Assembly: GCF_013407925.2 (NCBI RefSeq)
Contig: NZ_CP060201.1
Location: 4,387,001-4,451,000 of the forward strand
Direction of reading: 5' to 3'
DNA: 64,000 nt
From: Pseudomonas protegens
Lineage (GTDB): Bacteria > Pseudomonadota > Gammaproteobacteria > Pseudomonadales > Pseudomonadaceae
The position numbers and the translations under genes were made by a program. Below are positions 1 to 64,000 of this stretch, piece by piece. Numbering within the stretch: the first letter of the stretch is position 1; every line of letters begins with the position of its first letter. Below the pieces are notes generated by a model, which made no database searches, had not been told where the DNA came from, and saw nothing but the letters and a program-made list of their open reading frames with translations.

Positions 1-1249
1 TCTCGCCCTGGAAAATCTTCAGCAGCACCTGTTCCTGGTTGTCGTGCAGGGTCTGCACGGTCTTGACCCGGCTCACCGGCACCACGCTGTTGCGCTCGAT
101 GATCGGCAGGTAGTGCCCGCCCTCGATCTGGTTGCCGTACTGCTGGGAGGTTTCGATGCCCAGGGTGTAGGAGCAGACGTCGGTCAGGACCACTTCCTCC
201 AGAGCCGCGGAGCGGGCCTTGAGCGCCGCCTGGACCGCCGCGCCCTGGGCCACCACTTCGTCGGGGTCGAGGCTGATGGACGGAAAGCGCCCGAACAGCC
301 CCGCCGCCAGCTTGCGTACCAGGGGCATGCGGGTGGCGCCGCCCACCAGGAGGATTTCATCCAGGTCGCTGACGCGGATCCGGGCATCGCGCAGGGCCCG
401 CTCGATGGGTGCCCGCAGGCGTTCCAGCAGGGGCGTGTAGAGGTTGGCCAACTGCGCCTGGGTGATGGTCTGGGTCCATTGCCGGCCATCGACCCGCAGG
501 CTGAACTCGGCGCTGGGTTCCTGGCCCAGGGCACGGCGCACCCGTTCGGCTTCCCGGCGCAGGGCCTGGAGCACGCTCTGGCGCTCGGGAAAGTCCGCCG
601 CCCGGCCTTGTTGCTCGATGAAGTGCTCCAGCAGCAGGCTGTCGAAATCTTCGCCGCCGAGGAAGTTGTCACCGGCGCTGGCGCGGACTTCCATGACCCC
701 GTCGAACAGCTCCAGGATCGACACGTCGAAGGTGCCGCCACCGAGGTCGAAGACCAGGAACGAGGTTTCCTTGTCGCGCTGGTGCAGGCCGTAGGCCAGG
801 GCCGCGGCGGTGGGTTCGTTGATCAGCTTTTCCACCTTGAGCCCGGCCAGTTCGCCGGCGATCCGCGTGGCCTTGCGCTGGGCGTCGCTGAAATAGGCCG
901 GCACGCTGATCACCGCTTCGTCCACCGGCTCGCCGTAGGCGCGCTCGACATCCTCCTTGAGGCTCTTGAGCACCAGGGCCGAGAGTTCTTCCGGACGCAA
1001 CAGCCGATCTCCCAGGCGCACTTCGGTGGCGCTGCCCATGTAGCGCTTGAACAGGGCTGTGGTCAGTTGCGGGTGGGTGTGCAGGCGCTCCTTGGCGGCC
1101 TGGCCCACCAGCACCCGGCCCTCATCGTCCAGGCCCACCACGCTGGGGGTGAGGAACTGGCCCAGGGCGTTGGGCACCAGCTCGCTGGCGGTGTCGCGCC
1201 AGACCGCCACCAGGCTGTTGGTGGTCCCCAGGTCGATGCCTACGATCAT
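1..1249 (-). CDS. hscC: Hsp70-family chaperone, HscC type (3' end beyond window)
   Basis: ATP-dependent cytoplasmic Hsp70 chaperone; about 416 codons are visible and the C-terminus lies beyond base 1. The N-terminus reads [17 protein letters not shown], the Hsp70 phosphate-1 signature. The ATPase core continues with [23 protein letters not shown] and [11 protein letters not shown], and the substrate-binding domain begins near the cut with TLGIE and a VPVSR segment. The start at 1249 puts the nucleotide-binding motif directly at the N-terminus. The protein lacks the usual DnaK leader and is shorter in the early loops, which fits HscC rather than DnaK or HscA; no DnaK operon partners are adjacent. 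The family is certain, the HscC subtype likely. Confidence 0.88.
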
Positions 1250-1413
1250 GACGACGAACTCCCTTTCCAATCGGAAAACTGATGAAACAAATAAGTGGCG
1301 CGCAGGATATTACCCGTCGGGTGGATGGGTAAAGTGCGTGATGTCACATGGCTATTATTGGCGCCGGTGCCGCAGTGCCGAAGCCGGTCTTGGGCTTCGG
1401 TTCTGCGGTGGCT

Positions 1414-1436
1414 GGCGGGCCCGTTGCGGGCCCGCC
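1414..1436. terminator. Strong 10-bp hairpin after the phosphoesterase gene
   Basis: A perfect inverted repeat (GGCGGGCCCG, 3-nt loop, CGGGCCCGCC) lies four bases past the stop of the minus-strand phosphoesterase gene. There is no clear U-tract, so it may be a processing or stabilising hairpin rather than a complete intrinsic terminator. Confidence 0.5.
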
Positions 1437-1440
1437 GGGG

Positions 1441-3141
1441 TCAGGCGCTGAAGTGCAGGGCGTTGGTCAGGTCGCCCATGGGTTTCTGGCCCCGGGCGAT
1501 CATGGCCTCGTCACGTTCCTTGATGCCGTCCAGGGTTTCCAGCTGGAACACCCGGGTGATCAGCCGCAGGATCGAGGCGGTGTCATACACCGTGTGATCC
1601 ACCGTGCCCTTGCGGGCGAACGGTGAAACCACCAGCGCTGGAATCCGCGTGCCCGGGCCCCAGCGATCGCCCTGGGGCGGCGCCACGTGGTCCCACCAGC
1701 CGCCGTTTTCGTCGACGGTGACGATCACCACCATGTTTTTCCATTGCGGGCTTTCCTGCAGCACTTTCAGAGCGCGGTCGATGTGCCGGTCGCCGGCGGC
1801 CACGTCGGCATAGCCAGCGTGCAGGTTGAGGTTGCCTTGGGGCTTGTAGAAGGTCACCGCCGGCAGCTTGCCGGCCTCGGCATCGGCGAAGAACTTGTTG
1901 GTGCTCGACTCATCCCCCAGGCCGCCGTCGCGCAGGCGCTTGGCACGCTCGGCCGGATTCTCCGGACCCTGGCGCACAAAATAGTTGAACGGCTGGTGGT
2001 GGTACTGGAAGTTGGGGATCTTGGGAATCCCGCCGGAATCCTTGAACTGCTCCAGGGTCGCCTGCCAGGCGCCGCCGTACCAGGCCCAGTCGACGTTCTT
2101 CTTCGACAGCTTGTCGCCGATGTGCTCGTGGGTCTGCGGCACCAGCACGCTGGGCAGGTCGGGCTTGGCGTAGTCCGGGCGCTCCGGGTCGCGGATCCAG
2201 GTCGGCCAGTAGGGCGGGGCCATGGTGTTGACCGCGTAGCCGTCCGGGGTCAGGGCGCTGGGTCCGAACTGTGGCGCACCGTCCATGGCACTGGCCGGGG
2301 ACTTGTCCAGGGGCTTGATGCGAGTGCCCTTGGGGTCGTCGCCCTGCAAGGTGGCGATCTGCGACTTGGCCACCGAGTTGGCGGCATCCGGGTAGAACGG
2401 CACCTTGGCGCTGATCAGGTACTGGTGGTTGAGGAACGAGCCGCCGAAGGCGCCCTGGAAGAAGTTGTCGCAGAGCACGAACTCCCGCGCCACATCCCAC
2501 AGGCGCAGGGAGTAACGGCTCTGGGCGTAGTGGCCCATGGTCAGCGCGCCGGAGTCGGCCCAGGCGACGAAGCCATCGTTCTTGCCGCCGTTGATCTGCA
2601 TCTGGTTCTGGTAGAACAGGTGCCACAGGTCGCGGGTCACCAGGCCCAGGGGCAGGTCCTCGCCGCTGGGGCCCTCGAGGGCGAACGGCGCGTTGGGCAG
2701 GTTTTCCTGGAACTGGGTTTCCACCGGGTAGGTGACGCCGTCCAGGGTTTGCGGGCCGACCTGGAGAATGCCGCCCCAGACCGGTGGCAGTTTCGACAGC
2801 AGGCTGCCGTCGCGGTCGCGCTGCTGGAACGCCTCGGGCTTGAGCGCCGACAAGGGTTTCTCCACCCCGGGGAAATTGGCGAACAGGTTGTTGAAGCTGC
2901 GGTTCTCGGCGAACAGCACCACCACGTTCTTCACCTGCTCGCGCAGCGCCTTGTCCAGTTCCGCGGGAGACAGCGGCCGCTCCTGCGGTTTGCCCGCCGG
3001 CTCGTCGGACTTGGCGCAGGCGCTCAGGGTGGCGCCAACCCCCAGAACGGCAACGCCGCCAAGGAAGCGGCGGCGGCTGGTATCGGTGGGCTGGTCGGGG
3101 GTGGTTTCGGGGAGGTCGCGCTGATCGGTATCGTCGCTCAT
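1441..3141 (-). CDS. Tat-exported lipoprotein phosphoesterase (phospholipase C / acid phosphatase family)
   Basis: A 566-residue member of the phosphoesterase family that includes bacterial phospholipase C and AcpA-like acid phosphatases. It probably hydrolyses phosphate esters outside the cytoplasmic membrane. The start at 3141 has an AAGGAC ribosome binding site; a longer frame reaching 3195 has none. Residues about 24-45 hold a twin-arginine motif (SRRRFLGG), a hydrophobic stretch and a lipobox ending LSAC, so this looks like a Tat-dependent lipoprotein. The metal/substrate motif FAENRSFNNLF follows near residue 95, and VTVDENGGWWDHV lies near the C-terminus. Substrate unknown; both neighbours are separated by hairpins, so it is probably monocistronic. 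Confidence 0.87.
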   Translation of the reverse strand: MSDDTDQRDLPETTPDQPTDTSRRRFLGGVAVLGVGATLSACAKSDEPAGKPQERPLSPAELDKALREQVKNVVVLFAENRSFNNLFANFPGVEKPLSALKPEAFQQRDRDGSLLSKLPPVWGGILQVGPQTLDGVTYPVETQFQENLPNAPFALEGPSGEDLPLGLVTRDLWHLFYQNQMQINGGKNDGFVAWADSGALTMGHYAQSRYSLRLWDVAREFVLCDNFFQGAFGGSFLNHQYLISAKVPFYPDAANSVAKSQIATLQGDDPKGTRIKPLDKSPASAMDGAPQFGPSALTPDGYAVNTMAPPYWPTWIRDPERPDYAKPDLPSVLVPQTHEHIGDKLSKKNVDWAWYGGAWQATLEQFKDSGGIPKIPNFQYHHQPFNYFVRQGPENPAERAKRLRDGGLGDESSTNKFFADAEAGKLPAVTFYKPQGNLNLHAGYADVAAGDRHIDRALKVLQESPQWKNMVVIVTVDENGGWWDHVAPPQGDRWGPGTRIPALVVSPFARKGTVDHTVYDTASILRLITRVFQLETLDGIKERDEAMIARGQKPMGDLTNALHFSA

Positions 3142-3294
3142 GTCGGGTCCTTGCTCGTCGCTCTGAGAATTCGTTACAAAGTATTTCGGTCGCACGGTAG
3201 CAATCGAATATGACGCAAAGACTACATGAATGCTTCAAGAGTCCACTGCGATCGCTGGGGAAACGTCTGAAATCTGCGTCGAAACAGGATTATC

Positions 3295-3330
3295 CACAGG
3301 CCCGCTGCGTTCGGCGGCAGCGGGCCTGTG
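3295..3330. terminator. 14-bp stem-loop downstream of atoE
   Basis: A perfect inverted repeat (CACAGGCCCGCTGC, 8-nt loop, GCAGCGGGCCTGTG) starts just past the stop codon of the minus-strand atoE gene. The following bases are only weakly T-rich. The likely role is transcription termination for atoE. Confidence 0.6.
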
Positions 3331-3336
3331 GCGCCC

Positions 3337-4755
3337 TCAGGGATGCACCGGCGGCAGGTACGCCAGGCTGGTGCCCAGGGCCCAGAGCAGCACCAGCACC
3401 AAAGGCGCGTGTACCAGCAACTGGACGAAGGAGAAGCCGATCAGGTCGCGGGCCTTCAAGCCCAGCACCCCCAGCAGCGGCAGCATGTAGAAGGGGTTGA
3501 TCAGGTTCGGCAAGGCCTCGGCGGCGTTGTAGATCTGCACCGCCCAACCCAGGTGGTATTGCAGGTCATTGGCCACCTGCATCACATAGGGCGCCTCGAT
3601 GATCCACTTGCCGCCGCCGGAGGGAATGAAGAAGCCCAGCACCGCCGAGTACAGGCCCATCAGCAGGGCATAGGTGTCGTGGGAGGCGATCTGCACGAAG
3701 AAGGTCGAGATGTGGTGGGCCAGGGTCTGGCCGTCCACGCCCTTGACCACCGTCATCAGCGCGGCGATCGAGCCATACAGCGGGAACTGGATCAGCACCC
3801 CGGTGGTGGTGGGCACTGCCCGGGCCACGGCATCGAGAAAGCTGCGCGGGCGCCAATGCAGCAGGGCGCCGGTCATCAGGAACAGGAAGTTGTAGGTGTT
3901 GAGCCCGGAGATCGCGGTGATCGCCGGCTTGGTGGCGAACTCGTGATACAGCCAGCCGGCGGCCAGCAGCGCCAGGAGCAGGGTCAGCAGCGGGCTGTAT
4001 TCCAGCCATTCGCCGGGGCGGGTCCGGGGTTGCGGCTTGGGCATGCTGAAGCTCGGGTCGACCCCGCAGGCCTGGGCATCCCGGGCGCTATTAGGGCCCG
4101 GGGCGGTGGCGTAGGCGACGATCAGCGAGACGACGATCAGCGCCAGCAGCAACACCCCCGACTGCCAGAGAAAGATGGTCTGGGTGAAGGGAATCACCCC
4201 GGTGATGGCCAGGATCGACGGCGGCAGGCTGCCCGGGTTGGCCTGCAACTGCGCGGCCGAGGACGACAGCCCCAGGGCCCACACCGCGCCCAGGCCCAGG
4301 TAGGCGGCCGCACCGGCGGCGCGATAGTCCATGCGCAGTTCGGTGCGCCGGGCCAGGGCCCGCACCAGCAGGCCGCCGAACACCAGGGACAGGCCCCAGT
4401 TGAGCAAGGAGGCGACCATGGAAATCAGCGCCACCCAGGCCACCGCCGAGCGGCCGTTACTGGGAATGCGCGCCAGCTTGTCGATCAGCTTCACCGCCGG
4501 CGGCGAGCTGGCCACCACATAGCCGCCGATGACCACGAAGGCCATCTGCATGGTGAAGGGGATCAGGCTCCAGAAGCCGTCACCGAAGGCCATGGCGGCG
4601 TCGGTGGGCTTGGCGCCCATGGCCAGGGTGGCCAGGGCGACGATGATCACCGCCAGCGCGGCGAACACCCAGGAATCGGGAAACCAGCGTTCGGCCCAGT
4701 TCGAGCAGCGCAGGGCGAAACGGGCGGAGCGGCTATCTTGAATATCAGCGGCCAC
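3337..4755 (-). CDS. atoE: Short-chain fatty acid transporter, AtoE family
   Basis: A 472-residue polytopic inner-membrane protein of the AtoE family, which carries short-chain fatty acids such as butyrate or acetoacetate. The chain is almost entirely hydrophobic segments, including a run near residues 30-55, and contains family-typical stretches such as FIPSGGGKWIIEAPY and NPFYMLPLLGVLGLKARD. Length matches the family. No ketone-body CoA transferase or thiolase genes (atoDAB) are adjacent, so the locus is a solitary transporter. The start at 4755 is followed at once by the first polar segment; an alternative internal start is unlikely. Confidence 0.88.
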   Translation of the reverse strand: MAADIQDSRSARFALRCSNWAERWFPDSWVFAALAVIIVALATLAMGAKPTDAAMAFGDGFWSLIPFTMQMAFVVIGGYVVASSPPAVKLIDKLARIPSNGRSAVAWVALISMVASLLNWGLSLVFGGLLVRALARRTELRMDYRAAGAAAYLGLGAVWALGLSSSAAQLQANPGSLPPSILAITGVIPFTQTIFLWQSGVLLLALIVVSLIVAYATAPGPNSARDAQACGVDPSFSMPKPQPRTRPGEWLEYSPLLTLLLALLAAGWLYHEFATKPAITAISGLNTYNFLFLMTGALLHWRPRSFLDAVARAVPTTTGVLIQFPLYGSIAALMTVVKGVDGQTLAHHISTFFVQIASHDTYALLMGLYSAVLGFFIPSGGGKWIIEAPYVMQVANDLQYHLGWAVQIYNAAEALPNLINPFYMLPLLGVLGLKARDLIGFSFVQLLVHAPLVLVLLWALGTSLAYLPPVHP

Positions 4756-4869
4756 GTCAGTACCTCGGATTTCTTATGTTTATAAGGACGACGGCCGCCC
4801 CAGGCTGAGGCGGCCGAGAACTGTGCAAGAATGCGGCAATTGCCACGGACTGCAAAGGATTCAACGCAC

Positions 4870-5103
4870 ATGTCATTTTCCCCTGAAGAACGCGCCGCAC
4901 TGCTCAAGGTCAAGGGTGTCGGCCCGACGGTGGTCGCTCGCCTGGAGCAACTGGGCATCACCTCCCTGGCCCAGCTGGCCGCCGCCGATGCCCTGGACAT
5001 CGTCACCCAGGCCTCGGCTCTGGTGGGTTCCAGCTGCTGGAAAAACAGCCCCCAGGCTCGCGCGGCGATCCAGGCGGCGATTGCCCTGGCCAAAGGCAAC
5101 TGA
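4870..5103 (+). CDS. Small helix-hairpin-helix protein
   Basis: A 77-residue protein consisting mostly of one helix-hairpin-helix unit: KGVGPTVVARLEQLGITSLAQLA at residues 12-34, followed by a helical tail with a single cysteine. Such modules bind DNA or nucleic acid backbones non-specifically. The ATG at 4870 has AAGGA ten bases upstream and sits directly before the conserved domain. It lies five bases ahead of the MocR-type gene, so the two are probably co-transcribed. Its cellular role is unknown. Confidence 0.75.
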   Translation: MSFSPEERAALLKVKGVGPTVVARLEQLGITSLAQLAAADALDIVTQASALVGSSCWKNSPQARAAIQAAIALAKGN

Positions 5104-5107
5104 CGCG

Positions 5108-6493
5108 GTGCAGCGCCAGCCTTCATTCGCCTATCAGGCGGTCTACCGCTACCTGTCGCAGTGGATCGACAATGCCGCCAGCGACCAGGAGCAACGCCTG
5201 CCCTCCCTGCGCGAACTGGCGCTGCGCCTGAAGGTTTCCCTGTCCACCACCAAGTACGCCTACGCCCTGCTGGAAGATGAAGGGCGCATCCACTCGCGGC
5301 CGCGCCAGGGCTACTTCACTCGAGCCGTCGCCGCTCCCTTGCCCACGGCCGGGGCGGACTTGCTCGACAACCTCTATGCCCAGGCGCGCCAGCCGGGACA
5401 CCTGGCCTTGTGCAGCGATGCCCCGGCGATGCTGCTGTCCCTGGAGCAGCCGTTGCTGATGACCGAGCGCGAGCTGGCCCGCCAGTACCCGCGCAGCCAG
5501 GCGCCGCTGTACCAGCCCCTGGGCGAACAGGAACTGCGCAGCGAACTGGCCCGGCGCTACACCCGTTCCAGCGGCGACTACTGGCAGGCCGACCAGGTGT
5601 ACCTGGGGCCCGATCTGCGCAGTGTGCTGGAGCTGGCGTTGCAGGCCCTGGACCTGGCCGGTGGCGTGGTGCTGGTGGAGTCCCCCTGTTCCTGGGCGAT
5701 CCTGCGTCAGCTGCGGGCGGCGCGCCTGCGGATCATCGAACTGCCCCTGGACAGTGCCGGGCGCTTCGATCTGCAACAGGGGCAGGCGCTGCTCCAGCGT
5801 GAGCCGGTGCGCCTGGCGGTGTTCTCCTCGACGGTGAACATTCCCCACGGCAGCCTGATGCCCGCCGCCGACAAACAGCAACTGTGCCGCTGGTTCAGTG
5901 AGCGAGGGATCTGGCTGTTGGAGAACGACAGCTACGGTGAATTCAGCTTCGTGCCGGACGCCGCGCGCTATCGGGATTTTGCTGACCCCGAGCGGCTGTT
6001 GGTGTTTGCCAGCCTGGACAAGGCCATCGGTGCCGAGGCGCCTTTCAGCTACTTGCTGAGCCGCAGCCTGGGCCCGCGAATGCAGCGCCTGTTTCTCGAG
6101 CGTTCCTTGCGCCTATCGCCGATCCGCCAGAAGGCGGTGGCGCGGCTCTTCAGTTCCGGTCGGGTCGACCAGCACCTGGTGAAGCTGCGGGGCCTGCTGC
6201 GCCAGCGCATGCAACAGCTGCACCTGCTGCTGGAGCAGCAGGCCGGTGGGCAATTGCACGCGCCGCTGGCCGCCGGGGGCGCAACCTTGTGGGTCGAAGC
6301 CAGGCGCCCGGTACAGATGACCCGGGTCTATGAGCGCCTGCTGGCCGCCGGCATCGTCATTGCGCCGGGCACTGTCTTCAGTCAGCAGGGCCTGTGGCAG
6401 CAGCACCTGCGCCTGAGCTTCACCCTGGATTGGAGCAAGGACATCCAGGGCGCCCTGGGGCAACTGGCCCAGGCGCTGGATCAGGCGTCCTGA
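5108..6493 (+). CDS. MocR-type GntR/aminotransferase transcriptional regulator
   Basis: A 461-residue fusion of an N-terminal GntR-type winged helix (residues about 5-75, with [30 protein letters not shown]) and a C-terminal fold-type I aminotransferase domain. The PLP-binding lysine is probably in [15 protein letters not shown], and ENDSYGEF provides the cofactor-contact aspartate. MocR proteins use PLP or its adducts as effectors. No ATG fits the N-terminus; the GTG at 5108 is used, four bases after the preceding stop. Its 3' end overlaps the convergent panB gene by 13 bp. Its target is not evident; genes near MocR regulators often include their targets. Confidence 0.85.
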
Positions 6494-7308
6494 GCCACGC
6501 CGTAGCAATGCTGCAACTGCGGGAATGCCTGGTCCCGGACTTCTGCGGCAAAGCGTTGGCAGGCCTGGCTGATCAGGGCGCCGGCATCGGCGTACTGCTT
6601 GACGAAACGCGGCACCTGGGCCCCGCCCAGCCCCAGCAGGTCCTCGGTCACCAGCACCTGGCCGTCGCAGGCCGGGGAGGCGCCGATGCCAATGGTCGGC
6701 ATCGCTGAAAAGTCGCTGATGCGCCGGGCCAGGGGTTCCGCCACCCCTTCCAGCAACAGGCTGAAGGCACCGGCCTCAAGGTGGGCCCGGGCATCAGCCT
6801 CGATCTTGGCGGCGGCCTCGCTGTCGAGCCCCTGGGCCCTGAACCCGCCCATCTGGTTGACGAACTGCGGCATCAGGCCGATGTGGGCCATCACCGGAAT
6901 GCCTCGCTGCACCAGGAACTCCACGGTGGGCGCCAGGGCCTGGCCGCCTTCCAGCTTGAGGGCGGCGCAGCCGGTGCGGGCCATGACTTCGGCGCCATTG
7001 CGGTAGGCCTGCTGCGGGGATTCCTGGTAGCTGCCGAAGGGCATGTCGGCGATCACGCAGGCCAGGCGGCTGCCGGCCACCACGGCGCGGGTGTGGGCGA
7101 TGATTTCCGTCAGGCTCATGTCCAGGGTCGAGGTGCGGCCGTAGCCGACCATGGCGGTGGAATCGCCGATCAGGATGAAATCCACGAAGGGGTCCATCAG
7201 CCGTGCCATGTGGCTGGTATAGGCGGTGAGGGACACGATCTTCTGCCGGCCTTTCATGGCCACCAGTTGCGGGACGCTCAGGCGCTGGGTGCGGGTATGG
7301 CTGCTCAT
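6481..7308 (-). CDS. panB: 3-methyl-2-oxobutanoate hydroxymethyltransferase
   Basis: A 275-residue enzyme of pantothenate synthesis that transfers a hydroxymethyl group from 5,10-methylene-THF to alpha-ketoisovalerate to give ketopantoate. The metal-binding aspartate region [15 protein letters not shown] and catalytic-region motifs [10 protein letters not shown] and [11 protein letters not shown] are present, as is [15 protein letters not shown] ribosome binding site (AGGAAA) precedes the start. It is not next to panC, so it is probably a second panB copy outside the usual panBC operon. It ends within the 3' end of the convergent MocR-type gene. Confidence 0.9.
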
Positions 7309-7484
7309 GACGACTTTCCTGATTCTGCTGGGGTGGGAAAGTGCCCGATTATTGGCCTGGCGCGCGGCCGTTCAAGGTACAGAAAACCGCGGAAAACCAA
7401 CCCAGGGAAGGCGACGGGTTGTTCCCCGGATCGTTTGCGTAGACCATGAGCGCCTTCGCTTTGTGCTGCCATTGAGTTGCTTTC

Positions 7485-8810
7485 ATGACCCCATCCACTG
7501 AGTCGTCGCCGGCGCGCTTTTCCCGCGCCGACTACAAGACCCTGGGCCTGGCCGCCCTGGGCGGCGCCCTGGAAATCTACGATTTCATCATCTTCGTATT
7601 TTTCGCCCTGACCCTGAGCCAGTTGTTCTTCCCCCCGGAAATGCCCGAATGGCTGCGCCTGCTGCAAAGCTTCGGGATCTTCGTCACCGGCTACCTGGCC
7701 CGGCCCCTGGGCGGCATTCTCATGGCGCACTTCGCCGACCGCCTGGGGCGCAAGAAGGTCTTCAGCCTGAGCATCCTGATGATGGCGCTGCCCTGCCTGC
7801 TGATCGGGATCATGCCGACCTACGCCCAGATCGGCTATTTCGCGCCCTTGCTGTTGCTGGCGCTGCGGGTTCTGCAGGGCGCCGCGGTGGGCGGTGAGGT
7901 GCCCAGCGCCTGGGTGTTCGTCGCCGAGCACGCGCCACGGGCCCATCGCGGTTATGCCCTGGGTTTTCTCCAGGCCGGGCTGACCTTCGGCTACCTCTTG
8001 GGGGCGCTGACCGCGACCCTGCTGGCGCGGGTCTTCAGCCCCGAGGACATCCTTGACCACGCCTGGCGCTATCCCTTCCTGCTGGGCGGGGTGTTTGGCG
8101 TGATCGGCGTCTGGTTGCGCCGCTGGCTGAGCGAAACCCCGGTGTTCGTGGCGTTTCAGGAGCAGCGCGAGAACGCCGCCGAACTGCCGCTGCGCACGGT
8201 GCTGCGCGAGCACCGGCTGGCGATCCTGCCAGCCTTGATCCTGACCTGCGTGCTGACCTCGGCGGTGGTGGTGTTCGTGGTCATCACCCCGACCATGATG
8301 CAGAAGAGCTTCGGCATGAGCGCCAGCCACACCTTTGCCCTGAGCAGCCTGGGCATCGTCTTCCTCAACATCGGCTGCGTGCTGGCGGGGCTGATCGTCG
8401 ACCGCCTTGGCGCCTGGCGCACGGTGATGCTCTACAGCCTGCTGCTGCCCGTGGGCATCGCCGTGCTCTATGGCTGCCTGATCAGCGGCGGCGAGTGGAT
8501 CGGCCTGGCCTACGCCATCGCCGGCCTGGGTTGCGGCGTGGTGGGGGCGGTGCCATCGGTGATGGTCAGCCTGTTTCCGCCGCGGATTCGCGTCTCGGGG
8601 ATCTCCTTCACCTACAACATCGCCTACGCCCTCTGGGCCAGTACCACCCCGTTGCTGCTGATCGCCCTGATGCCCTGGAGCCCATGGATCTGCGTGATCT
8701 ATTGCGCGCTGATGGGCGCGGTTGGGGTGATCAGTGTCGGTTACTTCGGCGGGCGCGTGGGCGAGGAGCGGTCGCTGGCGCCAGGACCCTGCGCCGTGGA
8801 TCAGCGTTAA
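7485..8810 (+). CDS. MFS transporter of the metabolite:H+ symporter (ProP-like) family
   Basis: A 441-residue inner-membrane carrier with twelve predicted hydrophobic segments. The N-terminus (GAALGGALEIYDFIIFVFFA after the start) and the loop ADRLGRKKVFSLSILMM are typical of the ProP/KgtP-like metabolite:proton symporters. A second amphipathic loop with WLRRWLSETPVF lies at the middle of the chain. The Shine-Dalgarno sequence is weak. It is divergent from panB with a 176-bp gap. The substrate cannot be assigned from sequence alone; osmolytes or organic acids are usual for this branch. Confidence 0.85.
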   Translation: MTPSTESSPARFSRADYKTLGLAALGGALEIYDFIIFVFFALTLSQLFFPPEMPEWLRLLQSFGIFVTGYLARPLGGILMAHFADRLGRKKVFSLSILMMALPCLLIGIMPTYAQIGYFAPLLLLALRVLQGAAVGGEVPSAWVFVAEHAPRAHRGYALGFLQAGLTFGYLLGALTATLLARVFSPEDILDHAWRYPFLLGGVFGVIGVWLRRWLSETPVFVAFQEQRENAAELPLRTVLREHRLAILPALILTCVLTSAVVVFVVITPTMMQKSFGMSASHTFALSSLGIVFLNIGCVLAGLIVDRLGAWRTVMLYSLLLPVGIAVLYGCLISGGEWIGLAYAIAGLGCGVVGAVPSVMVSLFPPRIRVSGISFTYNIAYALWASTTPLLLIALMPWSPWICVIYCALMGAVGVISVGYFGGRVGEERSLAPGPCAVDQR

Positions 8811-8978
8811 GACCTTTCTTCAAAGGCTCCCGATCAAGCGAAACAGCGAGCTAGAGCCTTCGCCAAAAGGCCGATGAATCCGCACTGGAAACGAGCTGAA
8901 AAATGCCTTTCAGCCCCTGGTTTTTTCCCGCTAATCTCCCGGAATGCGCGGTCCGCGCTTGAGTTTCCGGGAGCTGTC

Positions 8979-9497
8979 TTGATTCGTTCGACGCTGTGTT
9001 CCTTGCGAAATTTCTCCACCCTCGCGCCACTGCTGCAAGTGGCGCTGGTGAGCTTTGTGCTGGGCCTGGTGTTTGTCCTGATCGAGGCCTGGACCAGCAC
9101 CCTGGTGGACTATGGCCTGGAAGGCGCCAGCCCCGACAGCCTCAGTGCCCGGGTGGTCGCGGTGGAGGCGGGGGCGCTGCTGGTCGAGGACCTCGACAGC
9201 GGCGAACGCCAACGCTTGCGCCTGAGCCCCGAATTGACCCGGTTCCAGGTGCCACTCGAACAACTCCCGGGACAGCCTCTGGTGCTGAGCCACCTGCGGG
9301 GTTACCTGCTGGGCTGTACCCGCGACGATCAGCCCTGGTGCGTCGCCCGGTGTGACAGCGCCGAGCGGTGCCAGCAGCGCCTGCGCGAGCGTGAGTCCTG
9401 CCTGGGCATGCTGGGGTTTGCCTGGCTCGCCAGCCTGGTGTGCCTGCTGGTCCATGGCCTCAGTCTTCGTCCGTGCAGGCGGCGTGCGGGGTCTTGA
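8979..9497 (+). CDS. Two-helix membrane protein of unknown function
   Basis: A 172-residue protein with one hydrophobic segment near the N-terminus (LLQVALVSFVLGLVFVLIEA), a periplasmic-sized middle domain, and a second segment near the C-terminus (LGMLGFAWLASLVCLLVHGL) followed by a basic tail. The middle is rich in charged residues and contains four cysteines in CTRDDQPWCVARCDSAERC, a possible disulfide region. TTG at 8979 is chosen because GGGAG stands six bases upstream; upstream ATG codons lack such a site. No family is recognised. Confidence 0.55.
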   Translation: MIRSTLCSLRNFSTLAPLLQVALVSFVLGLVFVLIEAWTSTLVDYGLEGASPDSLSARVVAVEAGALLVEDLDSGERQRLRLSPELTRFQVPLEQLPGQPLVLSHLRGYLLGCTRDDQPWCVARCDSAERCQQRLRERESCLGMLGFAWLASLVCLLVHGLSLRPCRRRAGS

Positions 9498-9597
9498 TGG
9501 CGCTTTCGCGGGCCAGCCCGCTGCTGTCGGCGCCGTCGTGGCGGAACCGGCGAAGCGGCCGCCGGGCCTGGCCCGTTGCGCATGACCCGGCAGGCGG

Positions 9598-10017
9598 CTA
9601 TTGGGCCAGCAGTTGCTCCAGGTAGCGGGAGCGTTCGTTGCTCAGGCGGGTCACGCAACGGTTGATCAGGGTAACGTGGGCCGGTTTGCCCGGCGCCACT
9701 TCGAAGGCCTCCAGCACGCAGGTGCTGTCGCGGTACTTGATCCAGGCCCGCTGCGCGTTCTTCAACTTGCCGAGGTATTCCTGCTCTTGCAGCAGGCTGC
9801 TGGGATACAGGTTGTGAACCCGCTCCAAGAGCGCCTGATAGCTCTGATTGAGGGCGTCGTCGGCCCGTTCCTTGTCCTGCTGGGCGCAGCGATCGACCTG
9901 TTCGCTGACCTCGATGTGGCTGCAGTCCAGCGGGGCGGCCCGGGCGGTAGACGAGCCGCCGCCGACCCCGAGCAGCAGGGCCACGGCGAGGCCGAAGATC
10001 CAGGGCTGATGATGCAT
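9598..10017 (-). CDS. Secreted DUF1311/LprI-like protein
   Basis: A 139-residue protein with an N-terminal signal peptide (WIFGLAVALLLGVGGGSSTARA) and a mature part with the DUF1311/LprI pattern: a first cysteine (LDCSH), ALNQSYQALLERV, then LKNAQRAWIKYRDSTC. Relatives of this family include periplasmic lysozyme inhibitors. Cysteines are spaced as expected for two disulfides. It lies downstream of and on the same strand as the response regulator gene, occupying the place where a sensor kinase would normally be found. Function here is inferred only from family. Confidence 0.75.
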   Translation of the reverse strand: MHHQPWIFGLAVALLLGVGGGSSTARAAPLDCSHIEVSEQVDRCAQQDKERADDALNQSYQALLERVHNLYPSSLLQEQEYLGKLKNAQRAWIKYRDSTCVLEAFEVAPGKPAHVTLINRCVTRLSNERSRYLEQLLAQ

Positions 10018-10163
10018 GGCGGTCCCTTCGCGCTGAGAATGAAGCGGGCATTCTACCGCGCCGCGGTCAATGCAGAAGGGGGGCGCCGCGGGCTCAGGGC
10101 GTGTGCTGCCAGGGCCGGGCCGCGTGGGGCGGAGCCTGGTCGGCTTGCTGGCGCCTTGCGCTT

Positions 10164-10838
10164 TTAGTCGCGCTCTTCGAGCACGTAGCCCACGCCGCGC
10201 AAGGTGTGGATCAGCTTGCGTTCGAACGGGTCGTCGATCTTCGCTCGCAGGCGGCGGATCGAGACTTCCACCACATTGGTGTCGCAGTCGAAGTTCATGT
10301 CCCAGACAAAGGAAATGATCTGGGTGCGCGACAGCACCACGCCGCTCTGGCGCATCAGCAGGTGCAGCAGGGCGAACTCCTTGGTGGTCAGGTCGATGCG
10401 CTGTTTGCCGCGAAAGGCCCGGTGGCGGCTCTGATCCAGTTCCAGGTCGGCAACGCGCAACACATCCGGCACCGGCTTCTGTTCGCTGCGGCGCATCAGG
10501 GTGCGGACCCGGGCCAGCAACTCGGGAAACTCGAACGGCTTGACCAGGTAATCATCGGCGCCCAGGTCCAGGCCGCGAATCTTGTCCGCCAGTCGTCCCT
10601 GGGCGGTCAGCATCATGACCCGGGTGTTGCTGTTCTGGCGGATCTGCGACAGCACTCCCCAGCCATCGATCTGCGGCAGGTTGACGTCGAGGATCACCAG
10701 ATCGTAGGCGTGCTGGCGGGTCAGGTGCAGGCCATCCGCGCCGGTATTGGCGCAATCCACCACGTAACCGCTTTCGGTCAGTCCCTGATGCAGGTACTCG
10801 GCAGTTTTGAGTTCGTCTTCGATAACCAGGATTCGCAT
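10164..10838 (-). CDS. Heavy-metal type OmpR/PhoB response regulator
   Basis: A 224-residue two-component regulator. The receiver domain (residues 1-115) has the acidic pocket (IEDE), the phosphoacceptor aspartate in LVILDVNLP, and the conserved lysine in DDYLVKPF. The winged-helix effector ends with [37 protein letters not shown], the form seen in CopR/CusR/CzcR heavy-metal regulators. The start at 10838 places MRILVIEDE at the N-terminus, excluding a spurious extension. It is divergent from the RND efflux operon, its probable target. No histidine kinase gene follows it. Confidence 0.88.
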
Positions 10839-11223
10839 GCGGGTGAGGTTCTCGGTGAATAACGGGCAGTCGGGAAAGTTGCTGGAAACAGTGCTGAAGA
10901 TGCGCGGCAAGTGTGCTCGCTGCAATCCACTTGAAACGATCTTAAAAGTTGAGCGGCGATTGTTTTAAAACCTGCGGTGCACTCGCTTTCAATGCCCGGA
11001 TGTTAATACAGAACCTTGAGCCAGAGCCTTGGCTAACGGATTTGTAATCTTTGCGCCACCCTGCTGATAAGCGCTGAAAGTTACCCTGGGTTGAACTTGA
11101 AACTCTTTCTGCCAATGGGCGCAGTGTTGCAGTTTCATATCGGCCGGGGCCTCTTTGTATATCCCTCGATATGTTTCGCGCCGCGTTGCAGACACTTTGC
11201 CTCACCAGGGGCCGGAACCTGTT
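10839..11223. promoter_or_regulatory. Divergent control region between response regulator and RND efflux operon
   Basis: 385 bp with no convincing gene. It must contain the promoters of the response regulator (leftward) and the CzcCBA-like operon (rightward). I found no clear heavy-metal regulator palindrome by eye. A TTTTAAAA-containing AT-rich stretch near 10965 is the most promoter-like part on the regulator side. Confidence 0.5.
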
Positions 11224-12474
11224 ATGCCGACTTTCCCGAGAACACCCGCCCGGGCTGCGCCGACCTGCCGCTGGATGCTGTGGCTGGTCCTGGCAGCGGC
11301 GCCGCTGAGCGTTGCCCAGGCCTCCGTCTTGAGCCTGGACAGTGCCCTGGCCAAGGCCTTTGCCAACAACCCCGAACTGGCCGCCGCGCGCTGGGAGATC
11401 GACATCGCCCAAGGCGCACGGCAGCAGGCCGGGTTGCTGCCCAACCCGGTGCTGTCGGTGGACGCCGAGGACACCCGCAGGGATTCGCGCACCACCGCGG
11501 TCAAGCTCAGCCAGGCGCTGGAGCTGGGCGGCAAGCGTGGCGCCCGGGTGGAGCTGGCCAGCCGTGGCCAGGAGCTGGCCGCCCTGGAGCTGGAGCGGCG
11601 CGGTATCGAGCTGCGGGCCGATGTTCTGCAGGCTTACTACGCCGCGCTGCGGGCCCAGGAGCGCACCCAACTGGCCGGGCGTTCGCTGGCCCTGGCCGAA
11701 CGCGGGGTCAGCGTGGCCCAGGGGCGGGTCAAGGCCGGCAAGGCCTCGCCGGTGGAAGCCACCCGGGCCCAGGTGCAACTGGCCGAGGTTCGGCTGGAGC
11801 TCAGCCGGGGGCAGATGGAGCAGGGCGATGCCTATCGGCAGTTGGCCAGGATCATTGGCAGCGCCGCCGCGGAGTTCTCGGCGGTGCAGGAACCGCCCCG
11901 CGCGCTGAGCACGCTGCCGGCCTCGGCGCAGTTGTTGAGCCGCTTGCCGGAGACTGCGCAGTTGCGCCTGGCGGAGCAGGAAATCCTTCAGCGCGAGGCG
12001 TCCCTGGGGTTGGAGAAGGCCCAGCGCATTCCCGATCTGGACGTCAGCATCGGCAGCCAGTACGACGCCGGCGCCCGTGAGCGGGTCAATCTGCTGGGCC
12101 TGTCCATGCCGCTGCCGCTGTTCAACCGCAACCAGGGCAATGTGCTGTCCGCCGCCCGTCGCAGCGATCAGGCCCGGGACCTGCGCAATGCCACCGAGCT
12201 GCGCCTGCGCAGTGAAACCCGCCAGGCCCTGGAGCAATGGAGCACCGCCAGCGGCGAAGTGCAGGCCTTCAATCAGACCATCCTGCCCGCCGCCCAACGC
12301 GCGGTGGACAGCGCCACCCGGGGCTTCGAAATGGGCAAGTTCAGTTTCCTCGAAGTGCTGGACGCCCAACGCACGCTGATCGGCGCCCGCAGCCAGTACC
12401 TCGCCGCCGTGGCGCAAACCACCGATGCCCGGGTGCGGATCGAACGCATCTACGGCGACCTCAGCCGCTGGTGA
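11224..12474 (+). CDS. czcC: Outer-membrane factor of heavy-metal RND efflux (CzcC family)
   Basis: A 416-residue TolC-like outer-membrane channel subunit. Residues 1-38 form a signal peptide ending AQA-S; the rest has the duplicated coiled-coil pattern of the outer membrane efflux family, including NPELAAARWEID, NLLGLSMPLPLFNRNQG and GKFSFLEVLDAQRTL. With CzcB and CzcA it would form an envelope-spanning pump for divalent cations. The start at 11224 is the first ATG giving a proper signal peptide. Its stop overlaps the start of a small ORF (GTGA). Metal specificity (Co/Zn/Cd versus Cu/Ag) is not certain; the partner CzcA favours Co/Zn/Cd. Confidence 0.85.
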   Translation: MPTFPRTPARAAPTCRWMLWLVLAAAPLSVAQASVLSLDSALAKAFANNPELAAARWEIDIAQGARQQAGLLPNPVLSVDAEDTRRDSRTTAVKLSQALELGGKRGARVELASRGQELAALELERRGIELRADVLQAYYAALRAQERTQLAGRSLALAERGVSVAQGRVKAGKASPVEATRAQVQLAEVRLELSRGQMEQGDAYRQLARIIGSAAAEFSAVQEPPRALSTLPASAQLLSRLPETAQLRLAEQEILQREASLGLEKAQRIPDLDVSIGSQYDAGARERVNLLGLSMPLPLFNRNQGNVLSAARRSDQARDLRNATELRLRSETRQALEQWSTASGEVQAFNQTILPAAQRAVDSATRGFEMGKFSFLEVLDAQRTLIGARSQYLAAVAQTTDARVRIERIYGDLSRW

Positions 12475-12629
12475 AAACCGGGCTGCGGGGCCTGGTCTGT
12501 CTGCTCGCCATGCTGGTCAGCGATTGCAGCGCAGTACCCGGGACGCCACCTGAGGAGCCGCCCCGGCACTGGTGTGTCCATGAATGGCATCGGGCCCTCG
12601 ACGACTTTTTCTTTTCGCCTACCTCGTAA
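12471..12629 (+). CDS. Small exported/lipoprotein-like protein inside the czc operon
   Basis: A 52-residue ORF whose GTG start overlaps the czcC stop (GTGA), indicating translational coupling. It has a short basic-hydrophobic leader (LRGLVCLLAMLVSDC) and a compact C-terminal part with WCVHEWHRALDDFFF, containing two histidines and a cysteine that could bind metal. The SDC site is a poor lipobox. No named family is recognised. Its position between the channel and fusion-protein genes suggests an accessory role in metal efflux. Confidence 0.55.
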   Translation: MKTGLRGLVCLLAMLVSDCSAVPGTPPEEPPRHWCVHEWHRALDDFFFSPTS

Positions 12630-12671
12630 GGCGCCTCGTGCGCTGCCGCACCTCGATTCTCAGGAGTACCC

Positions 12672-13856
12672 ATGGATAAGAAACGCAGCCTGATGATGGC
12701 CATTGCCGCGGTATTTGGTCTGGGAGCGGCGGCCCTGCTGTTGCCGGGCCTGTCCGCCCCTGCGGCGCCTGCCGGCGCCAAGCTTCCTGATGTGGCCGAG
12801 CCGGTCGGGCACGGCGCCGAGGAGCCCGAGGGGCACCTGGAGCTCAGCGCCGAGCAGATCCAGGCCGCCGGGATCGAGCTGGCCGAGGCCGGTCCGCGGC
12901 AGCTCAAGCGAGTGCTGAGCCTGCCGGGGGAAATCCGTTTCGACGAGGATCGCACCTCCCACATCGTGCCCCGGGCCGCCGGGGTCGTGGAGTCGGTGCA
13001 GGTCAATCTGGGGCAGTCGGTCAAGCGCGGCGAGCTGCTGGCGGTGATCGCCAGCCCGCAGGTGTCCGACCAGCGCAGCGAGCTGGCAGCCGCCGGGCGG
13101 CGGGTGGAGCTGGCCCGTACCACCTTCGAGCGCGAGCGGCAGTTGTGGATCGATCAGATCTCCGCCGAACAGGATTACCTGCTGGCGCGCCAGAACCTGC
13201 AAGAAGCACAAATCGCCCTCAACAACGCCCGACAGAAGATCCAGGCCCTGAGTGGCAGCGCCCAGCTGGCGGGGGGCAACCGCTATGAAATGCGCGCGCC
13301 GTTCGACGCCGTGGTGGTGGAAAAGCACCTCAGCGTCGGCGAGGTGGTGAGCGAGAACAGCGCGGCCTTCACCCTCTCGGACCTGTCCCGGGTCTGGGCC
13401 ACTTTTGGGGTATTCCCCAAGGATCTGGACAAGGTCCGGGTCGGCCAGCCCGTGAGTGTCAGCTCCAGCGAACTGGGGACCCAGGTCCAGGGCCAGGTGG
13501 CCTATGTCGGCAGCCTGCTGGGGGAACAGACCCGAACCGCCACGGTGCGGGTGACCCTGGCCAACCCGAATGACGCCTGGCGTCCGGGGTTGTTCGTCGC
13601 GGTGCAGGTGGCCACCGAAACCTTCGAGGCGCCGGTCAGCGTGCCGCAGAGCGCGATCCAGACCGTGGAGGAACGGCCGTCGGTGTTTGTCCGGGTGGCC
13701 GAGGGCTTCCAGGCCACGCCGGTAGTCATCGGCGCCACCCAGGACGGTTTCGTCGAGGTCCGCGAAGGGCTGGCGGCCGGGGCCCAGGTGGCCACCCGCG
13801 GCAGTTTCACCCTCAAGTCCGAACTGGGCAAAGGCGCGGCCGACCACGGCCATTGA
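12672..13856 (+). CDS. czcB: Periplasmic adaptor of heavy-metal RND efflux (CzcB family)
   Basis: A 394-residue membrane fusion protein. An N-terminal membrane anchor/signal is followed by a histidine-containing acidic linker (EPVGHGAEEPEGH), the barrel-sandwich half-motif PRAAGVVESVQVNLGQSV, a coiled-coil hairpin (residues about 130-195) and the matching lipoyl half MRAPFDAVVVEKHLSVGEVV. The C-terminus ends in DHGH. It connects CzcA to the CzcC channel. A 42-bp gap separates it from the small upstream ORF, and czcA starts 26 bp later. Confidence 0.87.
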   Translation: MDKKRSLMMAIAAVFGLGAAALLLPGLSAPAAPAGAKLPDVAEPVGHGAEEPEGHLELSAEQIQAAGIELAEAGPRQLKRVLSLPGEIRFDEDRTSHIVPRAAGVVESVQVNLGQSVKRGELLAVIASPQVSDQRSELAAAGRRVELARTTFERERQLWIDQISAEQDYLLARQNLQEAQIALNNARQKIQALSGSAQLAGGNRYEMRAPFDAVVVEKHLSVGEVVSENSAAFTLSDLSRVWATFGVFPKDLDKVRVGQPVSVSSSELGTQVQGQVAYVGSLLGEQTRTATVRVTLANPNDAWRPGLFVAVQVATETFEAPVSVPQSAIQTVEERPSVFVRVAEGFQATPVVIGATQDGFVEVREGLAAGAQVATRGSFTLKSELGKGAADHGH

Positions 13857-13882
13857 TCGGTCACAGCAGAGAGTGCTTTCCC

Positions 13883-16800
13883 ATGTTTGAACGCATCATT
13901 CAATTTGCCATCGAGCAGCGCATCATCGTTTTGTTGGCGGTGCTGCTGATGGCCGGCGTCGGCATCGCCAGCTACCAGAAACTGCCGATCGACGCGGTGC
14001 CGGACATCACCAACGTCCAGGTGCAGATCAACTCGGCGGCGCCGGGTTTTTCGCCGCTGGAAACCGAGCAGCGCATCACCTTTCCCATCGAAACCGCCAT
14101 GGCCGGGTTGCCGGGCTTGCAGCAGACCCGTTCGCTGTCGCGCTCGGGCCTGTCCCAGGTCACGGTGATCTTCAAGGACGGCACCGACCTGTTCTTCGCC
14201 CGGCAACTGGTCAACGAGCGGCTGCAGGTGGCCCGCGAGCAATTGCCTGAAGGCGTGGAGGCGGTGATGGGGCCGATCTCCACCGGCCTCGGGGAAATCT
14301 TCCTGTGGACCGTGGAAGCCGAGGACGGCGCGCGCAAGGAGGACGGCACGCCCTACACCCCCACCGACCTGCGGGTGATCCAGGACTGGATCATCAAGCC
14401 GCAACTGCGCAACGTGCAGGGCGTGGCCGAGATCAACACCATCGGCGGCTTCGCCAAGGAGTACCAGATCGCCCCCGATCCCAAGCGCCTGGCGGCTTAC
14501 CGGCTGACCCTGAATGACCTGGTGACGGCCCTGGAGCGCAACAACGCCAACGTCGGCGCCGGCTACATCGAGCGCAGCGGCGAGCAGTTGCTGATCCGCG
14601 CGCCGGGGCAACTGGCGTCCATCGAGGACATCGCCAACATCGTCATCAGCAGCAGCGACGGCACGCCGATCCGCGTGCGCAACGTCGCCCAGGTGCAGAT
14701 CGGCCGCGAACTGCGCACCGGCGCGGCCACCGAGAATGGCCGGGAAGTGGTGTTGGGCACGGTGTTCATGCTGATCGGCGAGAACAGCCGCAGCGTGTCC
14801 CAGGCGGTGGCGAAGAAACTTGAGGAGATCAACCGTTCACTGCCCGAAGGGGTGGTGGCGGTCACCGTCTACGACCGCACCAACCTGGTGGAAAAAGCCA
14901 TCGCCACCGTGAAGAAGAACCTCTTCGAGGGCGCGCTGCTGGTGATCGTGATTCTGTTCCTGTTCCTGGGCAATATCCGCGCCGCGCTGATCACCGCCCT
15001 GGTGATCCCGCTGTCGATGCTGTTCACCTTCACCGGCATGTTCAGCAACAGGGTCAGTGCCAACCTGATGAGCCTCGGCGCCCTGGATTTCGGCATCATC
15101 GTCGACGGCGCGGTGGTGATCGTCGAGAACGCCATCCGCCGCCTGGCCCATGCCCAGCAGCACCACGGGCGCATGCTGACCCGCTCCGAACGCCTGCATG
15201 AAGTCTTCGCCGCGGCCAAGGAGGCACGCCGCGCGCTGATCTTCGGCCAGCTGATCATCATGGTGGTGTACCTGCCGATCTTTGCCCTGACCGGGGTGGC
15301 CGGGAAGATGTTCCACCCCATGGCCTTCACCGTGGTCATGGCGTTGCTGGGGGCGATGATCCTGTCGGTGACCTTTGTCCCGGCGGCCATTGCGCTGTTC
15401 GTCACCGGCAAGGTCAAGGAAGAGGAAAACCTGCTGGTGCGCAGCGCCAAGCGTGGCTACGCGCCGGTGCTGGACTGGGTCATGGGCCATCGTGCGCCGA
15501 CCTTCGCCCTGGCGGCGGCGATCTTGCTGGGCAGCGCGGTGCTGGCCAGTCGCATGGGCAGCGAATTCATCCCCAGCCTCAGCGAAGGCGACTTCGCCCA
15601 ACAGGCTTTGCGGGTGCCCGGCACCAGCCTCACGCAGTCGGTGGACATGCAGCAGCGCCTGGAGAAAACCCTGCTGGCGCAGGTGCCGGAGATCGAGCGG
15701 GTGTTTGCCCGCACCGGCACCGCGGAGATTGCCTCGGACCCGATGCCGCCGAATATTTCCGACAGCTACCTGATGCTCAAGCCCAAGGCCCAGTGGCCCG
15801 ACCCGGGCAAGTCCCGCGAGGCCCTGATCGCCGATATCCAGCGCGCCAGCGCCCGGGTGCCGGGCAGTGCCTACGAACTGTCGCAGCCGATCCAGCTGCG
15901 TTTCAACGAGCTGATTTCCGGGGTGCGCAGCGATGTCGCGGTCAAGGTGTTCGGTGACGACATGACCGTGCTGAACAAGACCGCCAATGAAATCGCCACG
16001 GCCCTGCAGGGTTTGTCCGGCGCCTCGGAAGTCAAGGTCGAGCAGACCTCCGGCCTGCCGGTGCTGACCATCAATATCGACCGCGACAAGGCCGCGCGTT
16101 TCGGCCTCAACGTGGGCGATGTGCAAGACACCATCGCGGTGGCGGTGGGCGGGCGTCAGGCCGGCACCCTGTATGAAGGCGACCGGCGCTTCGACATGGT
16201 GGTGCGTCTGTCTGACCAGTTGCGCACCGACATCGACGGCCTGTCGCGGCTGCTGATCCCGATACCGGCGACCGCGGGCACGGCCAACGGGCAGATCGGC
16301 TTTATCGCCCTGTCGGAAGTGGCCAGCCTCGACCTGGTCCTGGGACCCAATCAGGTCAGCCGCGAAAACGGCAAGCGCCTGGTGATCGTCAGCGCCAACG
16401 TGCGCGGTCGCGACATCGGCTCCTTTGTCGAAGAGGCCACCTCGCGGATTGCCGACAAGGTCAAAGTGCCTGCGGGGTACTGGACCACCTGGGGCGGCCA
16501 GTTCGAGCAGTTGCAGGAGGCCTCCCAGCGTCTGCAAGTGGTGGTGCCGGTGGCGCTGCTGCTGGTGTTCGGCTTGCTGTTCATGATGTTCAACAACCTC
16601 AAGGACGGCCTGCTGGTGTTCACCGGCATTCCCTTTGCCTTGACCGGTGGGATCATGGCCCTGTGGCTGCGGGACATCCCGCTATCGATCTCGGCGGGGG
16701 TAGGGTTCATTGCCTTGTCGGGTGTTGCGGTGCTCAACGGCCTGGTGATGATTGCCTTTATCCGCAACCTGCGCGAGGAGGGGCGTTCGCTGTCCGTGGC

Positions 16801-17020
16801 GATTCATGAAGGCGCCCTGACCCGTTTGCGCCCGGTGCTGATGACCGCTCTGGTGGCGTCCCTGGGCTTCATCCCCATGGCCCTGGCCACCGGCACCGGC
16901 GCCGAAGTGCAACGGCCCCTGGCGACCGTGGTGATTGGCGGCATCCTGTCGTCCACCGTCCTCACCTTGCTGGTGCTGCCTGCCCTGTACCAATGGGCGC
17001 ACCGCAAGGAAGAGGATTAG
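13883..17020 (+). CDS. czcA: Heavy-metal RND transporter (CzcA family)
   Basis: A 1045-residue inner-membrane proton/metal antiporter, full length for the HME-RND family. The transmembrane motif DFGIIVDGAVVIVENAIRR near residues 405-420 carries the paired acidic residues typical of CzcA-type Co/Zn/Cd pumps rather than CusA. Other family markers are PIDAVPDITNVQVQ near residue 35 and the LRPVLMTALVASLGFIPMA segment near the C-terminus. ATG 13883 is preferred to an upstream ATG because it has an AGAGAG site and gives the conserved MFERIIQFAIEQR start. It is the last gene of the operon. Confidence 0.92.
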   Translation: MFERIIQFAIEQRIIVLLAVLLMAGVGIASYQKLPIDAVPDITNVQVQINSAAPGFSPLETEQRITFPIETAMAGLPGLQQTRSLSRSGLSQVTVIFKDGTDLFFARQLVNERLQVAREQLPEGVEAVMGPISTGLGEIFLWTVEAEDGARKEDGTPYTPTDLRVIQDWIIKPQLRNVQGVAEINTIGGFAKEYQIAPDPKRLAAYRLTLNDLVTALERNNANVGAGYIERSGEQLLIRAPGQLASIEDIANIVISSSDGTPIRVRNVAQVQIGRELRTGAATENGREVVLGTVFMLIGENSRSVSQAVAKKLEEINRSLPEGVVAVTVYDRTNLVEKAIATVKKNLFEGALLVIVILFLFLGNIRAALITALVIPLSMLFTFTGMFSNRVSANLMSLGALDFGIIVDGAVVIVENAIRRLAHAQQHHGRMLTRSERLHEVFAAAKEARRALIFGQLIIMVVYLPIFALTGVAGKMFHPMAFTVVMALLGAMILSVTFVPAAIALFVTGKVKEEENLLVRSAKRGYAPVLDWVMGHRAPTFALAAAILLGSAVLASRMGSEFIPSLSEGDFAQQALRVPGTSLTQSVDMQQRLEKTLLAQVPEIERVFARTGTAEIASDPMPPNISDSYLMLKPKAQWPDPGKSREALIADIQRASARVPGSAYELSQPIQLRFNELISGVRSDVAVKVFGDDMTVLNKTANEIATALQGLSGASEVKVEQTSGLPVLTINIDRDKAARFGLNVGDVQDTIAVAVGGRQAGTLYEGDRRFDMVVRLSDQLRTDIDGLSRLLIPIPATAGTANGQIGFIALSEVASLDLVLGPNQVSRENGKRLVIVSANVRGRDIGSFVEEATSRIADKVKVPAGYWTTWGGQFEQLQEASQRLQVVVPVALLLVFGLLFMMFNNLKDGLLVFTGIPFALTGGIMALWLRDIPLSISAGVGFIALSGVAVLNGLVMIAFIRNLREEGRSLSVAIHEGALTRLRPVLMTALVASLGFIPMALATGTGAEVQRPLATVVIGGILSSTVLTLLVLPALYQWAHRKEED

Positions 17021-17065
17021 CCCCCTCTGTAGGCTGAGTGTTGGCGAAGGTGCGCTTGCGGGCGC

Positions 17066-17089
17066 CTTCGCTGGCAAGCCAGCTCCTAC
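17066..17089. repeat. Pseudomonas REP element
   Basis: A single extragenic palindrome copy with the core CTTCGCTGGCAAGCCAGCTC, the common REP type in fluorescent pseudomonads, just downstream of czcA. It forms one arm of a cluster with the next REP pair. Confidence 0.75.
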
Positions 17090-17116
17090 GGAGGGCAGGT
17101 GCATCGGGTCAATTCT

Positions 17117-17183
17117 TGTGGCAGCCGGCTTGCCGGCGAAGGCGTTCATGAGGATGTCTTCGCCGGCAAGTCGGCTCCTGCAG
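17117..17183. repeat. REP doublet (REPIN)
   Basis: Two inverted REP cores (GCAGCCGGCTTGCCGGCGAA and CTTCGCCGGCAAGTCGGCTC) face each other over a short spacer, as in REPINs mobilised by RAYT transposases. No RAYT gene is in this window. Confidence 0.75.
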
Positions 17184-17202
17184 GATGGTGCTCAATGGGC
17201 AG

Positions 17203-17283
17203 GCAAAAAAAAGCGCCCCATGCGGGACGCTAAAAATTCATCTCTTTCCAAAGGAGCATCCAAAAAACGCTTCAAGAGATGAA
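17203..17283 (-). terminator. Tandem hairpins ending the small secreted-protein gene
   Basis: Read on the minus strand, a hairpin with 10-bp arms (TTCATCTCTT ... AAGAGATGAA, 17236-17283) is followed by a short T-run, then a second GC-rich hairpin (GCGTCCC ... GGGGCGC) followed directly by eight T residues at 17205-17212. The second is a good intrinsic terminator for the gene at 17306-17524. Confidence 0.75.
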
Positions 17284-17305
17284 TGTGCTCGGTGGGCAGG
17301 GGCCG

Positions 17306-17524
17306 TTAAATATCTTCCTCGGCCGCTGCTGTGGAAGCATCGCGAGGGGCTGTGCCGGTGTCGCCCGTGGCCGCGGTTTGCTGGTTGGCGTCGCCGTGAA
17401 TCTGTTCCTGGCTGGCCAGGAAGGCGTCACGCATTTGCTGCGGCCGTTCGCTGCCGTCGTCGGCCAAGGTGGTGAAGCTGGTGCTGGCCAGAAGGCCGAT
17501 CAACAACAGTTGGGTTGGGCGCAT
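17306..17524 (-). CDS. Small secreted protein of unknown function
   Basis: A 72-residue protein with a signal peptide (LLLIGLLASTSFTTLA) and a polar, low-complexity mature part rich in Ala, Thr, Asp and Gln that ends in acidic residues. The start at 17524 has GGGAGT eight bases upstream; a longer frame to 17563 lacks a site. It is bounded downstream by a clear terminator, supporting a real transcription unit. No domain is recognised. Confidence 0.65.
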   Translation of the reverse strand: MRPTQLLLIGLLASTSFTTLADDGSERPQQMRDAFLASQEQIHGDANQQTAATGDTGTAPRDASTAAAEEDI

Positions 17525-17667
17525 GGATGGACTCCCGAGAAGCTCTTGGACCGTGGTAAACACGGCGGATTTGAGTGTGCTCGGGAGTATAGGGAGGCCA
17601 ACCTAACGAGAAGGTGAGGCCGATATTACAGTTCTGAAAGGCGTGAGTCTGTGAAGAAGTTTTAACA

Positions 17668-17691
17668 CCGGGCAGGCCGCAACCTGCCCGG
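17668..17691 (-). terminator. 9-bp stem-loop after the OprD-family porin gene
   Basis: A perfect stem CCGGGCAGG ... CCTGCCCGG with a 6-nt loop lies ten bases past the porin stop. On the minus strand it is followed by GTGTTAAAACTT, a weak U-tract. Confidence 0.6.
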
Positions 17692-17700
17692 GCAGACGCT

Positions 17701-19029
17701 CTAGAGCAGGGCCAGCGGGTACTCGACGATCAGCCGGAATTCCTCCAGGTCGGATTCGAACTGGCTGGAACGGATGGTCGCCTGGCGGATGCGCAGGGAC
17801 AGGTCCTTGAGCGTGCCGTCCTGGAACACGTACTTGGCTTCGATGTCCCGTTCCCAGCGACGTTGATCGGTCAGTGGATCACCGGCGGCGTCGCGGCGCA
17901 TGTACACCGAGTTGGCGTGGCTGTAGTCGGCGCCGCTACCGCGGGCGTAACGGCTCATGAACGACAGACCGGGAATGCCGAAGGTCTGCATGTCGAGGTC
18001 GTAGCGGACCATCCACGAGCGTTCCTTGGGCGAGTTGAAGTCGCTGTACTGGATCGAGTTGTCGAGAAAGATCGAGTCCGACTGGCGCAGGTAGTCGAAG
18101 TCGTCATTGCCGTTGTTGCGCTGGTGCGACAGGGCCAGGGTGTGGGCGCCGTAGGTGGCGCCGACCTTGGCGCTCCAGATGTTGTTGTCGAACTCGCCCA
18201 GCAGTTTCTTGCCCTCGTCCACGGCCTTGTAGTAGTTGAAGCCGCTGAACAGGGTCAGGTCGTCGGACACCGGGTAGTTCACCGCCGTGCCGAAGTAGTA
18301 CTGATCCCAGGCGTCTTTCAGGCGGCTGCTGTAGAGGCTGAAACTGAGGTTGGGGTTGAGCTTGTAGTCGCCACCGAAGTAGCCGACCCAGGGCGAGTCG
18401 ACCTTGCCGGCGTAGAAGGTGGCGAAGCCGTCGCGCATGCCGCTGCTGTCGGGCTGGCTCATGGCGTGCAGGCGCCCGCCCTGCAGGTTGAGGCCGTCGA
18501 GGCTGGTGTTTTCCAGGGTCACCCCGCGAAAGCTTTCCGGCAGCAGGCGCGAGTCGCCGTAGTGCACCACCGGGGTCTTGGGGAACACGTCGCCGACTTT
18601 CACCACGGTGTCCAGGGCCCGCAGTTTCACCGCGCCGCCGGCCTTGCCGTAGCCGTCGGCGGGCGCGTTGTCGTGGTTCACCGGCAGCATGCCGAAGGAG
18701 CCACGGCCGCCGCTGCGCCCGCTGCCGGAGTCGAGCTTGAGGCCGTACATGGCAAAGGCGTCGATGCCGAAGCCGACTGTGCCCTGGGTGAAACCGGACT
18801 CGAACCGGCCGATCAGGCCCTGGGCCCAGGCTTCGGAATAGCCGTTGCCGGTGGGGCTGGACTGGCCTTTGCGGTCGTCGCGGTTGAAGTAGTAGTTGCG
18901 CAGCAGCAGGTCGAGGCGGCTGCCTTCGATAAAGCCTTCGGGGCGTTCCTCGGCGGCCACCGCGGCCACGGGACACAGTCCCAGGACCGCGGCGAGCACG
19001 GACAGGGACAAGGGGGGATTGATACGCAT
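17701..19029 (-). CDS. OprD-family outer-membrane porin
   Basis: A 442-residue precursor with a cleavable signal peptide (SLSVLAAVLGLCPVAAVAA) and the OprD pattern: FIEGSRLDLLLRNYYFNRDD at the mature N-terminus, AWAQGLIGRFESGFTQGTVGFGIDAFAMYGLKLD, and a C-terminal beta-strand ending in hydrophobic residues (EYPLALL) though not in the usual terminal phenylalanine. Such channels take up basic amino acids or small carboxylates. The subfamily, and so the substrate, cannot be fixed here. It is monocistronic with a hairpin behind it. Confidence 0.88.
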   Translation of the reverse strand: MRINPPLSLSVLAAVLGLCPVAAVAAEERPEGFIEGSRLDLLLRNYYFNRDDRKGQSSPTGNGYSEAWAQGLIGRFESGFTQGTVGFGIDAFAMYGLKLDSGSGRSGGRGSFGMLPVNHDNAPADGYGKAGGAVKLRALDTVVKVGDVFPKTPVVHYGDSRLLPESFRGVTLENTSLDGLNLQGGRLHAMSQPDSSGMRDGFATFYAGKVDSPWVGYFGGDYKLNPNLSFSLYSSRLKDAWDQYYFGTAVNYPVSDDLTLFSGFNYYKAVDEGKKLLGEFDNNIWSAKVGATYGAHTLALSHQRNNGNDDFDYLRQSDSIFLDNSIQYSDFNSPKERSWMVRYDLDMQTFGIPGLSFMSRYARGSGADYSHANSVYMRRDAAGDPLTDQRRWERDIEAKYVFQDGTLKDLSLRIRQATIRSSQFESDLEEFRLIVEYPLALL

Positions 19030-19360
19030 GGGGTCGCTCCTGAGTGTTGGCAGCTATCAACTTTTATATCGCCGGAGGCGTTCTTATTGGGCTCGACCAA
19101 CAGGCGCGGTAACGCCCTGCAAGTCGGCGTCGATAGTTGCAAACGGCAGATAACGGCGCGGTGACCCGCTGATTACAATTGTGCAAGAAAGGCTCGTCGA
19201 CAGAGGCCGGCGGCGTCCCTGAAACCCCGCTGAACCGGGGGGTGGATGGCGCACCGGGGCGGCGTGCGCAGGCGCATGACAGATAAGTAATGTGCCCGCG
19301 ATCATTCTGAAAGGGTCGGTTGCTTATCCTCGCCGCTGTCAACTGGACGAGGAAACTGTC
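19030..19360. promoter_or_regulatory. Divergent intergenic region between porin and DUF2790 gene
   Basis: 331 bp without a credible gene. It should hold the promoters of both flanking genes. TTGCTTATCCT near 19320 resembles a -10 region for the rightward gene. I see no recognisable operator. Confidence 0.4.
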
Positions 19361-19693
19361 ATGAACACCGTCAACCTGAGTATCGCCGCGCTGCTGCTGT
19401 CCCTCTCTTCCCTGGCCCTGGCCGAAGGCGGTGGTGATCGCACCTTTGCCCGGGCCATGGTGGAGAACCAGAAGGCCATGGAGCGCTATGCGGCGAGTCA
19501 GGGCAAGCCGGCGCCGGTGGTGCAGAACTACCGCTACGGCATGGACCTGGATATCGCCAGGGTGGTCAGCGTCACCCCGCCGATCAAGTCCTGTAAGGTG
19601 GTGCCCTCGCGCATGACCTACGAAGACTCCGCCGGCCAGCTCAAGACCATCGAGTATCAGGTCATGGGTCAGTGTCGCAATAACGGCAGCTGA
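19361..19693 (+). CDS. DUF2790 secreted protein
   Basis: A 110-residue protein with a signal peptide (IAALLLSLSSLALA) and the DUF2790 domain, visible as NYRYGMDLDIARVVSVTPP followed by CKVVPSRMTYEDSAGQ and ending QVMGQC. The two cysteines would form the family's disulfide. DUF2790 proteins are periplasmic, common in Pseudomonas and often copper- or stress-responsive, but their function is unknown. The start at 19361 follows a GAGGA site. It is divergent from the porin gene. Confidence 0.85.
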   Translation: MNTVNLSIAALLLSLSSLALAEGGGDRTFARAMVENQKAMERYAASQGKPAPVVQNYRYGMDLDIARVVSVTPPIKSCKVVPSRMTYEDSAGQLKTIEYQVMGQCRNNGS

Positions 19694-19715
19694 TCCCTGG
19701 GGGCTGGCGCGGCCT

Positions 19716-20210
19716 TCAGGCGTCGCCGGTTTCGGGGTGCAGGGCGACGATCATGTCGACTTCCACCGAGGCGTTTTTCGGTAACTGATAGACCCCCACC
19801 GATGTGCGCGTGTGCACCCCGGCTTCGGCGAAGATCGAATAGAGCACCCCTGAGGCGCCGTCCGCCACCTCGCTCTGCTGGGTAAAGTCCGCCGCGCTCT
19901 GTACGTAGACGTTGATCCGCAGGATGCGCTGGATCCGTTGCAGGTCGCCGAGCATCTGCTCAAGGATCGCCAGGGCCCGCAGGGTACAGATCTGTGCCCC
20001 GTGGCGGGCCTGCTCCAGGCTGGTTTCGGCGCCCACCCGGCCGACCACCATCACCCTGTCGTCAATACGCGGGATCTGTCCGCTGACATACACCTCATCG
20101 CCATTACGCACTGCCGGCACATAGTTGCCGCCAATGCGCATCTCGCCCTCGAAACTGTGTCCGACTCGTGCAGCCTCTTGCTGAAAAAGCGCCTTGCGTG
20201 ATGCGTCCAT
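19716..20210 (-). CDS. RidA/YjgF-family protein
   Basis: A 164-residue member of the YjgF/YER057c/UK114 family; some members deaminate reactive enamine/imine intermediates. Conserved features are the substrate-loop region NGDEVYVSGQIP, the arginine of ILRINVYVQS, and a C-terminal VGVYQLPKNASVEVDMIVAL. The N-terminal 25 residues extend beyond the minimal RidA fold, so it belongs to a longer subfamily rather than archetypal RidA. The start at 20210 has GGAG upstream; a frame reaching 20339 is not supported. Confidence 0.82.
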   Translation of the reverse strand: MDASRKALFQQEAARVGHSFEGEMRIGGNYVPAVRNGDEVYVSGQIPRIDDRVMVVGRVGAETSLEQARHGAQICTLRALAILEQMLGDLQRIQRILRINVYVQSAADFTQQSEVADGASGVLYSIFAEAGVHTRTSVGVYQLPKNASVEVDMIVALHPETGDA

Positions 20211-20424
20211 AGTCCAACTCCGTCGATCGCCTGAGATTTCCCGATGCCGACTATACGCGCTCCCGGGCGCCGGTAAATCTTCGGTGAAAGGCCCGCAGGC
20301 AGGGGCTTTGCCCGCGGTTGAATTATTTTTGTCAGACAAGTCCGGGTTGCTATTAAGAAAAGACTTTCAGGGCCGATGTTAGGCCCACAGCAGCCTATTT
20401 TTTAAGTCCTCCCGGTGCCTCCCC

Positions 20425-21741
20425 ATGTTCAATAAACGCTTGAAGCAAGAGCTGGCGGCTCTTCGTGAAGAACTCTCGAGCCTTCAGCAAGTGAAGGAAA
20501 GCCTTGAAAGCGAGATGCTCGTGATCAATTTGAGCGCCGATGGACGGATTCAATCGGTCAATCACAACTTCGCCCAGGAAATGCTCTACAAGAGCGGCGA
20601 CCTGCTGGGGCGCTCCCTGGAAGACATCGTTCCGGCCCACGTCAAGCACGACGAGTTTCACCAGCGCTTCAAGGCGACCCTGACCCGGGGCGAGCACTTT
20701 GCCGGAGCGGTGCGCCTGCTGCGGGGCAACGGCGAGGAGGCCTGGCTGCGCTCGATCTCCCAGCCGGTCCATGACTCCGAAGGGCGGATCAAGTACTTCG
20801 CGATCTTCTCCAGCGACCTGACCCGCACCATCGAGGCCTCCCGGGAGCACGAGAACCTGATCGGCGCCCTGATGCGCTCCACCGCGCTGATCGAGTTCGA
20901 CCTCAATGGCCATGTGCTGATGGCCAATGAGCGCTTTCTCTCCGGCATGGGCTACAGCCTGGCGCAGATCAAGGGCAAGCATCACCGCATGTTCTGTGAG
21001 CCCGAGGAGTACAACAGCGCGGCCTATCAGGCGTTCTGGAAACGCCTGAATGCCGGGGAATTCATCGCCGACCGTTTCAAGCGCATCGATGCCCACGGCC
21101 GCACGGTCTGGCTGGAGGCGTCCTACAACCCGGTGCTGGACGCCAACAACAAGCTCTACAAGATTGTGAAGTTCGCCACCGTGATCACCGATCAGGTGAA
21201 CCAGGAATTGGCCGTGGCCGAAGCGGCCAACATTGCCTACAGCACTTCGCTGCAGACCGACAACAGCGCCCAGCGCGGCACCACGGTGGTCACCGAGGCG
21301 GTGAACGTGATGCGCGATCTGGCCAAACACATGCAGGACGCCGGCGAGGGCATCGGCGCCCTGAACGAGCAGTCCCTGGTGATTGGCAGCATCGTCAAGA
21401 CCATCAGCGGGATTGCCGAGCAGACCAACCTGCTGGCCCTCAACGCGGCGATCGAGGCGGCCCGGGCCGGTGAGCAGGGGCGCGGTTTCGCCGTGGTCGC
21501 CGACGAGGTCCGGCAACTGGCCTCGCGTACCAGCAAGGCCACCGAGGAAATCGTCGGCGTGGTCCGGCAGAACCAGGACATGGCCCGTGAAGCCGTGGAA
21601 CTGATGGCCGAAGGCAAGCTGCAGGCCGAGCAGGGCCTGGCCCTGGCGGCGGAAGCCGGCACGGTGATCGTCGAGATCCAGGACGGCGCGCAGAAGGTGG
21701 TGAGCGCGGTGGGGCAGTTCGCCAATCAACTGTCCAGCTGA
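20425..21741 (+). CDS. Soluble PAS-PAS chemoreceptor (copy 1 of a tandem pair)
   Basis: A 438-residue methyl-accepting chemotaxis protein with no transmembrane segment. After a short coiled coil (residues 1-35) come two PAS domains (about 30-140 and 150-265, the second with [20 protein letters not shown]), then a short MCP signalling hairpin centred on the conserved tip [37 protein letters not shown] (about 325-360). The hairpin is much shorter than in classic receptors and lacks long methylation helices. It would act in the cytoplasm on CheA/CheW. Its paralogue starts 185 bp downstream. PAS ligand unknown; redox or flavin sensing as in Aer is possible. Confidence 0.88.
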
Positions 21742-21926
21742 GTCCGGAGGCCCCGGTGACGGGGCACGCTCGCCGGTGCGGCGCTGCTCAGTGCCAGGAA
21801 TTATCGGGATCTTTCCGAGATGGTCTTAGGATTATTCTGAAAGGTCGGGCAGGGCGTGGAGAATGGTCAGCCAGCGCCGATGGCTAGAGGGATCGTTGTA
21901 TTCACTCTTAGTCTGTCGGTGTATCC

Positions 21927-23243
21927 ATGTTCAATAAACGTCTGAAACAACAGCTTGCCTCACTGAGCGACGAGCTGGCCGCTCTGCAGCAATTCAAGGC
22001 CTGTCTGGAAACCCAGGTGCTCAGCATCGAACTGGACAGCGAAGGGGTGATCCGTCGGGTCAACCAGAACTTCACGCGGACCTTGGGCCTGGATGGCCAA
22101 GAGCTCTGTGGGCACCCCCTGGAGCAGATCGTGTCGAGCCATGCGCAGGCGGCGCAGTTGTATCGCTCCTTGAGGGCAGCCCTTGAGCGCAACGAAGGCT
22201 ACATCGGTCAACTGCGCTTGCAGCGTGGCGACGGTCGCGACGTCTGGTTGCATACCTGTGTCCAGCCGATCCACGACCCAGCCGGCCATCTCGACCACTA
22301 CTCGCTGATCTGCACCGACCAGACGGCGTCGGTGGAAAGCGCCTGCGAGCATGAAAACCTGATGGCGGCGTTGCTGCGTTCCACCGCGGTGATCGAGTTC
22401 GATCTGCAAGGCCGGGTGTTGACCGCCAACCCGCGGTTTCTGGCGTGCATGGGTTACCGCCTGGATGAAGTCCAGGGGCAGAACCACCGCCTGTTTTGCG
22501 ATCCCCAGGAATACGAGGGGCCGTCGTACCAGGAGTTCTGGGCGCGCCTGAACGCTGGCGAGTATGTCGCCGACCGCTTCAAGCGGATCGACAGCCAGGG
22601 CCGGGTCGTGTGGCTCGATGCCTCTTACAACCCGGTGCTGGATGCCAACGGCCAGCTGTACAAAGTGGTGAAGTTCGCCACGGTGATCACCGACCAGGTG
22701 AACCAGGAACGCTCGGTGGCCGAAGCCGCCGACATTGCCTACAGCATCTCCCGGCAAACCGATACCAGCGCCCAGCGCGGCTCCGCGGTGGTCACCGAAA
22801 CCCTGGACGTGATGCGTGACCTGGCCAAGTGCATGCAAGAGGCCGGTGACGGCATTGAGGCCCTGAACGAGCAGTCCCTAGTGATTGGCAGCATCGTCAA
22901 GACCATCAGCGGGATTGCCGAGCAGACCAACCTGCTGGCCCTCAACGCGGCGATCGAGGCAGCCCGGGCCGGTGAACAGGGCCGCGGTTTCGCCGTGGTC
23001 GCCGACGAGGTCCGGCAACTGGCCTCGCGTACCAGCAACGCCACCGACGAGATCGTCGGCGTGGTCCGGCACAACCAGGACATGGCCCGCTCAGCGGTGG
23101 AACTGATGGCCGAAGGTCGGCAGCAAGCCGAACAGGGCCTGACCCTGGCGGCGGAGGCCGGTGCGGTGATCGTCGAGATCCAGGACGGTGCGCAGAAAGT
23201 GGTGGGCGCGGTGGGGCAGTTCGCCAGTCAACTGTCCACCTGA
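21927..23243 (+). CDS. Soluble PAS-PAS chemoreceptor (copy 2 of a tandem pair)
   Basis: A 438-residue paralogue of the preceding receptor with the same length and architecture: N-terminal coiled coil starting [13 protein letters not shown], two PAS domains, and a short MCP hairpin tip. The signalling half is almost identical to copy 1 at DNA level, while the first PAS domain has diverged strongly (for example [16 protein letters not shown] against [16 protein letters not shown]). This suggests duplication followed by divergence of sensing with retention or conversion of the output domain. It has its own upstream spacer of 185 bp, so separate expression is possible. Confidence 0.88.
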
Positions 23244-23259
23244 GTGGCGTGCCGCCGGT

Positions 23260-23793
23260 TCAGGCTCCGCGCGGCGAGGGGGCATGGCACTCGTAGTGCA
23301 GACGGTCGAACCACTGTCCGTGCAACAGGAAGCTGCGGCGTGAATGGCCGTAGCAGGAGAACCCGGAGGCCTCCAGGACCCTGACCGAACCGAGGTTTTC
23401 CGGGCGGGCGTTGGCTTCGACGCGGCTCAACTGCAACTCGCCGAAAGCCCGCTGCAGGACCTGCGCCACCGCCGCCCGGGCGATACCCCGGCCATTGAAT
23501 CGGGCGCCCACGCGATAGCCCAGTTCGGCGCAATTGAAGTAGGGGCGCTGCACCCGGTGCAGGTTGATGCGCCCCACCAGCTGTGAGTCCTGTCGAATCA
23601 GAAACTGATAGCCGCGATCCGCCGCAGCGTCCTGTTGCGCCTGGACGATGGCCTCGGCGACCCCTTCGGCGCAGTAGTAGGCCGCGGGACGGGCGTTGAT
23701 CGAGGCTTCGAAAAAAGCCCGGTTTTCTTGTTCGAACGCCAGCAGTTCGTGCCGGTCGTCCAGTTGTGGTGCGCACAGGTACAGGTGGCTCAT
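23260..23793 (-). CDS. GNAT acetyltransferase, RimJ/RimL-like
   Basis: A 177-residue GNAT enzyme resembling the RimJ/RimL N-terminal protein acetyltransferases. The acetyl-CoA region is YRVGARFNGRGIARAAVAQVL followed by VEANARPENLGSVRVLEASGF. The N-terminus begins with the substrate-facing strand of the fold. Its 3' end is 16 bp from the convergent chemoreceptor gene. The substrate is unknown. The ribosome binding site is weak, but the start gives the expected family length. Confidence 0.82.
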   Translation of the reverse strand: MSHLYLCAPQLDDRHELLAFEQENRAFFEASINARPAAYYCAEGVAEAIVQAQQDAAADRGYQFLIRQDSQLVGRINLHRVQRPYFNCAELGYRVGARFNGRGIARAAVAQVLQRAFGELQLSRVEANARPENLGSVRVLEASGFSCYGHSRRSFLLHGQWFDRLHYECHAPSPRGA

Positions 23794-23851
23794 GGTCCGG
23801 GGGATCTCAATCCGTTGAAGGCGCTTTCATCTCACGATTGGCTTGTGCGCA

Positions 23852-24757
23852 TCAAGCCTGCAGATGCGGATCGATCAATTCGGCGAACCACTCGATGAAC
23901 ACGTTCAACCGGCGCGAGCGATGGCGGCGGTCGGGGTACAGCGCGCAGATGTCCATCGGCGCCACCGGCAACTGCTGGAGCACCTGCACCAGCTCGCCGC
24001 GATCGAGCAGGTGCTGCACGTCGAAACGCGGCACCTGGATCAGCCCCAGGCCCTGGCGACAGCAGGCGATGTAGTTCTCGACGTTGTTGACGATCACCCG
24101 GCTGGGCAGCCCCAGCAGATGCTCGCGTCCTTGCAGCAGGTACTCCCAGGGCTGTTCGCGACCGGTGTCCGGGGAGGCATATCCGATCATCCATTGGCCG
24201 TTCTGCAAGTCCTGGGGGGTGTGGGGCTCGCCGTGTTCGGCGAGGTAGGCGGGGCTGGCGCAATTGATCATGGCCAGTTGCCCCAGGGGCCGGGCGATCA
24301 GGCTGCTGTCGGCCAGGCTGCCGACGCGGATCGCGCAGTCGATGCCTTCCTGGACCAGATCGATGCTGCGGTCGCTGGCGCCCAGGGCCAGTTGCAGGTC
24401 GGGGTACTGCGTCAGCCACTGGGGCAGGGCGGGCACGATCAGGCGCCGGGCGATGCGGCTGGGCACGTCGATATTCAAGCGCCCGCTGACATCCACCAGG
24501 CGATGGTGGAACAACTGGTTGAGCTCCGAGGCATCCGCCAGCAGGCGCCGTGCCCGCTCCAGGAGGATGGTGCCATCGGCGGTCAACTGCACCTGGCGGG
24601 TGGTCCGGTGCAGCAGCCGGGTGCCGAGGCCGTTCTCCAGTTGCTGCACGGCGGAAGAGACGGTGGCCCGTGGCAGTTCCAGGGCATGGGCGGCCTTGAT
24701 GAAGCTGCCCATGTCGGCCACCTGGATGAACACGCGGTATTGCTCAAGCTTATCCAT
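23852..24757 (-). CDS. LysR-family transcriptional regulator
   Basis: A 301-residue LysR regulator. The N-terminal winged helix reads MDKLEQYRVFIQVADMGSFIKAAHALELPRATVSSAVQQLE, and the effector-binding domain follows from residue about 90. It belongs to the CrgA/YafC-like branch by its short helix-turn-helix motif. The ATG at 24757 starts directly at the conserved domain. It lies 94 bp downstream of the SDR gene on the same strand, which may be its target. Confidence 0.85.
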   Translation of the reverse strand: MDKLEQYRVFIQVADMGSFIKAAHALELPRATVSSAVQQLENGLGTRLLHRTTRQVQLTADGTILLERARRLLADASELNQLFHHRLVDVSGRLNIDVPSRIARRLIVPALPQWLTQYPDLQLALGASDRSIDLVQEGIDCAIRVGSLADSSLIARPLGQLAMINCASPAYLAEHGEPHTPQDLQNGQWMIGYASPDTGREQPWEYLLQGREHLLGLPSRVIVNNVENYIACCRQGLGLIQVPRFDVQHLLDRGELVQVLQQLPVAPMDICALYPDRRHRSRRLNVFIEWFAELIDPHLQA

Positions 24758-24867
24758 CGTAGGAACGATCCTGGTTCGGGGGACGCCTGACGGCAATGGA
24801 ACGCTGCATCGTCCGAGGCGATCGATGCAGCGTCCCGGCAGGCCAATTTACCCCTTGGGCGCCAGGA

Positions 24868-25641
24868 TTACTTGGTGGTGTAGCCGCCGTTGATCAGTAA
24901 GGTCTGGCCGGTGATCCACCAGCCTTCGGTCACCAGGTGGCGAATGAAGGGCACCACGTCCTTGATATCGGTGAGCCCGGTCTTGCTCGACGGCGACAGG
25001 GCCGCTGCGCTCTTGTGGTAGGCCACGGCGTCGGCGCCTTCGGCGGGGTAGAAGAACGGCGTGTCCATCGGGCCCGGTCCGACGGCGGTCACCGAGATGC
25101 CCCGGGCGCCGAACTCCTTGGCCGCGGCCCGGGTGAAGTGTTCCACCGGTGCCTTGGAGCCGCCGTAGGCGGCATAGAACGGGGTGAAGGCTCCCAGCAG
25201 CGACGTCACCAGGGTCACCAGCTTGCCGTTGTCCTCCAGGTGCTTGCCGGCTTCCCTGATGAAGAAGAACGCGCTCTTGGCATTGACCGCGAACATCTGG
25301 TCGTACTCGTCTTCGCTGATCTCGATGATGGGTTTCTTCAGCACCTTGCCCACGGTGTTGATGGCGATGTCGATCTTGCCGAAGCGTGCCTTGACCTCGC
25401 TGAACAGACGCTCCACCGCACCGGCGCGGGTGAGGTCGGCCTGCCAGGCGTGAGCCTCGACCCCCAGGGCCTTGAGCGCCTCCAGGGTGCGCTCGGCGTC
25501 GGCCTGACTGGCATCGCTGTTGTAGTGCACGGCCACGGCCCTGGCACCGTGGCTGGCCAGATCGCGGGCAATCAGGCCACCGAGGTTTTTCACCCCGCCG
25601 GCGATCAGCACGACTTTGTTGTTCAGGGAATGATCGGCCAT
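24868..25641 (-). CDS. Short-chain dehydrogenase/reductase
   Basis: A 257-residue SDR oxidoreductase. The cofactor-binding motif is slightly atypical (VVLIAGGVKNLGGLIA), followed by the NTVG core and the catalytic TSLLGAF...YAAYGGSKA segment, with Ser, Tyr and Lys in the expected order. GPGPMDTPFF matches the substrate loop and NGGYTTK the C-terminus. The start at 25641 has an AAGGAG site. It is divergent from the flavin-reductase gene. NAD(P)H-dependent oxidation or reduction is likely; substrate unknown. Confidence 0.87.
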   Translation of the reverse strand: MADHSLNNKVVLIAGGVKNLGGLIARDLASHGARAVAVHYNSDASQADAERTLEALKALGVEAHAWQADLTRAGAVERLFSEVKARFGKIDIAINTVGKVLKKPIIEISEDEYDQMFAVNAKSAFFFIREAGKHLEDNGKLVTLVTSLLGAFTPFYAAYGGSKAPVEHFTRAAAKEFGARGISVTAVGPGPMDTPFFYPAEGADAVAYHKSAAALSPSSKTGLTDIKDVVPFIRHLVTEGWWITGQTLLINGGYTTK

Positions 25642-25804
25642 GGCATGGCTCCTTCGAGGTTTGCGGTGAAGGCTGAGTCTAGTGTCTGCCATGGCGTTGA
25701 TCAGCCGTCGGCGGTTGGACGGACTGTCCAGAAAATCCACCCAATCAGTGTGGCTGCAGAGGTTGCGGATAGGTCTACAATCGGTTTTTTTTCAGGAGCC
25801 TGCC

Positions 25805-26410
25805 ATGCCTGCATTTCGTCGTCCGGTGCCATTGGAAAAAGCCTACCGCCTGCTCAACCACGGCCCTACCGTGCTGGTCAGCGCCGCCCACGGCGGGCAG
25901 CGCAATATCATGGCGGCGGCCTGGGCCATGCCCCTGGATTTCCAGCCGCCGAAAGTCGCGGTGGTGCTCGACAAGTCCACCTGGACCCGGCAGCTTCTGG
26001 AGGCTTCGGGCAGCTTTGTCCTCAACGTGCCCTGCGCCGCTCAGGTGGACATCGTGCAGAGCCTGGGCAACAGCTCCGGACTGGAACTGCAGCAGGCCGG
26101 CAGCGACAAGTTCGCCGCCTATGGTTTGTCGACCTTCACCGGCCAGGCCCTTGAGGCGCCTCTGCTGCAAGGCTGCGTGGCCTGGCTGGAATGCCGGCTG
26201 CTGCCCGAGCCGCACAATCACCAGCAGTACGACCTGTTCCTCGGTGAAGTGATCGCCGCCCAGGCCGACACGCGGGTGTTCAGCGAAGGGCGTTGGCACT
26301 TCGACGGACAGGACTCGCTGCGCACCCTGCACCATGTCGCGGGTGGGCATTTCCTGACCATTGGCGACGCCGTTGACGGTCGTCAGTTGCCCCAGGCCGG
26401 CGAGGCCTGA
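25805..26410 (+). CDS. Flavin reductase-like FMN-binding protein
   Basis: A 201-residue member of the flavin reductase-like split-barrel family. The N-terminal half holds GPTVLVSAAHGGQRNIMAAAWAMPLDFQPPKVAVVL, the FMN-binding part, and SGSFVLNVPCAAQ follows. Such proteins supply reduced flavin or act as flavoprotein oxidoreductases. AGGAG stands seven bases before the ATG at 25805. A truncated YbaK-like gene begins 33 bp downstream. No monooxygenase partner is adjacent. Confidence 0.83.
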   Translation: MPAFRRPVPLEKAYRLLNHGPTVLVSAAHGGQRNIMAAAWAMPLDFQPPKVAVVLDKSTWTRQLLEASGSFVLNVPCAAQVDIVQSLGNSSGLELQQAGSDKFAAYGLSTFTGQALEAPLLQGCVAWLECRLLPEPHNHQQYDLFLGEVIAAQADTRVFSEGRWHFDGQDSLRTLHHVAGGHFLTIGDAVDGRQLPQAGEA

Positions 26411-26443
26411 GGCAAGCCGCAGCCACTCTTTCAAGGATTGAAC

Positions 26444-26518
26444 ATGCACGACGTTTTCCAGCATCTGGTGGACCTGTTGGACAGCCATCAGGCGCGCTAC
26501 CGGCTGATCCGGCCCGGG
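26444..26518 (+). pseudogene. Truncated 5' fragment of a YbaK/ProX-like deacylase gene
   Basis: An AAGGA site and ATG open a frame reading MHDVFQHLVDLLDSHQARYR, which matches the first helix and strand of Pseudomonas YbaK/EbsC-family (aminoacyl-tRNA editing domain) proteins. After about codon 23 the expected HPAEG-type continuation is missing. The frame instead runs into the 3' end of the opposite-strand transporter gene and becomes low-complexity Ala/Gly/Pro. I interpret the junction near 26515 as a deletion or rearrangement breakpoint. The start of the fragment is visible; the end of homology is approximate. Confidence 0.55.
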
Positions 26519-26525
26519 CGCGCGT

Positions 26526-27455
26526 TCAGTGGGGCCGCGGCAGGTGGCGACGCACGGCCCACAGCACCCCGGCCAGCAACAGCAGGGCCGCTGAGCTTTG
26601 CAGCAGGCTCGGCAGGTGCTGCAGGCTGATGAAGCCGTAGAGCAGGGCGAACAGGGTTTCGAAGACGATCAACTGGCCGCTCAGGGTCAGGGGCAAGCGC
26701 CGGGTCGAGGCATTCCACATGCGATTGCCGAACCAGGAGCCCAGCACCGCGCTGGACAGGCTCAGGCCCCAGAACAGCATCCAGCGTTGATCACTGGCCG
26801 CGGTCTGGGTACCCGGCAGTGACAAGCCCTGGGCCAGCAGCCAGACCACAGCGCTCATCAGACCGGTGGTGATGCCCCACAGGGTCGACCACTGACCGCT
26901 GTTGAAGCGGCTGCTCTTCAGGTAACGGGCGTTGTCGGTGGCGAACCAGGTCCAGCAGAGCAGGGCGCCGAAGGCGCAGAGCAGGCCCAGGGCGCGTTGG
27001 CCCAGTTCCACGGAACCGCTGTCGGCGGTGAGCAGGGTGTCGAGGTTGATGCAGCAGATGCCGGCGAACACCAGCAGCAGCGGCCAGCGCAGGCGGCGCA
27101 GGGGCAGGGCGTCGGCGTCGCCGCGTCCGGCCAGGGTGATGGTCAGCGGCAACAGGCCGACGATCAGTGCGGTGCTGGCTACCCCGGCCCACTGGATGGC
27201 GCTGGCCAGCAGCATGAAGTAGATCAGGTTGCCGGTCAGCGCCAGCTTCACCAGTAGCGCCGCATCGCTCCAGGTCAGGCGCTGCAAGAGCTCCCGGGCC
27301 TGGGGTGCAGCCAGGAGCAGGGAGAATGCGCCATACAGGGTGAAACGGGCACAGCTGAGCATCAGCGGACTGAACTCCGGCAACAGGCTGGGCACCACAA
27401 TGGCCAGGCCCCAGACCGCACCGGCCAAGGCTGCATAAGCAACTCCGCGTTTCAT
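26526..27455 (-). CDS. DMT-superfamily (EamA) transporter
   Basis: A 309-residue inner-membrane protein with about ten hydrophobic helices in two EamA-like halves (for example AYAALAGAVWGLAIVVPSLL and WMLFWGLSLSSAVLGSWFGN). EamA carriers export amino acids or other metabolites. The ATG at 27455 is preferred over one six bases upstream because it is correctly spaced from GCGAG. It is divergent from a LysR gene 102 bp away, which probably regulates it. Its 3' end abuts a truncated YbaK fragment. Confidence 0.85.
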   Translation of the reverse strand: MKRGVAYAALAGAVWGLAIVVPSLLPEFSPLMLSCARFTLYGAFSLLLAAPQARELLQRLTWSDAALLVKLALTGNLIYFMLLASAIQWAGVASTALIVGLLPLTITLAGRGDADALPLRRLRWPLLLVFAGICCINLDTLLTADSGSVELGQRALGLLCAFGALLCWTWFATDNARYLKSSRFNSGQWSTLWGITTGLMSAVVWLLAQGLSLPGTQTAASDQRWMLFWGLSLSSAVLGSWFGNRMWNASTRRLPLTLSGQLIVFETLFALLYGFISLQHLPSLLQSSAALLLLAGVLWAVRRHLPRPH

Positions 27456-27557
27456 GCACATACTCGCAGCGATTCATCAAAGCGCGCAGCCTAGTCATTG
27501 CTGACCGGTTGGACAAAGGATATATAGGCACCTACCTATTCTCCTGGGGAATGCCTG

Positions 27558-28457
27558 ATGAGTCGTTTCGCGCGCCATTTACCGCCGTTGGAAACCCTGG
27601 TGACCTTCGAGGCGGTGGGGCGCAACGCCAGCTTCACCCGCGCCGCCACCGAGCTGTGCCTGACCCAGAGCGCGGTGAGCAAGCAGATCCGTGCCCTGGA
27701 ACTGTCGCTCAAGACCGAGTTGTTCGAGCGTCAGGCCCGGGGCGTGAAGCTCACCGCCAGCGGCGCGTCGCTGTTTGCCGAGGTCAGCACCCAGCTGGAA
27801 GCCTTGCTGCGCAGCGTCAGCCGTTTGCGGGCCGGGCGCGACGCCAACACCATCACCGTGCAATGCACCCACGCAGTGGCGCAGTTCTGGCTGTTTCCGC
27901 GCTTGCTGGCGTTCAACAAGCAGCACCCGGACATCACCGTGAGCATCCACGCCAACAACGACATGGACGAATCCAGCGTGGCCGAGCACGACTTGGCCAT
28001 TCTGTATGGCGCCGGGCACTGGTCATCCCTGGTGACCACGCCGCTGTTCGCCGAGATCGTCTACCCCATTGCCAGCCGACAGCTGGTGTTGCCGGCCATT
28101 GACGAGCTGGCGCAACTGGCCGAGCTGCCACTGATCCAGCTCGATGCCTCGGCCTGGAACTGCATCGACTGGCGCGACTGGTTCCGCCATTTCGGCCTGG
28201 ATTACAGCGCGCCGCCGGGCGCCATGGGCTTCAACCAATTGACGCTGATGTTCAGTGCCGTGCAGCAGGGCATGGGGGTGGGCTTGGGCTGGGATTTCAT
28301 GGCCAGCGAGTTGGTGGCCCAGGGCGAGTTGCAGCGGGTTGGCGAGTGGGCGTTTCGCACCGGTCAGGCGGATTTCCTGGTACACCCTCGGCAAAAGCGC
28401 CTGTCCGCCAGCGGCCAGCTGTTTCGCGACTGGCTGGTGGCCCAGGCGCTTGAATGA
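27558..28457 (+). CDS. LysR-family regulator (GcvA-like)
   Basis: A 299-residue LysR protein with the winged helix LETLVTFEAVGRNASFTRAATELCLTQSAVSKQIRALE and a GcvA/AmpR-like effector domain, marked by FPRLLAFNKQHPDITVSIH and a C-terminal region with QQGMGVGLGWDFMA. The divergent arrangement with the EamA transporter suggests that it controls that gene. It ends 33 bp before the convergent bphP gene. Confidence 0.86.
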   Translation: MSRFARHLPPLETLVTFEAVGRNASFTRAATELCLTQSAVSKQIRALELSLKTELFERQARGVKLTASGASLFAEVSTQLEALLRSVSRLRAGRDANTITVQCTHAVAQFWLFPRLLAFNKQHPDITVSIHANNDMDESSVAEHDLAILYGAGHWSSLVTTPLFAEIVYPIASRQLVLPAIDELAQLAELPLIQLDASAWNCIDWRDWFRHFGLDYSAPPGAMGFNQLTLMFSAVQQGMGVGLGWDFMASELVAQGELQRVGEWAFRTGQADFLVHPRQKRLSASGQLFRDWLVAQALE

Positions 28458-28490
28458 GCGCCCCGGGGCTCGGCGGCCCCGGGGCAGGTT

Positions 28491-30725
28491 TCAGAGGCTG
28501 GCGCGGGGCACGCTGAAGCGGAACTCGCTGCCCTTGCCCGGCTCGCTGTGGGCCTCGATCTTGCCGCCGTGGGCCTGGATGATGCCCTGGGTGATGTACA
28601 GCCCCAGGCCGGTGCCGTTGGGGTTGCCTTCCTTCAGGGTCCAGTAGCGATCGAAGATGAACGGCAACTGGTCGGCGGGAATGCCTTCCCCGCTGTCGCG
28701 GACGCTGAAGACGATCTGCTCGCCGTCGGACATCGCCACCACCCCGACCTTGCCCTGCATGGGGGTGAACTTGATGGCGTTGCCCACCAGGTTCGACAGC
28801 ACCTGGAACAGGCGCTCGGGGTCGGCATGAATGGTCAGCTCCGGCTCGGCGTGAAAGCTGATGTCGATGGCCTTGTCCAGGGCCAGGGGCGCCAGCAGCG
28901 AATAGGCCTCCTCAAAGACCTGGCTGACCTCCAGCGGCTGGGGCGCGATGCTGTAGCGCCCGGCCTCGATCTTCGAGGTGTCGAGCAAGTCCTCCAGCAG
29001 GTTGTTCATGCGACTGGCGGCCTGTTGCATGGTGTCGATGGCCGAGGAAATGCGTCGCGAAGTGTGCGGGCCGTCGGAGCTGAAGGCCTTCTGCAGCATG
29101 CCGCAGAGCATGGAAATCACCGTCATCGGGTTGCGCAGGTCGTGGGACACCACCGCCACCAGCTCATCCCGGGCGCGCACCGCCTGTTGTTCCCGCAGGA
29201 CCTGGCGCGCCAGGTCGTGTTCCAGGGCCGAGCGGCGCAGGTCGTTGGCGGCGAAGCGGTCGCCGTGGCTCCACTTGCTGGAGATCCCGGCCATTTCCAC
29301 CTTCCAGATCTCGAACGAGGTGCGCGGCCGCAGGCGCAGGCCAGCGTCGGAGTTTTCCAGGTCCAGGGGCTTTTGCGGGTTGCCGCTCCAGTGGATGTTT
29401 TCCTTCACTTCCGGGCGAAACCACAGCACGCCGTTATCCACAGGCTTGGGCAGGCTCATGGCCAGGACGCCGCTGGCGACCTGTTGATAACTCGCCGCCG
29501 GCGGATACACGCTGGCCAGTTGATGGCTGGCGAACACCGCTTCCCCGGTGCCTTGCAGCCAGCGGTGCAGGGCGCGGATTTCGTCCCGGGGCGGGCACTG
29601 GCCGAAGCAGTGCAGCTGTTTGTCCTCGATGATCGCCACGCCGCCGGCTTGCGTCAGGTCCAGCAGCACCTGCGGCGCCTGGGTCAAACCGTCGAAAACG
29701 CTGCCGCAGGTGTCGCGCATGGCCTGGTCGAGGCTGGCCAGGGCCGCGACTTTCTCTTCCCGCTGGCGGCTCAGGTCCAGGGCTTCCATGGCGCTGATCT
29801 GCAACGACAGCACCTGGCCAATGGTCTGGCAGGCGATGCGCAGTTCGTGGGGCACCAGCAGCGGCTGGCGGTTGCCGCAGCTGATCAGGCCCCAGAGCTG
29901 ATCGTCCTTGAGCAGGGAAATGCTCATGGACGACAGCACGCCCATGTTCTTCATGTACTGGCAGTGAATCGGCGACACGCTGCGCAGGGTGGCGAAGCTC
30001 AGGTCCAGGGGCTGCTGGGTGTCCGGGCGCAGGGTCGGCAGCAGCGGCACCGGCTGGTAGTCGGCGTTGGGAATGATCCGCAGCCAGTTGCTGCGGTACA
30101 GCTCGCGGGCCTGCTGGGGAATGTCCGAGGCGGGGAAGAACAGGCCGTTGAACACCTCCATCTCGGGGCGAGTGGCTTCGGCGATCACCTGGCCGTGGCC
30201 TTCCTCCTCGAAGCGGTAGATCAGCACCCGGTCGTAGCCGGTCATGGCCTGGATCTCGCTGACGCTGATGGCGTACAGCTCGTGCAGGGTCCTGGCCGCT
30301 TGCAGGCGCCGCAGCAGGCGCCCGAGGTCGTCGTTCTGCCACGTGTGTGGCCGGGGCTGATCGGGCTGGATTTCCAGCTCCAGCATCAGCACCCCCTGGT
30401 GGCGATGCAGCAAGCCTTCGAAGCGTCGGCCGTTGAGCGACAGGTACAGCGCAGGGGCATCGGCCAGTTGCTGCAGTTGCAGCAACTCACGGATGCGTTG
30501 GCCGTCCGCGGGCCCCAGCAACTGCTCCAGGGGCTGGCCCACCAGCGATTCGGCGGGCTGGCCCAGCAGCGTCTCGACGTTGGCGCTGATCTGCTGGATG
30601 TGCAGTTGCGGTTCGCACAGGGTCAGCAACACGCCATGGGGCTGGATTGCCCCCGGCGAGCGGATCGGCTCGTTGGCGCAGTTGGCCAGCAACTGTTCGA
30701 AGGTTTGGGAATCTTGGGGGGTCAT
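28491..30725 (-). CDS. bphP: Bacteriophytochrome sensor histidine kinase
   Basis: A 744-residue red/far-red photoreceptor kinase. The biliverdin-linking cysteine is C16 in LANCANEPI, followed by the PAS motif PGAIQPHG. The GAF domain has FFPASDIP near residue 195 and the chromophore histidine region HCQYMKNMGV near 252. A PHY domain follows. The kinase has the H-box VVSHDLRNP near residue 525 and the ATP-binding motifs NLVGNAIKFTP, DSGEGIP and GTGLGLYI. The start at 30725 overlaps the heme oxygenase stop (ATGA). No response regulator is adjacent, so its output partner must be encoded elsewhere. Confidence 0.94.
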   Translation of the reverse strand: MTPQDSQTFEQLLANCANEPIRSPGAIQPHGVLLTLCEPQLHIQQISANVETLLGQPAESLVGQPLEQLLGPADGQRIRELLQLQQLADAPALYLSLNGRRFEGLLHRHQGVLMLELEIQPDQPRPHTWQNDDLGRLLRRLQAARTLHELYAISVSEIQAMTGYDRVLIYRFEEEGHGQVIAEATRPEMEVFNGLFFPASDIPQQARELYRSNWLRIIPNADYQPVPLLPTLRPDTQQPLDLSFATLRSVSPIHCQYMKNMGVLSSMSISLLKDDQLWGLISCGNRQPLLVPHELRIACQTIGQVLSLQISAMEALDLSRQREEKVAALASLDQAMRDTCGSVFDGLTQAPQVLLDLTQAGGVAIIEDKQLHCFGQCPPRDEIRALHRWLQGTGEAVFASHQLASVYPPAASYQQVASGVLAMSLPKPVDNGVLWFRPEVKENIHWSGNPQKPLDLENSDAGLRLRPRTSFEIWKVEMAGISSKWSHGDRFAANDLRRSALEHDLARQVLREQQAVRARDELVAVVSHDLRNPMTVISMLCGMLQKAFSSDGPHTSRRISSAIDTMQQAASRMNNLLEDLLDTSKIEAGRYSIAPQPLEVSQVFEEAYSLLAPLALDKAIDISFHAEPELTIHADPERLFQVLSNLVGNAIKFTPMQGKVGVVAMSDGEQIVFSVRDSGEGIPADQLPFIFDRYWTLKEGNPNGTGLGLYITQGIIQAHGGKIEAHSEPGKGSEFRFSVPRASL

Positions 30726-31336
30726 AGCAGCACCTCGCGGCGGTCGAGCCAGCGTTCGAAACAGGCAAATGTGGATTGCGCGGCGCTGACCGCGTCTCGG
30801 CGCGTGCTCGCGTCTTCGGGCATGCGCCCCAGGTAGTCGAGAAAGTCCTTCCAGCGCCGCCCGGTGGCAGCGCCATAGACATCGAGAAAGGCGCCGCCGT
30901 TGTTGGCGTCCAGATCCAGGCGTAGGGCCATTTCCCGGCGCAGGACCTGTCCGCCCAGGGTCGCGCCTTCCAGTACGTAGAGCACGCCCAGGCAGGCCCC
31001 GGTGCCAGTCAGGCACGGCAGCTGCTCACAGCGGGGCAGGGCCTGGATGCTGGCGGCATCCAGGCCCAGGGCACGCAGATCCCCGAACAGGGTCGGGGTC
31101 TTCAGGCGTTGGCTGGGGTCGTAGCCCGGCGGGATCAGGCCGCTGTCCTGCAGGGCCGCCTCCAGGGGCTGATAGAAACCGTAATAGGCCTGGATCAGGC
31201 GTCGATACCAGGGCGCATCAAGCTGCGCGCAGAAGAACGGCAGGCGTTTCTCCAGGGCTACGTGCAAGGTCGCGGTACCGGTGCGCAGGTCTTGAAGCAG
31301 GGTGGGCGTGGTGCTGGCTTGGTGCGGTGTCGGCAT
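30722..31336 (-). CDS. bphO: Bacterial heme oxygenase, phytochrome partner
   Basis: A 204-residue heme oxygenase that makes biliverdin, the chromophore of the co-transcribed phytochrome. The proximal-histidine region is TATLHVALEKRLPFF and the distal helix GVLYVLEGATLGGQVL contains the glycine-rich segment that lies over heme. Its stop overlaps the bphP start. The start is uncertain: in-frame ATGs at 31384, 31375 and 31336 all lack a good ribosome binding site; 31336 gives the most family-like length. Confidence 0.88.
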   Translation of the reverse strand: MPTPHQASTTPTLLQDLRTGTATLHVALEKRLPFFCAQLDAPWYRRLIQAYYGFYQPLEAALQDSGLIPPGYDPSQRLKTPTLFGDLRALGLDAASIQALPRCEQLPCLTGTGACLGVLYVLEGATLGGQVLRREMALRLDLDANNGGAFLDVYGAATGRRWKDFLDYLGRMPEDASTRRDAVSAAQSTFACFERWLDRREVLL

Positions 31337-31535
31337 GCAGGGATCATGGGTCGCAACAGGTAGTGGACGCGCCATGGGCGTCATCAAAGGCCGGGACCAG
31401 GCTGGCATCCCCGCGATAGAGCCATCGCACAGAAAAAATCGAAGCGTCACTTTACCCGTGCTTTTTCCCCGACGTAGGGTTTTTGGCACTCCGTCGGTCG
31501 GTCAGCAGCGGTTATTGGAGTGGCGTGTCAAAGCG

Positions 31536-31598
31536 TCTGACCCCGCCGACGCGGTGGAAATTCCCTTTTCCACCTTGCAGATTCAGGCCGGGGTCAGA
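31536..31598. repeat. Nested inverted repeat at the 3' end of the cupin gene
   Basis: An outer pair of 9-bp arms (TCTGACCCC at 31536-31544, GGGGTCAGA at 31590-31598) encloses an inner pair of 8-bp arms (GGTGGAAA at 31553-31560, TTTCCACC at 31567-31574). The cupin stop codon is inside the right outer arm. It may be a terminator or a small mobile palindromic element. Confidence 0.5.
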
Positions 31599-31980
31599 TC
31601 CAGACGTCGTTCTGTGCCGTGCGTTCGCCGCCCTGGTCGCCGGTGTTGAGCACGCCCTTGGGCTCGATCAGCAGCAGCTTGACCTCCTGCTCGGCCCAGG
31701 GCTTGTGCTCGACGCCCTTGGGCACCACGAACATCTCGCCGCTGCCGATGGACACCCGGCCGTCGCGAAAGTCGATGTACAGCTGGCCGTCGAGGACGAT
31801 GAAGGTTTCGTCGGTGTCGGCGTGGCTGTGCCAGACGAATTCCCCTTGCAGCTTGGAGATCTTGAACTGGTAGTCATTCATCTCGGCGATCACTTTGGGG
31901 GTCCAGTGTTCGCTGAACAGGCCGAGCTTGTGCTTGAAGTTGATGCTCTGGTAGGCGGTTTGCGCGGTTGGGTTGGGCAT
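31594..31980 (-). CDS. Small cupin-domain protein
   Basis: A 128-residue single-domain cupin. The first metal motif is visible as [22 protein letters not shown], with the paired histidines and glutamate; the second motif is [11 protein letters not shown]. Such proteins are metal-binding isomerases, dioxygenases or sensors, and no specific activity can be assigned. The ATG at 31980 is chosen over an in-frame GTG twelve bases upstream. The stop lies inside a nested inverted repeat. Confidence 0.8.
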
Positions 31981-32060
31981 GTTGCGGTCCACATCAGTGA
32001 TGAATGAGCACTGAGGGTAACCAGCCGGCGGCGGTGGTTTCTTGAACGATCGTGTGTGGC

Positions 32061-32870
32061 TCAGCGGCCGAGCATCTTCAGCCAGCGCGCCGGAGGCAGG
32101 CCGTAAGCCTGGCGGAACTGCCGGGTCATGTGGCTCTGGTCGGAAAACCCGGCGATCAGCGCCGCCTGGGTCAGGGACTGGCCCTGGACCAGCAGGGCGC
32201 GGACCAGGTCCAGGCGGCGCATGCTCAGGTAGCGATAGGGGCTGGTGCCGAACAGCAGGCGAAAGTCCCGGGACAGGCTCCAGCGGTCGCGCCCGCTGTG
32301 GGCCTCCAGTTCGTCCAGGGTCAGGGTCCGGTCCAGGGCACTGTGGATGTAGTCCCGGGCCCGTTGCGCGGCGGCATAGTCCAGGCGCTGGCGCGACCGG
32401 GTGATGCCGGACACGCTGTTCAGGGCGTGGGCCAGGTCGAACAGGGCGTCTTCCTGTTCCAGCGGATCCAGGGGGCTGTCGAGCCCGCGCAGCAAGGCGT
32501 CGGTGGCGGCGGACAGCCGCGGATCGTTGGACAGGCCACCGGCAATGAAGGGCAGGGGCTGGCCGCCGAGGATCCGCTGGATCAGCGCGGGTTCGACATA
32601 CAGCATGCGGTAGTGGAAACCGTCGTGGGTGCCGGCCTCGCCATCGTGGGCTTCGTCGGGGTGCAGGACCATGGTTGCCCCCGGCAGGCTGTGGCGCCAG
32701 CCGCCGCGGTACTGGAAGCTCTGCACCCCGCGCAGGGTGCGGCCGATGGCGTAGGTGTCGTGGCGGTGCATGTCATAGCCATGGCCGGCGAAATACGCCT
32801 CGATGCGCTCCAGGCCCCGGGTGGCCGGCGCGCGGTGAACCCAGTCGGTGACAGCGGTGGGCTTGGCCAT
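32061..32870 (-). CDS. AraC-family transcriptional regulator with cupin-like sensor domain
   Basis: A 269-residue AraC regulator. The N-terminal AraC-ligand (cupin-like) domain includes [21 protein letters not shown] and [12 protein letters not shown]; the two helix-turn-helix units are at the C-terminus ([20 protein letters not shown] and [20 protein letters not shown]). AGGAA precedes the ATG at 32870. It stands divergent from a GNAT gene. The ligand is unknown. Confidence 0.87.
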
Positions 32871-33064
32871 GGGGCATTCCTGGTGGATTTTGCGAGAGCC
32901 GCACATTAACCCAGGGGCTTGGCGCTTGTCTGCAAGGCTGGGGCCGCTGGCACAAGCCTCTGTGCGGCAACTGCCTCTTGCTATTGCCACGCGGGCGGGT
33001 GACTAATCTGCAGGCACGATTACCCCTCACAAGGACGTTATGTCCCCGTATCTGGAGACTGCAC

Positions 33065-33544
33065 ATGGCTGTTGCCTTTCGCCCGGCAGAAGACGCCGAC
33101 ATCCCGCGTATCTGCACTTTTGCGCGTAATCCCGAAGAGCTGTTTTTCTTCTTTCCCGCCGCCACCTGGCCGCTGACCCACGACCAGTTGCGCGACTCCA
33201 TCGCCCAGCGCAGCGACTCGACGGTGATCGAGTTGGATGGGCAGGTGGTGGGTTTTGCCAATTTTTATCGTTGGGAAAAGGACGGCACCTGCACCATCGG
33301 CAACGTGATCGTCGACCCCGAAGCGCGCGGCCTGGGCCTGGGTGCGCAGTTGATCGGGCAGATGATCGAGATCGCCCGCAGCCAGCACCAGGCCAGCGAG
33401 GTGACCCTGTCCTGCTTCAACAGCAATGTGGCGGGTTTGCTGCTTTATCCGAAGCTGGGGTTTGTGCCTTTTGCCATTGAAGAGCGCAAGAACAAGCAGC
33501 AGGAAAGGTTGGCGCTGATCCATCTGCGCTACAGCCCGAGCTGA
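33065..33544 (+). CDS. GNAT N-acetyltransferase
   Basis: A 159-residue GNAT enzyme. The acetyl-CoA binding motif is VDPEARGLGLGAQLIGQMIE, preceded by the strand IGNVIV, and the C-terminal part contains SCFNSNVAGLLLYPKLGF. The start at 33065 follows GGAG. The overall form is that of small stand-alone acetyltransferases; the acceptor is unknown. Confidence 0.85.
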   Translation: MAVAFRPAEDADIPRICTFARNPEELFFFFPAATWPLTHDQLRDSIAQRSDSTVIELDGQVVGFANFYRWEKDGTCTIGNVIVDPEARGLGLGAQLIGQMIEIARSQHQASEVTLSCFNSNVAGLLLYPKLGFVPFAIEERKNKQQERLALIHLRYSPS

Positions 33545-33644
33545 AGCCTGCGGCCGCTGCGGGATTGATGAGCGCAGATCATTCATGAACCGGTCTTGAT
33601 CATCACCCGCCATTGCGGACCAGCATCGACCAGGGGCGTCGCGG

Positions 33645-33957
33645 ATGAGCAGGGCAACACCCGCATCGGGGTTTTTCTGCGGCCCCCTGCAGGACAAGGC
33701 GCTGCAGTTGGCCAACTCCGGCCGTGAGCTGCAGGGCCACCAGGAGGCGATGCTCGGTCACCAGCAGGGCTGGGTGCAGATCACCGATCCTGAGGTATTG
33801 GCCGCCAGTGGCAAGATCCGTCACCCGATCCTGCGCCCTGGGACGGCGAACAGCGCGCCGCTTGCCGGCACGGTGTTCCGTATCTCTCCCGAGGAACTGG
33901 CGGCTGCGCGTGACCCTGGCCTCGGGGATCCAGGCCTGGGTCGACGTCAGCGCCTGA
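33645..33957 (+). pseudogene. Decayed gamma-glutamylcyclotransferase-family gene
   Basis: One frame reads FFCGPLQDKALQLANSGREL, then GWVQITDPEVLAASGKIRHP and GTVFRISPEELAAA, which matches the small AIG2/gamma-glutamylcyclotransferase family. The family's YGTLQ active-site motif is altered (CGPLQ). After EELAAA the expected DAYEV..Y segment is missing and the reading frame changes: the family C-terminus VTLASGIQAWVDVSA continues in another frame to the stop at 33957. This is best explained by an internal deletion that is not a multiple of three. Start position approximate. Confidence 0.65.
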
Positions 33958-33966
33958 GTTCCGGGG

Positions 33967-34548
33967 TCACTCCGGCGGCAGCATCACCCCGATGCAAGCC
34001 AGCACCAGCACCACGGCCCCAAGGGCGCAGAGCACATAGTTGAGCGGGGTGAAACGGGCGTTGCTGCGGCCTTCGGGGTCGCCGGCGGCGGCATTCAGGC
34101 CGCGCTGGCCCAGCCAGGTGACCCACGCCAGCACCGGCAGCAGCGCCAGGCTGGCGATGTCGATGAACGGGTAGCCCATGTGCTGGCGGGCCAGGCCATC
34201 CAGCACGGCATTGAGGATCACCCCACCGACAAACAGGGTGGCCAGTTCGTCGTGCCGCCAGTCCTGGCTGCGGCCGTCGCGCTTGAGTATCGCGTCGGCT
34301 TCGCGGTACAGCGCATGGATGAAGAAAATCGAGAGAAAGGCACGGACCAGCGGCCACAATTCCTGGCCGCTGGCGTGCCTGAACTGATGCCAGTTCCTGT
34401 AGGCCCAATACAGCTGGTAGACACCGAAGGTGAGGATGTACAGGGTCAGGAACTTGGCCTTGGACACCACATAGAAAGGTTGCGCTGCTGCTTGCGCCGA
34501 AGGGGCGGCCAGATCCGCCTGGGGCGGGGCATAGAGATTGTCAGACAC
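33967..34548 (-). CDS. Integral membrane protein of unknown function
   Basis: A 193-residue protein with a proline/alanine-rich soluble N-terminus (MSDNLYAPPQADLAAPS) and about four hydrophobic segments, the first being FLTLYILTFGVYQLYWAYRNW, a pattern seen in DUF4234-like membrane proteins. GTG at 34548 is preferred because AAGGAG is five bases upstream; the GTG at 34554 would be too close to that site. No function can be assigned. Confidence 0.75.
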   Translation of the reverse strand: MSDNLYAPPQADLAAPSAQAAAQPFYVVSKAKFLTLYILTFGVYQLYWAYRNWHQFRHASGQELWPLVRAFLSIFFIHALYREADAILKRDGRSQDWRHDELATLFVGGVILNAVLDGLARQHMGYPFIDIASLALLPVLAWVTWLGQRGLNAAAGDPEGRSNARFTPLNYVLCALGAVVLVLACIGVMLPPE

Positions 34549-34614
34549 GGGCACTCCTTGGGTTGGGTCTGAGGGGAAGGGGGCAAGCCTACCGCAGTCG
34601 GGCGGCGCTGTTGA

Positions 34615-35340
34615 TCATGAAGCGGCTGTCCGGCCGATCCAGGAGTACTGGAAGGCCTTGGCTTCACCCCGATGCAAGCGTCGGCGATAGCTGGCCAGGG
34701 TCGGGGTCGAGCAGTAGGTGCACTGCTCGCTGATTTCGATCTGCTCATCCTGGATGCCGGCGGCATGCAGCAGGTACACGGCGTAGCGACTCAGGTCGAA
34801 CCACAGGGAGTCGGCCTGGGTCGGCTGTGGCGGGGGAATTTGCGGGGGCAGCAGCGGGGCCGGCTGTTGGCGACTCCAGGGGGCTTGCGCAGATGGCCAC
34901 AGCGGATCATGAGCGGCGGATAGGGTGTCGACGAAATCGGCGCTGACTTCATAGCAGCAAGGCTTGATCGACGGGCCGATGGCCACGCGCAGTTGAGGCA
35001 CGCCGACGCCGCGGGCGGCAAAGTGCTCCAGCACATGGGCGATGATCCCGTTGCGCAGGCCTTTCCAGCCACCGTGCACCGCTGCCACCCAGGCGCCATC
35101 GTGGCTGCTGATCAGCAGCGGCAGGCAATCGGCGGTGACCACCGCGATGGGCCGGCTGGAATGGGTCAGGACCGCGTCGCCACGAATGATCCCGCTGGGC
35201 AGGGTGGTACTGGCTTCCACCACTTCGCCGCTGTGGACCTGGGAGCAGAAGAACAGATTGGCCGGCGTGGCAGCGCCTACGATGGAAAACTCATGACGGA
35301 TGCCGGTTATCTGCTGCAACACACCTGCCTGGAAACTCAT
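34615..35340 (-). CDS. PgeF/YfiH-like multicopper-fold purine/laccase-domain protein
   Basis: A 241-residue member of the YfiH/PgeF (DUF152) family; members have been reported to act as purine nucleoside or peptidoglycan-editing enzymes. The metal-ligand motifs are SQVHSGEVVE, VVTADCLPLLI, AAVHGGWKG and the C-terminal CTYCSTPTLASYRRR. It carries an unusual Pro/Gln-rich insertion near residues 165-185. Its sequence suggests a paralogue of, rather than the housekeeping, PgeF. The start at 35340 gives MSFQAGVLQQ directly before the fold. Confidence 0.8.
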   Translation of the reverse strand: MSFQAGVLQQITGIRHEFSIVGAATPANLFFCSQVHSGEVVEASTTLPSGIIRGDAVLTHSSRPIAVVTADCLPLLISSHDGAWVAAVHGGWKGLRNGIIAHVLEHFAARGVGVPQLRVAIGPSIKPCCYEVSADFVDTLSAAHDPLWPSAQAPWSRQQPAPLLPPQIPPPQPTQADSLWFDLSRYAVYLLHAAGIQDEQIEISEQCTYCSTPTLASYRRRLHRGEAKAFQYSWIGRTAAS

Positions 35341-35473
35341 CGCGCCTTCGCTCGGTTGCCTGGGAATGGCTGCAGAGCATAACGGCATCCGCGGTACTTT
35401 TGCTGACAACGGCCGGCCCGGACAGGGTCCCAGACCAGCGGTCGTTCCATGGCCGGCCTCTGCGCCGGGCGTT

Positions 35474-36286
35474 TCAGGCGCTCAACGGGATATACAGCTC
35501 CACCACGCTGTGGGGATTCAGCGGGCCGAGAAAGCGTTCGCCGCTGTACTCGAACTCCAGGGCTTCGATGGGCCGCAGCCCGGCGGCGGGCAGCCATTCG
35601 CTGTAGGCGGCGCGGAAGGTTTCCGGCAGGGTTTGTACCGTGCCGTGATGCTCGACCCGGGCGTAGTGGCGGCCGGGGATTTCCAGCTCCACCATGCCCG
35701 GCACCAAGGGCGCGTCGGCGGCCACCGGCAGGCCGGCGATGTAGCGCCAATGGCCGTCGTCCAGAGGTTGGCAGATACCGTAAGTGCCAACGGGGTCGGC
35801 CAGTCGCTGGATCTCCTGTTCACGGGGTTCGAAGCGCTGCCAGAGTTCGGCGATGGAGCCTGGATCCCCCTGCTGCCAGGCCATGCCGATGATCCGTAGC
35901 GGCGCCAGGAGCACTTTTTCCGGCGTTTGCGGTGCCGGAATCTGGCGTTGCGGTTGCGCCAGATAGCGTTGCAGGTGGTCGAGCACTTTCTGGCTGCGGG
36001 CAATCTCGCTTTCCAGCTGTCGGGCGTGGTCCTGCAGTGATTGCTGCATGTGCAGCACGCTGTCCAGGCCGCCCTGGTCCGCCAGCGTGCGGATGTCTTC
36101 CAGGGACATGCCCAGTTGCCGCAGCCAGACGATGCGCCCCAGGGTCACGATCTGTTCCGGGCTGTAGTAGCGGTAGCCGTTGTCGCGGCCGGTGAGGGCC
36201 GGGGTGAACAGGCCGATGCTGTCGTAGTGGCGCAGGGTCTTGGTGGTGAGGCTGTGGCAGCGAGCCATTTGGCCGATGGTGAGCAT
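35474..36286 (-). CDS. MerR-family regulator with GyrI-like effector domain
   Basis: A 270-residue BmrR-like regulator: an N-terminal MerR winged helix (MLTIGQMARCHSLTTKTLRHYDSIGLF, then YRYYSPEQIVTLGRIVWLRQLG), a dimerisation coiled coil (residues about 80-120), and a C-terminal GyrI-like small-molecule binding domain ending EFEYSGERFLGPLNPHSVVELYIPL. An AAGGA site precedes the ATG at 36286. It probably responds to hydrophobic or cationic compounds; the target is not obvious. Confidence 0.87.
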   Translation of the reverse strand: MLTIGQMARCHSLTTKTLRHYDSIGLFTPALTGRDNGYRYYSPEQIVTLGRIVWLRQLGMSLEDIRTLADQGGLDSVLHMQQSLQDHARQLESEIARSQKVLDHLQRYLAQPQRQIPAPQTPEKVLLAPLRIIGMAWQQGDPGSIAELWQRFEPREQEIQRLADPVGTYGICQPLDDGHWRYIAGLPVAADAPLVPGMVELEIPGRHYARVEHHGTVQTLPETFRAAYSEWLPAAGLRPIEALEFEYSGERFLGPLNPHSVVELYIPLSA

Positions 36287-36364
36287 GGAACGTCCTTGGT
36301 GTGGTTGGGCTGCCAGGCAGGTTGAGCCTTTACCCAAGGGCAAGCTCAAGCCCGGCAGCGTGGC

Positions 36365-36736
36365 TCAGGACGATTTGCTCGGCTTGATCAGGCTTTCGGC
36401 CGGGATGCCGAACAGCTGGTGCAGTTTCCAGATCATCGGCAGGGTCAGCGCGCGCTTGCCGTTGAGCACCTCGTAGACGCGATTGGTGCGGCCGATGGCC
36501 GGCGCCAGGTCGGCGGCGGACAAGCCGGATTGCTCCATGCGGAACTTGATCGCCTCGATCGGGTTGGGCAGGTCCAGGGGAAACTGCCTGGCTTCGTATG
36601 CCTCGATCAGGGTGATCATCACATCGAAGTAATCGCCTTCAGGCGTCCCGGGCTGCGGCTCATTGTCGAACAGGGGCGAGACGCTATTGAGCGCGGCACG
36701 GTAGTCCTGGTCGGTGTGGATGGGGCGGATGTTCAT
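36365..36736 (-). CDS. higA: HigA-type antitoxin
   Basis: A 123-residue HTH antitoxin. The Cro/C1-type helix-turn-helix lies in the C-terminal half: AIKFRMEQSGLSAADLAPAIGRTNRVYEVLNGKRALTLPMIWKLH. The N-terminal extension begins MNIRPIHTDQDYRAAL, typical of antitoxins paired with the HigB_toxin family. It starts five bases after higB, giving the toxin-first order usual for higBA. It should neutralise HigB and repress the shared promoter. Confidence 0.9.
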   Translation of the reverse strand: MNIRPIHTDQDYRAALNSVSPLFDNEPQPGTPEGDYFDVMITLIEAYEARQFPLDLPNPIEAIKFRMEQSGLSAADLAPAIGRTNRVYEVLNGKRALTLPMIWKLHQLFGIPAESLIKPSKSS

Positions 36737-36741
36737 GTGGG

Positions 36742-37044
36742 TTACTCCCTGTCTACGCGGTCGGCATCAATGGCGTCGTACTGCTGGTGGGTACCTACGA
36801 ACTTGATGTAGAGCGCGCCGAAACGATAGGCCACGGCAACGACCAGTCGATACTCGTTGCCCTTGATGTTGAAGACCACCCTGCGGCTTTTGAGAACGCT
36901 TGCGCTGCGGTACTGGTCCTTGATCTGCGCGGGGTTGGTCCACTCGGCTTTCCTTGCTTCATCGATCCAGGCCAGCAAGGGCTGCTCTGCATCCGGGTAC
37001 TGCTCCCAGAAGGCCTTCAACTGACTGACTGCAATAATTCTCAT
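36742..37044 (-). CDS. higB: HigB-type mRNA interferase toxin
   Basis: A 100-residue toxin of the HigB/RelE superfamily, expected to cleave mRNA on the ribosome. Family features include LKAFWEQYPDAEQPLLAW, the basic stretch SVLKSRRVVFNIKGNEYRLVVAV and the C-terminal GALYIKFVGTHQQYD. AGGA is seven bases before the start. It leads the higBA operon and follows a promoter with an embedded palindrome. Confidence 0.9.
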   Translation of the reverse strand: MRIIAVSQLKAFWEQYPDAEQPLLAWIDEARKAEWTNPAQIKDQYRSASVLKSRRVVFNIKGNEYRLVVAVAYRFGALYIKFVGTHQQYDAIDADRVDRE

Positions 37045-37050
37045 GGCGCG

Positions 37051-37079
37051 ATCCTAGTCCCGTCCTGGGACTTAAACAA
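37051..37079 (-). promoter_or_regulatory. higBA promoter with operator palindrome in the spacer
   Basis: On the minus strand TTGTTT (37074-37079) and TAGGAT (37051-37056) are separated by 17 bp. The spacer is filled by the palindrome AGTCCC-N5-GGGACT (37056-37072). This is a good sigma-70 promoter with a probable HigA operator placed to block RNA polymerase. The -10 begins seven bases upstream of higB. Confidence 0.65.
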
Positions 37080-37159
37080 GTCACTGAGTGCGTCAGGCGA
37101 CGTACGGGCAGATCGCTGGATCTGCCCGCGCAGGCGACGTCGGCTCAGGGACGATCAGG

Positions 37160-37426
37160 TCATGCAGAGAGCGTGGCGTGCACGTCGTCCATCAGTGCCT
37201 TGCCCATCTCTGCCAGGTAGTGTGCCGCCCAAGCATAGCGGTCGCACCGCGGCTCCATGGCCGCCTCCAGGGTGAATTGCTTTGCCAGATGCAACAGTGC
37301 CGAGGCGTGTTCGAGGGCGTCGCTGATCGGCACGTCGGCATTCACGCGAAACAGCGGATGCGGGTGCTCGCCGCACTGGGAAAAGCGGATTTCACCGAGG
37401 GTGGTCAGGGGCGATTGAGTGGTCAT
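37160..37426 (-). CDS. DUF3077 protein (chromosomal copy)
   Basis: An 88-residue DUF3077 protein with the family core LFRVNADVPISDALEHASALLHLAKQFTLEA and the C-terminal AWAAHYLAEMGKALMDDV. Cytoplasmic, function unknown. A strong GGAGG site precedes the ATG at 37426, and the ATG overlaps the stop of a 21-codon leader ORF (ATGA), implying coupled translation. It is related to the DUF3077 gene of the mobile element at 58533-58823, and both follow the same kind of structured leader. Confidence 0.82.
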   Translation of the reverse strand: MTTQSPLTTLGEIRFSQCGEHPHPLFRVNADVPISDALEHASALLHLAKQFTLEAAMEPRCDRYAWAAHYLAEMGKALMDDVHATLSA

Positions 37427-37488
37427 CGGGCACCTCCGGTTTTGTGTGACGGGAGGTGTGGGGAGGACGGATTTCGAGTGTGGTGCAT
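37423..37488 (-). CDS. Leader ORF (icd-like) of the chromosomal c4-type module
   Basis: A 21-residue ORF, MHHTRNPSSPHLPSHKTGGA plus a terminal arginine. AAAGGAG is well spaced from its ATG at 37488, and its TGA overlaps the start of the DUF3077 gene. The peptide is hydrophilic, so translation of the frame rather than the product may matter. The element's copy has the same layout and also begins MH. Its ribosome binding site is the segment that the upstream antisense loop can cover. Confidence 0.6.
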   Translation of the reverse strand: MHHTRNPSSPHLPSHKTGGAR

Positions 37489-37733
37489 GGTGACGACTCC
37501 TTTCGTATGGGGAACCACCACCGTCTGCCGCCAAGCAGATTGGGGTGGCGGATTGCACAAGGTTGGCGGACCGGCACGAAAGGAACCGGCACCCCCGAAG
37601 GGGTCCCTGCGCAATCCGCCATGACACAGAAATGCGGGCACAAAAAAAGCGCCTGCATTCGTGTTTGGGCGCTATTGCGCCTTTCGTGGTTCGGGCCGCC
37701 AAGCCCGTTCGCTGATGTTGCAGCGACGGGCGA
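37489..37733 (-). ncRNA. c4-type antisense RNA leader, chromosomal copy
   Basis: Minus-strand order: a TCGCTG/CAGCGA hairpin (37709-37726); a hairpin with TTGGCG loop (37692-37707, 'a1'); an SD mimic ACGAAAGG (37680-37687, 'b1'); a GGCGC/GCGCC hairpin (37668-37681); a GC hairpin with a U7 tract (37633-37657); then a multi-branch structure closed by an 11-bp perfect stem (37611-37621 with 37546-37556) that contains a TTCG hairpin, the anti-SD loop TCCTTTCGT (37576-37584, b') and CGCCAA (37563-37568, a'); then a second TTGGCG hairpin (37525-37538, a2) and the leader-ORF SD ACGAAAGGA (37498-37506, b2). This matches the a1b1 / a'b' / a2b2 plan of phage c4 RNAs. Confidence 0.75.
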
Positions 37734-37762
37734 AGGATAGCCGGGAGGGGAGGGCGTCGCAA
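37734..37762 (-). promoter_or_regulatory. Promoter of the chromosomal c4-type leader
   Basis: On the minus strand TTGCGA (37757-37762), 17-bp spacer, TATCCT (37734-37739). The element's copy has TTGCGC, 17 bp and TACTCT at the same distance from its first hairpin, so the promoter position is conserved. Confidence 0.6.
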
Positions 37763-37805
37763 CGGCATTGCCGCGACATTTTATGACTATGAGATTGACC
37801 AACCC

Positions 37806-37907
37806 TGTAGCTGCTGCCGCAGGCTGCGAACGACCGGAACGGTCGCCGCGATCTCCCAGGCGCCGAAGGCCCTTCGGTCCTTATCGCAGCCTGCGGCAGC
37901 GGCTACA
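37806..37907. repeat. REPIN-like inverted repeat
   Basis: The ends carry long inverted arms (GTAGCTGCTGCCGCAGGCTG and CAGCCTGCGGCAGCGGCTAC) about 55 bp apart, a common intergenic repeat of pseudomonads. It separates the leader promoter from the HTH antitoxin gene, whose last codons (QPL) overlap its end. Confidence 0.7.
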
Positions 37908-38220
37908 GAGGTTGTGCCAGCACCTCACGAAATACATCGGGCCTGAGCATCGCGATATGCAGCAATGAACGGGCCGCTCCGGAAGGCGAGCGCCGACCTT
38001 GCTCCCACTCCTGAAGGGTCCTTACCGAGACGCCAAGCAGTTGGGCAAACTTGGGTTGCGACAACCCGGTTTTGCCCCGCGCTTCGGCGGCCTTGGTGAT
38101 CGGAATGCTATGGGTATGGCCCTGCCGGCCGGCTTTGACATCGATGATCGCGTCCAGAAGCTCCTGGCCGATATTGCGCTTGGCATCACGTGCCAATAGT
38201 TCTTCTTCAGTAAGGGGCAT
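37903..38220 (-). CDS. NadS/HigA-like HTH antitoxin-type regulator
   Basis: A 105-residue protein with a Cro/C1 helix-turn-helix in its C-terminal half: TGLSQPKFAQLLGVSVRTLQEWEQGRRSPSGAARSLLHIA, the form seen in NadS-like antitoxins. The N-terminus is charged and helical. An intact toxin gene is not present; immediately upstream, and overlapping by 14 bp, lies a short frame resembling a toxin C-terminus. It may be an orphan antitoxin. Confidence 0.8.
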   Translation of the reverse strand: MPLTEEELLARDAKRNIGQELLDAIIDVKAGRQGHTHSIPITKAAEARGKTGLSQPKFAQLLGVSVRTLQEWEQGRRSPSGAARSLLHIAMLRPDVFREVLAQPL

Positions 38221-38365
38221 GATTCATCTCCTTCGCGATTCTGCGCAGAACGGGCGCTGGAATGTTTTCGGTAGCGCCTTGGAGATTAAGAACGTGGAGT
38301 TGCAACGCCAATGAGCGGAGTCCTGATTTCCAGTCAGCCCATTCGCTTTCTTGTGTGTGATCCAT
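38207..38365 (-). pseudogene. Possible remnant of a RelE/HigB-type toxin gene
   Basis: A 52-codon frame ends ENIPAPVLRRIAKEMNHAPY, which resembles the C-terminal tail of RelE/HigB-family toxins that precede NadS-type antitoxins. The earlier part (MDHTQESEWADWKSGLRSLA) lacks the toxin core. The frame overlaps the antitoxin start, as a functional toxin gene would. I read it as a 5'-deleted toxin; it could also be an independent small gene. Confidence 0.35.
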
Positions 38366-38410
38366 GCCTTCGATGTCACCTTTTGCATGACCTGAAACTC
38401 AGTCGCTCAC

Positions 38411-38905
38411 TCAACCTACCAGCACTTTCGCCATCTCACTGGTCGCCGCCCAACCCAGCCCCTGATACAGCGGCTTGCCGGCCTCGGTTGCATGCAGCAC
38501 GGCAAAGCCCAGCCCGCGCTGGCTGAACTCGGCCTCTGCCAGTTTCATCAGCGCCGACGCGAGGCCGCGCTTCCGGTAGGCCGGTTCGACGTAGACGTTG
38601 AGCACGTAGCCGCGCTGATCCTGGGTTGGATGGGAAGGGTGGGGCGGCCAGTCGATGCTCATCAGGCCGATGCTGGCCACGCTCTGCTCGGCGTCCATCA
38701 AGGCGAAGCCGTAGTAGCGGCCGTCCTCCAGGCGTTCATGCAACCAGGGGCGAAAGTGCTCGGTCATCAGCTGCAAGGTGCAGAGGTCCTGACCCGCATC
38801 GAGAAACATCGTCTGGCGATGGCGGCAGATCAGTTCAAGGTCCTGGGGCGTCAGGCGGCGTGGGCTCAGGCCCGGGAGATCAAGGTTGGCGGCAATTTCG
38901 TTCAT
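38411..38905 (-). CDS. GNAT N-acetyltransferase
   Basis: A 164-residue GNAT enzyme with the acetyl-CoA loop VEPAYRKRGLASALMKLAEAEFSQRG and the C-terminal LHATEAGKPLYQGLGW. The start at 38905 has GAGGAA upstream; a longer frame to 39010 is not supported. Its substrate is unknown. Confidence 0.84.
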   Translation of the reverse strand: MNEIAANLDLPGLSPRRLTPQDLELICRHRQTMFLDAGQDLCTLQLMTEHFRPWLHERLEDGRYYGFALMDAEQSVASIGLMSIDWPPHPSHPTQDQRGYVLNVYVEPAYRKRGLASALMKLAEAEFSQRGLGFAVLHATEAGKPLYQGLGWAATSEMAKVLVG

Positions 38906-39010
38906 CGTCGGTTCCTCGGTGGACAGGGACGATGCTAGGGCAGATCCCCAGGCCGGGTCAGACACAGACCACCGCAAAATCTTGCATACAGCGCCCTGGG
39001 CCCCGCCCAC

Positions 39011-39038
39011 AAAAAAGGGCCAGCCTCACGGCCAGCCC
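39011..39038 (-). terminator. Intrinsic terminator of the ggt gene
   Basis: On the minus strand GGGCTGGCC, a short loop and GGCTGGCCC (two G-U pairs) are followed by six T residues. It lies 21 bp past the ggt stop. Confidence 0.8.
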
Positions 39039-39058
39039 TCGGGTTCAGCACAGGGCCT

Positions 39059-40894
39059 TCAATCCCCCAGCGCTTCCCCTTCGCGCCATGGATCGGCGCC
39101 GCCGGCCCAGGAGGCTTTGTCCTGGGCATCACGCACGCGAACGATGGCCTGGGTACCGCTGGTCATGTCGATCTCGTTCAGTTCATGACCCTGGGCTTTC
39201 AGCGCCTGTTTCAGCGCCGGGCTGAATTGGCCGGTCTCCAGTTCGGTGGGGCCGTTGCGGCTGCCGAAGTTGGGCAGGCCGACGGCGGCTTGTGGGTCGA
39301 GGTTCCAGTCGAGCATGCCGACCAGCGACTTGGCCACGTACTCGATGATCTGTGAGCCGCCGGGGGAGCCAACGCTGGCCAGCAGTTCGCCGCTGGCGCG
39401 GTCGAAGACCAGGGTCGGCGCCATGGACGAGCGCGGGCGCTTGCCCGGTTCGACGCGGTTGGCCACCTTCTGGCCGTTTTCCTCGGGGATGAAGGAGAAG
39501 TCGGTCAGCTGGTTGTTGAGCATGAAGCCCTGGACCATCAGGTGTGAACCAAAGGCCGCTTCCACGGTGGTGGTCATCGATACGGCGCCGCCCAGGTCAT
39601 CCACCGCCACCACTTGCGAGGTGGAGATGCGCATCGGCGAGCGATCCGGTGCGTAGGCCACCTGGATGCCCTGGGGCTTGCCCGGTTCGGCCTTGCCCAT
39701 GCTGCGTTCGCCAATCAGTGCAGCGCGTTTAGCCAGGTAGTCCGGGGCGATCAGGCCGGCCACGGGCACCGGTACGAAGTCGCTGTCGGCCACGTACAGG
39801 CCGCGGTCGGCATAGGCCAGGCGCTCGGCTTCGGCGATCAGGTGCACCGCTTGCGGCGCGGGCTCAAGGCCGGCGGGCAGGTTGGTTTTCTGCGGCTTGA
39901 GCTGGGCCAGGGCGTAGCGCGGGTCGCGCTGTTCCAGAGCCTGCAGGGTGCCGAGGATCTGCGCCACCGCCACACCGCCCGATGAAGGCGGCGGCATGCC
40001 GCACACCTGCCAGCGCTTGTAGTCGCTGCACAGCGGCGCGCGTTCCTTGGCGCGGTAGCCTTGCAGGTCGTTGAGCGACAGGCTGCCGGGGTTGGCGTGG
40101 CCCTGGACCTTGGCGACGATTTCCGCGGCCACCGGGCCTGTGTACAGGGCGTCCGGGCCTTCCTGGGCGATGCGCTTGAGCACGGCGGCCAACGGCGGAT
40201 TTTTCAGCAAGGTGCCCACGGCTTTCGGCGTGCCGTCGGCATTCAGGAAGTACGCGGCCATGTCCGGCGAGCGCGCCAGGAACGGATCGGCGCTGATCAT
40301 GCTGTGCAGGCGTGGCGAGATGGCGAAGCCTTGCTCGGCCAGGCGGATTGCCGGTTCGAACAATTGCGCCCAAGGCAGGCGCCCGTGCTTCTGGTGGGCC
40401 ATTTCCAGGGCGCGCAATACGCCCGGGGTGCCCACCGAGCGGCCGCCGATCTGCGCCTGGGGAAAGGGCATGGGCTTGCCGTCCGCCTGCAGGAAGAGCT
40501 TTTCGGTGGCGCCCGCCGGCGCGGTTTCCCGGCCGTCATAGGTGCGCACGGCCTTGCCGTCCCAGAGCACGATCATCGCGCCGCCGCCAATCCCCGAGGA
40601 CTGCGGCTCCACCAGGGTCAGCACCGCTTGCATGGCAATCGCCGCATCGATGGCCGAGCCGCCTTTGCGCAGCATCTCGCGCCCGGCCTCGGCGGCCAGC
40701 GGGTTGGCGGCGGCGGCCATGTGTTTGTCGGCGTGCCGGGTCTGCATGTCGGTGCGGTAGCCCGAGGCGATTTCCGGGGCGGCGGGCAGGGCGGTGGAAG
40801 AAGGCGGGTTGTGGCAGGCGCTGAGGCTGAGGGCGGCGGCCAGCAGGCCGACGCTGAGGAGTGAGGGGTGACGGGGAGGGAAGATCGAGAACAC
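39059..40894 (-). CDS. ggt: Gamma-glutamyltransferase, lipoprotein type
   Basis: A 611-residue self-processing enzyme that hydrolyses or transfers the gamma-glutamyl group of glutathione in the periplasm. The N-terminus has a lipoprotein signal (LLSVGLLAAALSLSAC). Motifs include AAEAGREMLRKGGSAIDAAIA, the substrate segment PQSSGIGGGAMIV, the autocleavage site with nucleophile threonine in ISTSQVVAVDDLGG, and SMAPTLVFD. GTG at 40894 is preferred over a GTG 18 bases earlier because GGAG is eight bases upstream. Full length; terminator behind it. Confidence 0.9.
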   Translation of the reverse strand: MFSIFPPRHPSLLSVGLLAAALSLSACHNPPSSTALPAAPEIASGYRTDMQTRHADKHMAAAANPLAAEAGREMLRKGGSAIDAAIAMQAVLTLVEPQSSGIGGGAMIVLWDGKAVRTYDGRETAPAGATEKLFLQADGKPMPFPQAQIGGRSVGTPGVLRALEMAHQKHGRLPWAQLFEPAIRLAEQGFAISPRLHSMISADPFLARSPDMAAYFLNADGTPKAVGTLLKNPPLAAVLKRIAQEGPDALYTGPVAAEIVAKVQGHANPGSLSLNDLQGYRAKERAPLCSDYKRWQVCGMPPPSSGGVAVAQILGTLQALEQRDPRYALAQLKPQKTNLPAGLEPAPQAVHLIAEAERLAYADRGLYVADSDFVPVPVAGLIAPDYLAKRAALIGERSMGKAEPGKPQGIQVAYAPDRSPMRISTSQVVAVDDLGGAVSMTTTVEAAFGSHLMVQGFMLNNQLTDFSFIPEENGQKVANRVEPGKRPRSSMAPTLVFDRASGELLASVGSPGGSQIIEYVAKSLVGMLDWNLDPQAAVGLPNFGSRNGPTELETGQFSPALKQALKAQGHELNEIDMTSGTQAIVRVRDAQDKASWAGGADPWREGEALGD

Positions 40895-41067
40895 GCGTTG
40901 AGCTCCGTTCACTGGGAAATGAGGTGTCGTCCGTGGAGGGGAATGTACAGCAGTGGCGCCGCCAGCAGGGCCGGCAGGTGGCCATGACCCTGCGCTCGGC
41001 CAGTGGCAAGGCGCTGCTCAGCAGCCCTGTACATAGGGTCGCAGGCAGGCGTGCACCCGGTCACCGA

Positions 41068-41081
41068 TTGATCTGAGTCAG
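41068..41081 (+). promoter_or_regulatory. Possible ANR/FNR box upstream of the peroxidase gene
   Basis: TTGAT-N4-GTCAG at 41068-41081 matches most of the ANR/FNR consensus TTGAT-N4-ATCAA. It lies about 60 bp before the start codon, a suitable place for anaerobic activation, which is known for cytochrome c peroxidase in Pseudomonas. Confidence 0.45.
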
Positions 41082-41141
41082 GGCGGCTGGGGGAGGTTGG
41101 GCACATGGTTCAGCAAACCATAAGCCTGATGAGAGGACGCC

Positions 41142-42134
41142 ATGCACGCTTGTAAGTGGTTACTTGTGTTCGGATTGCTGCTGGGGAGCGAGGTGCGGGG
41201 AGAGACGCCAAGCGAGCCGATTCTGCCGGTGCAGCCGGCGAAGATCAGCGATGTGGCCAAGGTGGAGTTGGGCAAGCAGCTGTTCTTCGACCCGCGCTTG
41301 TCCAAGTCCGGTTTCATTTCCTGCAACTCCTGCCACAACCTGAGCATGGGCGGCAGCGACAACCTGCCTACCTCCATCGGCCACAACTGGCATCAGGGGC
41401 CGATCAACTCGCCGACGGTGCTCAACTCCGGGCTGAGCTTTGCCCAATACTGGGATGGCCGCGCGGCCACGCTGCAGGAGCAGGCCAGCGGCCCGATCAC
41501 CAACCCGGGGGAGATGGGCTTTACCCATGAACTGGCGGTGGAGGTGCTGCGCTCCATTCCGCAGTACCGGGCTTCGTTCAAGCGCGTGTATGGCAACGAT
41601 GAGATCAGGTTCGAAGACGCCACCAACGCCATTGCCGCCTTCGAAGACACCCTGGTGACGCCCAATGCGCCGTTCGACCGCTGGCTCAAGGGTGACAAGG
41701 CGGCCATCAGCCCGACTGCGCTCAAGGGTTATCAACTGTTCAAGTCCATCGGCTGCGTGGCGTGCCACAACGGCGAGGCGGTGGGCGGCGGCTCGTTCCA
41801 AAAAATGGGCATGATCGAGCCCTACGTCACCCAGAACCCGGCCCAGGGCGTGGCCGGGCTGACCGGCAAGGACGCCGACCGCATGCTGTTCAAGGTGCCG
41901 ACCCTGCGCAACGTGGCGCTGACCTATCCCTACTTCCACGACGGCGCCTACTGGAAGCTGGAAGAGGCGGTGGACGTGATGGCCCGCCTGCAATTGGGGC
42001 GCAAGCTGGGCACCGAGGAGGTCGGCCAGATCGTGGCCTTCCTTGAGACCCTGACCGGCGATCAACCGGACTTCAAGCTGCCGATCCTGCCGCCGTCCTC
42101 GGCGCAGACGCCGCGTCCGCAGCCGTTCAACTGA
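41142..42134 (+). CDS. ccpA: Di-heme cytochrome c peroxidase
   Basis: A 330-residue periplasmic enzyme reducing hydrogen peroxide with electrons from cytochrome c. A signal peptide (LLVFGLLLGSEVRG) is followed by two heme c sites: CNSCH at residues 61-65 (peroxidatic) and CVACH near 206 (electron transfer). The intervening NSPTVLNSGLSFAQYWDGRA and the methionine region near residue 280 fit bacterial CcpA/MauG-type peroxidases. AGAGGAC precedes the ATG. A possible ANR box lies upstream. Confidence 0.9.
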   Translation: MHACKWLLVFGLLLGSEVRGETPSEPILPVQPAKISDVAKVELGKQLFFDPRLSKSGFISCNSCHNLSMGGSDNLPTSIGHNWHQGPINSPTVLNSGLSFAQYWDGRAATLQEQASGPITNPGEMGFTHELAVEVLRSIPQYRASFKRVYGNDEIRFEDATNAIAAFEDTLVTPNAPFDRWLKGDKAAISPTALKGYQLFKSIGCVACHNGEAVGGGSFQKMGMIEPYVTQNPAQGVAGLTGKDADRMLFKVPTLRNVALTYPYFHDGAYWKLEEAVDVMARLQLGRKLGTEEVGQIVAFLETLTGDQPDFKLPILPPSSAQTPRPQPFN

Positions 42135-42179
42135 GCGAAAAGAACCGCAGCGTGCGCCCTCCGTTGGCTGAGGGTACCG

Positions 42180-43472
42180 CTAGCTATCCATCATCTCTGC
42201 CGCTTGCTGGGTCGCCTGGCTGGTCCGGGTGGCCAGCTTGCGTACCTCATCGGCGACCACCGCAAAGCCGCGTCCGGCCTCGCCGGCACGCGCTGCCTCG
42301 ATGGCGGCGTTCAACGCCAACAGGTTGGTCTGGCTGGCGATGCCCTGGATGGTGGCGACAATCTGCGTCAGTTTGTTGAGGGTTTCCTGCATCACCCGAT
42401 GTTGTTCGGCCTGAGCCTCGCGCATCGCGCTTTCTTCATGGTGGGCATGGATATCGGTGATGGCGCCCACCACTCTTTGCGCGGAGCCGTCCTGGGCACG
42501 TCGCGTTTGTCCACGGCCGCGAAACCAGCGGTATGTGCCATTTTTGTGCTTCAGTCGATAGGCCACATCGAACGGTGTCTTGCCGCTGCGATCGTTAACG
42601 TGGGCGACAAAGGCACCGATGGCTCGTGCGCTATCGTCGGGATGCAAGCGTGAGGTCCAGCTTTCCAGGGTGTTGGGAAACTCCTCGACCGTGTTGCACC
42701 CCAATAGCCGACGCATTTGCGACGACCACCAGATGGTGTTTTTCGGGTTCGCCGGGTCGCCGGCTACCACCTCGATGTCCCAGAGCCCGTCGTGCAGCAT
42801 CTCCCGGGAAATGTCGAAACGGGTGGCCGCCAGTTCCAGCTGCTGGTTGTGCAGATACTGTTCGTGAATGTCACGAACGCTGCCGCCGATGGCCAGCGCC
42901 ACGCCTTGCTCGTCGCGCCGCGATACCCCCCTGATTTGGCACCAGCGATAGTCGCCGTCGGCGGTCGGCTTCATCCGCGCGTCCAGCGTAAACGGCGTGC
43001 GCCCGCTGCGATCGGCCAGATGCCGGGTGAGCGCCTCCAGATGCAGTTGCTGGTCAGCCGGGTGCAGTCGTTCGCTCCAACGGCCCAGCTGATCGACATC
43101 CTGGACCTGGAGCGATGCCGGCCCGGTCCAGTGCATGGCGCATTCCGGTGTGGGGGTGGTGGCTGCATCCAGTTCCAGCGTCCAAAACCAATCACCTGCG
43201 CCTTGGCTGATCAGGGCCCAGTGCGCGTGCGCTTGGTGCCAATGGCTGTCGCGCTCGGCCAGTTGTTCAGTCAACCGGGCGACGTCCATGCTCAGGGCGT
43301 GTGCCTGGTCCTTCAGGGTTCGCCGTTCCTGCAGCAGTTGTTCCACCCCGGCCAGGATGCGGCGCAATAACGGGTTGTTCGACGACAGCGGCGTGCAGTC
43401 CTGGTCAGGCAGTTCCAGCCTGTCGGCGAGCGGTGCCAAGACCCAGCGGGTGGTTCGGTTGAAAAAGTTCAT
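42180..43472 (-). CDS. Soluble PAS chemoreceptor at the end of the nitrile operon
   Basis: A 430-residue cytoplasmic chemoreceptor without transmembrane helices: an N-terminal coiled coil (residues about 30-80), two PAS domains (roughly 80-205 and 215-345, each ending in a PAC-type strand such as [16 protein letters not shown] and [16 protein letters not shown]), and a minimal MCP hairpin with [37 protein letters not shown]. The chain stops soon after the tip, so the methylation helices are almost absent. Its start overlaps the stop of the CobW-type activator gene (ATGA), tying its expression to nitrile metabolism. Confidence 0.88.
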
Positions 43473-44749
43473 GCAACACCTCTACCTGGGGTCAATGGAT
43501 CGGCCGGCAAGGATTGCGTCTGGCGGGTCGACAAGGCATGGGCGTCAAACGCCGTCGCCCCTGGCAGGGTTTGCCAGGTGGATGGGCCCGCGGCGATTTC
43601 CTGAACACTCAGCAGGCAGGCGTCGAGTTCGCGCTGCAGCGCCTCGGTATCCAGGTCCTGGCCGATGAACACCAACTCCTGCCGGCAATCGCCGACGATG
43701 CCGTCCCACTTGGCCATGATGCTCTGCAAGCGGTATTCATCCCGTGGCCAGTTCGATTGCTCGATGAAGTTCCACCAGCGCCCGACATAGTCCCACTGGA
43801 ACTGCTGGCCGCTTTGCACCAGCAAGCCGGTTTCCAGGTGCCGGCTGGCGAGCCAGAAGTAACCCTTGCTGCGCAACAGGCGCCCGTTGCGCCAGGGCTG
43901 CTGGAGAAAGTCGAACAATCGCTGGGGGTGAAACGGGGCGCGCTCGCGGTACACCCAGGATGTCACGCCATAGGTGTCGGACTCGGAAGCCGGTGTGTCC
44001 GCCGTGTCCATCTTGCGCATCCAGCCCGGCGACGCGGCAAGGCTGGGTAGATCAAACAGGTGCGTGCCGAGGATGCTGGATAACCCGACCTCGCCCTGGG
44101 TCATCGGCATGATCCGTGCGCTGGGGTTGAGGCCGGCGAGGATCGCATGCACCGCCTGGTAGCCAGGCTCGTCGATCAGATCGAGTTTGTTGACCAGAAT
44201 GACGTTGGCGTATTCCACCTGCTCGATCAGCAGGTCTGCCAGCTGGCGTTGGGGCGCGTTGTTCTGGGCATCGTCGAGGGGCAGGGTGTCCGGTGACTGC
44301 AGCAGCGCTTGAAAACGACTGCCGTCGACCACCGTGACCAAGGTGTCGAGCCGCGCCAGTTCGCTGAGGCTGAAGCCCTCGGCGTCAAGGAAGGCGAACG
44401 TCTCGGCGACCGGCATCGGCTCCGAGATCCCCGTGGACTCAATCAGCAGATAGTCGAAGCGCTGCTGGCGTGCCAGGGCGCTGATCTGTTCGAGCAGGTC
44501 GGCCCGCAGCGTGCAGCAGATACAGCCATTGCTCATTTCGATCAGCTCATCGCGACCACGGTGCAGCATCACGTCGCGCTGCACCTCTTCGGCATCGATA
44601 TTGACCTCGCTCATGTCGTTGACGATGACGGCCACTCTCAGGCCTTCGCGATTGCGCAGGATGTGGTTGAGCAGGGTGGTCTTGCCGGCGCCGAGGAAGC
44701 CAGAAAGCACGGTCACCGGCAGTCGGCCCGCCTGGGCGCCGTCAATCAT
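43469..44749 (-). CDS. CobW/P47K-type GTPase, nitrile hydratase activator
   Basis: A 426-residue G3E-family GTPase. The P-loop is [15 protein letters not shown] at residues about 15-29, the metal-binding motif CICC is near residue 75, followed by ESTGISEP and the NKLD guanine-specificity motif. The C-terminal CobW domain runs to about residue 395. P47K-like proteins next to iron-type nitrile hydratases are needed to load metal into the enzyme. It overlaps nthB by four bases at its start and the chemoreceptor gene by four bases at its end. Confidence 0.88.
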
Positions 44750-45408
44750 AGGTTCACCGCTTGCGAGCTGGCGGCCTTGTCCAGGTAGCTTTCGAACAGG
44801 TCGACCACCACGAAACCATCATCGGCGGCCTCCCCCCACAGGTCTTTCACGCGAAACTCGACGTGGTAGGTCGGTTGATGGGCTGCGGTCAAGTCGCCAT
44901 GACCTATCGCGTCCGGGAACGGCCATTTTTCCGAGGTCCGGTGCAGGACCACGCCTTCTTTGCCGCGCACGTAGGCCGGCATGCGGATATGCCCGGCCAC
45001 ATGCTCGTCGCGCACGACAACCCGGTCGCCGACTTCAAAGGGCGGGCGGCCGGTGATCGCCGGGCGACCCTGAGCATGCGCGGTGTTCGCCAGCTTGAAG
45101 TGAGAGCCCAGCGCCTGATCGAGCTCCGCCTGGGTGATGACGCCCGTTTCCACCAGCAGGGTGGCGGTCGCGATGACGTAGCGTTCGTAGTACTGGGTGC
45201 CGACATGTTGGCGGACATCCAGGCGTTCGACGGCGTGGCGCACCTCGTCCACGCTGAACTTCTTCAAGTGATCGGCACCGATAAACATCAAGCTGTAGGC
45301 CAGGTGCTCCCAGTCTTGCTTGAACACAGGCTGGTAGCTGAGGCTGTTGACGGTGTGCGGGACTTTGCCAAAGCCTTGAAACCCACCGAGATCGTGAAAG
45401 CCATCCAT
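44746..45408 (-). CDS. nthB: Nitrile hydratase beta subunit
   Basis: A 220-residue beta subunit. The N-terminal [16 protein letters not shown] and [19 protein letters not shown] are signature segments, and the C-terminal SH3-like part has [27 protein letters not shown]. Together with the alpha subunit it hydrates nitriles to amides in the cytoplasm. Two arginines contacting the modified cysteine loop lie in [12 protein letters not shown] and ERYV regions. It follows nthA after 41 bp and overlaps the activator gene. Confidence 0.93.
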
Positions 45409-45449
45409 CGTGAATACCTCTGAACAGTGAAGGAAAGACAGCGTCCCGG

Positions 45450-46043
45450 TCAGGCCACGCGCGGTAGCGCCACGCCGATCAGGACATCCTTGGTGATCAA
45501 TTGTCGAAGGGCCTCTTCATCCATGGACTCACTGCCCTGCGGCCGTACAGGCAGTACCAGGTAGCGGCTTTCGGCGCTGGTGTCCCACACCTTGATGGTG
45601 ACTTCGTCCGACAGCTCGGTGCCCAGTTCCCGCAGGACGGTGCGCCCTTCGCGAACCAGTCGGGCGCGGAACTCGAAGCCCTTGTACCACTCCGGCGGCA
45701 AGCCCAGGACCGGCCAGTTGGTGCAGGAGCACAGGCTGCACACAATCACGTTTTTCACGCTGGGCGTGTCTTCCAGGGCAACGATGTATTCACCCTGCGG
45801 GCCGGTATAGCCAAATTGGGCGCAGGCAGCGGTGCCGTCCTTGAGCAGCAGTTCGCGAAACTGCGGGTCGACCCAGGCCTTGGCCACCACCCGAGCACCG
45901 TTCTGCGGGCTCCATTGGTGCGCCATCAGTTGTGTCATGTGCTCGATGTAACCGTCGGGGATCAGGTCCTTCTGCTTGAGCACTTGCAGTAACGCCTGTG
46001 CTCGCTCGCCTGGGGTTGATGTGTTTTTTGCATCTGTGGTCAT
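45450..46043 (-). CDS. nthA: Nitrile hydratase alpha subunit, iron type
   Basis: A 197-residue alpha subunit carrying the metal centre. The motif VCSLCSCT places the ligands C102, C105, S106 and C107; serine at position 103 (CSLCSC) is the iron-type form, cobalt enzymes having CTLCSC. In known enzymes C105- and C107-equivalent cysteines are oxidised to sulfinic and sulfenic acids. The start at 46043 has a GAGGAG site. It follows the amidase gene by 76 bp within one operon. Confidence 0.93.
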   Translation of the reverse strand: MTTDAKNTSTPGERAQALLQVLKQKDLIPDGYIEHMTQLMAHQWSPQNGARVVAKAWVDPQFRELLLKDGTAACAQFGYTGPQGEYIVALEDTPSVKNVIVCSLCSCTNWPVLGLPPEWYKGFEFRARLVREGRTVLRELGTELSDEVTIKVWDTSAESRYLVLPVRPQGSESMDEEALRQLITKDVLIGVALPRVA

Positions 46044-46119
46044 CAGTTGACTCCTCATCGTTGAGCTTCTGGGCAGCGCCTGGCGGCTTGTTCTTCTGGC
46101 GCTGCGTGGGACGCACCGG

Positions 46120-47634
46120 CTAATTGGTTTTCCAGTCGACCGCCGCTTCGAACGCCGCGGCAGCCTGGTAAATCGTGCCTTCTGCATAGTGCTTGCCCAC
46201 CAGCATCAGCCCGACAGGCAAACCCTCTACCAGGCCGCAGGGAATCGACATGGCCGGATGGCCGGTGATGTCCTGGGCGGAGGCATTGCCGATCATTTCC
46301 AGCGCGCGGGCCACGTACTCGGTGATCGAGCAACCCGGCTCCGGGTGGGGTTGGGCAATGATCGGGACGGTGGGCATCACCAGCAGGTCGTAACGGCTCA
46401 ATGCCGCGTCATACGCGCTGCGTGCCAGGCGCCTGAGGTTTTGCGCCTTGGCATAGAAATGACCGTGGTAGCGGTCCAGGCCGTATTGCCCGACGAACAT
46501 GCACAGTTTGAGAGAGGCGCTGAGGTCATTGGCCTGCTCGCGCCATCGGGCTTGCTTGTCCAGCAGCCCGAGGTCATACAGCCCTTTCCAGTTAAAGCCG
46601 GCCCCATTGCCGTGCATCATCTGCATCGTCAGGCCTTCACAGCCGATGGGGTGCCACAGCGAACCGGCAATCTTGTGTTCGGGCACCGACACCTCTTCGA
46701 CGTGCGCGCCCAGCCGCGAAAACGCCGCGATGGCATTGCGTACACAGGCGGCCACGCGCGGGTCCTGGTTGGCCAGCTCAAAGCCTTCGCGCAGGATGCC
46801 GATCCTCAGCCCGCTCACACCACGCTCCAGGTAATCGCTGTAAGCGTCGACCTGGGGCGCGGCTTGGCGCGGATCGAGCCCATCGGCTCCCGCCATGACC
46901 TCCAGCATCAACGCGTTGTCCCGCACGTTTGCGCTGATGGGGCCGGCATGATCGATAGTCGCCTCGATGGCCATGATCCCGGTGTAAGGCACCAGCCCAT
47001 GGGTCGGCTTCATTCCGTAAGTGCCGCAGAAGGCGGAAGGAATCCGGATCGACCCGCCCTGGTCGCCGCCCACGGCCAGGTCGACCTCGCCTGCGGCCAC
47101 CAGTGCGGCGCTGCCGGAAGACGAGCCACCTGAGGCAAACCCGTGGCGATAGGGGTTGTGCACCGGCGCGGGATCGGAGGTGTGACTGCCGCCCGACAGG
47201 CAGTAGTGCTCGCATGTTGCCTTGCCGAGGATGGTTGCGCCGGCATCCAGCAGTCGAGTGACCACGGTGGCGTCGAAGGATGGAATGAAGCCCTCAAGGG
47301 GCTTGGCGCCATTCATCATGGGGACGCCAGCCAGTGAAATATTGTCCTTGAGTGCGACCGTTTTGCCCGCCAGTTTGCCTTCGCCAGCACCGCTGACTTG
47401 CGTTCGGAAGTACCAGGCGTTGAGCGGGTTGTGTGCACTGGACGGGCGATAGCCCGAGCTGCGTTCGTAGCGTACCGGCGGGATGAAGTCAGGCAGCTCG
47501 TCTATCAGGTCATAAGCGTCGAAGCTTGACTGCATAAGCGCCAGGTATTCACTGGCCTGCTCTGCACTGAGCTGCATGTGCAGGTTGCTGGAGATGTCCA
47601 ATAGCTGTTCGAGGGTGGGACGAACGATTGCCAT
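46120..47634 (-). CDS. Amidase-signature enzyme of the nitrile pathway
   Basis: A 504-residue amidase-signature hydrolase that would convert the amide made by nitrile hydratase to carboxylate and ammonia. The catalytic lysine is in [12 protein letters not shown] and the cis-serine/nucleophile pair in [36 protein letters not shown] follows. The N-terminal helical extension (about 65 residues) is typical of enantioselective amidases beside nitrile hydratases. The ATG at 47634 has AAGGA upstream; longer frames are not supported. Confidence 0.9.
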
Positions 47635-47825
47635 GGTTGGGCTGTCCTTATCGTAAGTGGCCGAAGAGCACGGCGTGCTCATCAACATCAGTGGGGCCTG
47701 GCGCTCAAGATAGTCCGAGCCTGCTGGCGCAGGCTTGGTTGAAAAAGACATCGACTTGGCTGAGCCGGACACCCCGGCATCCAGGCGCACCGTGGTGTGC
47801 GCTGGCGGTCCGATGAGGCCTTGCT

Positions 47826-48692
47826 TCAAAAAATCCGCGCGTAACGCAGGTTCACCCGCAAGTTTTCCTGGGTGCCGTTGTCCACCGAGAGGTCCTTGCC
47901 CAATTGCAGTTGGATCTGGTCCTTGGGGGTGACGAATTGGGTGGCGGTAAGGCGCAAGTTGGTGGTGCCCAACTCGTTATCCTGATTGACGTGTTCGATG
48001 TTCGTCTCACCTCCCCAGGTGCGTCCGAAGCCGATGCCGAACGCGGTGCTGGCGTTCGGCATGTAACGCCCCATGATCTGTGCTGCGTAGGAGACGTCCT
48101 GCTTCATGCGCTCGGCATTGGCGGCGTAATCAGTGTTGTCTCCATACCAGGTGGCGCCGCCTACCAGGTCCACGGCCCATTGTTCTGTGAAGTGTTTGAC
48201 GTAGGCACTCTGCAGTTCGAATTTCCAGCGGTTCTCGCCGATGTTGAGTGCATCGTCCTTGTCATACGTCCCCGTGGGCACGTACAGATACGGGGCGATG
48301 CTGAGCGTGTCGCGGGCTTCGTTGAGCCGCCACTTGACCGGGGCGGTGAGGATCAGGTCGCCAACGCCACGGGTGCTGCCCAGTGCTGAGGCGTCAGCCG
48401 CGCTGGAGACGTGGCCGAAAGGCAAAAGAAATTGCGGGTCGATGGTGACGGTGTCGCTGAGCGCGTAGACATGGATCAGCCGCAGGATGCCGACGTCCGA
48501 GCTCACCTTGAAATCGGAGCTGACCTTGTGTCCGTTGGCATAAGCCGCGTCTGTGGTGGCGTGCTGGTAATAAATCGCCCCGATGGTGGCGCCGACCGGG
48601 TATTGCTCATAATCGCCGGGCGCAACTTCACCGGCGCTCGCGTGTAGCGCTGGTAACAGGGAGCACAGGGGCAGCAGGCGGATCTTGTTCAT
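47826..48692 (-). CDS. Outer-membrane channel-like protein (MetA-pathway phenol degradation family)
   Basis: A 288-residue beta-barrel protein with a signal peptide ([15 protein letters not shown]) and a C-terminal strand ending [10 protein letters not shown], with the terminal phenylalanine needed for outer-membrane insertion. The pattern ([45 protein letters not shown]) is that of the MetA-pathway transporter-like family seen in aromatic catabolism operons. Its place between oxdA and the amidase gene suggests uptake of aldoximes or nitriles. AGGAA precedes the start. Confidence 0.82.
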
Positions 48693-48783
48693 TGTTTATT
48701 CCTCGCGCAGCCGGACCCGGCCACCCGTGAAAGGGTGGCGAGGAGGCATGAGTTGGGGGGAGGGGGTTAAACGTCGTTGGCGC

Positions 48784-49842
48784 TCAGGTGCCCGGCGCCC
48801 GCGCGTCGCGCAACAGGCCGGTCTGCGAGTGACAGTTGATGTACTCGAATACCTGGCTCTTGGCGTCCGACACGGACACTTCGTGGTATAGCCTCAGCTT
48901 CTTCAGGCCAGCGGCCACGCGAAAGAACGTCACGAAAATGCGCAGGTGAGTCGGGTGGGATTCAGCCCAGCGTTCGAGTTTTTCAACCGAGCGCCAGTGA
49001 CCGATGTTGTAGCTGACGTCGAGAAAGTTGCCGTCCAGGTCGATGTTGCGCACGAACCTGTTGCTGTAGCAGCCCAACGGTTGGCCGTTGTCGCGCAGGA
49101 AGTCCATGCCGTCTTGCAAGGTGGGCAAGATTTCGTCGAGGTAGAGCGAGCGTTCGTCCGCCTCGGCATCCGCCCAGTCCTGGCCCGAACGAATCAGCGT
49201 CAGGTTGTCATGCCCCAGGACCACCACCCGTCCGCCTTTGGCCGGGTCGCCGGCGATCACTTGCAGTTCACCGGTAGGTTTCATCCAGTCCGTTTGGGAG
49301 ATCGGGAAGCGGTCGCGCATCGAGCCCCAGTAACCGTGTTCTTCGATTTCCCCGCTGGTTGCATCCATGACCGCGCCGACACCGGGCAGGTTGTCCTGAA
49401 AGGCGTACAGCGTCTCGAACTGCTCGGCGCGTGGTGCGCTGATTTCCCGAAAATAGCCAAGGCCTTCGTTGAGGCGATCCGCTGACGCCCACCAGTCGTT
49501 CACCGGCGCCGAGCGCAACCAGCGACAGTGCGCAGCAGGGTCTTTCCAGTACCCGACCACGATCAAATTCTCAAAGCCGCTGCTGTCGGTGTGGTGGGTC
49601 AAATCATGGTGCTGCGGGCCATCGGCCAGGCTGAAGCTGCCGACAATGTGACGCATGGCCTGCAGTGCGGCTTCGCGCTGGGCCTGGCCTCGATACTGCA
49701 CGCCGAGGTAGGCCATCACCACTTGTTGCAACTGCTCGTCGGCCCGTGCCACCCACATCGCAAAGGGCGGTTGGTAGTCTTCGGGCACGCGGCGCGACAG
49801 GCTGCGTGGGCATTTGAGATGTCTGTCGATTGCGGATTCCAT
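48784..49842 (-). CDS. oxdA: Aldoxime dehydratase
   Basis: A 352-residue heme enzyme that dehydrates aldoximes to nitriles, the first step of the cluster. It has the same length as, and close similarity to, OxdA of P. chlororaphis B23. His299 (in THLRIF) is the proximal heme ligand and His320 (in LRLYHEVSV) the catalytic histidine in that enzyme, and both are present. AGGAG precedes the ATG. It is the first gene of the operon, 555 bp from the divergent AraC regulator. Confidence 0.94.
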   Translation of the reverse strand: MESAIDRHLKCPRSLSRRVPEDYQPPFAMWVARADEQLQQVVMAYLGVQYRGQAQREAALQAMRHIVGSFSLADGPQHHDLTHHTDSSGFENLIVVGYWKDPAAHCRWLRSAPVNDWWASADRLNEGLGYFREISAPRAEQFETLYAFQDNLPGVGAVMDATSGEIEEHGYWGSMRDRFPISQTDWMKPTGELQVIAGDPAKGGRVVVLGHDNLTLIRSGQDWADAEADERSLYLDEILPTLQDGMDFLRDNGQPLGCYSNRFVRNIDLDGNFLDVSYNIGHWRSVEKLERWAESHPTHLRIFVTFFRVAAGLKKLRLYHEVSVSDAKSQVFEYINCHSQTGLLRDARAPGT

Positions 49843-50397
49843 CTTGAGCTCCTGGTTATTTTCATTCAGGCCTACGGGTGGGCGTCAGTGCTTCGGCGAC
49901 GGGCCGCGCTTGGCGGCCTGTCGTCGGTGCAGCAGCTTCATGGCTCCCCACTCAATCAACCAATAAGCCGACTCTTCAGGCATGAGGTCGCGCCTCTGCA
50001 GAAGCCAGGAGCAATCAGCCAATCGTTGTGAACACGGTCGATGCATGGCATGCCTCATCAGCGGGATATGAGCTGCTGTGAGGTGGAAATTAGGCTGGGC
50101 GGTGAGGGAGCGCTTGGTTCGCCGAGACAATCGTTTGGTTGGCAAAGACAGGGTGGCGACTGACGCTCTACCCATGACCTGCCTTGGTGCGCCGCTGCCG
50201 ACGGTTGGCGTTCTGTGCCTCTAAATGGGCGGGACCAGGGCTTCAAAACTCGCGGGCGGGGAGGCCACCTCGACGAGACATCCGCGGTTGGACCTCAAGG
50301 ATGCGCGCCACAGTGCTTGGCCTGCTAATTGCTTTGGGTTGCGAATTGCTTACACCTTCTTGAGCTCTAACTGCACCGCTGTACCGAGGTCCGTGCC
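49843..50397. promoter_or_regulatory. Control region of the aldoxime-nitrile operon
   Basis: 555 bp between divergent oxdA and its probable AraC regulator. A short frame at 49885-49983 on the minus strand (32 codons, MPEESAYWLIEWGAMKLLHR start, weak GAGG site) could be a leader ORF but has no other support. Two copies of CAATCGTT (near 50026 and 50129) might be AraC half-sites; this is only suggestive. Confidence 0.4.
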
Positions 50398-51333
50398 ATG
50401 AACCCAAGCACTCAGTATTCGACCCTTGCCGTTCCGGCACCGCGTCGCTTTGATTACTGGAAAGAAGTGGTCTGTCGCCATTGCTTGGCGGCAGATAGCA
50501 AACCCTTGTCTCAGGGCAGTTTCGACGGTGCGCTCAGCATCAATACCCTGGGCGAACTGGACATCTGTTCCCTGTCATCGCCACTGCATTACTGGGAGCG
50601 CTCCGAGCGGCACCTGCGCAGTGGTCCGGCCGAGGACTTATGGTTGGGGTTCGCCCGAAATGGCCATGGCCAGATTGAACAAGGCGGAAGAAAAGCCAGC
50701 CTGAGCACGGGCAATCTGTTTCTTTATGACGCAACTCAAGCGTTTCGATTCAGCCTGGGTGGTACCGAAAACCACTTGATCCGCATTCCCCGAGCCTTGC
50801 TGACCGAGCCTCTGCCGCGTATTGCGGAACAGACCGCGATGGTCCTCGACGACCGGCGCCCCGGCGTTATCCCGCTTCGTGAAATGTTGCGTCAGGTGGC
50901 CAGCACGCCGGCGTCGCTGCAGGGGGAGCGCGTTTCTAATCGGTGTTCAAGTGTATTGCTTGACCTGCTGGTGATGAGCCTGGAGCTTCAGGATCTGAAT
51001 GCAACTCATCAGGAGCTGGACCTCTACGCTCGCATCATGAAGTACATCCAACGCCACTTGAGCGAGCCGGATCTGTCGATTGAACTCATCGCGCAGGCCC
51101 ACAATGTGTCCACCCGGACCGTCACGCGCGCCTTCGCCCGCTACCAGAAAACCCCTGTCGCGGAAATTTGGAAAGAGCGCCTGAATGCCAGCCGTGAAGC
51201 GATTGAACGCGGGCATGTACGCAGTGTGTCCCAGGCCGCGCTGGACTTCGGGTTTTCTGACTTCTCTCATTTCAGCCATGCATTTCGCAAACGATTTGGC
51301 GTTGCGCCCAATACCCTCTTGCGTCGAGATTGA
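50398..51333 (+). CDS. AraC-family regulator of the aldoxime-nitrile operon
   Basis: A 311-residue regulator with an N-terminal AraC-binding-like domain (RRFDYWKEVVCRHCLAADSK, WLGFARNGHGQIEQGGRKA) and two C-terminal helix-turn-helix motifs (DLSIELIAQAHNVSTRTVTRAFARYQ and VSQAALDFGFSDFSHFSHAFRKRFG). This is the NitR/FeaR-like architecture often controlling nitrile or aldoxime genes. It is transcribed away from oxdA and is the last chromosomal gene before the mobile element. Confidence 0.88.
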   Translation: MNPSTQYSTLAVPAPRRFDYWKEVVCRHCLAADSKPLSQGSFDGALSINTLGELDICSLSSPLHYWERSERHLRSGPAEDLWLGFARNGHGQIEQGGRKASLSTGNLFLYDATQAFRFSLGGTENHLIRIPRALLTEPLPRIAEQTAMVLDDRRPGVIPLREMLRQVASTPASLQGERVSNRCSSVLLDLLVMSLELQDLNATHQELDLYARIMKYIQRHLSEPDLSIELIAQAHNVSTRTVTRAFARYQKTPVAEIWKERLNASREAIERGHVRSVSQAALDFGFSDFSHFSHAFRKRFGVAPNTLLRRD

Positions 51334-51394
51334 GATGGCTTGCGAAGCAGATGTGTGACTGACGCAGCGACGAGTTGATTCGCCTGGGAGGTAG

Positions 51395-51439
51395 ACAGCC
51401 AGAAACAAGAAAGCCCGCACTAGGCGGGCTTCTTGAGGT
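51395..51439. repeat. Left attachment-site repeat of the integrative element
   Basis: A 45-bp sequence identical to 63413-63457. It contains an AAGCCCGC/GCGGGCTT hairpin, the tRNA-Met terminator. Imperfect similarity continues to about 51502, including GGTACTTGGTGG and TTGAAC, which look like a degraded copy of the tRNA 3' end. This marks the left boundary of the element. Confidence 0.85.
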
Positions 51440-52320
51440 GATTCACAGACTGCTGTAGACATCTATGGATCGGTACTTGGTGGTACACAGTCATTTGAAC
51501 TGGGTGGTGAAGTGACTGTATTTAAAGGATTTTATTTGATGTGTATTTGTTGGGGATACAACAGGGGATACACAGTGCTATCTGCTGGGCCTGTTTTGAT
51601 TGTTTTTTGAACAGTGTCACTACTCACAGCCGAAAGCCCCCCCCTCCCATTTTTCCCGGCATTGCGAACGAAGGGGGGCGAGCGGTCTAGACGCATAGAG
51701 CCCCAGACTTTTTGCTACCCCCTGGGGTGGTCTTTTTTGGCGGGCCGTTCATGCCGGGAGGGATGCCGATAGACCTCCGTCGCTGGTGGCATTACCCCTA
51801 AACGGGGTGCCGGGGGGGAGTGCTAACCCTTACCCCTCACAAACCCGGTGTTCTTGGTGTTCTTGGTGTTCCTAAAGCGCTGTAAGCCTTAGTCCATAAG
51901 GCTTCCAGCCATGGAACACCAACGGGGGAACCGTAGAACACCAAGCAACCAGAACACCAATGGTGTTCTCTGATCATAGGATGATGTGAGGGGATGGGGT
52001 GACAGGATGTATGGAGAGTCGGCCCGCAGGGAAGTGGCCAACAGGAACCATGGAGCCGTATTGAGGGAACACCTATCAGACCCGGCTGGACGTAATGGGT
52101 TGAGTTTCCCCCGGCATCCTTGCCGCATCGTAGGACATGATCAAGGGCGGTCTTGAGATCGAGGCGTCAGGTCGCAATGACATCCTACTACCGCTGCATG
52201 GAGTCAAACGTGCGGAGCCCAAGCTTGTGCAGCAAATGACCCACTCACTGGCCAGCGATCAGGGCAAAGTCACCGTGACCCGTGAGCGCGACGGCAGGGC
52301 CAAACTGAGCTTGGAATGCA
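51440..52320. other. Gene-poor left end of the element: arm-type repeats and iterons
   Basis: About 880 bp without a well-supported gene. It holds two GGGGATACA repeats (51552-51560, 51564-51572) that recur near the right end, T-rich and C-rich runs, and the iteron cluster at 51847-51968. A plus-strand frame from 52137 (MIKGGLEIEASGRNDILLPL start) reads protein-like for about 60 codons before running into the relaxase gene; it may be a gene fragment but I cannot identify it. Confidence 0.5.
51847..51968. repeat. Iteron cluster 1 (GGTGTTC), origin-like
   Basis: Three GGTGTTC copies at 9-bp spacing (51847, 51856, 51865), three inverted copies (51914, 51936, 51952) and one more forward copy (51962). 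GCTGTAAGCCTT lies between the groups. The same heptamer and the same 12-mer recur in cluster 2. The layout resembles P4 ori/crr, where the alpha primase binds GGTGAACAG-type repeats. Confidence 0.65.
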
Positions 52321-53271
52321 TTAGCATGGCGCTATTGCCACGTCTGCCTCGGGCATTCGCTTGGTCAAGTCGGCAAGCTGCTTGGCCAGTCGGTCGGCAC
52401 GTTCCTGTTGTCGCCCTGCCTTCAGCAGCGCTATCTCTAATGCCTGAACAACCTCGGCCAGGCTGTCGGCTCGCTTTTCTAATGTGATCTCCAGATCCTC
52501 AAGCGCCCGCTGGGCCAGCCTAAGTTCGACCGCCTGCCGATCCAGAGCCGCCTGCCGCGCATGTAGCGCCTCAGTGGCTGAGCGTTGAAGCTTGTCCTGT
52601 ATGGCCGAAGTCTTGGCCCTCAGCAGCAGCGCCTTATAGTTGGGCGTCTGTATCCCGACGACCGCAGCAGCCAGGTCTGATCGCTCAATTACCGGCTCAG
52701 CAGCGGCGAGCGCTTGGTAATACTGGCCAACCTTCTGATGGGTGGCTTTCGATCTCTCGATGCCGCGAGACAGCCCGAACGGCTTCCCGCACCAATGATG
52801 GAAGTCAGTCTGCATCTTGCGCAGCTTGGCGGCACCACCAAGGAAATCACGCGCAGACAGTCTCTCGTCCTTGGTGAGCGGCACGACATACGCGACAAGG
52901 TGGGGTGTTCTCTCATCCAGGTGAACGGTGGCGCTGACAATGTTCGTGGCTCCATGCCGAGCCTTCAGCCAAGCTATGGCCCGGTCAAAGTAGCCGCCTG
53001 TGTCGGGCATCGTCCCGCCGTGCCGGGTGAATGCCTCAGGGCTGGCGGTGATCAGATATTCAATGCAGAGCACAGCCCCCTTGCGCCTGCGTTCCGGCAA
53101 CTTGGCCAAGACCGAACTGGCAAGACCGGCAGCGGTCGACGCGCCACCAACATGCACATTGGCCGCGCCATTGGAGTTCGGTGTGGGCATCTCTCGAAAT
53201 GTGTGCCGGCCAGATCCAATAATCCCGGCGACCGACTTCAGCTTTTTTGTTCTTAGTATCGTGTAAGGCAT
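52321..53271 (-). CDS. mob: MobV-family relaxase (Pre/Mob)
   Basis: A 316-residue plasmid recombination/mobilisation protein. The catalytic metal motif HLDERTPHLVAYVVPL (HxDExxPH) lies near residue 125, in the relaxase fold; a long coiled coil fills residues about 210-300. It would nick an oriT and allow conjugative transfer by a helper element. The start at 53271 has GGAGG and gives the family N-terminus MPYTILRTKKLKS. It shows the element is mobilisable. The oriT was not located; upstream DNA (53272-53485) contains a CGCTTGTGTAGTGAGTACAC-like region on the minus strand that might be examined. Confidence 0.88.
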   Translation of the reverse strand: MPYTILRTKKLKSVAGIIGSGRHTFREMPTPNSNGAANVHVGGASTAAGLASSVLAKLPERRRKGAVLCIEYLITASPEAFTRHGGTMPDTGGYFDRAIAWLKARHGATNIVSATVHLDERTPHLVAYVVPLTKDERLSARDFLGGAAKLRKMQTDFHHWCGKPFGLSRGIERSKATHQKVGQYYQALAAAEPVIERSDLAAAVVGIQTPNYKALLLRAKTSAIQDKLQRSATEALHARQAALDRQAVELRLAQRALEDLEITLEKRADSLAEVVQALEIALLKAGRQQERADRLAKQLADLTKRMPEADVAIAPC

Positions 53272-53485
53272 GGCAGCCTCCCCGTGCTGAGTGTTCTCAT
53301 CTTCAGCGTGCGGGTGGAGCAAAGGGTGGCACAAGTCCCCCCAAGCGCCGCTTGTGTACTCACTACACAAACTGCGTTTGTCGTTCGCTTCCTGCGGAAG
53401 AAAGCAAAAGCCAACTGCCGCCTCGCCTAACACGGGCTTTATCTGCCATCAGTGAGCGAGCCCAGATGAAACGTTAACAGGTGGC

Positions 53486-54364
53486 TTATATGCTGGGTAT
53501 GGACTTGGTAGGGAAGATTGAGGCGTGTGTCTTAAACTGTAGGGTCAGTGCTGGGCACCGAAAGGAACTCAGTGCGCGGCAATATGTGTCGTGGTCTTTT
53601 ATATTCGGATTGCGAGATGTCGCCGTGTGATCGCTGTCTTGTACTGGAGAGGTTAATGACCTTGGCTCTAAAAAGTTGGTGGACGTATCTGGAGCTGGGA
53701 GCTTGTGCTGTTCAGGTGCTGGATGTGTAAGTTCATTGTTTATTGAGGGGCTGATTTGAGGTTCTGTGTTTGTGCTTTTGGCGAACAAGCTTAAAAATAT
53801 AGACGCGGTAAAGAAAATTACCCCGTTGCGAATAAATGTAATCGCTACGGTTGCTTGATTTGAACGAATATTATTGGTGACTTGAAATCCACTTGCGGCG
53901 TGCCACATTGTCTTGACCGCATCCTGTCCGCCTTCTGCTAGTGTTCGTAGATATTTTGCACCATATCCGAATCGCTCTTTTGGGCGTAATCCATTAAATC
54001 CGATAATGGCGCCAGCTAAAAATAGTGCCATTGATAGCGACGATAGTATCAGTGCGGTTGTTTTTAGTGGGGAGTTTTCTAATCCGTCAAATATGGCCTT
54101 TGTCACTACACTTCCAACAGTGACTGCGATAGATAGCGAGGCTGTGAGTTTGTTGAGTTTTTCGTCTAGCTCCTTTGCACGAGTCCATTCGCTGTCAATG
54201 TATGTTTTAAGTGTGCTTTCTTCAAGATGGCGGATGTCACTGAATTCGGGGGCGTGCTCCCAGTTCTCTAATTGTTTTTGGATTCTGGTGTTGGCAACTA
54301 GATACTTAATTGCGTCGGGAGCGAATTTTAATAGAAGGTTTTCAAATTTTATACGGATGGACAT
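53486..54364 (-). CDS. Three-helix membrane protein encoded beside an ATP-grasp ligase
   Basis: A 292-residue protein of unknown family. An N-terminal charged helical part ends in ELDEKLNKL and is followed by a hydrophobic helix (LSIAVTVGSVVTKAIF), a second helix (LILSSLSMALFLAGAIIGF), a cytoplasmic-type helical stretch with KERFGYGAKYLRTLAEGGQD, and a third helix (FIRNGVIFFTASIFLSLF). The C-terminal 90 residues are Pro/Ser/Thr-rich and probably disordered. The helix pair resembles SLATT-like effector membranes, but this is inference. It overlaps the ATP-grasp gene by 16 bp, has GGAG upstream, and is strongly AT-rich. Export, immunity or pore formation are possible roles. Confidence 0.75.
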   Translation of the reverse strand: MSIRIKFENLLLKFAPDAIKYLVANTRIQKQLENWEHAPEFSDIRHLEESTLKTYIDSEWTRAKELDEKLNKLTASLSIAVTVGSVVTKAIFDGLENSPLKTTALILSSLSMALFLAGAIIGFNGLRPKERFGYGAKYLRTLAEGGQDAVKTMWHAASGFQVTNNIRSNQATVAITFIRNGVIFFTASIFLSLFAKSTNTEPQISPSINNELTHPAPEQHKLPAPDTSTNFLEPRSLTSPVQDSDHTATSRNPNIKDHDTYCRALSSFRCPALTLQFKTHASIFPTKSIPSI

Positions 54365-55308
54365 TGGAGTTCTCCAGCAATCGCTTCGGATATTCCGCGC
54401 CCTGGGCGGTCTAGCCAGCCCCATTCGCCAGTTGGGTTGATCTCGATAAACCAAAACTCCCCTTCTGAATAGGCTAAGTCAATTGCCCCATAGCGAAGAC
54501 CTAAGTCCTTAGTTAGGAGGAAGCACTTTTCTTCAATTGTTGGTGGCAGTGAGAAGGAACGGAAGCTGAGATCTTCTTTTTTTATTAAGCGCCAGTCACC
54601 ATCTATTCCATTGTTGCCTATGTTTATTTCATCGCACCATAATTTATTTCCGATTATGGTCACTCTCAGGTCGATTTTTGATGCGATTATCGATTGGCAG
54701 GTGAGTGGGGCTAAATGAAGAAATTCATCAGCGCATTCAGACCAGGTTGTTAGTGTTGTATAACCGAAGTGTTGTTTTGAGTTTTCGCGAAGCAGTAGTG
54801 TGTCAATGCTTTTTATCGCGATGTTTTCACTTATAAGCTCTTGGATTTTTGCATGCCTATCATTTGTGATGATAGTGGTGGGCACTGAGAATCCTAATTT
54901 TGCTGCTCTGCGTAATTGATAGGGTTTTGATTCTGCTTGATATGTTGCAGCGGGGTGGTTGTACCATGCTGCCTCATCAAAAAGCATTAAGCCTCGCATA
55001 AAAGCACCCCACTGTGATTGCTTCAGTTGCTCCTCTGGGAGCAACGCTTTGTTTGGGGTGTTTCTAAGGAAGGTCGGTTGTCGCCACCATACTGTTTTTA
55101 GAGAGCTGTCAATATGCCAAGAGTGCTGGTTATGACGGCATGTCATAGTGGCTTTTACAGGGTCTACTGTAATCGAGAGGTCGTCCAGTGCATCACGATT
55201 TATTCGCAGAAATGATATGCGCTGATTGGTGAGGTTGTGGCAAATACGATCAGTAGGAAAATCTAACAGAGAGGAAAGAATCAGAACGCTTGGCTTGTTG
55301 TTTGACAT
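54349..55308 (-). CDS. MvdD-like ATP-grasp peptide ligase (putative graspetide macrocyclase)
   Basis: A 319-residue ATP-grasp enzyme. The C-terminal catalytic motif is GAIDLAYSEGEFWFIEINPT followed by GEWGWLDR and ISEAIAGEL, which is the form of graspetide ligases (FLExNPxGQW...). The N-terminal MSNNKPSVLILSSLLDFPTD and WWRQPTFLRN are typical of the MvdC/MvdD type. These enzymes make ester or amide bonds between side chains of a precursor peptide. It begins four bases after a 62-codon ORF that is the likely precursor; an alternative GTG at 55335 would overlap it. AT-rich, horizontally acquired. Confidence 0.82.
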   Translation of the reverse strand: MSNNKPSVLILSSLLDFPTDRICHNLTNQRISFLRINRDALDDLSITVDPVKATMTCRHNQHSWHIDSSLKTVWWRQPTFLRNTPNKALLPEEQLKQSQWGAFMRGLMLFDEAAWYNHPAATYQAESKPYQLRRAAKLGFSVPTTIITNDRHAKIQELISENIAIKSIDTLLLRENSKQHFGYTTLTTWSECADEFLHLAPLTCQSIIASKIDLRVTIIGNKLWCDEINIGNNGIDGDWRLIKKEDLSFRSFSLPPTIEEKCFLLTKDLGLRYGAIDLAYSEGEFWFIEINPTGEWGWLDRPGRGISEAIAGELQCPSV

Positions 55309-55312
55309 AAAA

Positions 55313-55501
55313 CTATTGGCCTTTCTGATCTTCACCGGTTTCTATATCGTTTTTCTTAGTGCTCTGTGCATGTCGTGGATCGTACGCAACAAGCCCTGCT
55401 TCGTTGCGCCAAACGCCTGAATCAAAATCGTAGGTTGCGTCTTCTGGCCCAGAAATATCCCGGTGCTCAGTGGTTTTTGCTTTACGTTGTAGGATGTGCA
55501 T
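55313..55501 (-). CDS. Candidate graspetide precursor peptide
   Basis: A 62-residue hydrophilic peptide directly upstream of the ATP-grasp gene. AAGGA stands nine bases before the ATG. Its middle has ATYDFDSGVWRNEAGLVAYD and its C-terminus is rich in Ser/Thr/Lys and Asp/Glu (QSTKKNDIETGEDQKGQ), the residue types joined by graspetide ligases. A central YD...G..W element recalls the leader/target region of ATP-grasp-associated RiPP precursors. The core region and cross-links cannot be predicted from this sequence alone. A promoter TTGAGC-17-TATTTA is present upstream. Confidence 0.6.
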   Translation of the reverse strand: MHILQRKAKTTEHRDISGPEDATYDFDSGVWRNEAGLVAYDPRHAQSTKKNDIETGEDQKGQ

Positions 55502-55551
55502 TTTTCGATATCCTTATTCATGTTTTAAATAGTCATATGGTGTGTTCTGCT

Positions 55552-55589
55552 CAAACAACTACGTCGCCTTATGAGGACGTAGTTGTTTG
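55552..55589. repeat. Perfect 14-bp inverted repeat upstream of the peptide gene
   Basis: CAAACAACTACGTC and GACGTAGTTGTTTG are separated by a 10-nt loop. It lies between the primase stop and the precursor gene, and its left arm on the plus map abuts the -35 of the proposed precursor promoter. No U-tract follows on either strand, so an operator or an RNA-processing hairpin is at least as likely as a terminator. Confidence 0.7.
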
Positions 55590-55647
55590 CTGCTATCGGC
55601 ATTTATCGTATGGTTTCGTTTTTTATGCAAGCGAGCGCACTCATCAC

Positions 55648-58536
55648 TCAAGCCGCTGCTCGAAATGATTCGTCATCCTCCTGCGTTAATGCCCTTGCAT
55701 TTACGACATAAGCGCGGCCTTTAGGCATGCCAGGTAAAGTCACGGACTGAGCGGCCTTGCCATCGGCGCTAGGCTCCAGAATCCCCCGTGCGACCAGCTC
55801 CCGGTTCACGTTGCGAAGGTTCATCCCCTTGAAAACTTCATCGCGCCACGTGGTGCTTAGGAAATAGTAAGTCACAGAGGTATATAGGGTGTCGCCAAAG
55901 CCGTGTTCCATCGTTCGACGGAACCCAAGACGATCAGCGGTGCGCGGGGCGTGATCGTCTGTCTTCGCGGCGATGGCGTCCCAACGAGTGAACCGACTTT
56001 CACCGTAGCGTTCCACCATGCCGCGCAGCCTGGCAATAATCGCGTCACCTTCCAGATTGCCCGCGCCACCACGTTCAGCCAGCCAGGCATCAAGGCACGC
56101 ACGGGCGGCGGTCGTGGCGGTGCCGTCCGGCCAGCCTGTAACACCTAGCGCGGTGGCCAGTTCGCCAGCGGCAGCGGCCAACCCGAAGCGAGCGGCTGCG
56201 CGTTGTGCCTGGCCGCTGGCGTTGGCAGGGAGCGCACGGCTAACGAAGCTTTCCAGCGTATGACGGAGTATCACCCGGAACCCTTCCAGTTTTCCGGGCT
56301 CACAGAGGGCCGACAGGAAAGCAACCAGCGGGGTGCCGTAGTGTTTTCCCACTCTGGCCTTGAGGGCATCAGACAGGGCCGCAGCATCTTCAAAGCCATG
56401 CAAGGCCTCAAACAATCCCATCCCTCTCCCCGCGTCAGCCGGCACGGCCAGCAAGCGTACTTCCATGCCGGCTTTCAGTTCCTTATGCGCCTCGGCCATG
56501 TGTTGCGCCAACGTCTTTTCACCGGTCGAGAGAAACAACAAACGCCACTCTTGAACCTGTCGGCCCGCCTGGCCTCGGTCATTGGCACGAGCTTTCCCTG
56601 TACCGTTGCCGAGCATGTAAACCGTTTCGCCGATGATCCGAGGGTCACACATGCCAATTTCATCAAGCACCAGCAACCCGTCCGAGTGAGCGGCGGCGAT
56701 GGACTCCAGGGCATTGTCCGTCGAGCGCCAAGAACGCACCAAGCGTGGCCCACCATACACCGAGGCAGCGACCTGCAAGTGTGTGGTCTTGCCGCCTGAG
56801 CTGTCGCCGTACAGATGGAAACCGCCCGACTCTTGACCCAGCAAGTGCAGCAAGGGGCCAGCGAAGGCAGCGCACGTGACAAAGGTCAACCGATGGTTCC
56901 CGACACAGAGCGCGCCAATCTGTTGTTGCCATTGCTCCAGGGTGCCTGACTGTTCTATTGGCGGCATCTGAGCGCCGGCCTCATAAAAGTGAAGGTGTTC
57001 CGCACTGGTGCCAACCTGCTCACCTGGCAACAGGTAGGCGTCTCCATGCCAGCCGAGGCGTGTAACCAAGCGTGCCCGTTCGGTGCTGTCGAAGCCTTGC
57101 AGATAGCTTTGCAAATCGTTGCGGGCGTTCCGGCCTGAACGGCTACCCGCCAGGCGAAGCCCCATGTCTACCAATGGCCCTAGCACTTCCTTGCCGAAGT
57201 CGCCCGCCATGCTGCGCTGGGGAATATTCCAGCGTTTCTTATCGTTGTCCGGGTCGTCAAACTCAACCAGCAAGCCCCAATTTTGGCCCTTGTCATCACG
57301 GGTTCGGGCCAGAATCTCCAAGCGAGAACACACCGGGCGTGCTTCGCCATCGTCGCCAGCATAGAACACGCCCTCGGGTGTAAGTCGGAATCCGCCCGGC
57401 AAAGCTTCTGCTTTCGGTTTACGGGAGGGCTTGCGGCTGCTGGAGGGCTCGACTTTTGTTGCCTTGGTGCTGGTGCTGGTGGCCATTGGCGCCAGGGCGA
57501 ACAGCTCCCCGGTGCGCTCCAGTTCGGCCAGGTGAGCAGGTGTCCAGCCCTTTGTTTGTGCGTCGGCGGCATCGTCGCCTTCGGCCCATTCACCACCTTC
57601 GGCGAAGGTAGGCTGCTCACCATCAAGGCCGGGACGTTTACTAAACACGGTCAATGCCAGCATCCGAACAGAGCGAGCGCCTAGCTTTTGAAGGTGCTCA
57701 GCCAGTTCATCCATGCAACCAAGCCCCGGCGCGTCGTTATCAGGCCAGAGCAGTACGTCACGCCCGGTCAGCGGTCTAAAATCAGCTTTGCGCCAGGAGT
57801 TCGTGCCGTTGGGCCAGCAGGTAGCAACGTGCTCGGGAAGTAGCTGAGCGGCGGCGTCAGAGGACTTCTCGCCCTCAACCACGACGACAGGTGCGCTAGG
57901 GCGTTGCGCCAACTGATCGAGGTGTAACAGGGGGCGCGGATCTGGCAAGCCTTGCCAGCGCCACTGATGAGCGCCGGGCGCACCCTTGCACCAGGTCAGC
58001 GGCGCGAACACTTTTCGCGGGATGCCGCTTTCATCTGGCCCCAGATCAAAGCGATAGAGCACCATCAGGGGAAGGGACTCGGCGCTTTTATAGATCCACA
58101 CCTTTGACGGTGCCCCATGCTGACGATGCCTGGCCGGAACTTTGCGCATCGCTTCATCAGGGATCGGTAGCACCGGTACCCACTCGGGTGCCTTGGCTTT
58201 GCTGGAGGCGACTGGTTCGGGGCCGCTACTCGCGGTCACGCTGAGGAAGTCCGCGAGCTTATTGCAGGCCTCTACGTCGGTGCCACCATCCAGATAGCGC
58301 ACCAGGTCAATCAGGTCGCCACCCTTATCACCTGTTGCGAAGTCCGACCAGGTGCCTTTGCTCAGGTTCACCTTGAACGATCCGGCGTGTTTGTCTGCGC
58401 GGGTTGGGTTTGGGGCGGTGTATTCCTTACCGCCGTCTTCGCGTTTTCCGTTGGGCAGCCAGCGAGCCAATACCCGGTCAATGGCCTTCAGGGAGGCGGC
58501 TTTCACATCTGCGAAGCTGGGGCGCTTATTCTTCAT
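55648..58536 (-). CDS. DUF927 primase/helicase replication protein
   Basis: A 962-residue replication protein. The N-terminal part (SFADVKAASLKAIDRVLARWLPNG) and VVVVEGEKSSDAAAQLLP/DVLLWPDNDAPG are TOPRIM-type primase features (residues about 215-280). A low-complexity Ser/Lys linker follows near 350-375. The C-terminal DUF927 helicase has the Walker A motif LYGDSSGGKTT and the Walker B-like LLVLDEIGMCD. It is probably the P4-alpha-like initiator acting at the iterons. Its start overlaps the DUF3077 stop (ATGA), so it is expressed under the c4-type leader. Confidence 0.87.
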   Translation of the reverse strand: MKNKRPSFADVKAASLKAIDRVLARWLPNGKREDGGKEYTAPNPTRADKHAGSFKVNLSKGTWSDFATGDKGGDLIDLVRYLDGGTDVEACNKLADFLSVTASSGPEPVASSKAKAPEWVPVLPIPDEAMRKVPARHRQHGAPSKVWIYKSAESLPLMVLYRFDLGPDESGIPRKVFAPLTWCKGAPGAHQWRWQGLPDPRPLLHLDQLAQRPSAPVVVVEGEKSSDAAAQLLPEHVATCWPNGTNSWRKADFRPLTGRDVLLWPDNDAPGLGCMDELAEHLQKLGARSVRMLALTVFSKRPGLDGEQPTFAEGGEWAEGDDAADAQTKGWTPAHLAELERTGELFALAPMATSTSTKATKVEPSSSRKPSRKPKAEALPGGFRLTPEGVFYAGDDGEARPVCSRLEILARTRDDKGQNWGLLVEFDDPDNDKKRWNIPQRSMAGDFGKEVLGPLVDMGLRLAGSRSGRNARNDLQSYLQGFDSTERARLVTRLGWHGDAYLLPGEQVGTSAEHLHFYEAGAQMPPIEQSGTLEQWQQQIGALCVGNHRLTFVTCAAFAGPLLHLLGQESGGFHLYGDSSGGKTTHLQVAASVYGGPRLVRSWRSTDNALESIAAAHSDGLLVLDEIGMCDPRIIGETVYMLGNGTGKARANDRGQAGRQVQEWRLLFLSTGEKTLAQHMAEAHKELKAGMEVRLLAVPADAGRGMGLFEALHGFEDAAALSDALKARVGKHYGTPLVAFLSALCEPGKLEGFRVILRHTLESFVSRALPANASGQAQRAAARFGLAAAAGELATALGVTGWPDGTATTAARACLDAWLAERGGAGNLEGDAIIARLRGMVERYGESRFTRWDAIAAKTDDHAPRTADRLGFRRTMEHGFGDTLYTSVTYYFLSTTWRDEVFKGMNLRNVNRELVARGILEPSADGKAAQSVTLPGMPKGRAYVVNARALTQEDDESFRAAA

Positions 58537-58823
58537 TTGGCACCTTTGCTAGCGATAAAAACACCGGTCGTCACATCATCAACCAGGGCTTTAGCCATCT
58601 CATTCAAATAGTGTACGGCCCATAATGCGGCCCCCGGATCCTCCAGTTCGCAAGCGGCCATGACGGCTAGCTTGTTTGCGCAGTCCATCAGGCAAGACGC
58701 ATGCTCTAAGGCATCACTGACAGGCACTTCAGGGTTTACTTTGAACAGGCTCTGCCCATCAAGATTGCAGCCTGAGAAGCTTGTGACCCCGGCTGTTTCG
58801 GGTTCAGCTCTAAGCTGTTTCAT
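58533..58823 (-). CDS. DUF3077 protein (element copy)
   Basis: A 96-residue DUF3077 protein with the core LFKVNPEVPVSDALEHASCLMDCANKLAVMAAC and AALWAVHYLNEMAKALVDDV, clearly related to the chromosomal gene at 37160-37426. It is translated between a 54-codon leader ORF and the primase, with ATGA overlaps on both sides. Function unknown; a role in control of replication is inferred only from position. Confidence 0.82.
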   Translation of the reverse strand: MKQLRAEPETAGVTSFSGCNLDGQSLFKVNPEVPVSDALEHASCLMDCANKLAVMAACELEDPGAALWAVHYLNEMAKALVDDVTTGVFIASKGAK

Positions 58824-58984
58824 TGCGCACCCCCGGCGATTTCCAAGGCTCGCGCCTTGCTCATGTGCTGGTTGTAGCGAGCCAGTCGAGTGGCTAGGCT
58901 CGAGTTTGCGTGAAGGGCAGACATGGCCATGGCTCGGTGCGCTGCGGCTCGACTGGAGTTGCTGGACGGTTTGAGGGCGTGCAT
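58820..58984 (-). CDS. Leader ORF (icd-like) of the element's c4-type module
   Basis: A 54-residue ORF starting MHALKPSSNSSRAAAHRAMA, rich in Ala, Ser and Arg. GAAGGAG is correctly spaced before the ATG at 58984, and the TGA overlaps the DUF3077 start. In phages P1 and P7 the equivalent frame (icd) must be translated to allow expression of the gene behind it. Here its ribosome binding site TAAGAAGGA is complementary over nine bases to the central loop of the leader RNA. Confidence 0.6.
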   Translation of the reverse strand: MHALKPSSNSSRAAAHRAMAMSALHANSSLATRLARYNQHMSKARALEIAGGAQ

Positions 58985-59231
58985 GGGTGGAGCTCCTTCT
59001 TAAGTGGGAGCTGCCACGGTTCGTCGCCAAACGAATTAGGGTGGCAGCTGTGCGCAGGTTGGCGAACCGGGTAAGAAGGAACCCGGCAGACCCGAAGGTC
59101 TCCCGCGCACAGCCGCCATAGAGCGAAAATGCGGGCACAAAAAAAGCGCCTGCAATCGATATGGTGGCGCCTGTGCGCCTTCTTAAACTCGGGTCGCCAA
59201 ACCCGGTCGCTGAATTTGCAGCGACGTGCAG
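58985..59231 (-). ncRNA. c4-type antisense RNA leader of the replication operon
   Basis: Minus-strand order: hairpin GTCGCTG/CAGCGAC (59206-59225); TTGGCG-loop hairpin (59190-59205, a1); SD mimic TTAAGAAGG (59178-59186, b1); GGCGC/GCGCC hairpin (59166-59179); GC hairpin with U7 (59130-59154, identical to the chromosomal copy over 25 nt); a branch closed by a 14-bp stem (59105-59118 with 59042-59055) with a TTCG hairpin, anti-SD loop TCCTTCTTA (59072-59080, b') and CGCCAA (59059-59064, a'); TTGGCG hairpin (59020-59035, a2); SD TAAGAAGGA (58994-59002, b2). The central segment can pair with either flank, as in c4/CI RNAs. Confidence 0.78.
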
Positions 59232-59260
59232 AGAGTAGCGCGACGATTGATTGCGCGCAA
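59232..59260 (-). promoter_or_regulatory. Promoter of the element's c4-type leader / replication operon
   Basis: On the minus strand TTGCGC (59255-59260), 17-bp spacer, TACTCT (59232-59237), followed after about seven bases by the first leader hairpin. Position and spacing match the chromosomal copy. Confidence 0.6.
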
Positions 59261-59358
59261 CCACAGACAAAGCTTGCGCTGCCGTTCGGCACGGCCTAAA
59301 TTTAATCGACATATTGATTTACCTCTAACGCCTCCGGTTGCAGCCGGGGGCGTTTTCG

Positions 59359-59700
59359 TTAGTGCAGGGCGGTGACAGGGCGAGTCAGAGACAACCAGCT
59401 CAGGTGCTGGCCTTTGCGGGACTCTGAGCGCATGTGCTCCAGGGCGATGGGGTTAGCCAGCAGGTTGGGAATAAGCTGTTGTGCATCCTCGATCATCACA
59501 CCTGCTGGCACCTCGACGGCCAGTAACACCCATTCCAGCGTCGGCCAGGCCAACAGCAGAACATGGGCGCCTTCGGCAATCGCTCGGTCACGAAGGGCGC
59601 GCAGGCGTTCACGCCCCTTGGCTGCCATCACTGGGAGGGCCGGAATAGCAGCACCTTCGAGCTCATCAAGGACGCTATGAGGTAGGAATATCGGCATCAT
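59359..59700 (-). CDS. Hypothetical element protein
   Basis: A 113-residue protein, MMPIFLPHSVLDELEGAAIP at the N-terminus, a basic helical stretch (KGRERLRALRDRAIAEGAHV), a hydrophobic strand region (LLLAWPTLEWVLLAVEVPAGV) and a polar C-terminus. It has no signal peptide. The ATG at 59700 overlaps the stop of the preceding gene. It belongs to the tightly coupled minus-strand series of the element. No family is recognised. Confidence 0.65.
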   Translation of the reverse strand: MMPIFLPHSVLDELEGAAIPALPVMAAKGRERLRALRDRAIAEGAHVLLLAWPTLEWVLLAVEVPAGVMIEDAQQLIPNLLANPIALEHMRSESRKGQHLSWLSLTRPVTALH

Positions 59701-60377
59701 GCAGCCCCCTGCATCAGCGTTAACAATGGTGGGTCGCCAGCTTCGCCACGTAGCCAAGCGGCAATCCGTCGATCTTCTGCGTACTGGCGGGCATATTCGT
59801 CTTGCAGGAAGCTGCGCCGGGCCGCAACGTTTTCCAATATCTGCTCCGGCAAGTCGTCGGTTGGCGTGTCCACTTGTAGGCCGTGCTCGTTCCAAGGCCG
59901 TTCAATGGATTGATCTGCACGTGAGCGAAGGTCTTGGGCTGCGGAATAACTGGCCTCCGCAGCTCGACGCTCAGCCAGCAAATCAGCTTCCACATAGGCG
60001 GCCCAGTTAGCTAAGTCATTGGCATAACCTGCTTCGGAATCAACCAGCCAGTACGTCACCCATTCACCAAGTCCTGTCGCGGTTAGGGCGTTTCTCTGCG
60101 CTTTCTTCATTGCGAACATGCCGGTGCCGACCACCATGGCGAATTCGCGCCGGATCCCGTGGCGTTCTAGCAGTGGCGGCAGTTCCCATGGATTGGCCTC
60201 AATGGGCAACACCAGGCCATCAGGATTGAAAAAGAAGGCTTCACGCTCCCGACCATTCCAGCTCACACCGGCAATGGTGCGCTGGCGCCAGTTGTTTTGA
60301 TTCGGTTGATACAGGCTGAAGCCGATGCGGTAGGCATCGAAGAAAGGGCCCTTGAACGGAGCGCGACGGTAAGTCAT
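59697..60377 (-). CDS. Hypothetical element protein
   Basis: A 226-residue soluble protein. The first 110 residues are rich in aromatic residues (PFFDAYRIGFSLYQPNQNNW, EREAFFFNPDGLVLPIEANP), and the last 100 form an acidic/basic helical region with many Ala, Arg and Glu. It overlaps both neighbours by four bases. I do not recognise the family; position among AlpA-like and replication genes suggests a function in element maintenance. Confidence 0.68.
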   Translation of the reverse strand: MTYRRAPFKGPFFDAYRIGFSLYQPNQNNWRQRTIAGVSWNGREREAFFFNPDGLVLPIEANPWELPPLLERHGIRREFAMVVGTGMFAMKKAQRNALTATGLGEWVTYWLVDSEAGYANDLANWAAYVEADLLAERRAAEASYSAAQDLRSRADQSIERPWNEHGLQVDTPTDDLPEQILENVAARRSFLQDEYARQYAEDRRIAAWLRGEAGDPPLLTLMQGAA

Positions 60378-60712
60378 GCGGCCACCCCACGGGCGGCGAT
60401 GCGCCCACGAATCCAGTTCTGCACCTCACTGAGTACGAATCCCACTGGGGCGCCACGAGCGGTGCTGTTGCTCAGTGGTACTGGTTTTGGAAAGCTTGGA
60501 TCATCTTTCAGGCGTTTATAGACAGTGGCGCGAGCTAGTCCCGTCAATGCCTCAAGCTCTGGCATGCGAATGAGCGTAGTTGCGGGATCGAACGGATGGG
60601 CAGGTGAGAGAGCGCCTACGCCGGAATTGGTGCGCAACGGCTCGACGTTGGCTGGCAGATTGGAGGAAGCAGAGGATGACGATGGCATCTGGTGTTGGCT
60701 TGTCTCAGGCAT
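60374..60712 (-). CDS. AlpA-like regulatory protein
   Basis: A 112-residue protein with a Ser/Gln-rich N-terminal half and a C-terminal AlpA/excisionase-type helix-turn-helix: LIRMPELEALTGLARATVYKRLKDDPSFPKPVPL, then GAPVGFVLSEVQNWIRGRI. AlpA-type regulators of P4-like elements control integrase or excision. The ATG at 60712 overlaps the stop of the upstream HTH gene by one base. Confidence 0.8.
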   Translation of the reverse strand: MPETSQHQMPSSSSASSNLPANVEPLRTNSGVGALSPAHPFDPATTLIRMPELEALTGLARATVYKRLKDDPSFPKPVPLSNSTARGAPVGFVLSEVQNWIRGRIAARGVAA

Positions 60713-60993
60713 CACACCACCCCCGGCTGATTCGTCGTGGTGCGCGTGCGCTGCCGATCTTGAAGCCATTGAGCCAGATCGTTGCGATGGTAGCGTATGC
60801 GGGCACCACAGCGAATAAAGGGCAGCGAATGCCGCCCCGTGCTGCGCCAGGTAGCCAGGGTTTTGGCGGACAGCCCCAACACCAATGCTGCTTGCTCTGG
60901 CGTGAGTAGATCGGCAGGGTTCAGAGTTACGTCAACGCTGGCTCGCTGGTGCTGCATCGCTGCCATGGGCGTCGTGAGTGGCTGGGATTGCAT
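60712..60993 (-). CDS. Excisionase-like HTH protein
   Basis: A 93-residue protein with a MerR/excisionase-type helix-turn-helix: LLTPEQAALVLGLSAKTLATWRSTGRHSLPFIRCGARIRYHRNDLAQWLQDRQ. Such proteins bend att-site DNA or regulate element genes. GGAGG is seven bases before the ATG at 60993. It is the second small DNA-binding protein of the element, coupled to the AlpA-like gene. Confidence 0.8.
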   Translation of the reverse strand: MQSQPLTTPMAAMQHQRASVDVTLNPADLLTPEQAALVLGLSAKTLATWRSTGRHSLPFIRCGARIRYHRNDLAQWLQDRQRTRTTTNQPGVV

Positions 60994-61057
60994 GTAGTGC
61001 CTCCGGGTTTGCTGTAAGTCCACAGGGCACACGTTATTTTTCCAGCCGGAAGCGCGC

Positions 61058-61750
61058 TTAGTTCACTTCCCTTTTTTTGCTCGACGCAGGCACGACTCCG
61101 CCAACCCTTAGAATTGTTCTAACCTGTTTGGCGCTCAGCCCCTCAGCGGCAGCGGTGTCGCTGATAATTCCTGCAAGGCTACGAACTGCGCGACCTTCTG
61201 CAATTAGGCGTTTACCAGCGTCACAAATTGCCCTATCGCGGTCAGCGTTTTCTGCGCGCCGGGACTCTCCTGACTTAACACCACCTTTGACTTGAAGGGA
61301 CAGCAGCGCCGCCTTGAGTGAATCACTGCCTAGTGCCACCAACGTTGTCAGGTGCCAGCCAAGTGCATTCAACTCCGCTTCACTCAAAGGCCCGACGCTG
61401 GCCTTTTCTGCAAGATCATGCGCAGTTCGCGCCGCCATTCGTTTTATACCGGCTCGTACAAGCGGCTGATCACCGGAATCAGGCAGCTGTTCATGACTTA
61501 AGTCACGCAGTACCCGGACAAACCCTGTGATAGGGAATGGCATCAAAGCTGGGTTTTTCAAAGCTGCTCTACGGAAGAACTCATCATCCTTCAAGCTCTC
61601 ACCCATGAGATTGATTAACCATGGCAGATAGAATGGGGCGGGCTCGAAGCCCAATGGGGCATAGGGTGTGTTCAGGTAATCCCAGTGCCACCTAATCCCG
61701 TCGATCAGCACACCAATGTACTCAAGCTCGGGCAACAGGCTGTCGTCCAT
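61058..61750 (-). CDS. Hypothetical element protein
   Basis: A 230-residue soluble, largely helical protein. The N-terminal half has aromatic patches (GIRWHWDYLNTPYAPLGFEP, FYLPWLINLMGESLKDDEFF); the C-terminal 60 residues are basic with a helix-turn-helix-like ending (LAGIISDTAAAEGLSAKQVRTILR), so DNA binding is possible. It is the first gene of the coupled minus-strand series after the integrase. Family not recognised. Confidence 0.68.
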   Translation of the reverse strand: MDDSLLPELEYIGVLIDGIRWHWDYLNTPYAPLGFEPAPFYLPWLINLMGESLKDDEFFRRAALKNPALMPFPITGFVRVLRDLSHEQLPDSGDQPLVRAGIKRMAARTAHDLAEKASVGPLSEAELNALGWHLTTLVALGSDSLKAALLSLQVKGGVKSGESRRAENADRDRAICDAGKRLIAEGRAVRSLAGIISDTAAAEGLSAKQVRTILRVGGVVPASSKKREVN

Positions 61751-62085
61751 TTACACCCCCTCGCCCCGGAGTCCACGCGCCAAGCCCGCGCCGTAACTCG
61801 CTGCCCAATGCTGGTGATGGTCGTGTGAACAGCGGCCTACAGAGGAGAGCTGGGGCTGTGTTGTCGGCTCGCTGGCACGAAGTATGTGTCGGTCGGGCCA
61901 GGGCACAGCGTCCGCTTGGTAGGTCGCTCGTTCGGAACACCGTTGGTGTTCTTGTAGCTTGGTGTTCCGGCTTTTTTTAGTTGGTGTTCCAAGGCTGTAA
62001 GCCTTGTTTGGCGGGGCTGTCAGCGATTTAAGAACACGAGGAACACCTAGAACACCGTTTTTTTGAGGGGTACGAAAATGCATGT
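61751..62085. other. Intergenic region holding iteron cluster 2
   Basis: 335 bp without a gene. Its right half contains the second GGTGTTC iteron cluster and the shared GCTGTAAGCCTT 12-mer; a T7 run lies at about 61972. The left half has no feature I recognise. Confidence 0.5.
61935..62056. repeat. Iteron cluster 2 (GGTGTTC), origin-like
   Basis: Forward GGTGTTC at 61945, 61961 and 61983; inverted GAACACC at 61935, 62041 and 62050, plus an imperfect copy at 62032. GCTGTAAGCCTT is at about 61994. Cluster 1 is about 10 kb away across the element, but the two would be about 2 kb apart in the circular form. Confidence 0.65.
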
Positions 62086-63327
62086 CTATACCGCCTTACC
62101 AAATTGGCCTTGCACTACATTGCCCTTTTCCAGTTTTTCAAGGTGGTCGGCGTACCACTGCATCATCGTCGTGCGTTGAGCGAGGTATTGGGCCTTGTTA
62201 TAGATCCCTCGTACACCAGGTGCTTTGTGGCTGAGTTGGGCCTCGACATGGTCGGCATCAAACTCGTGTTCGTTCAGGATGGTACTGGCGATATGGCGGA
62301 AACCGTGGCCGGTTTGTCGACCCTCATATCCCAAACGACGCAGAGCCATCAGAAACACCGTATCGCTACGGGGTTTGGTGCGGTCGCTCCTTCCAGGGAA
62401 CAGCAATGGGTAGGCGCCGGTCAGGATATGAAGTTCTTTCAATATATCGACGACCTGACGGCTGAGCGGCACCAGGTGTTCAAGCCCTTTCTTGCGGCCC
62501 TTGCGCTCTACTGGGATTGTCCACAGCTTCTTATCAAGGTCGAACTCTTCCCAGCGTGCCTCCCGCAGTTCACTGGGGCGGACAGCCATCAGGGTCAGCA
62601 GACGAAGGCCTAGCTGAACGTCCTGTGCGTGGGGGTATGAGCGAATAGCCCGGAGCAGGGTGGGCAACTCATCAATACTAACGTGCGCGTAGTTCTCTGC
62701 CTTGCCGGATGCCAGAAATTTATGCACCCCTTCAAGCGGGTTGTTCACTGCTCTGCCTGTCACGCGGGCCAGGTCGTACACATCCTTGCAGTAGGCCCGA
62801 ACTCGGCTCATCTGCTCAAGGATGCCTTGCCGTTCCAGACCACGTAACAGCTCCATCCACTCCATTGACAGAATGCCGGTGTAGAGCCGCTTACCGAACG
62901 AGGGGAACACGTGGCGCTCTAATGCGCCCATAACTCGTTTGGCGGTGCCAGCATCCCAAGAGTTGAGCCGAGAGGTGTGCCACTCCCGCGCCAGTGATTC
63001 AAAGGTGTTATTGCTGGCCGCCAGATCGGCAGCCTGACGGGCTTGTTTGGTTGCTATCGGATTCTTGCCCTCAGCGGCATCGGCGCGCAGTTCGGCAGCC
63101 TTCTGTCTGGCCAGCGCCCCACCGACCTCGGGATAACCACCTAACCCAAGCCAACTCCACTTGCCTGCCGGCGTCTTGTAACGCAGTTGCCAGGACTTCT
63201 GGCCGTCAGGCTTCACACGGAAATACAGGCCGTTACCATCCTGCTCCCGGTATTCCTTGGTGTCGGGCTACAGGCCCGCTAGGGCGGTATCAGATAGCGG
63301 GCGGCGCTTGATTTCGGAGCGCTTCAT
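62086..63327 (-). pseudogene. int: P4-type tyrosine integrase with in-frame amber codon 20
   Basis: The full frame from ATG 63327 is 413 codons and reads MKRSEIKRRPLSDTALAGL, then a TAG at 63268-63270, then PDTKEYREQDGNGLYFRVKP and a complete integrase. Normal relatives have a glutamate-like codon here. The catalytic domain is intact: RPSELREARWEEF, HGFRH and the tyrosine region LSHKAPGVRGIYNKA. Without suppression only a product starting at an internal codon (such as GTG 63216, no ribosome binding site) could form, lacking part of the arm-binding domain. I call it a probable recent pseudogene; a sequencing error is an alternative. Confidence 0.8.
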
Positions 63328-63330
63328 TGG

Positions 63331-63383
63331 CTTGTATCCCCTCGGTTCGATTTTTCATCAAGGATACACAGGGGGATACACGG
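63331..63383. repeat. Arm-type GGATACA repeats at the right end
   Basis: GGATACACAG at 63362-63371, GGGGATACACGG at 63372-63383 (approximate edges) and an inverted GGGGATACAAG at 63331-63341. Similar GGGGATACA copies lie inside the left end at 51552-51575. They are candidate integrase arm-binding sites. Confidence 0.5.
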
Positions 63384-63412
63384 CGGGAAGGTATAGGGGT
63401 AGATAAGGAGAT

Positions 63413-63457
63413 ACAGCCAGAAACAAGAAAGCCCGCACTAGGCGGGCTTCTTGAGGT
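63413..63457. repeat. Right attachment-site repeat of the integrative element
   Basis: Identical over 45 bp to 51395-51439. On the minus strand it contains the terminator hairpin of the tRNA-Met gene with a following T-rich stretch. It lies 38 bp beyond the tRNA 3' end and marks the right boundary of the element. Confidence 0.85.
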
Positions 63458-63494
63458 TGTTTAGAGACTCATGGAGACATCTGTAAACAGGTAC

Positions 63495-63572
63495 TTGGTG
63501 GCTACACAGGGACTTGAACCCCGGACCCCAGCATTATGAATGCTATGCTCTAACCAACTGAGCTATGTAGCC
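63495..63572 (-). tRNA. tRNA-Met (CAU), integration target
   Basis: Acceptor GGCTACA/TGTAGCC, D-arm GCTCAGTTGGTTAGAGC, anticodon arm with CAT, T-arm CGGGG-TTCAAGT-CCCTG and an encoded CCA are all present. The anticodon stem TAGCA/TGCTG encloses ATTCATAA, eight bases instead of seven, so there is one extra nucleotide in the loop or a bulge. Total length is 78 including CCA, one more than expected. The mobile element begins just beyond its 3' end. Confidence 0.88.
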
Positions 63573-63649
63573 AAGTGGCGCGCATTATTCGCTCGGAACG
63601 ACAATGCGTCAAGCGTTTTTATAAAAAAATTATCTACGCTATCAACCGT

Positions 63650-64000
63650 TTATCCCTTCCCCCCCGAAATCAGTGGCGATGGGCAGCGCTGGAACCAGCG
63701 GCTGGCCTGTTCGTAGGCGTGGGCCAGTTGCAGGACGGCGAAGTCGGCCTGGTGTTTGCCGATGATCTGCAAGCCCATGGGCAGGCCGTCGGCGTTGAAG
63801 CCGGCCTGCACGCTGGCCACCGGGCAGCCGGACAGGGTGCCGGGAATCACCACCTCCATCCAGCGGTGATAGGTGTCCATGGCCACGCCTTCGATGCTGC
63901 GCGGCCAGGGGATGTTCTTGTCGAAGGGGAAGACCTGGGCGCTGGGCAGCAACAGGTAATCGAAGCGTTGGAACAGCTTTGAAATGGCGCGGTACCAGTC
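63650..64000 (-). CDS. Amidase-family protein, C-terminal part (start beyond window)
   Basis: The visible 116 codons are the C-terminal end of an amidase-signature enzyme: YLLLPSAQVFPFDKNIPWPR, then VVIPGTLSGCPVASVQAGFN and GLPMGLQIIGKHQADFAVLQLAHAYEQ, the conserved C-terminal region of the family. The catalytic Lys-Ser-Ser part lies beyond base 64000. It is chromosomal, on the far side of the tRNA gene, and distinct from the amidase of the nitrile cluster. Confidence 0.85.
   Translation of the reverse strand, partial: DWYRAISKLFQRFDYLLLPSAQVFPFDKNIPWPRSIEGVAMDTYHRWMEVVIPGTLSGCPVASVQAGFNADGLPMGLQIIGKHQADFAVLQLAHAYEQASRWFQRCPSPLISGGKG

Follow-up and report, generated by a model that had tools for sequence, protein, structure and literature searches.

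A candidate graspetide-like module of peptide, ATP-grasp ligase and three-TM membrane protein carried by mobile DNA

RiPPs have been studied mainly as secreted antibiotics, inhibitors and signals. Within the graspetides, the core motif is TxKxPSD in microviridin (group 1), TTxxxxEE in plesiocin (group 2) and TxxTxxxExxDxD in thuringinin-type peptides (group 3). Thuringinin loci combine a precursor, an ATP-grasp ligase and a "cluster 18" membrane protein, for which Makarova et al. (2022, PMC8939145) propose peptide transport. The same source reports a Phhx(1,2)h leader motif, optional and found in about half of known graspetide precursors, and an O-methyltransferase that is often encoded in loci of the actinobacterial branch. 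Because thuringinin loci already pair all three kinds of gene, the precursor-ligase-membrane protein layout is known, and the trio that we describe here is a variant of it. Among open-licence PMC papers, we found no description of a family with this peptide, ligase and three-TM protein, although it may sit unnamed in survey tables, for example among the groups with unmatched partner proteins in PMC13097080.

The trio occupies positions 53486–55501, on the minus strand, of a 64,000-nucleotide stretch of Pseudomonas protegens DNA (the window). Its 62-residue precursor-like peptide (55313–55501) consists of a leader-like YDxxxGVW body and a conserved C-terminal tail, TKKNDIETGEDQKGQ, the proposed core. 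Four bases separate the peptide stop codon from the ATG (55308) of a 319-residue MvdC/MvdD-type ATP-grasp ligase (54349–55308), and the ligase gene in turn overlaps by 16 bp the gene for a 292-residue three-TM membrane protein (53486–54364). The original prediction had described these three ORFs with the same gap and a ligase/membrane overlap, and the arrangement is borne out. It had also set the genes at about 40% GC within an element above 60%. The trio is indeed lower in GC than the remainder of the element, but the figures are 44.7% and 58.1%.

The surrounding element spans 12,063 bp (51395–63457) and is bounded by perfect 45-bp direct repeats, putative att sites, at 51395–51439 and 63413–63457. 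The right repeat lies 38 bp from a tRNA-Met gene (CAT, 63496–63572, minus strand), not inside it, and this is the integration neighbourhood. On the same strand lie a tyrosine-recombinase-type integrase (62086–63216; judged by eye from its translation), an HTH_17 regulator (60712–61032), an AlpA-type regulator (60374–60769), a DUF3077 protein (58533–59312), a DUF927 protein that is the element's primase/helicase-type replication protein (55648–58536), and a MobV-family relaxase (52321–53433, listed as a GTG-start ORF). With its integrase, repeats beside a tRNA gene and relaxase, this is an integrative mobilisable element, predicted from its gene content to transfer, and the trio is its cargo, as had been anticipated. 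MobV was not found in the 40 stretches examined around DUF927 relatives. Relatives of the element carry differing cargo at the position 3′ of DUF927 (the slot), some of it resembling defense genes. The largest slot ORF had a PADLOC match at 8 of 19 loci and none at 11, a raw count rather than an enrichment over chromosomal genes; the eight include two restriction-enzyme, one dGTPase and one SIR2 match (7.5e-11 to 2.8e-6). A wider scan covered 107 of 155 slot ORFs, leaving out nearly all DUF927-adjacent genes and some far-end ones, and Pfam finds ordinary genes in slot stretches too.

Searches returned 674 relatives of the ligase (up to 120 listed), 404 of the peptide by sequence (up to 120 listed) and 28 of the membrane protein. 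Every one of the 10 loci reached through the ligase has all three genes; these loci, of which about eight are independent, lie on plasmids, chromosomal contigs and two prophage-like contigs. The precursor gene adjoins the ligase at each, and the membrane gene always lies downstream of it, in one locus (L010) beyond an IS66 element. Two copies are broken: this IS66 element interrupts the L010 ligase, and the L007 membrane gene is split. Eight plasmid records carry a ligase of at least 52% identity; the analysis took in six of them, H4 and H5 having the same kind of match as H3. Records common to the 120 listed ligases and the 120 listed peptides gave 36 size matches, against a mean of 0.65 at shifted sizes. 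No ligase of the window's clade appeared outside its own genome in overlapping samples of 398, 298 and 369 genomes, one of which was searched with at most five candidates per genome.

The neighborhoods of these loci are those of mobile DNA. In one viral contig (L036) the trio sits between a neck gene and a head-protease gene; in another (L037) it is followed by one unknown gene and then by endolysin, spanin-like and terminase genes. The protease adjoining the trio in L036 is the phage head protease. Plasmid neighbors include an ABC-three-component system and AbiE (L006), AbiE (L007) and SIR2 (L009). No leader peptidase, transporter or O-methyltransferase is annotated beside the trio in L006–L010, and inspection by eye of the window, L001, L036, L037 and the unannotated L005 revealed neither peptidase nor transporter next to it.

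The peptide family is conserved chiefly at its end. Among the matches listed, 119 of 120 peptides retain the tail [ST]KKxDxETGEDxKGx, in a search whose query included the tail and so favored tail-bearing matches, while the bodies of those 120 diverge to a mean ungapped identity of 25%. Across the ten loci, pairwise codon differences in the tail are synonymous in 272 cases and otherwise in 112. The last residue is mostly Q or E. The tail would supply Thr, Ser and Lys as acceptors and Asp and Glu as donors, and the microviridin, plesiocin and group 3 motifs each match none of the 120 listed peptides. The original prediction had likewise seen no TxKxPSD-type core; since the peptide matches none of the three motifs, its cross-link pattern may be new, as far as sequence can suggest. 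A regular expression for Phhx(1,2)h finds that leader motif in 17 of the 120 listed peptides, and by eye no such stretch is present in the window's peptide. No NCBIfam precursor model of the GRASP_targ type was among the matches of 10 peptides at E ≤ 10, with weak matches filtered out.

The ligase belongs to the MvdC/MvdD branch. It carries FIEINPTGEWGW and matches the NCBIfam models TIGR04187 (6.4e-51), MvdC (3e-37) and MvdD (1e-32), all with scores below the curated cut-offs, so it probably represents a new subfamily. Its MvdD-like character had been predicted, and its nearest solved relatives place it among graspetide enzymes instead of non-RiPP ATP-grasp enzymes: AMdnB, CdnC, two entries named "ATP grasp ligase" and one MvdD-like protein. 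In a ligase tree, 25 of 26 tips of one clade that includes the window's ligase (support 0.76) have a three-TM partner, whereas a script found none at 17 of 32 other MvdC/D loci; because the tips were labelled by presence of that partner, this is no blind test. The clade-mates are precursor-ligase-three-TM loci, mostly with TKT..E.DDD-repeat precursors, and two of them lie in the window's own genome. Distances between ligases and between peptide bodies correlate (r = 0.74, 35 pairs, 0 of 5,000 permutations), as is partly expected for linked genes. The set comprised the 36 matched pairs minus two (one with a shared size under 2,000, one whose size belonged to two ligases) plus the window's own.

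The third protein has three hydrophobic segments, as predicted, and a variable tail that is modelled with low confidence and is presumably disordered. It contains EWTRAKELDEKL, and the family consensus GFxGLRPKPRxGYGA follows the second TM segment, where a conserved basic loop is probably cytoplasmic in the topology that we infer. The structure model resembles generic long-helix folds only, so a pore function is without structural support. As to SLATT/Pycsar-type membrane effectors, a SLATT_5 profile matches 1 of 19 family members (0.016), and DUF4231 scores 0.1 against the membrane protein of a related locus in the same genome (L004). In PADLOC, neither the peptide, the ligase nor the membrane protein has a match at E ≤ 1, and 30 membrane relatives give scattered weak matches only, the best at 0.0057.

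Taken together, our preferred but tentative reading is a compact graspetide-like module whose product is not exported and acts with the three-TM protein, perhaps in conflict involving mobile DNA or phages. The ligase would bind the N-terminal part of the 62-residue peptide and join Asp or Glu side chains of TKKNDIETGEDQKGQ to Thr, Ser or Lys side chains with loss of water; that it modifies the tail we hold as very probable. The cyclised product would stay in the cell without export, which is likely, and would act on or with the co-encoded membrane protein as a ligand, gate or restraint, which we favor with less assurance. An intracellular module fits better than a secreted bacteriocin because no peptidase or exporter was recognised in the loci inspected, the core is undiversified and the slot cargo is varied and in part defense-like. 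The module travels on integrative elements, plasmids and prophage-like DNA, and it would most likely be directed against phages or competing mobile DNA through abortive infection or exclusion, although we consider a defense or conflict role about evenly balanced. In a more specific version, the trio would be a peptide-based immune module: the conserved tail of the cyclised peptide would serve within the cell as ligand or lock for a membrane effector, which on infection would disable the cell or keep DNA from entering. This version is speculative and on present estimates unlikely.

Many graspetides are exported products, and small membrane proteins can serve as immunity proteins. The trio might encode a secreted bacteriocin or signalling graspetide, its tail cyclised, its leader cut by a host protease encoded elsewhere and its three-TM protein giving export or immunity, which we also regard as unlikely. 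PMC8939145 describes GG peptidases as typically absent from ATP-grasp loci and suggests transport for the thuringinin-locus membrane protein. Yet neither peptidase nor transporter was recognised beside the trio in the loci annotated or read by eye, and GG occurs in only 20 of the 120 listed peptides. Typical bacteriocins also diversify, unlike a core kept in 119 of 120 listed sequences. The originally suggested bacteriocin with exporter or immunity protein is thus less supported, and the alternative offered with it, a defense or competition module, suits the contexts better while still being a proposal. Compact, partly overlapping genes, mobile carriers, sporadic distribution and the broken copies would also suit an addiction module, toxin-antitoxin-like, by which mobile elements are stabilised. 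In it the membrane protein would harm the cell and the modified peptide or ligase would restrain it, or the reverse. We rate this a little lower again: the L010 membrane gene is intact despite its interrupted ligase, so that, provided this ligase has lost activity and the membrane gene is expressed, a ligase-restrained membrane toxin is unlikely at that locus.

The remaining explanations dispense with rings. By a Pup-like logic, the ligase could couple the peptide's C-terminus, conserved to its last residues and mostly ending in Q or E, to another molecule; the end QKGQ resembles the C-terminal end of Pup. Such protein tagging is improbable, for the last residue is L, H, P or T in 5 of 119 listed relatives, no Dop-like gene was noticed by eye beside the trio, and the ligase is an ATP-grasp enzyme of the graspetide branch, not PafA-like, PafA being glutamine-synthetase-like. 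Alternatively, the peptide could be an unmodified regulator or subunit, with some other molecule as the ligase's substrate, for instance in RimK-like amino acid addition. Most named ligase relatives among the matches listed are indeed called RimK-like or RimK-type, but a RimK-family model scores 0.11 against 6e-51 for the graspetide maturase model, and ligase and peptide body co-vary, leaving this the least probable of the readings.

Returning to the intracellular module, the undiversified core, the lack of recognised export genes in the loci inspected, the membrane partner at every locus read and the mobile surroundings with some defense genes suggest that the product works within the cell that makes it. 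If the immune-module reading is true, this would be a graspetide that defends its own cell, carried through the alpha- and gammaproteobacteria by plasmids, integrative elements and prophage-like DNA, and the trio would share a larger clade with the TKT-repeat loci. The family also suggests that part of proteobacterial graspetide diversity may consist of conflict modules rather than natural-product clusters. The trio offers a small, clonable set for testing an intracellular role, with a core outside the three group motifs.

Set against known systems, the trio shares with thuringinin-type loci the layout of precursor, ATP-grasp ligase and uncharacterised membrane protein; those loci have repeated group 3-type cores, whereas here there is a single conserved tail, with no group 3 match among the 120 listed peptides. 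Microviridin-type synthetases (AMdnB, CdnC, 5ig8, 5ig9) share the sequence family and an EINPTGEWG-type motif, but the ligase falls far below the MvdC/MvdD equivalog cut-offs and no TxKxPSD core accompanies it. The actinobacterial GRASP_SAV_5884 / tgmB-tgmA system supplies the best NCBIfam model for the ligase (TIGR04187), which scores 173 bits where the cut-off is 350; the precursor models are absent from the filtered matches of the 10 peptides. TKT..E.DDD-repeat loci with a three-TM protein occur in the same genome (L003, L004) and elsewhere (L012, L013, L027, L028, L030, L038–L043). They have the same gene order, their ligases join the window's clade, and a profile comparison shows weak similarity between the membrane proteins (hhalign E 9.9e-5, probability 58). 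They differ in ligases only about 30% identical to the window's, and in precursors of 37 residues as annotated (L039) to 227 in the longest ORF (L003), most of which carry three or four repeats and whose profile alignment to the window's peptide family is unconvincing (probability 2.4).

The trio is arranged head to tail on the minus strand of the window, with genes for a 62-aa peptide (55313–55501), a 319-aa MvdC/MvdD-type ATP-grasp ligase (54349–55308) and a 292-aa membrane protein (53486–54364). Four bases separate the peptide and ligase genes, and the ligase and membrane genes overlap by 16 bp. At 44.7% GC, against 58.1% for the remainder of its carrier element, the trio stands out in composition, and it is also richer in AT than its flanks in the six of nine other window-type loci for which this was computed. 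All ten window-type loci, reached via the ligase (the window, L001, L005–L010, L036 and L037), place the peptide gene 5′ and the membrane gene 3′ of the ligase. This order includes L010 (3950–8058), in which an IS66 element breaks the ligase gene and the membrane gene lies past the insertion, and L007 (4876–5620), in which the membrane gene is broken into two frames. Since L006/L007 and L008/L009 are close pairs, about eight of the ten loci are independent. Eight plasmid records reached at least 52% identity, and six of these were fetched; the two left out, H4 and H5, matched like H3.

The window ligase matched nothing in Pfam or in the anti-phage system models of PADLOC. In NCBIfam it matched TIGR04187 (6.4e-51), MvdC (3e-37) and MvdD (1e-32), and more weakly the grasp-with-spasm (4e-17) and RimK (0.11) families, all scoring below the model cut-offs. 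Its solved relatives are AMdnB, CdnC, an MvdD-like protein and two entries named ‘ATP grasp ligase’. Searches retained 674 of 1977 candidate ligase relatives (E ≤ 0.001) and 404 of 499 candidate peptide relatives (E ≤ 0.01).

The peptides are defined by their C-terminal tail. The expression [TS]KKxDxE[TS]GED[QL]KGx fits 119 of the 120 peptides among the matches listed, a count biased towards the tail because the query contains it and the expression was composed after the sequences were known. The sole exception, P0221 (52 aa), diverges past TKK. The last residue of the 119 tails is Q in 80, E in 34, L in two, and H, P or T in one each. Across 117 of the listed peptides, mean ungapped identity is 84% in the 15-residue tail versus 25% in the preceding 45 residues. 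The tail is present in all ten loci reached via the ligase. Over all pairs, tail codon differences are mainly synonymous (272 versus 112 nonsynonymous); thus, its constancy is held at the protein level. The body carries the motif Y[DNSCQ]xxxGx[WR] in 118 of the 120 and was modelled, with modest quality, as a short helix and three short strands. None of the 120 matched the core motifs of microviridin, plesiocin or group 3.

When the 120 ligases and the 120 peptides among the matches listed were compared, 36 longest-contig sizes were common to both sets, versus 0.65 on average when sizes were shifted by 1 to 20 in either direction. Ligase and peptide-body distances correlated at r = 0.74 over 35 pairs (34 of the size-matched pairs plus the window's own), against a best of 0.22 in 5000 permutations, a correlation that in part reflects shared descent of linked genes. 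Membrane protein relatives numbered 28, far below the ligase or peptide counts, through either faster evolution or misses by the word-based search. Co-occurrence of the membrane gene past the ten loci therefore rests on nine contig sizes shared with ligases and eight with peptides.

The window membrane protein has three transmembrane (TM) segments, beginning close to residues 73, 105 and 173. Segment two is followed by a loop that is conserved across the family and, in the window protein, basic (7 K/R versus 3 D/E). AlphaFold gave block means of 82–95 for residues 21–190 and low confidence past 200; fold searches with this model returned generic helical bundles or no significant match.

We examined 32 loci of other MvdC/D-type ligases for an ORF downstream that is predicted to contain two or more TM segments. 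Fifteen have one (13 by script, L041 and L043 by annotated CDS); the script, which may overlook some, found none at the other 17. Upstream of 13 of the 15 lies an ORF with at least three TxT..acidic motifs, an expression unmatched upstream at L014 and L031. Among the 13 are L040, an unverified phage contig, and a further pair of precursor–ligase–3TM loci in the window's own genome, L003 (C1:3641785-3642702) and L004 (C1:6628156-6629079), whose precursors hold four TKT..E.DDD-type repeats. Another is a Leptospira phage (L039, 4886–6580) encoding an ATP-grasp ligase, a 3TM protein of 207 aa and a TKT..acidic-repeat peptide that is annotated at 37 aa and whose frame could extend to 106 aa. In a FastTree ligase phylogeny, the ten window-type tips form one clade (support 1.0), the 15 other partner-bearing tips cluster at a node bearing no support value, and both groups unite at support 0.76 together with L016, a single additional long-branch tip at which no membrane gene was seen by eye. 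The membrane families of the two groups share weak profile similarity (E 9.9e-5, probability 58).

Species representatives rarely encode a window-clade ligase: outside the window's own genome, none appeared in overlapping samples of 398, 298 and 369 such genomes, one sample scoring at most five candidates per genome, and the remaining matches were distant MvdC/D-type ligases. They occur on plasmids of Azospirillum, Rhizobium, Martelella, Agrobacterium and Mesorhizobium, and ABC-three-component, AbiE or SIR2 genes lie near the trio in L006, L007 and L009. Two loci sit on prophage-looking contigs from a viral collection. In L036 the trio is flanked by a neck gene and a head-protease gene; in L037 it lies at the contig end, followed by a single unknown gene, beyond which come endolysin, spanin-like and terminase genes. 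L036 also encodes a minor head protein (3274–4671) with weak C-terminal matches to ADP-ribosyltransferase families.

The window's own carrier is a 12,063-bp element bounded by perfect 45-bp direct repeats (51395–51439 and 63413–63457, the right copy 38 bp from a tRNA-Met), the only one of five exact direct-repeat pairs of at least 25 bp in the window to bracket it. Elsewhere, at 21379–23188, exact direct repeats of 80, 56 and 25 bp spaced by 1,502 bp are a probable duplicated gene segment. Besides the trio and a MobV relaxase, the element holds an integrase (called by eye), AlpA and HTH regulators, a DUF3077 gene and a primase-type gene with DUF927. Of 199 genomes from the genus, 46 encode a relative of this DUF927 protein (E ≤ 1e-60), some of these partial or at only 33–40% identity. 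We read 40 stretches 3′ of such genes, each 8.5 kb long except for one of 2,110 bases. MobV, which adjoins the trio in the window, went undetected in all 40 (tblastn, E ≤ 1e-8). Directly after DUF927, 38 of the 40 have a same-strand ORF of 279–365 aa, grouped by position and size rather than homology; the window has none there.

Past this first gene, the ORF layout varies between loci. Nineteen of the first 20 stretches contain another ORF, 130 aa or longer, within 6.5 kb, and the largest in each was compared with PADLOC (E ≤ 1e-5). Eight matched: HerA, PDC-M60A (twice), IetS, SIR2 in part (1.1e-10) and, more weakly, restriction enzymes (twice) and a dGTPase; 11 did not. A wider scan (107/155 ORFs) gave 281 PADLOC families at 1e-10, headed by AriA, NsnB, HEC-01A, AbiLi and PtuA, and Pfam also placed ordinary genes among the ORFs, response regulators and an MCP domain being examples. 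Because the stretches may overrun the element ends and the PADLOC counts stand without a control-gene background, these data are only suggestive of a cargo site with defence-like genes.

Most likely, judging from sequence, the peptide body would be a leader bound by the ligase, the flexible tail a core that is cross-linked, and the product a partner of the membrane protein. We favor an intracellular product working with the 3TM protein, since no peptidase or exporter was recognised adjoining the trio genes, the core is conserved and the membrane partner is constant. Likewise, the mobile, phage-like and partly defence-rich surroundings lead us to favor a function in conflicts with phages or among mobile elements. 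The three-gene layout is itself already known: Makarova et al. 2022 (PMC8939145) describe an uncharacterised membrane protein that is confined to thuringinin loci, for which they suggest transport, and Carter et al. 2026 (PMC13097080) tabulate groups with unmatched partner proteins. As far as the accessible open-licence literature shows, what is new beside these systems is the conserved-tail peptide family, the ligase clade of the trio, its mobile and viral contexts, and the clustering of ligases that come with a 3TM partner.
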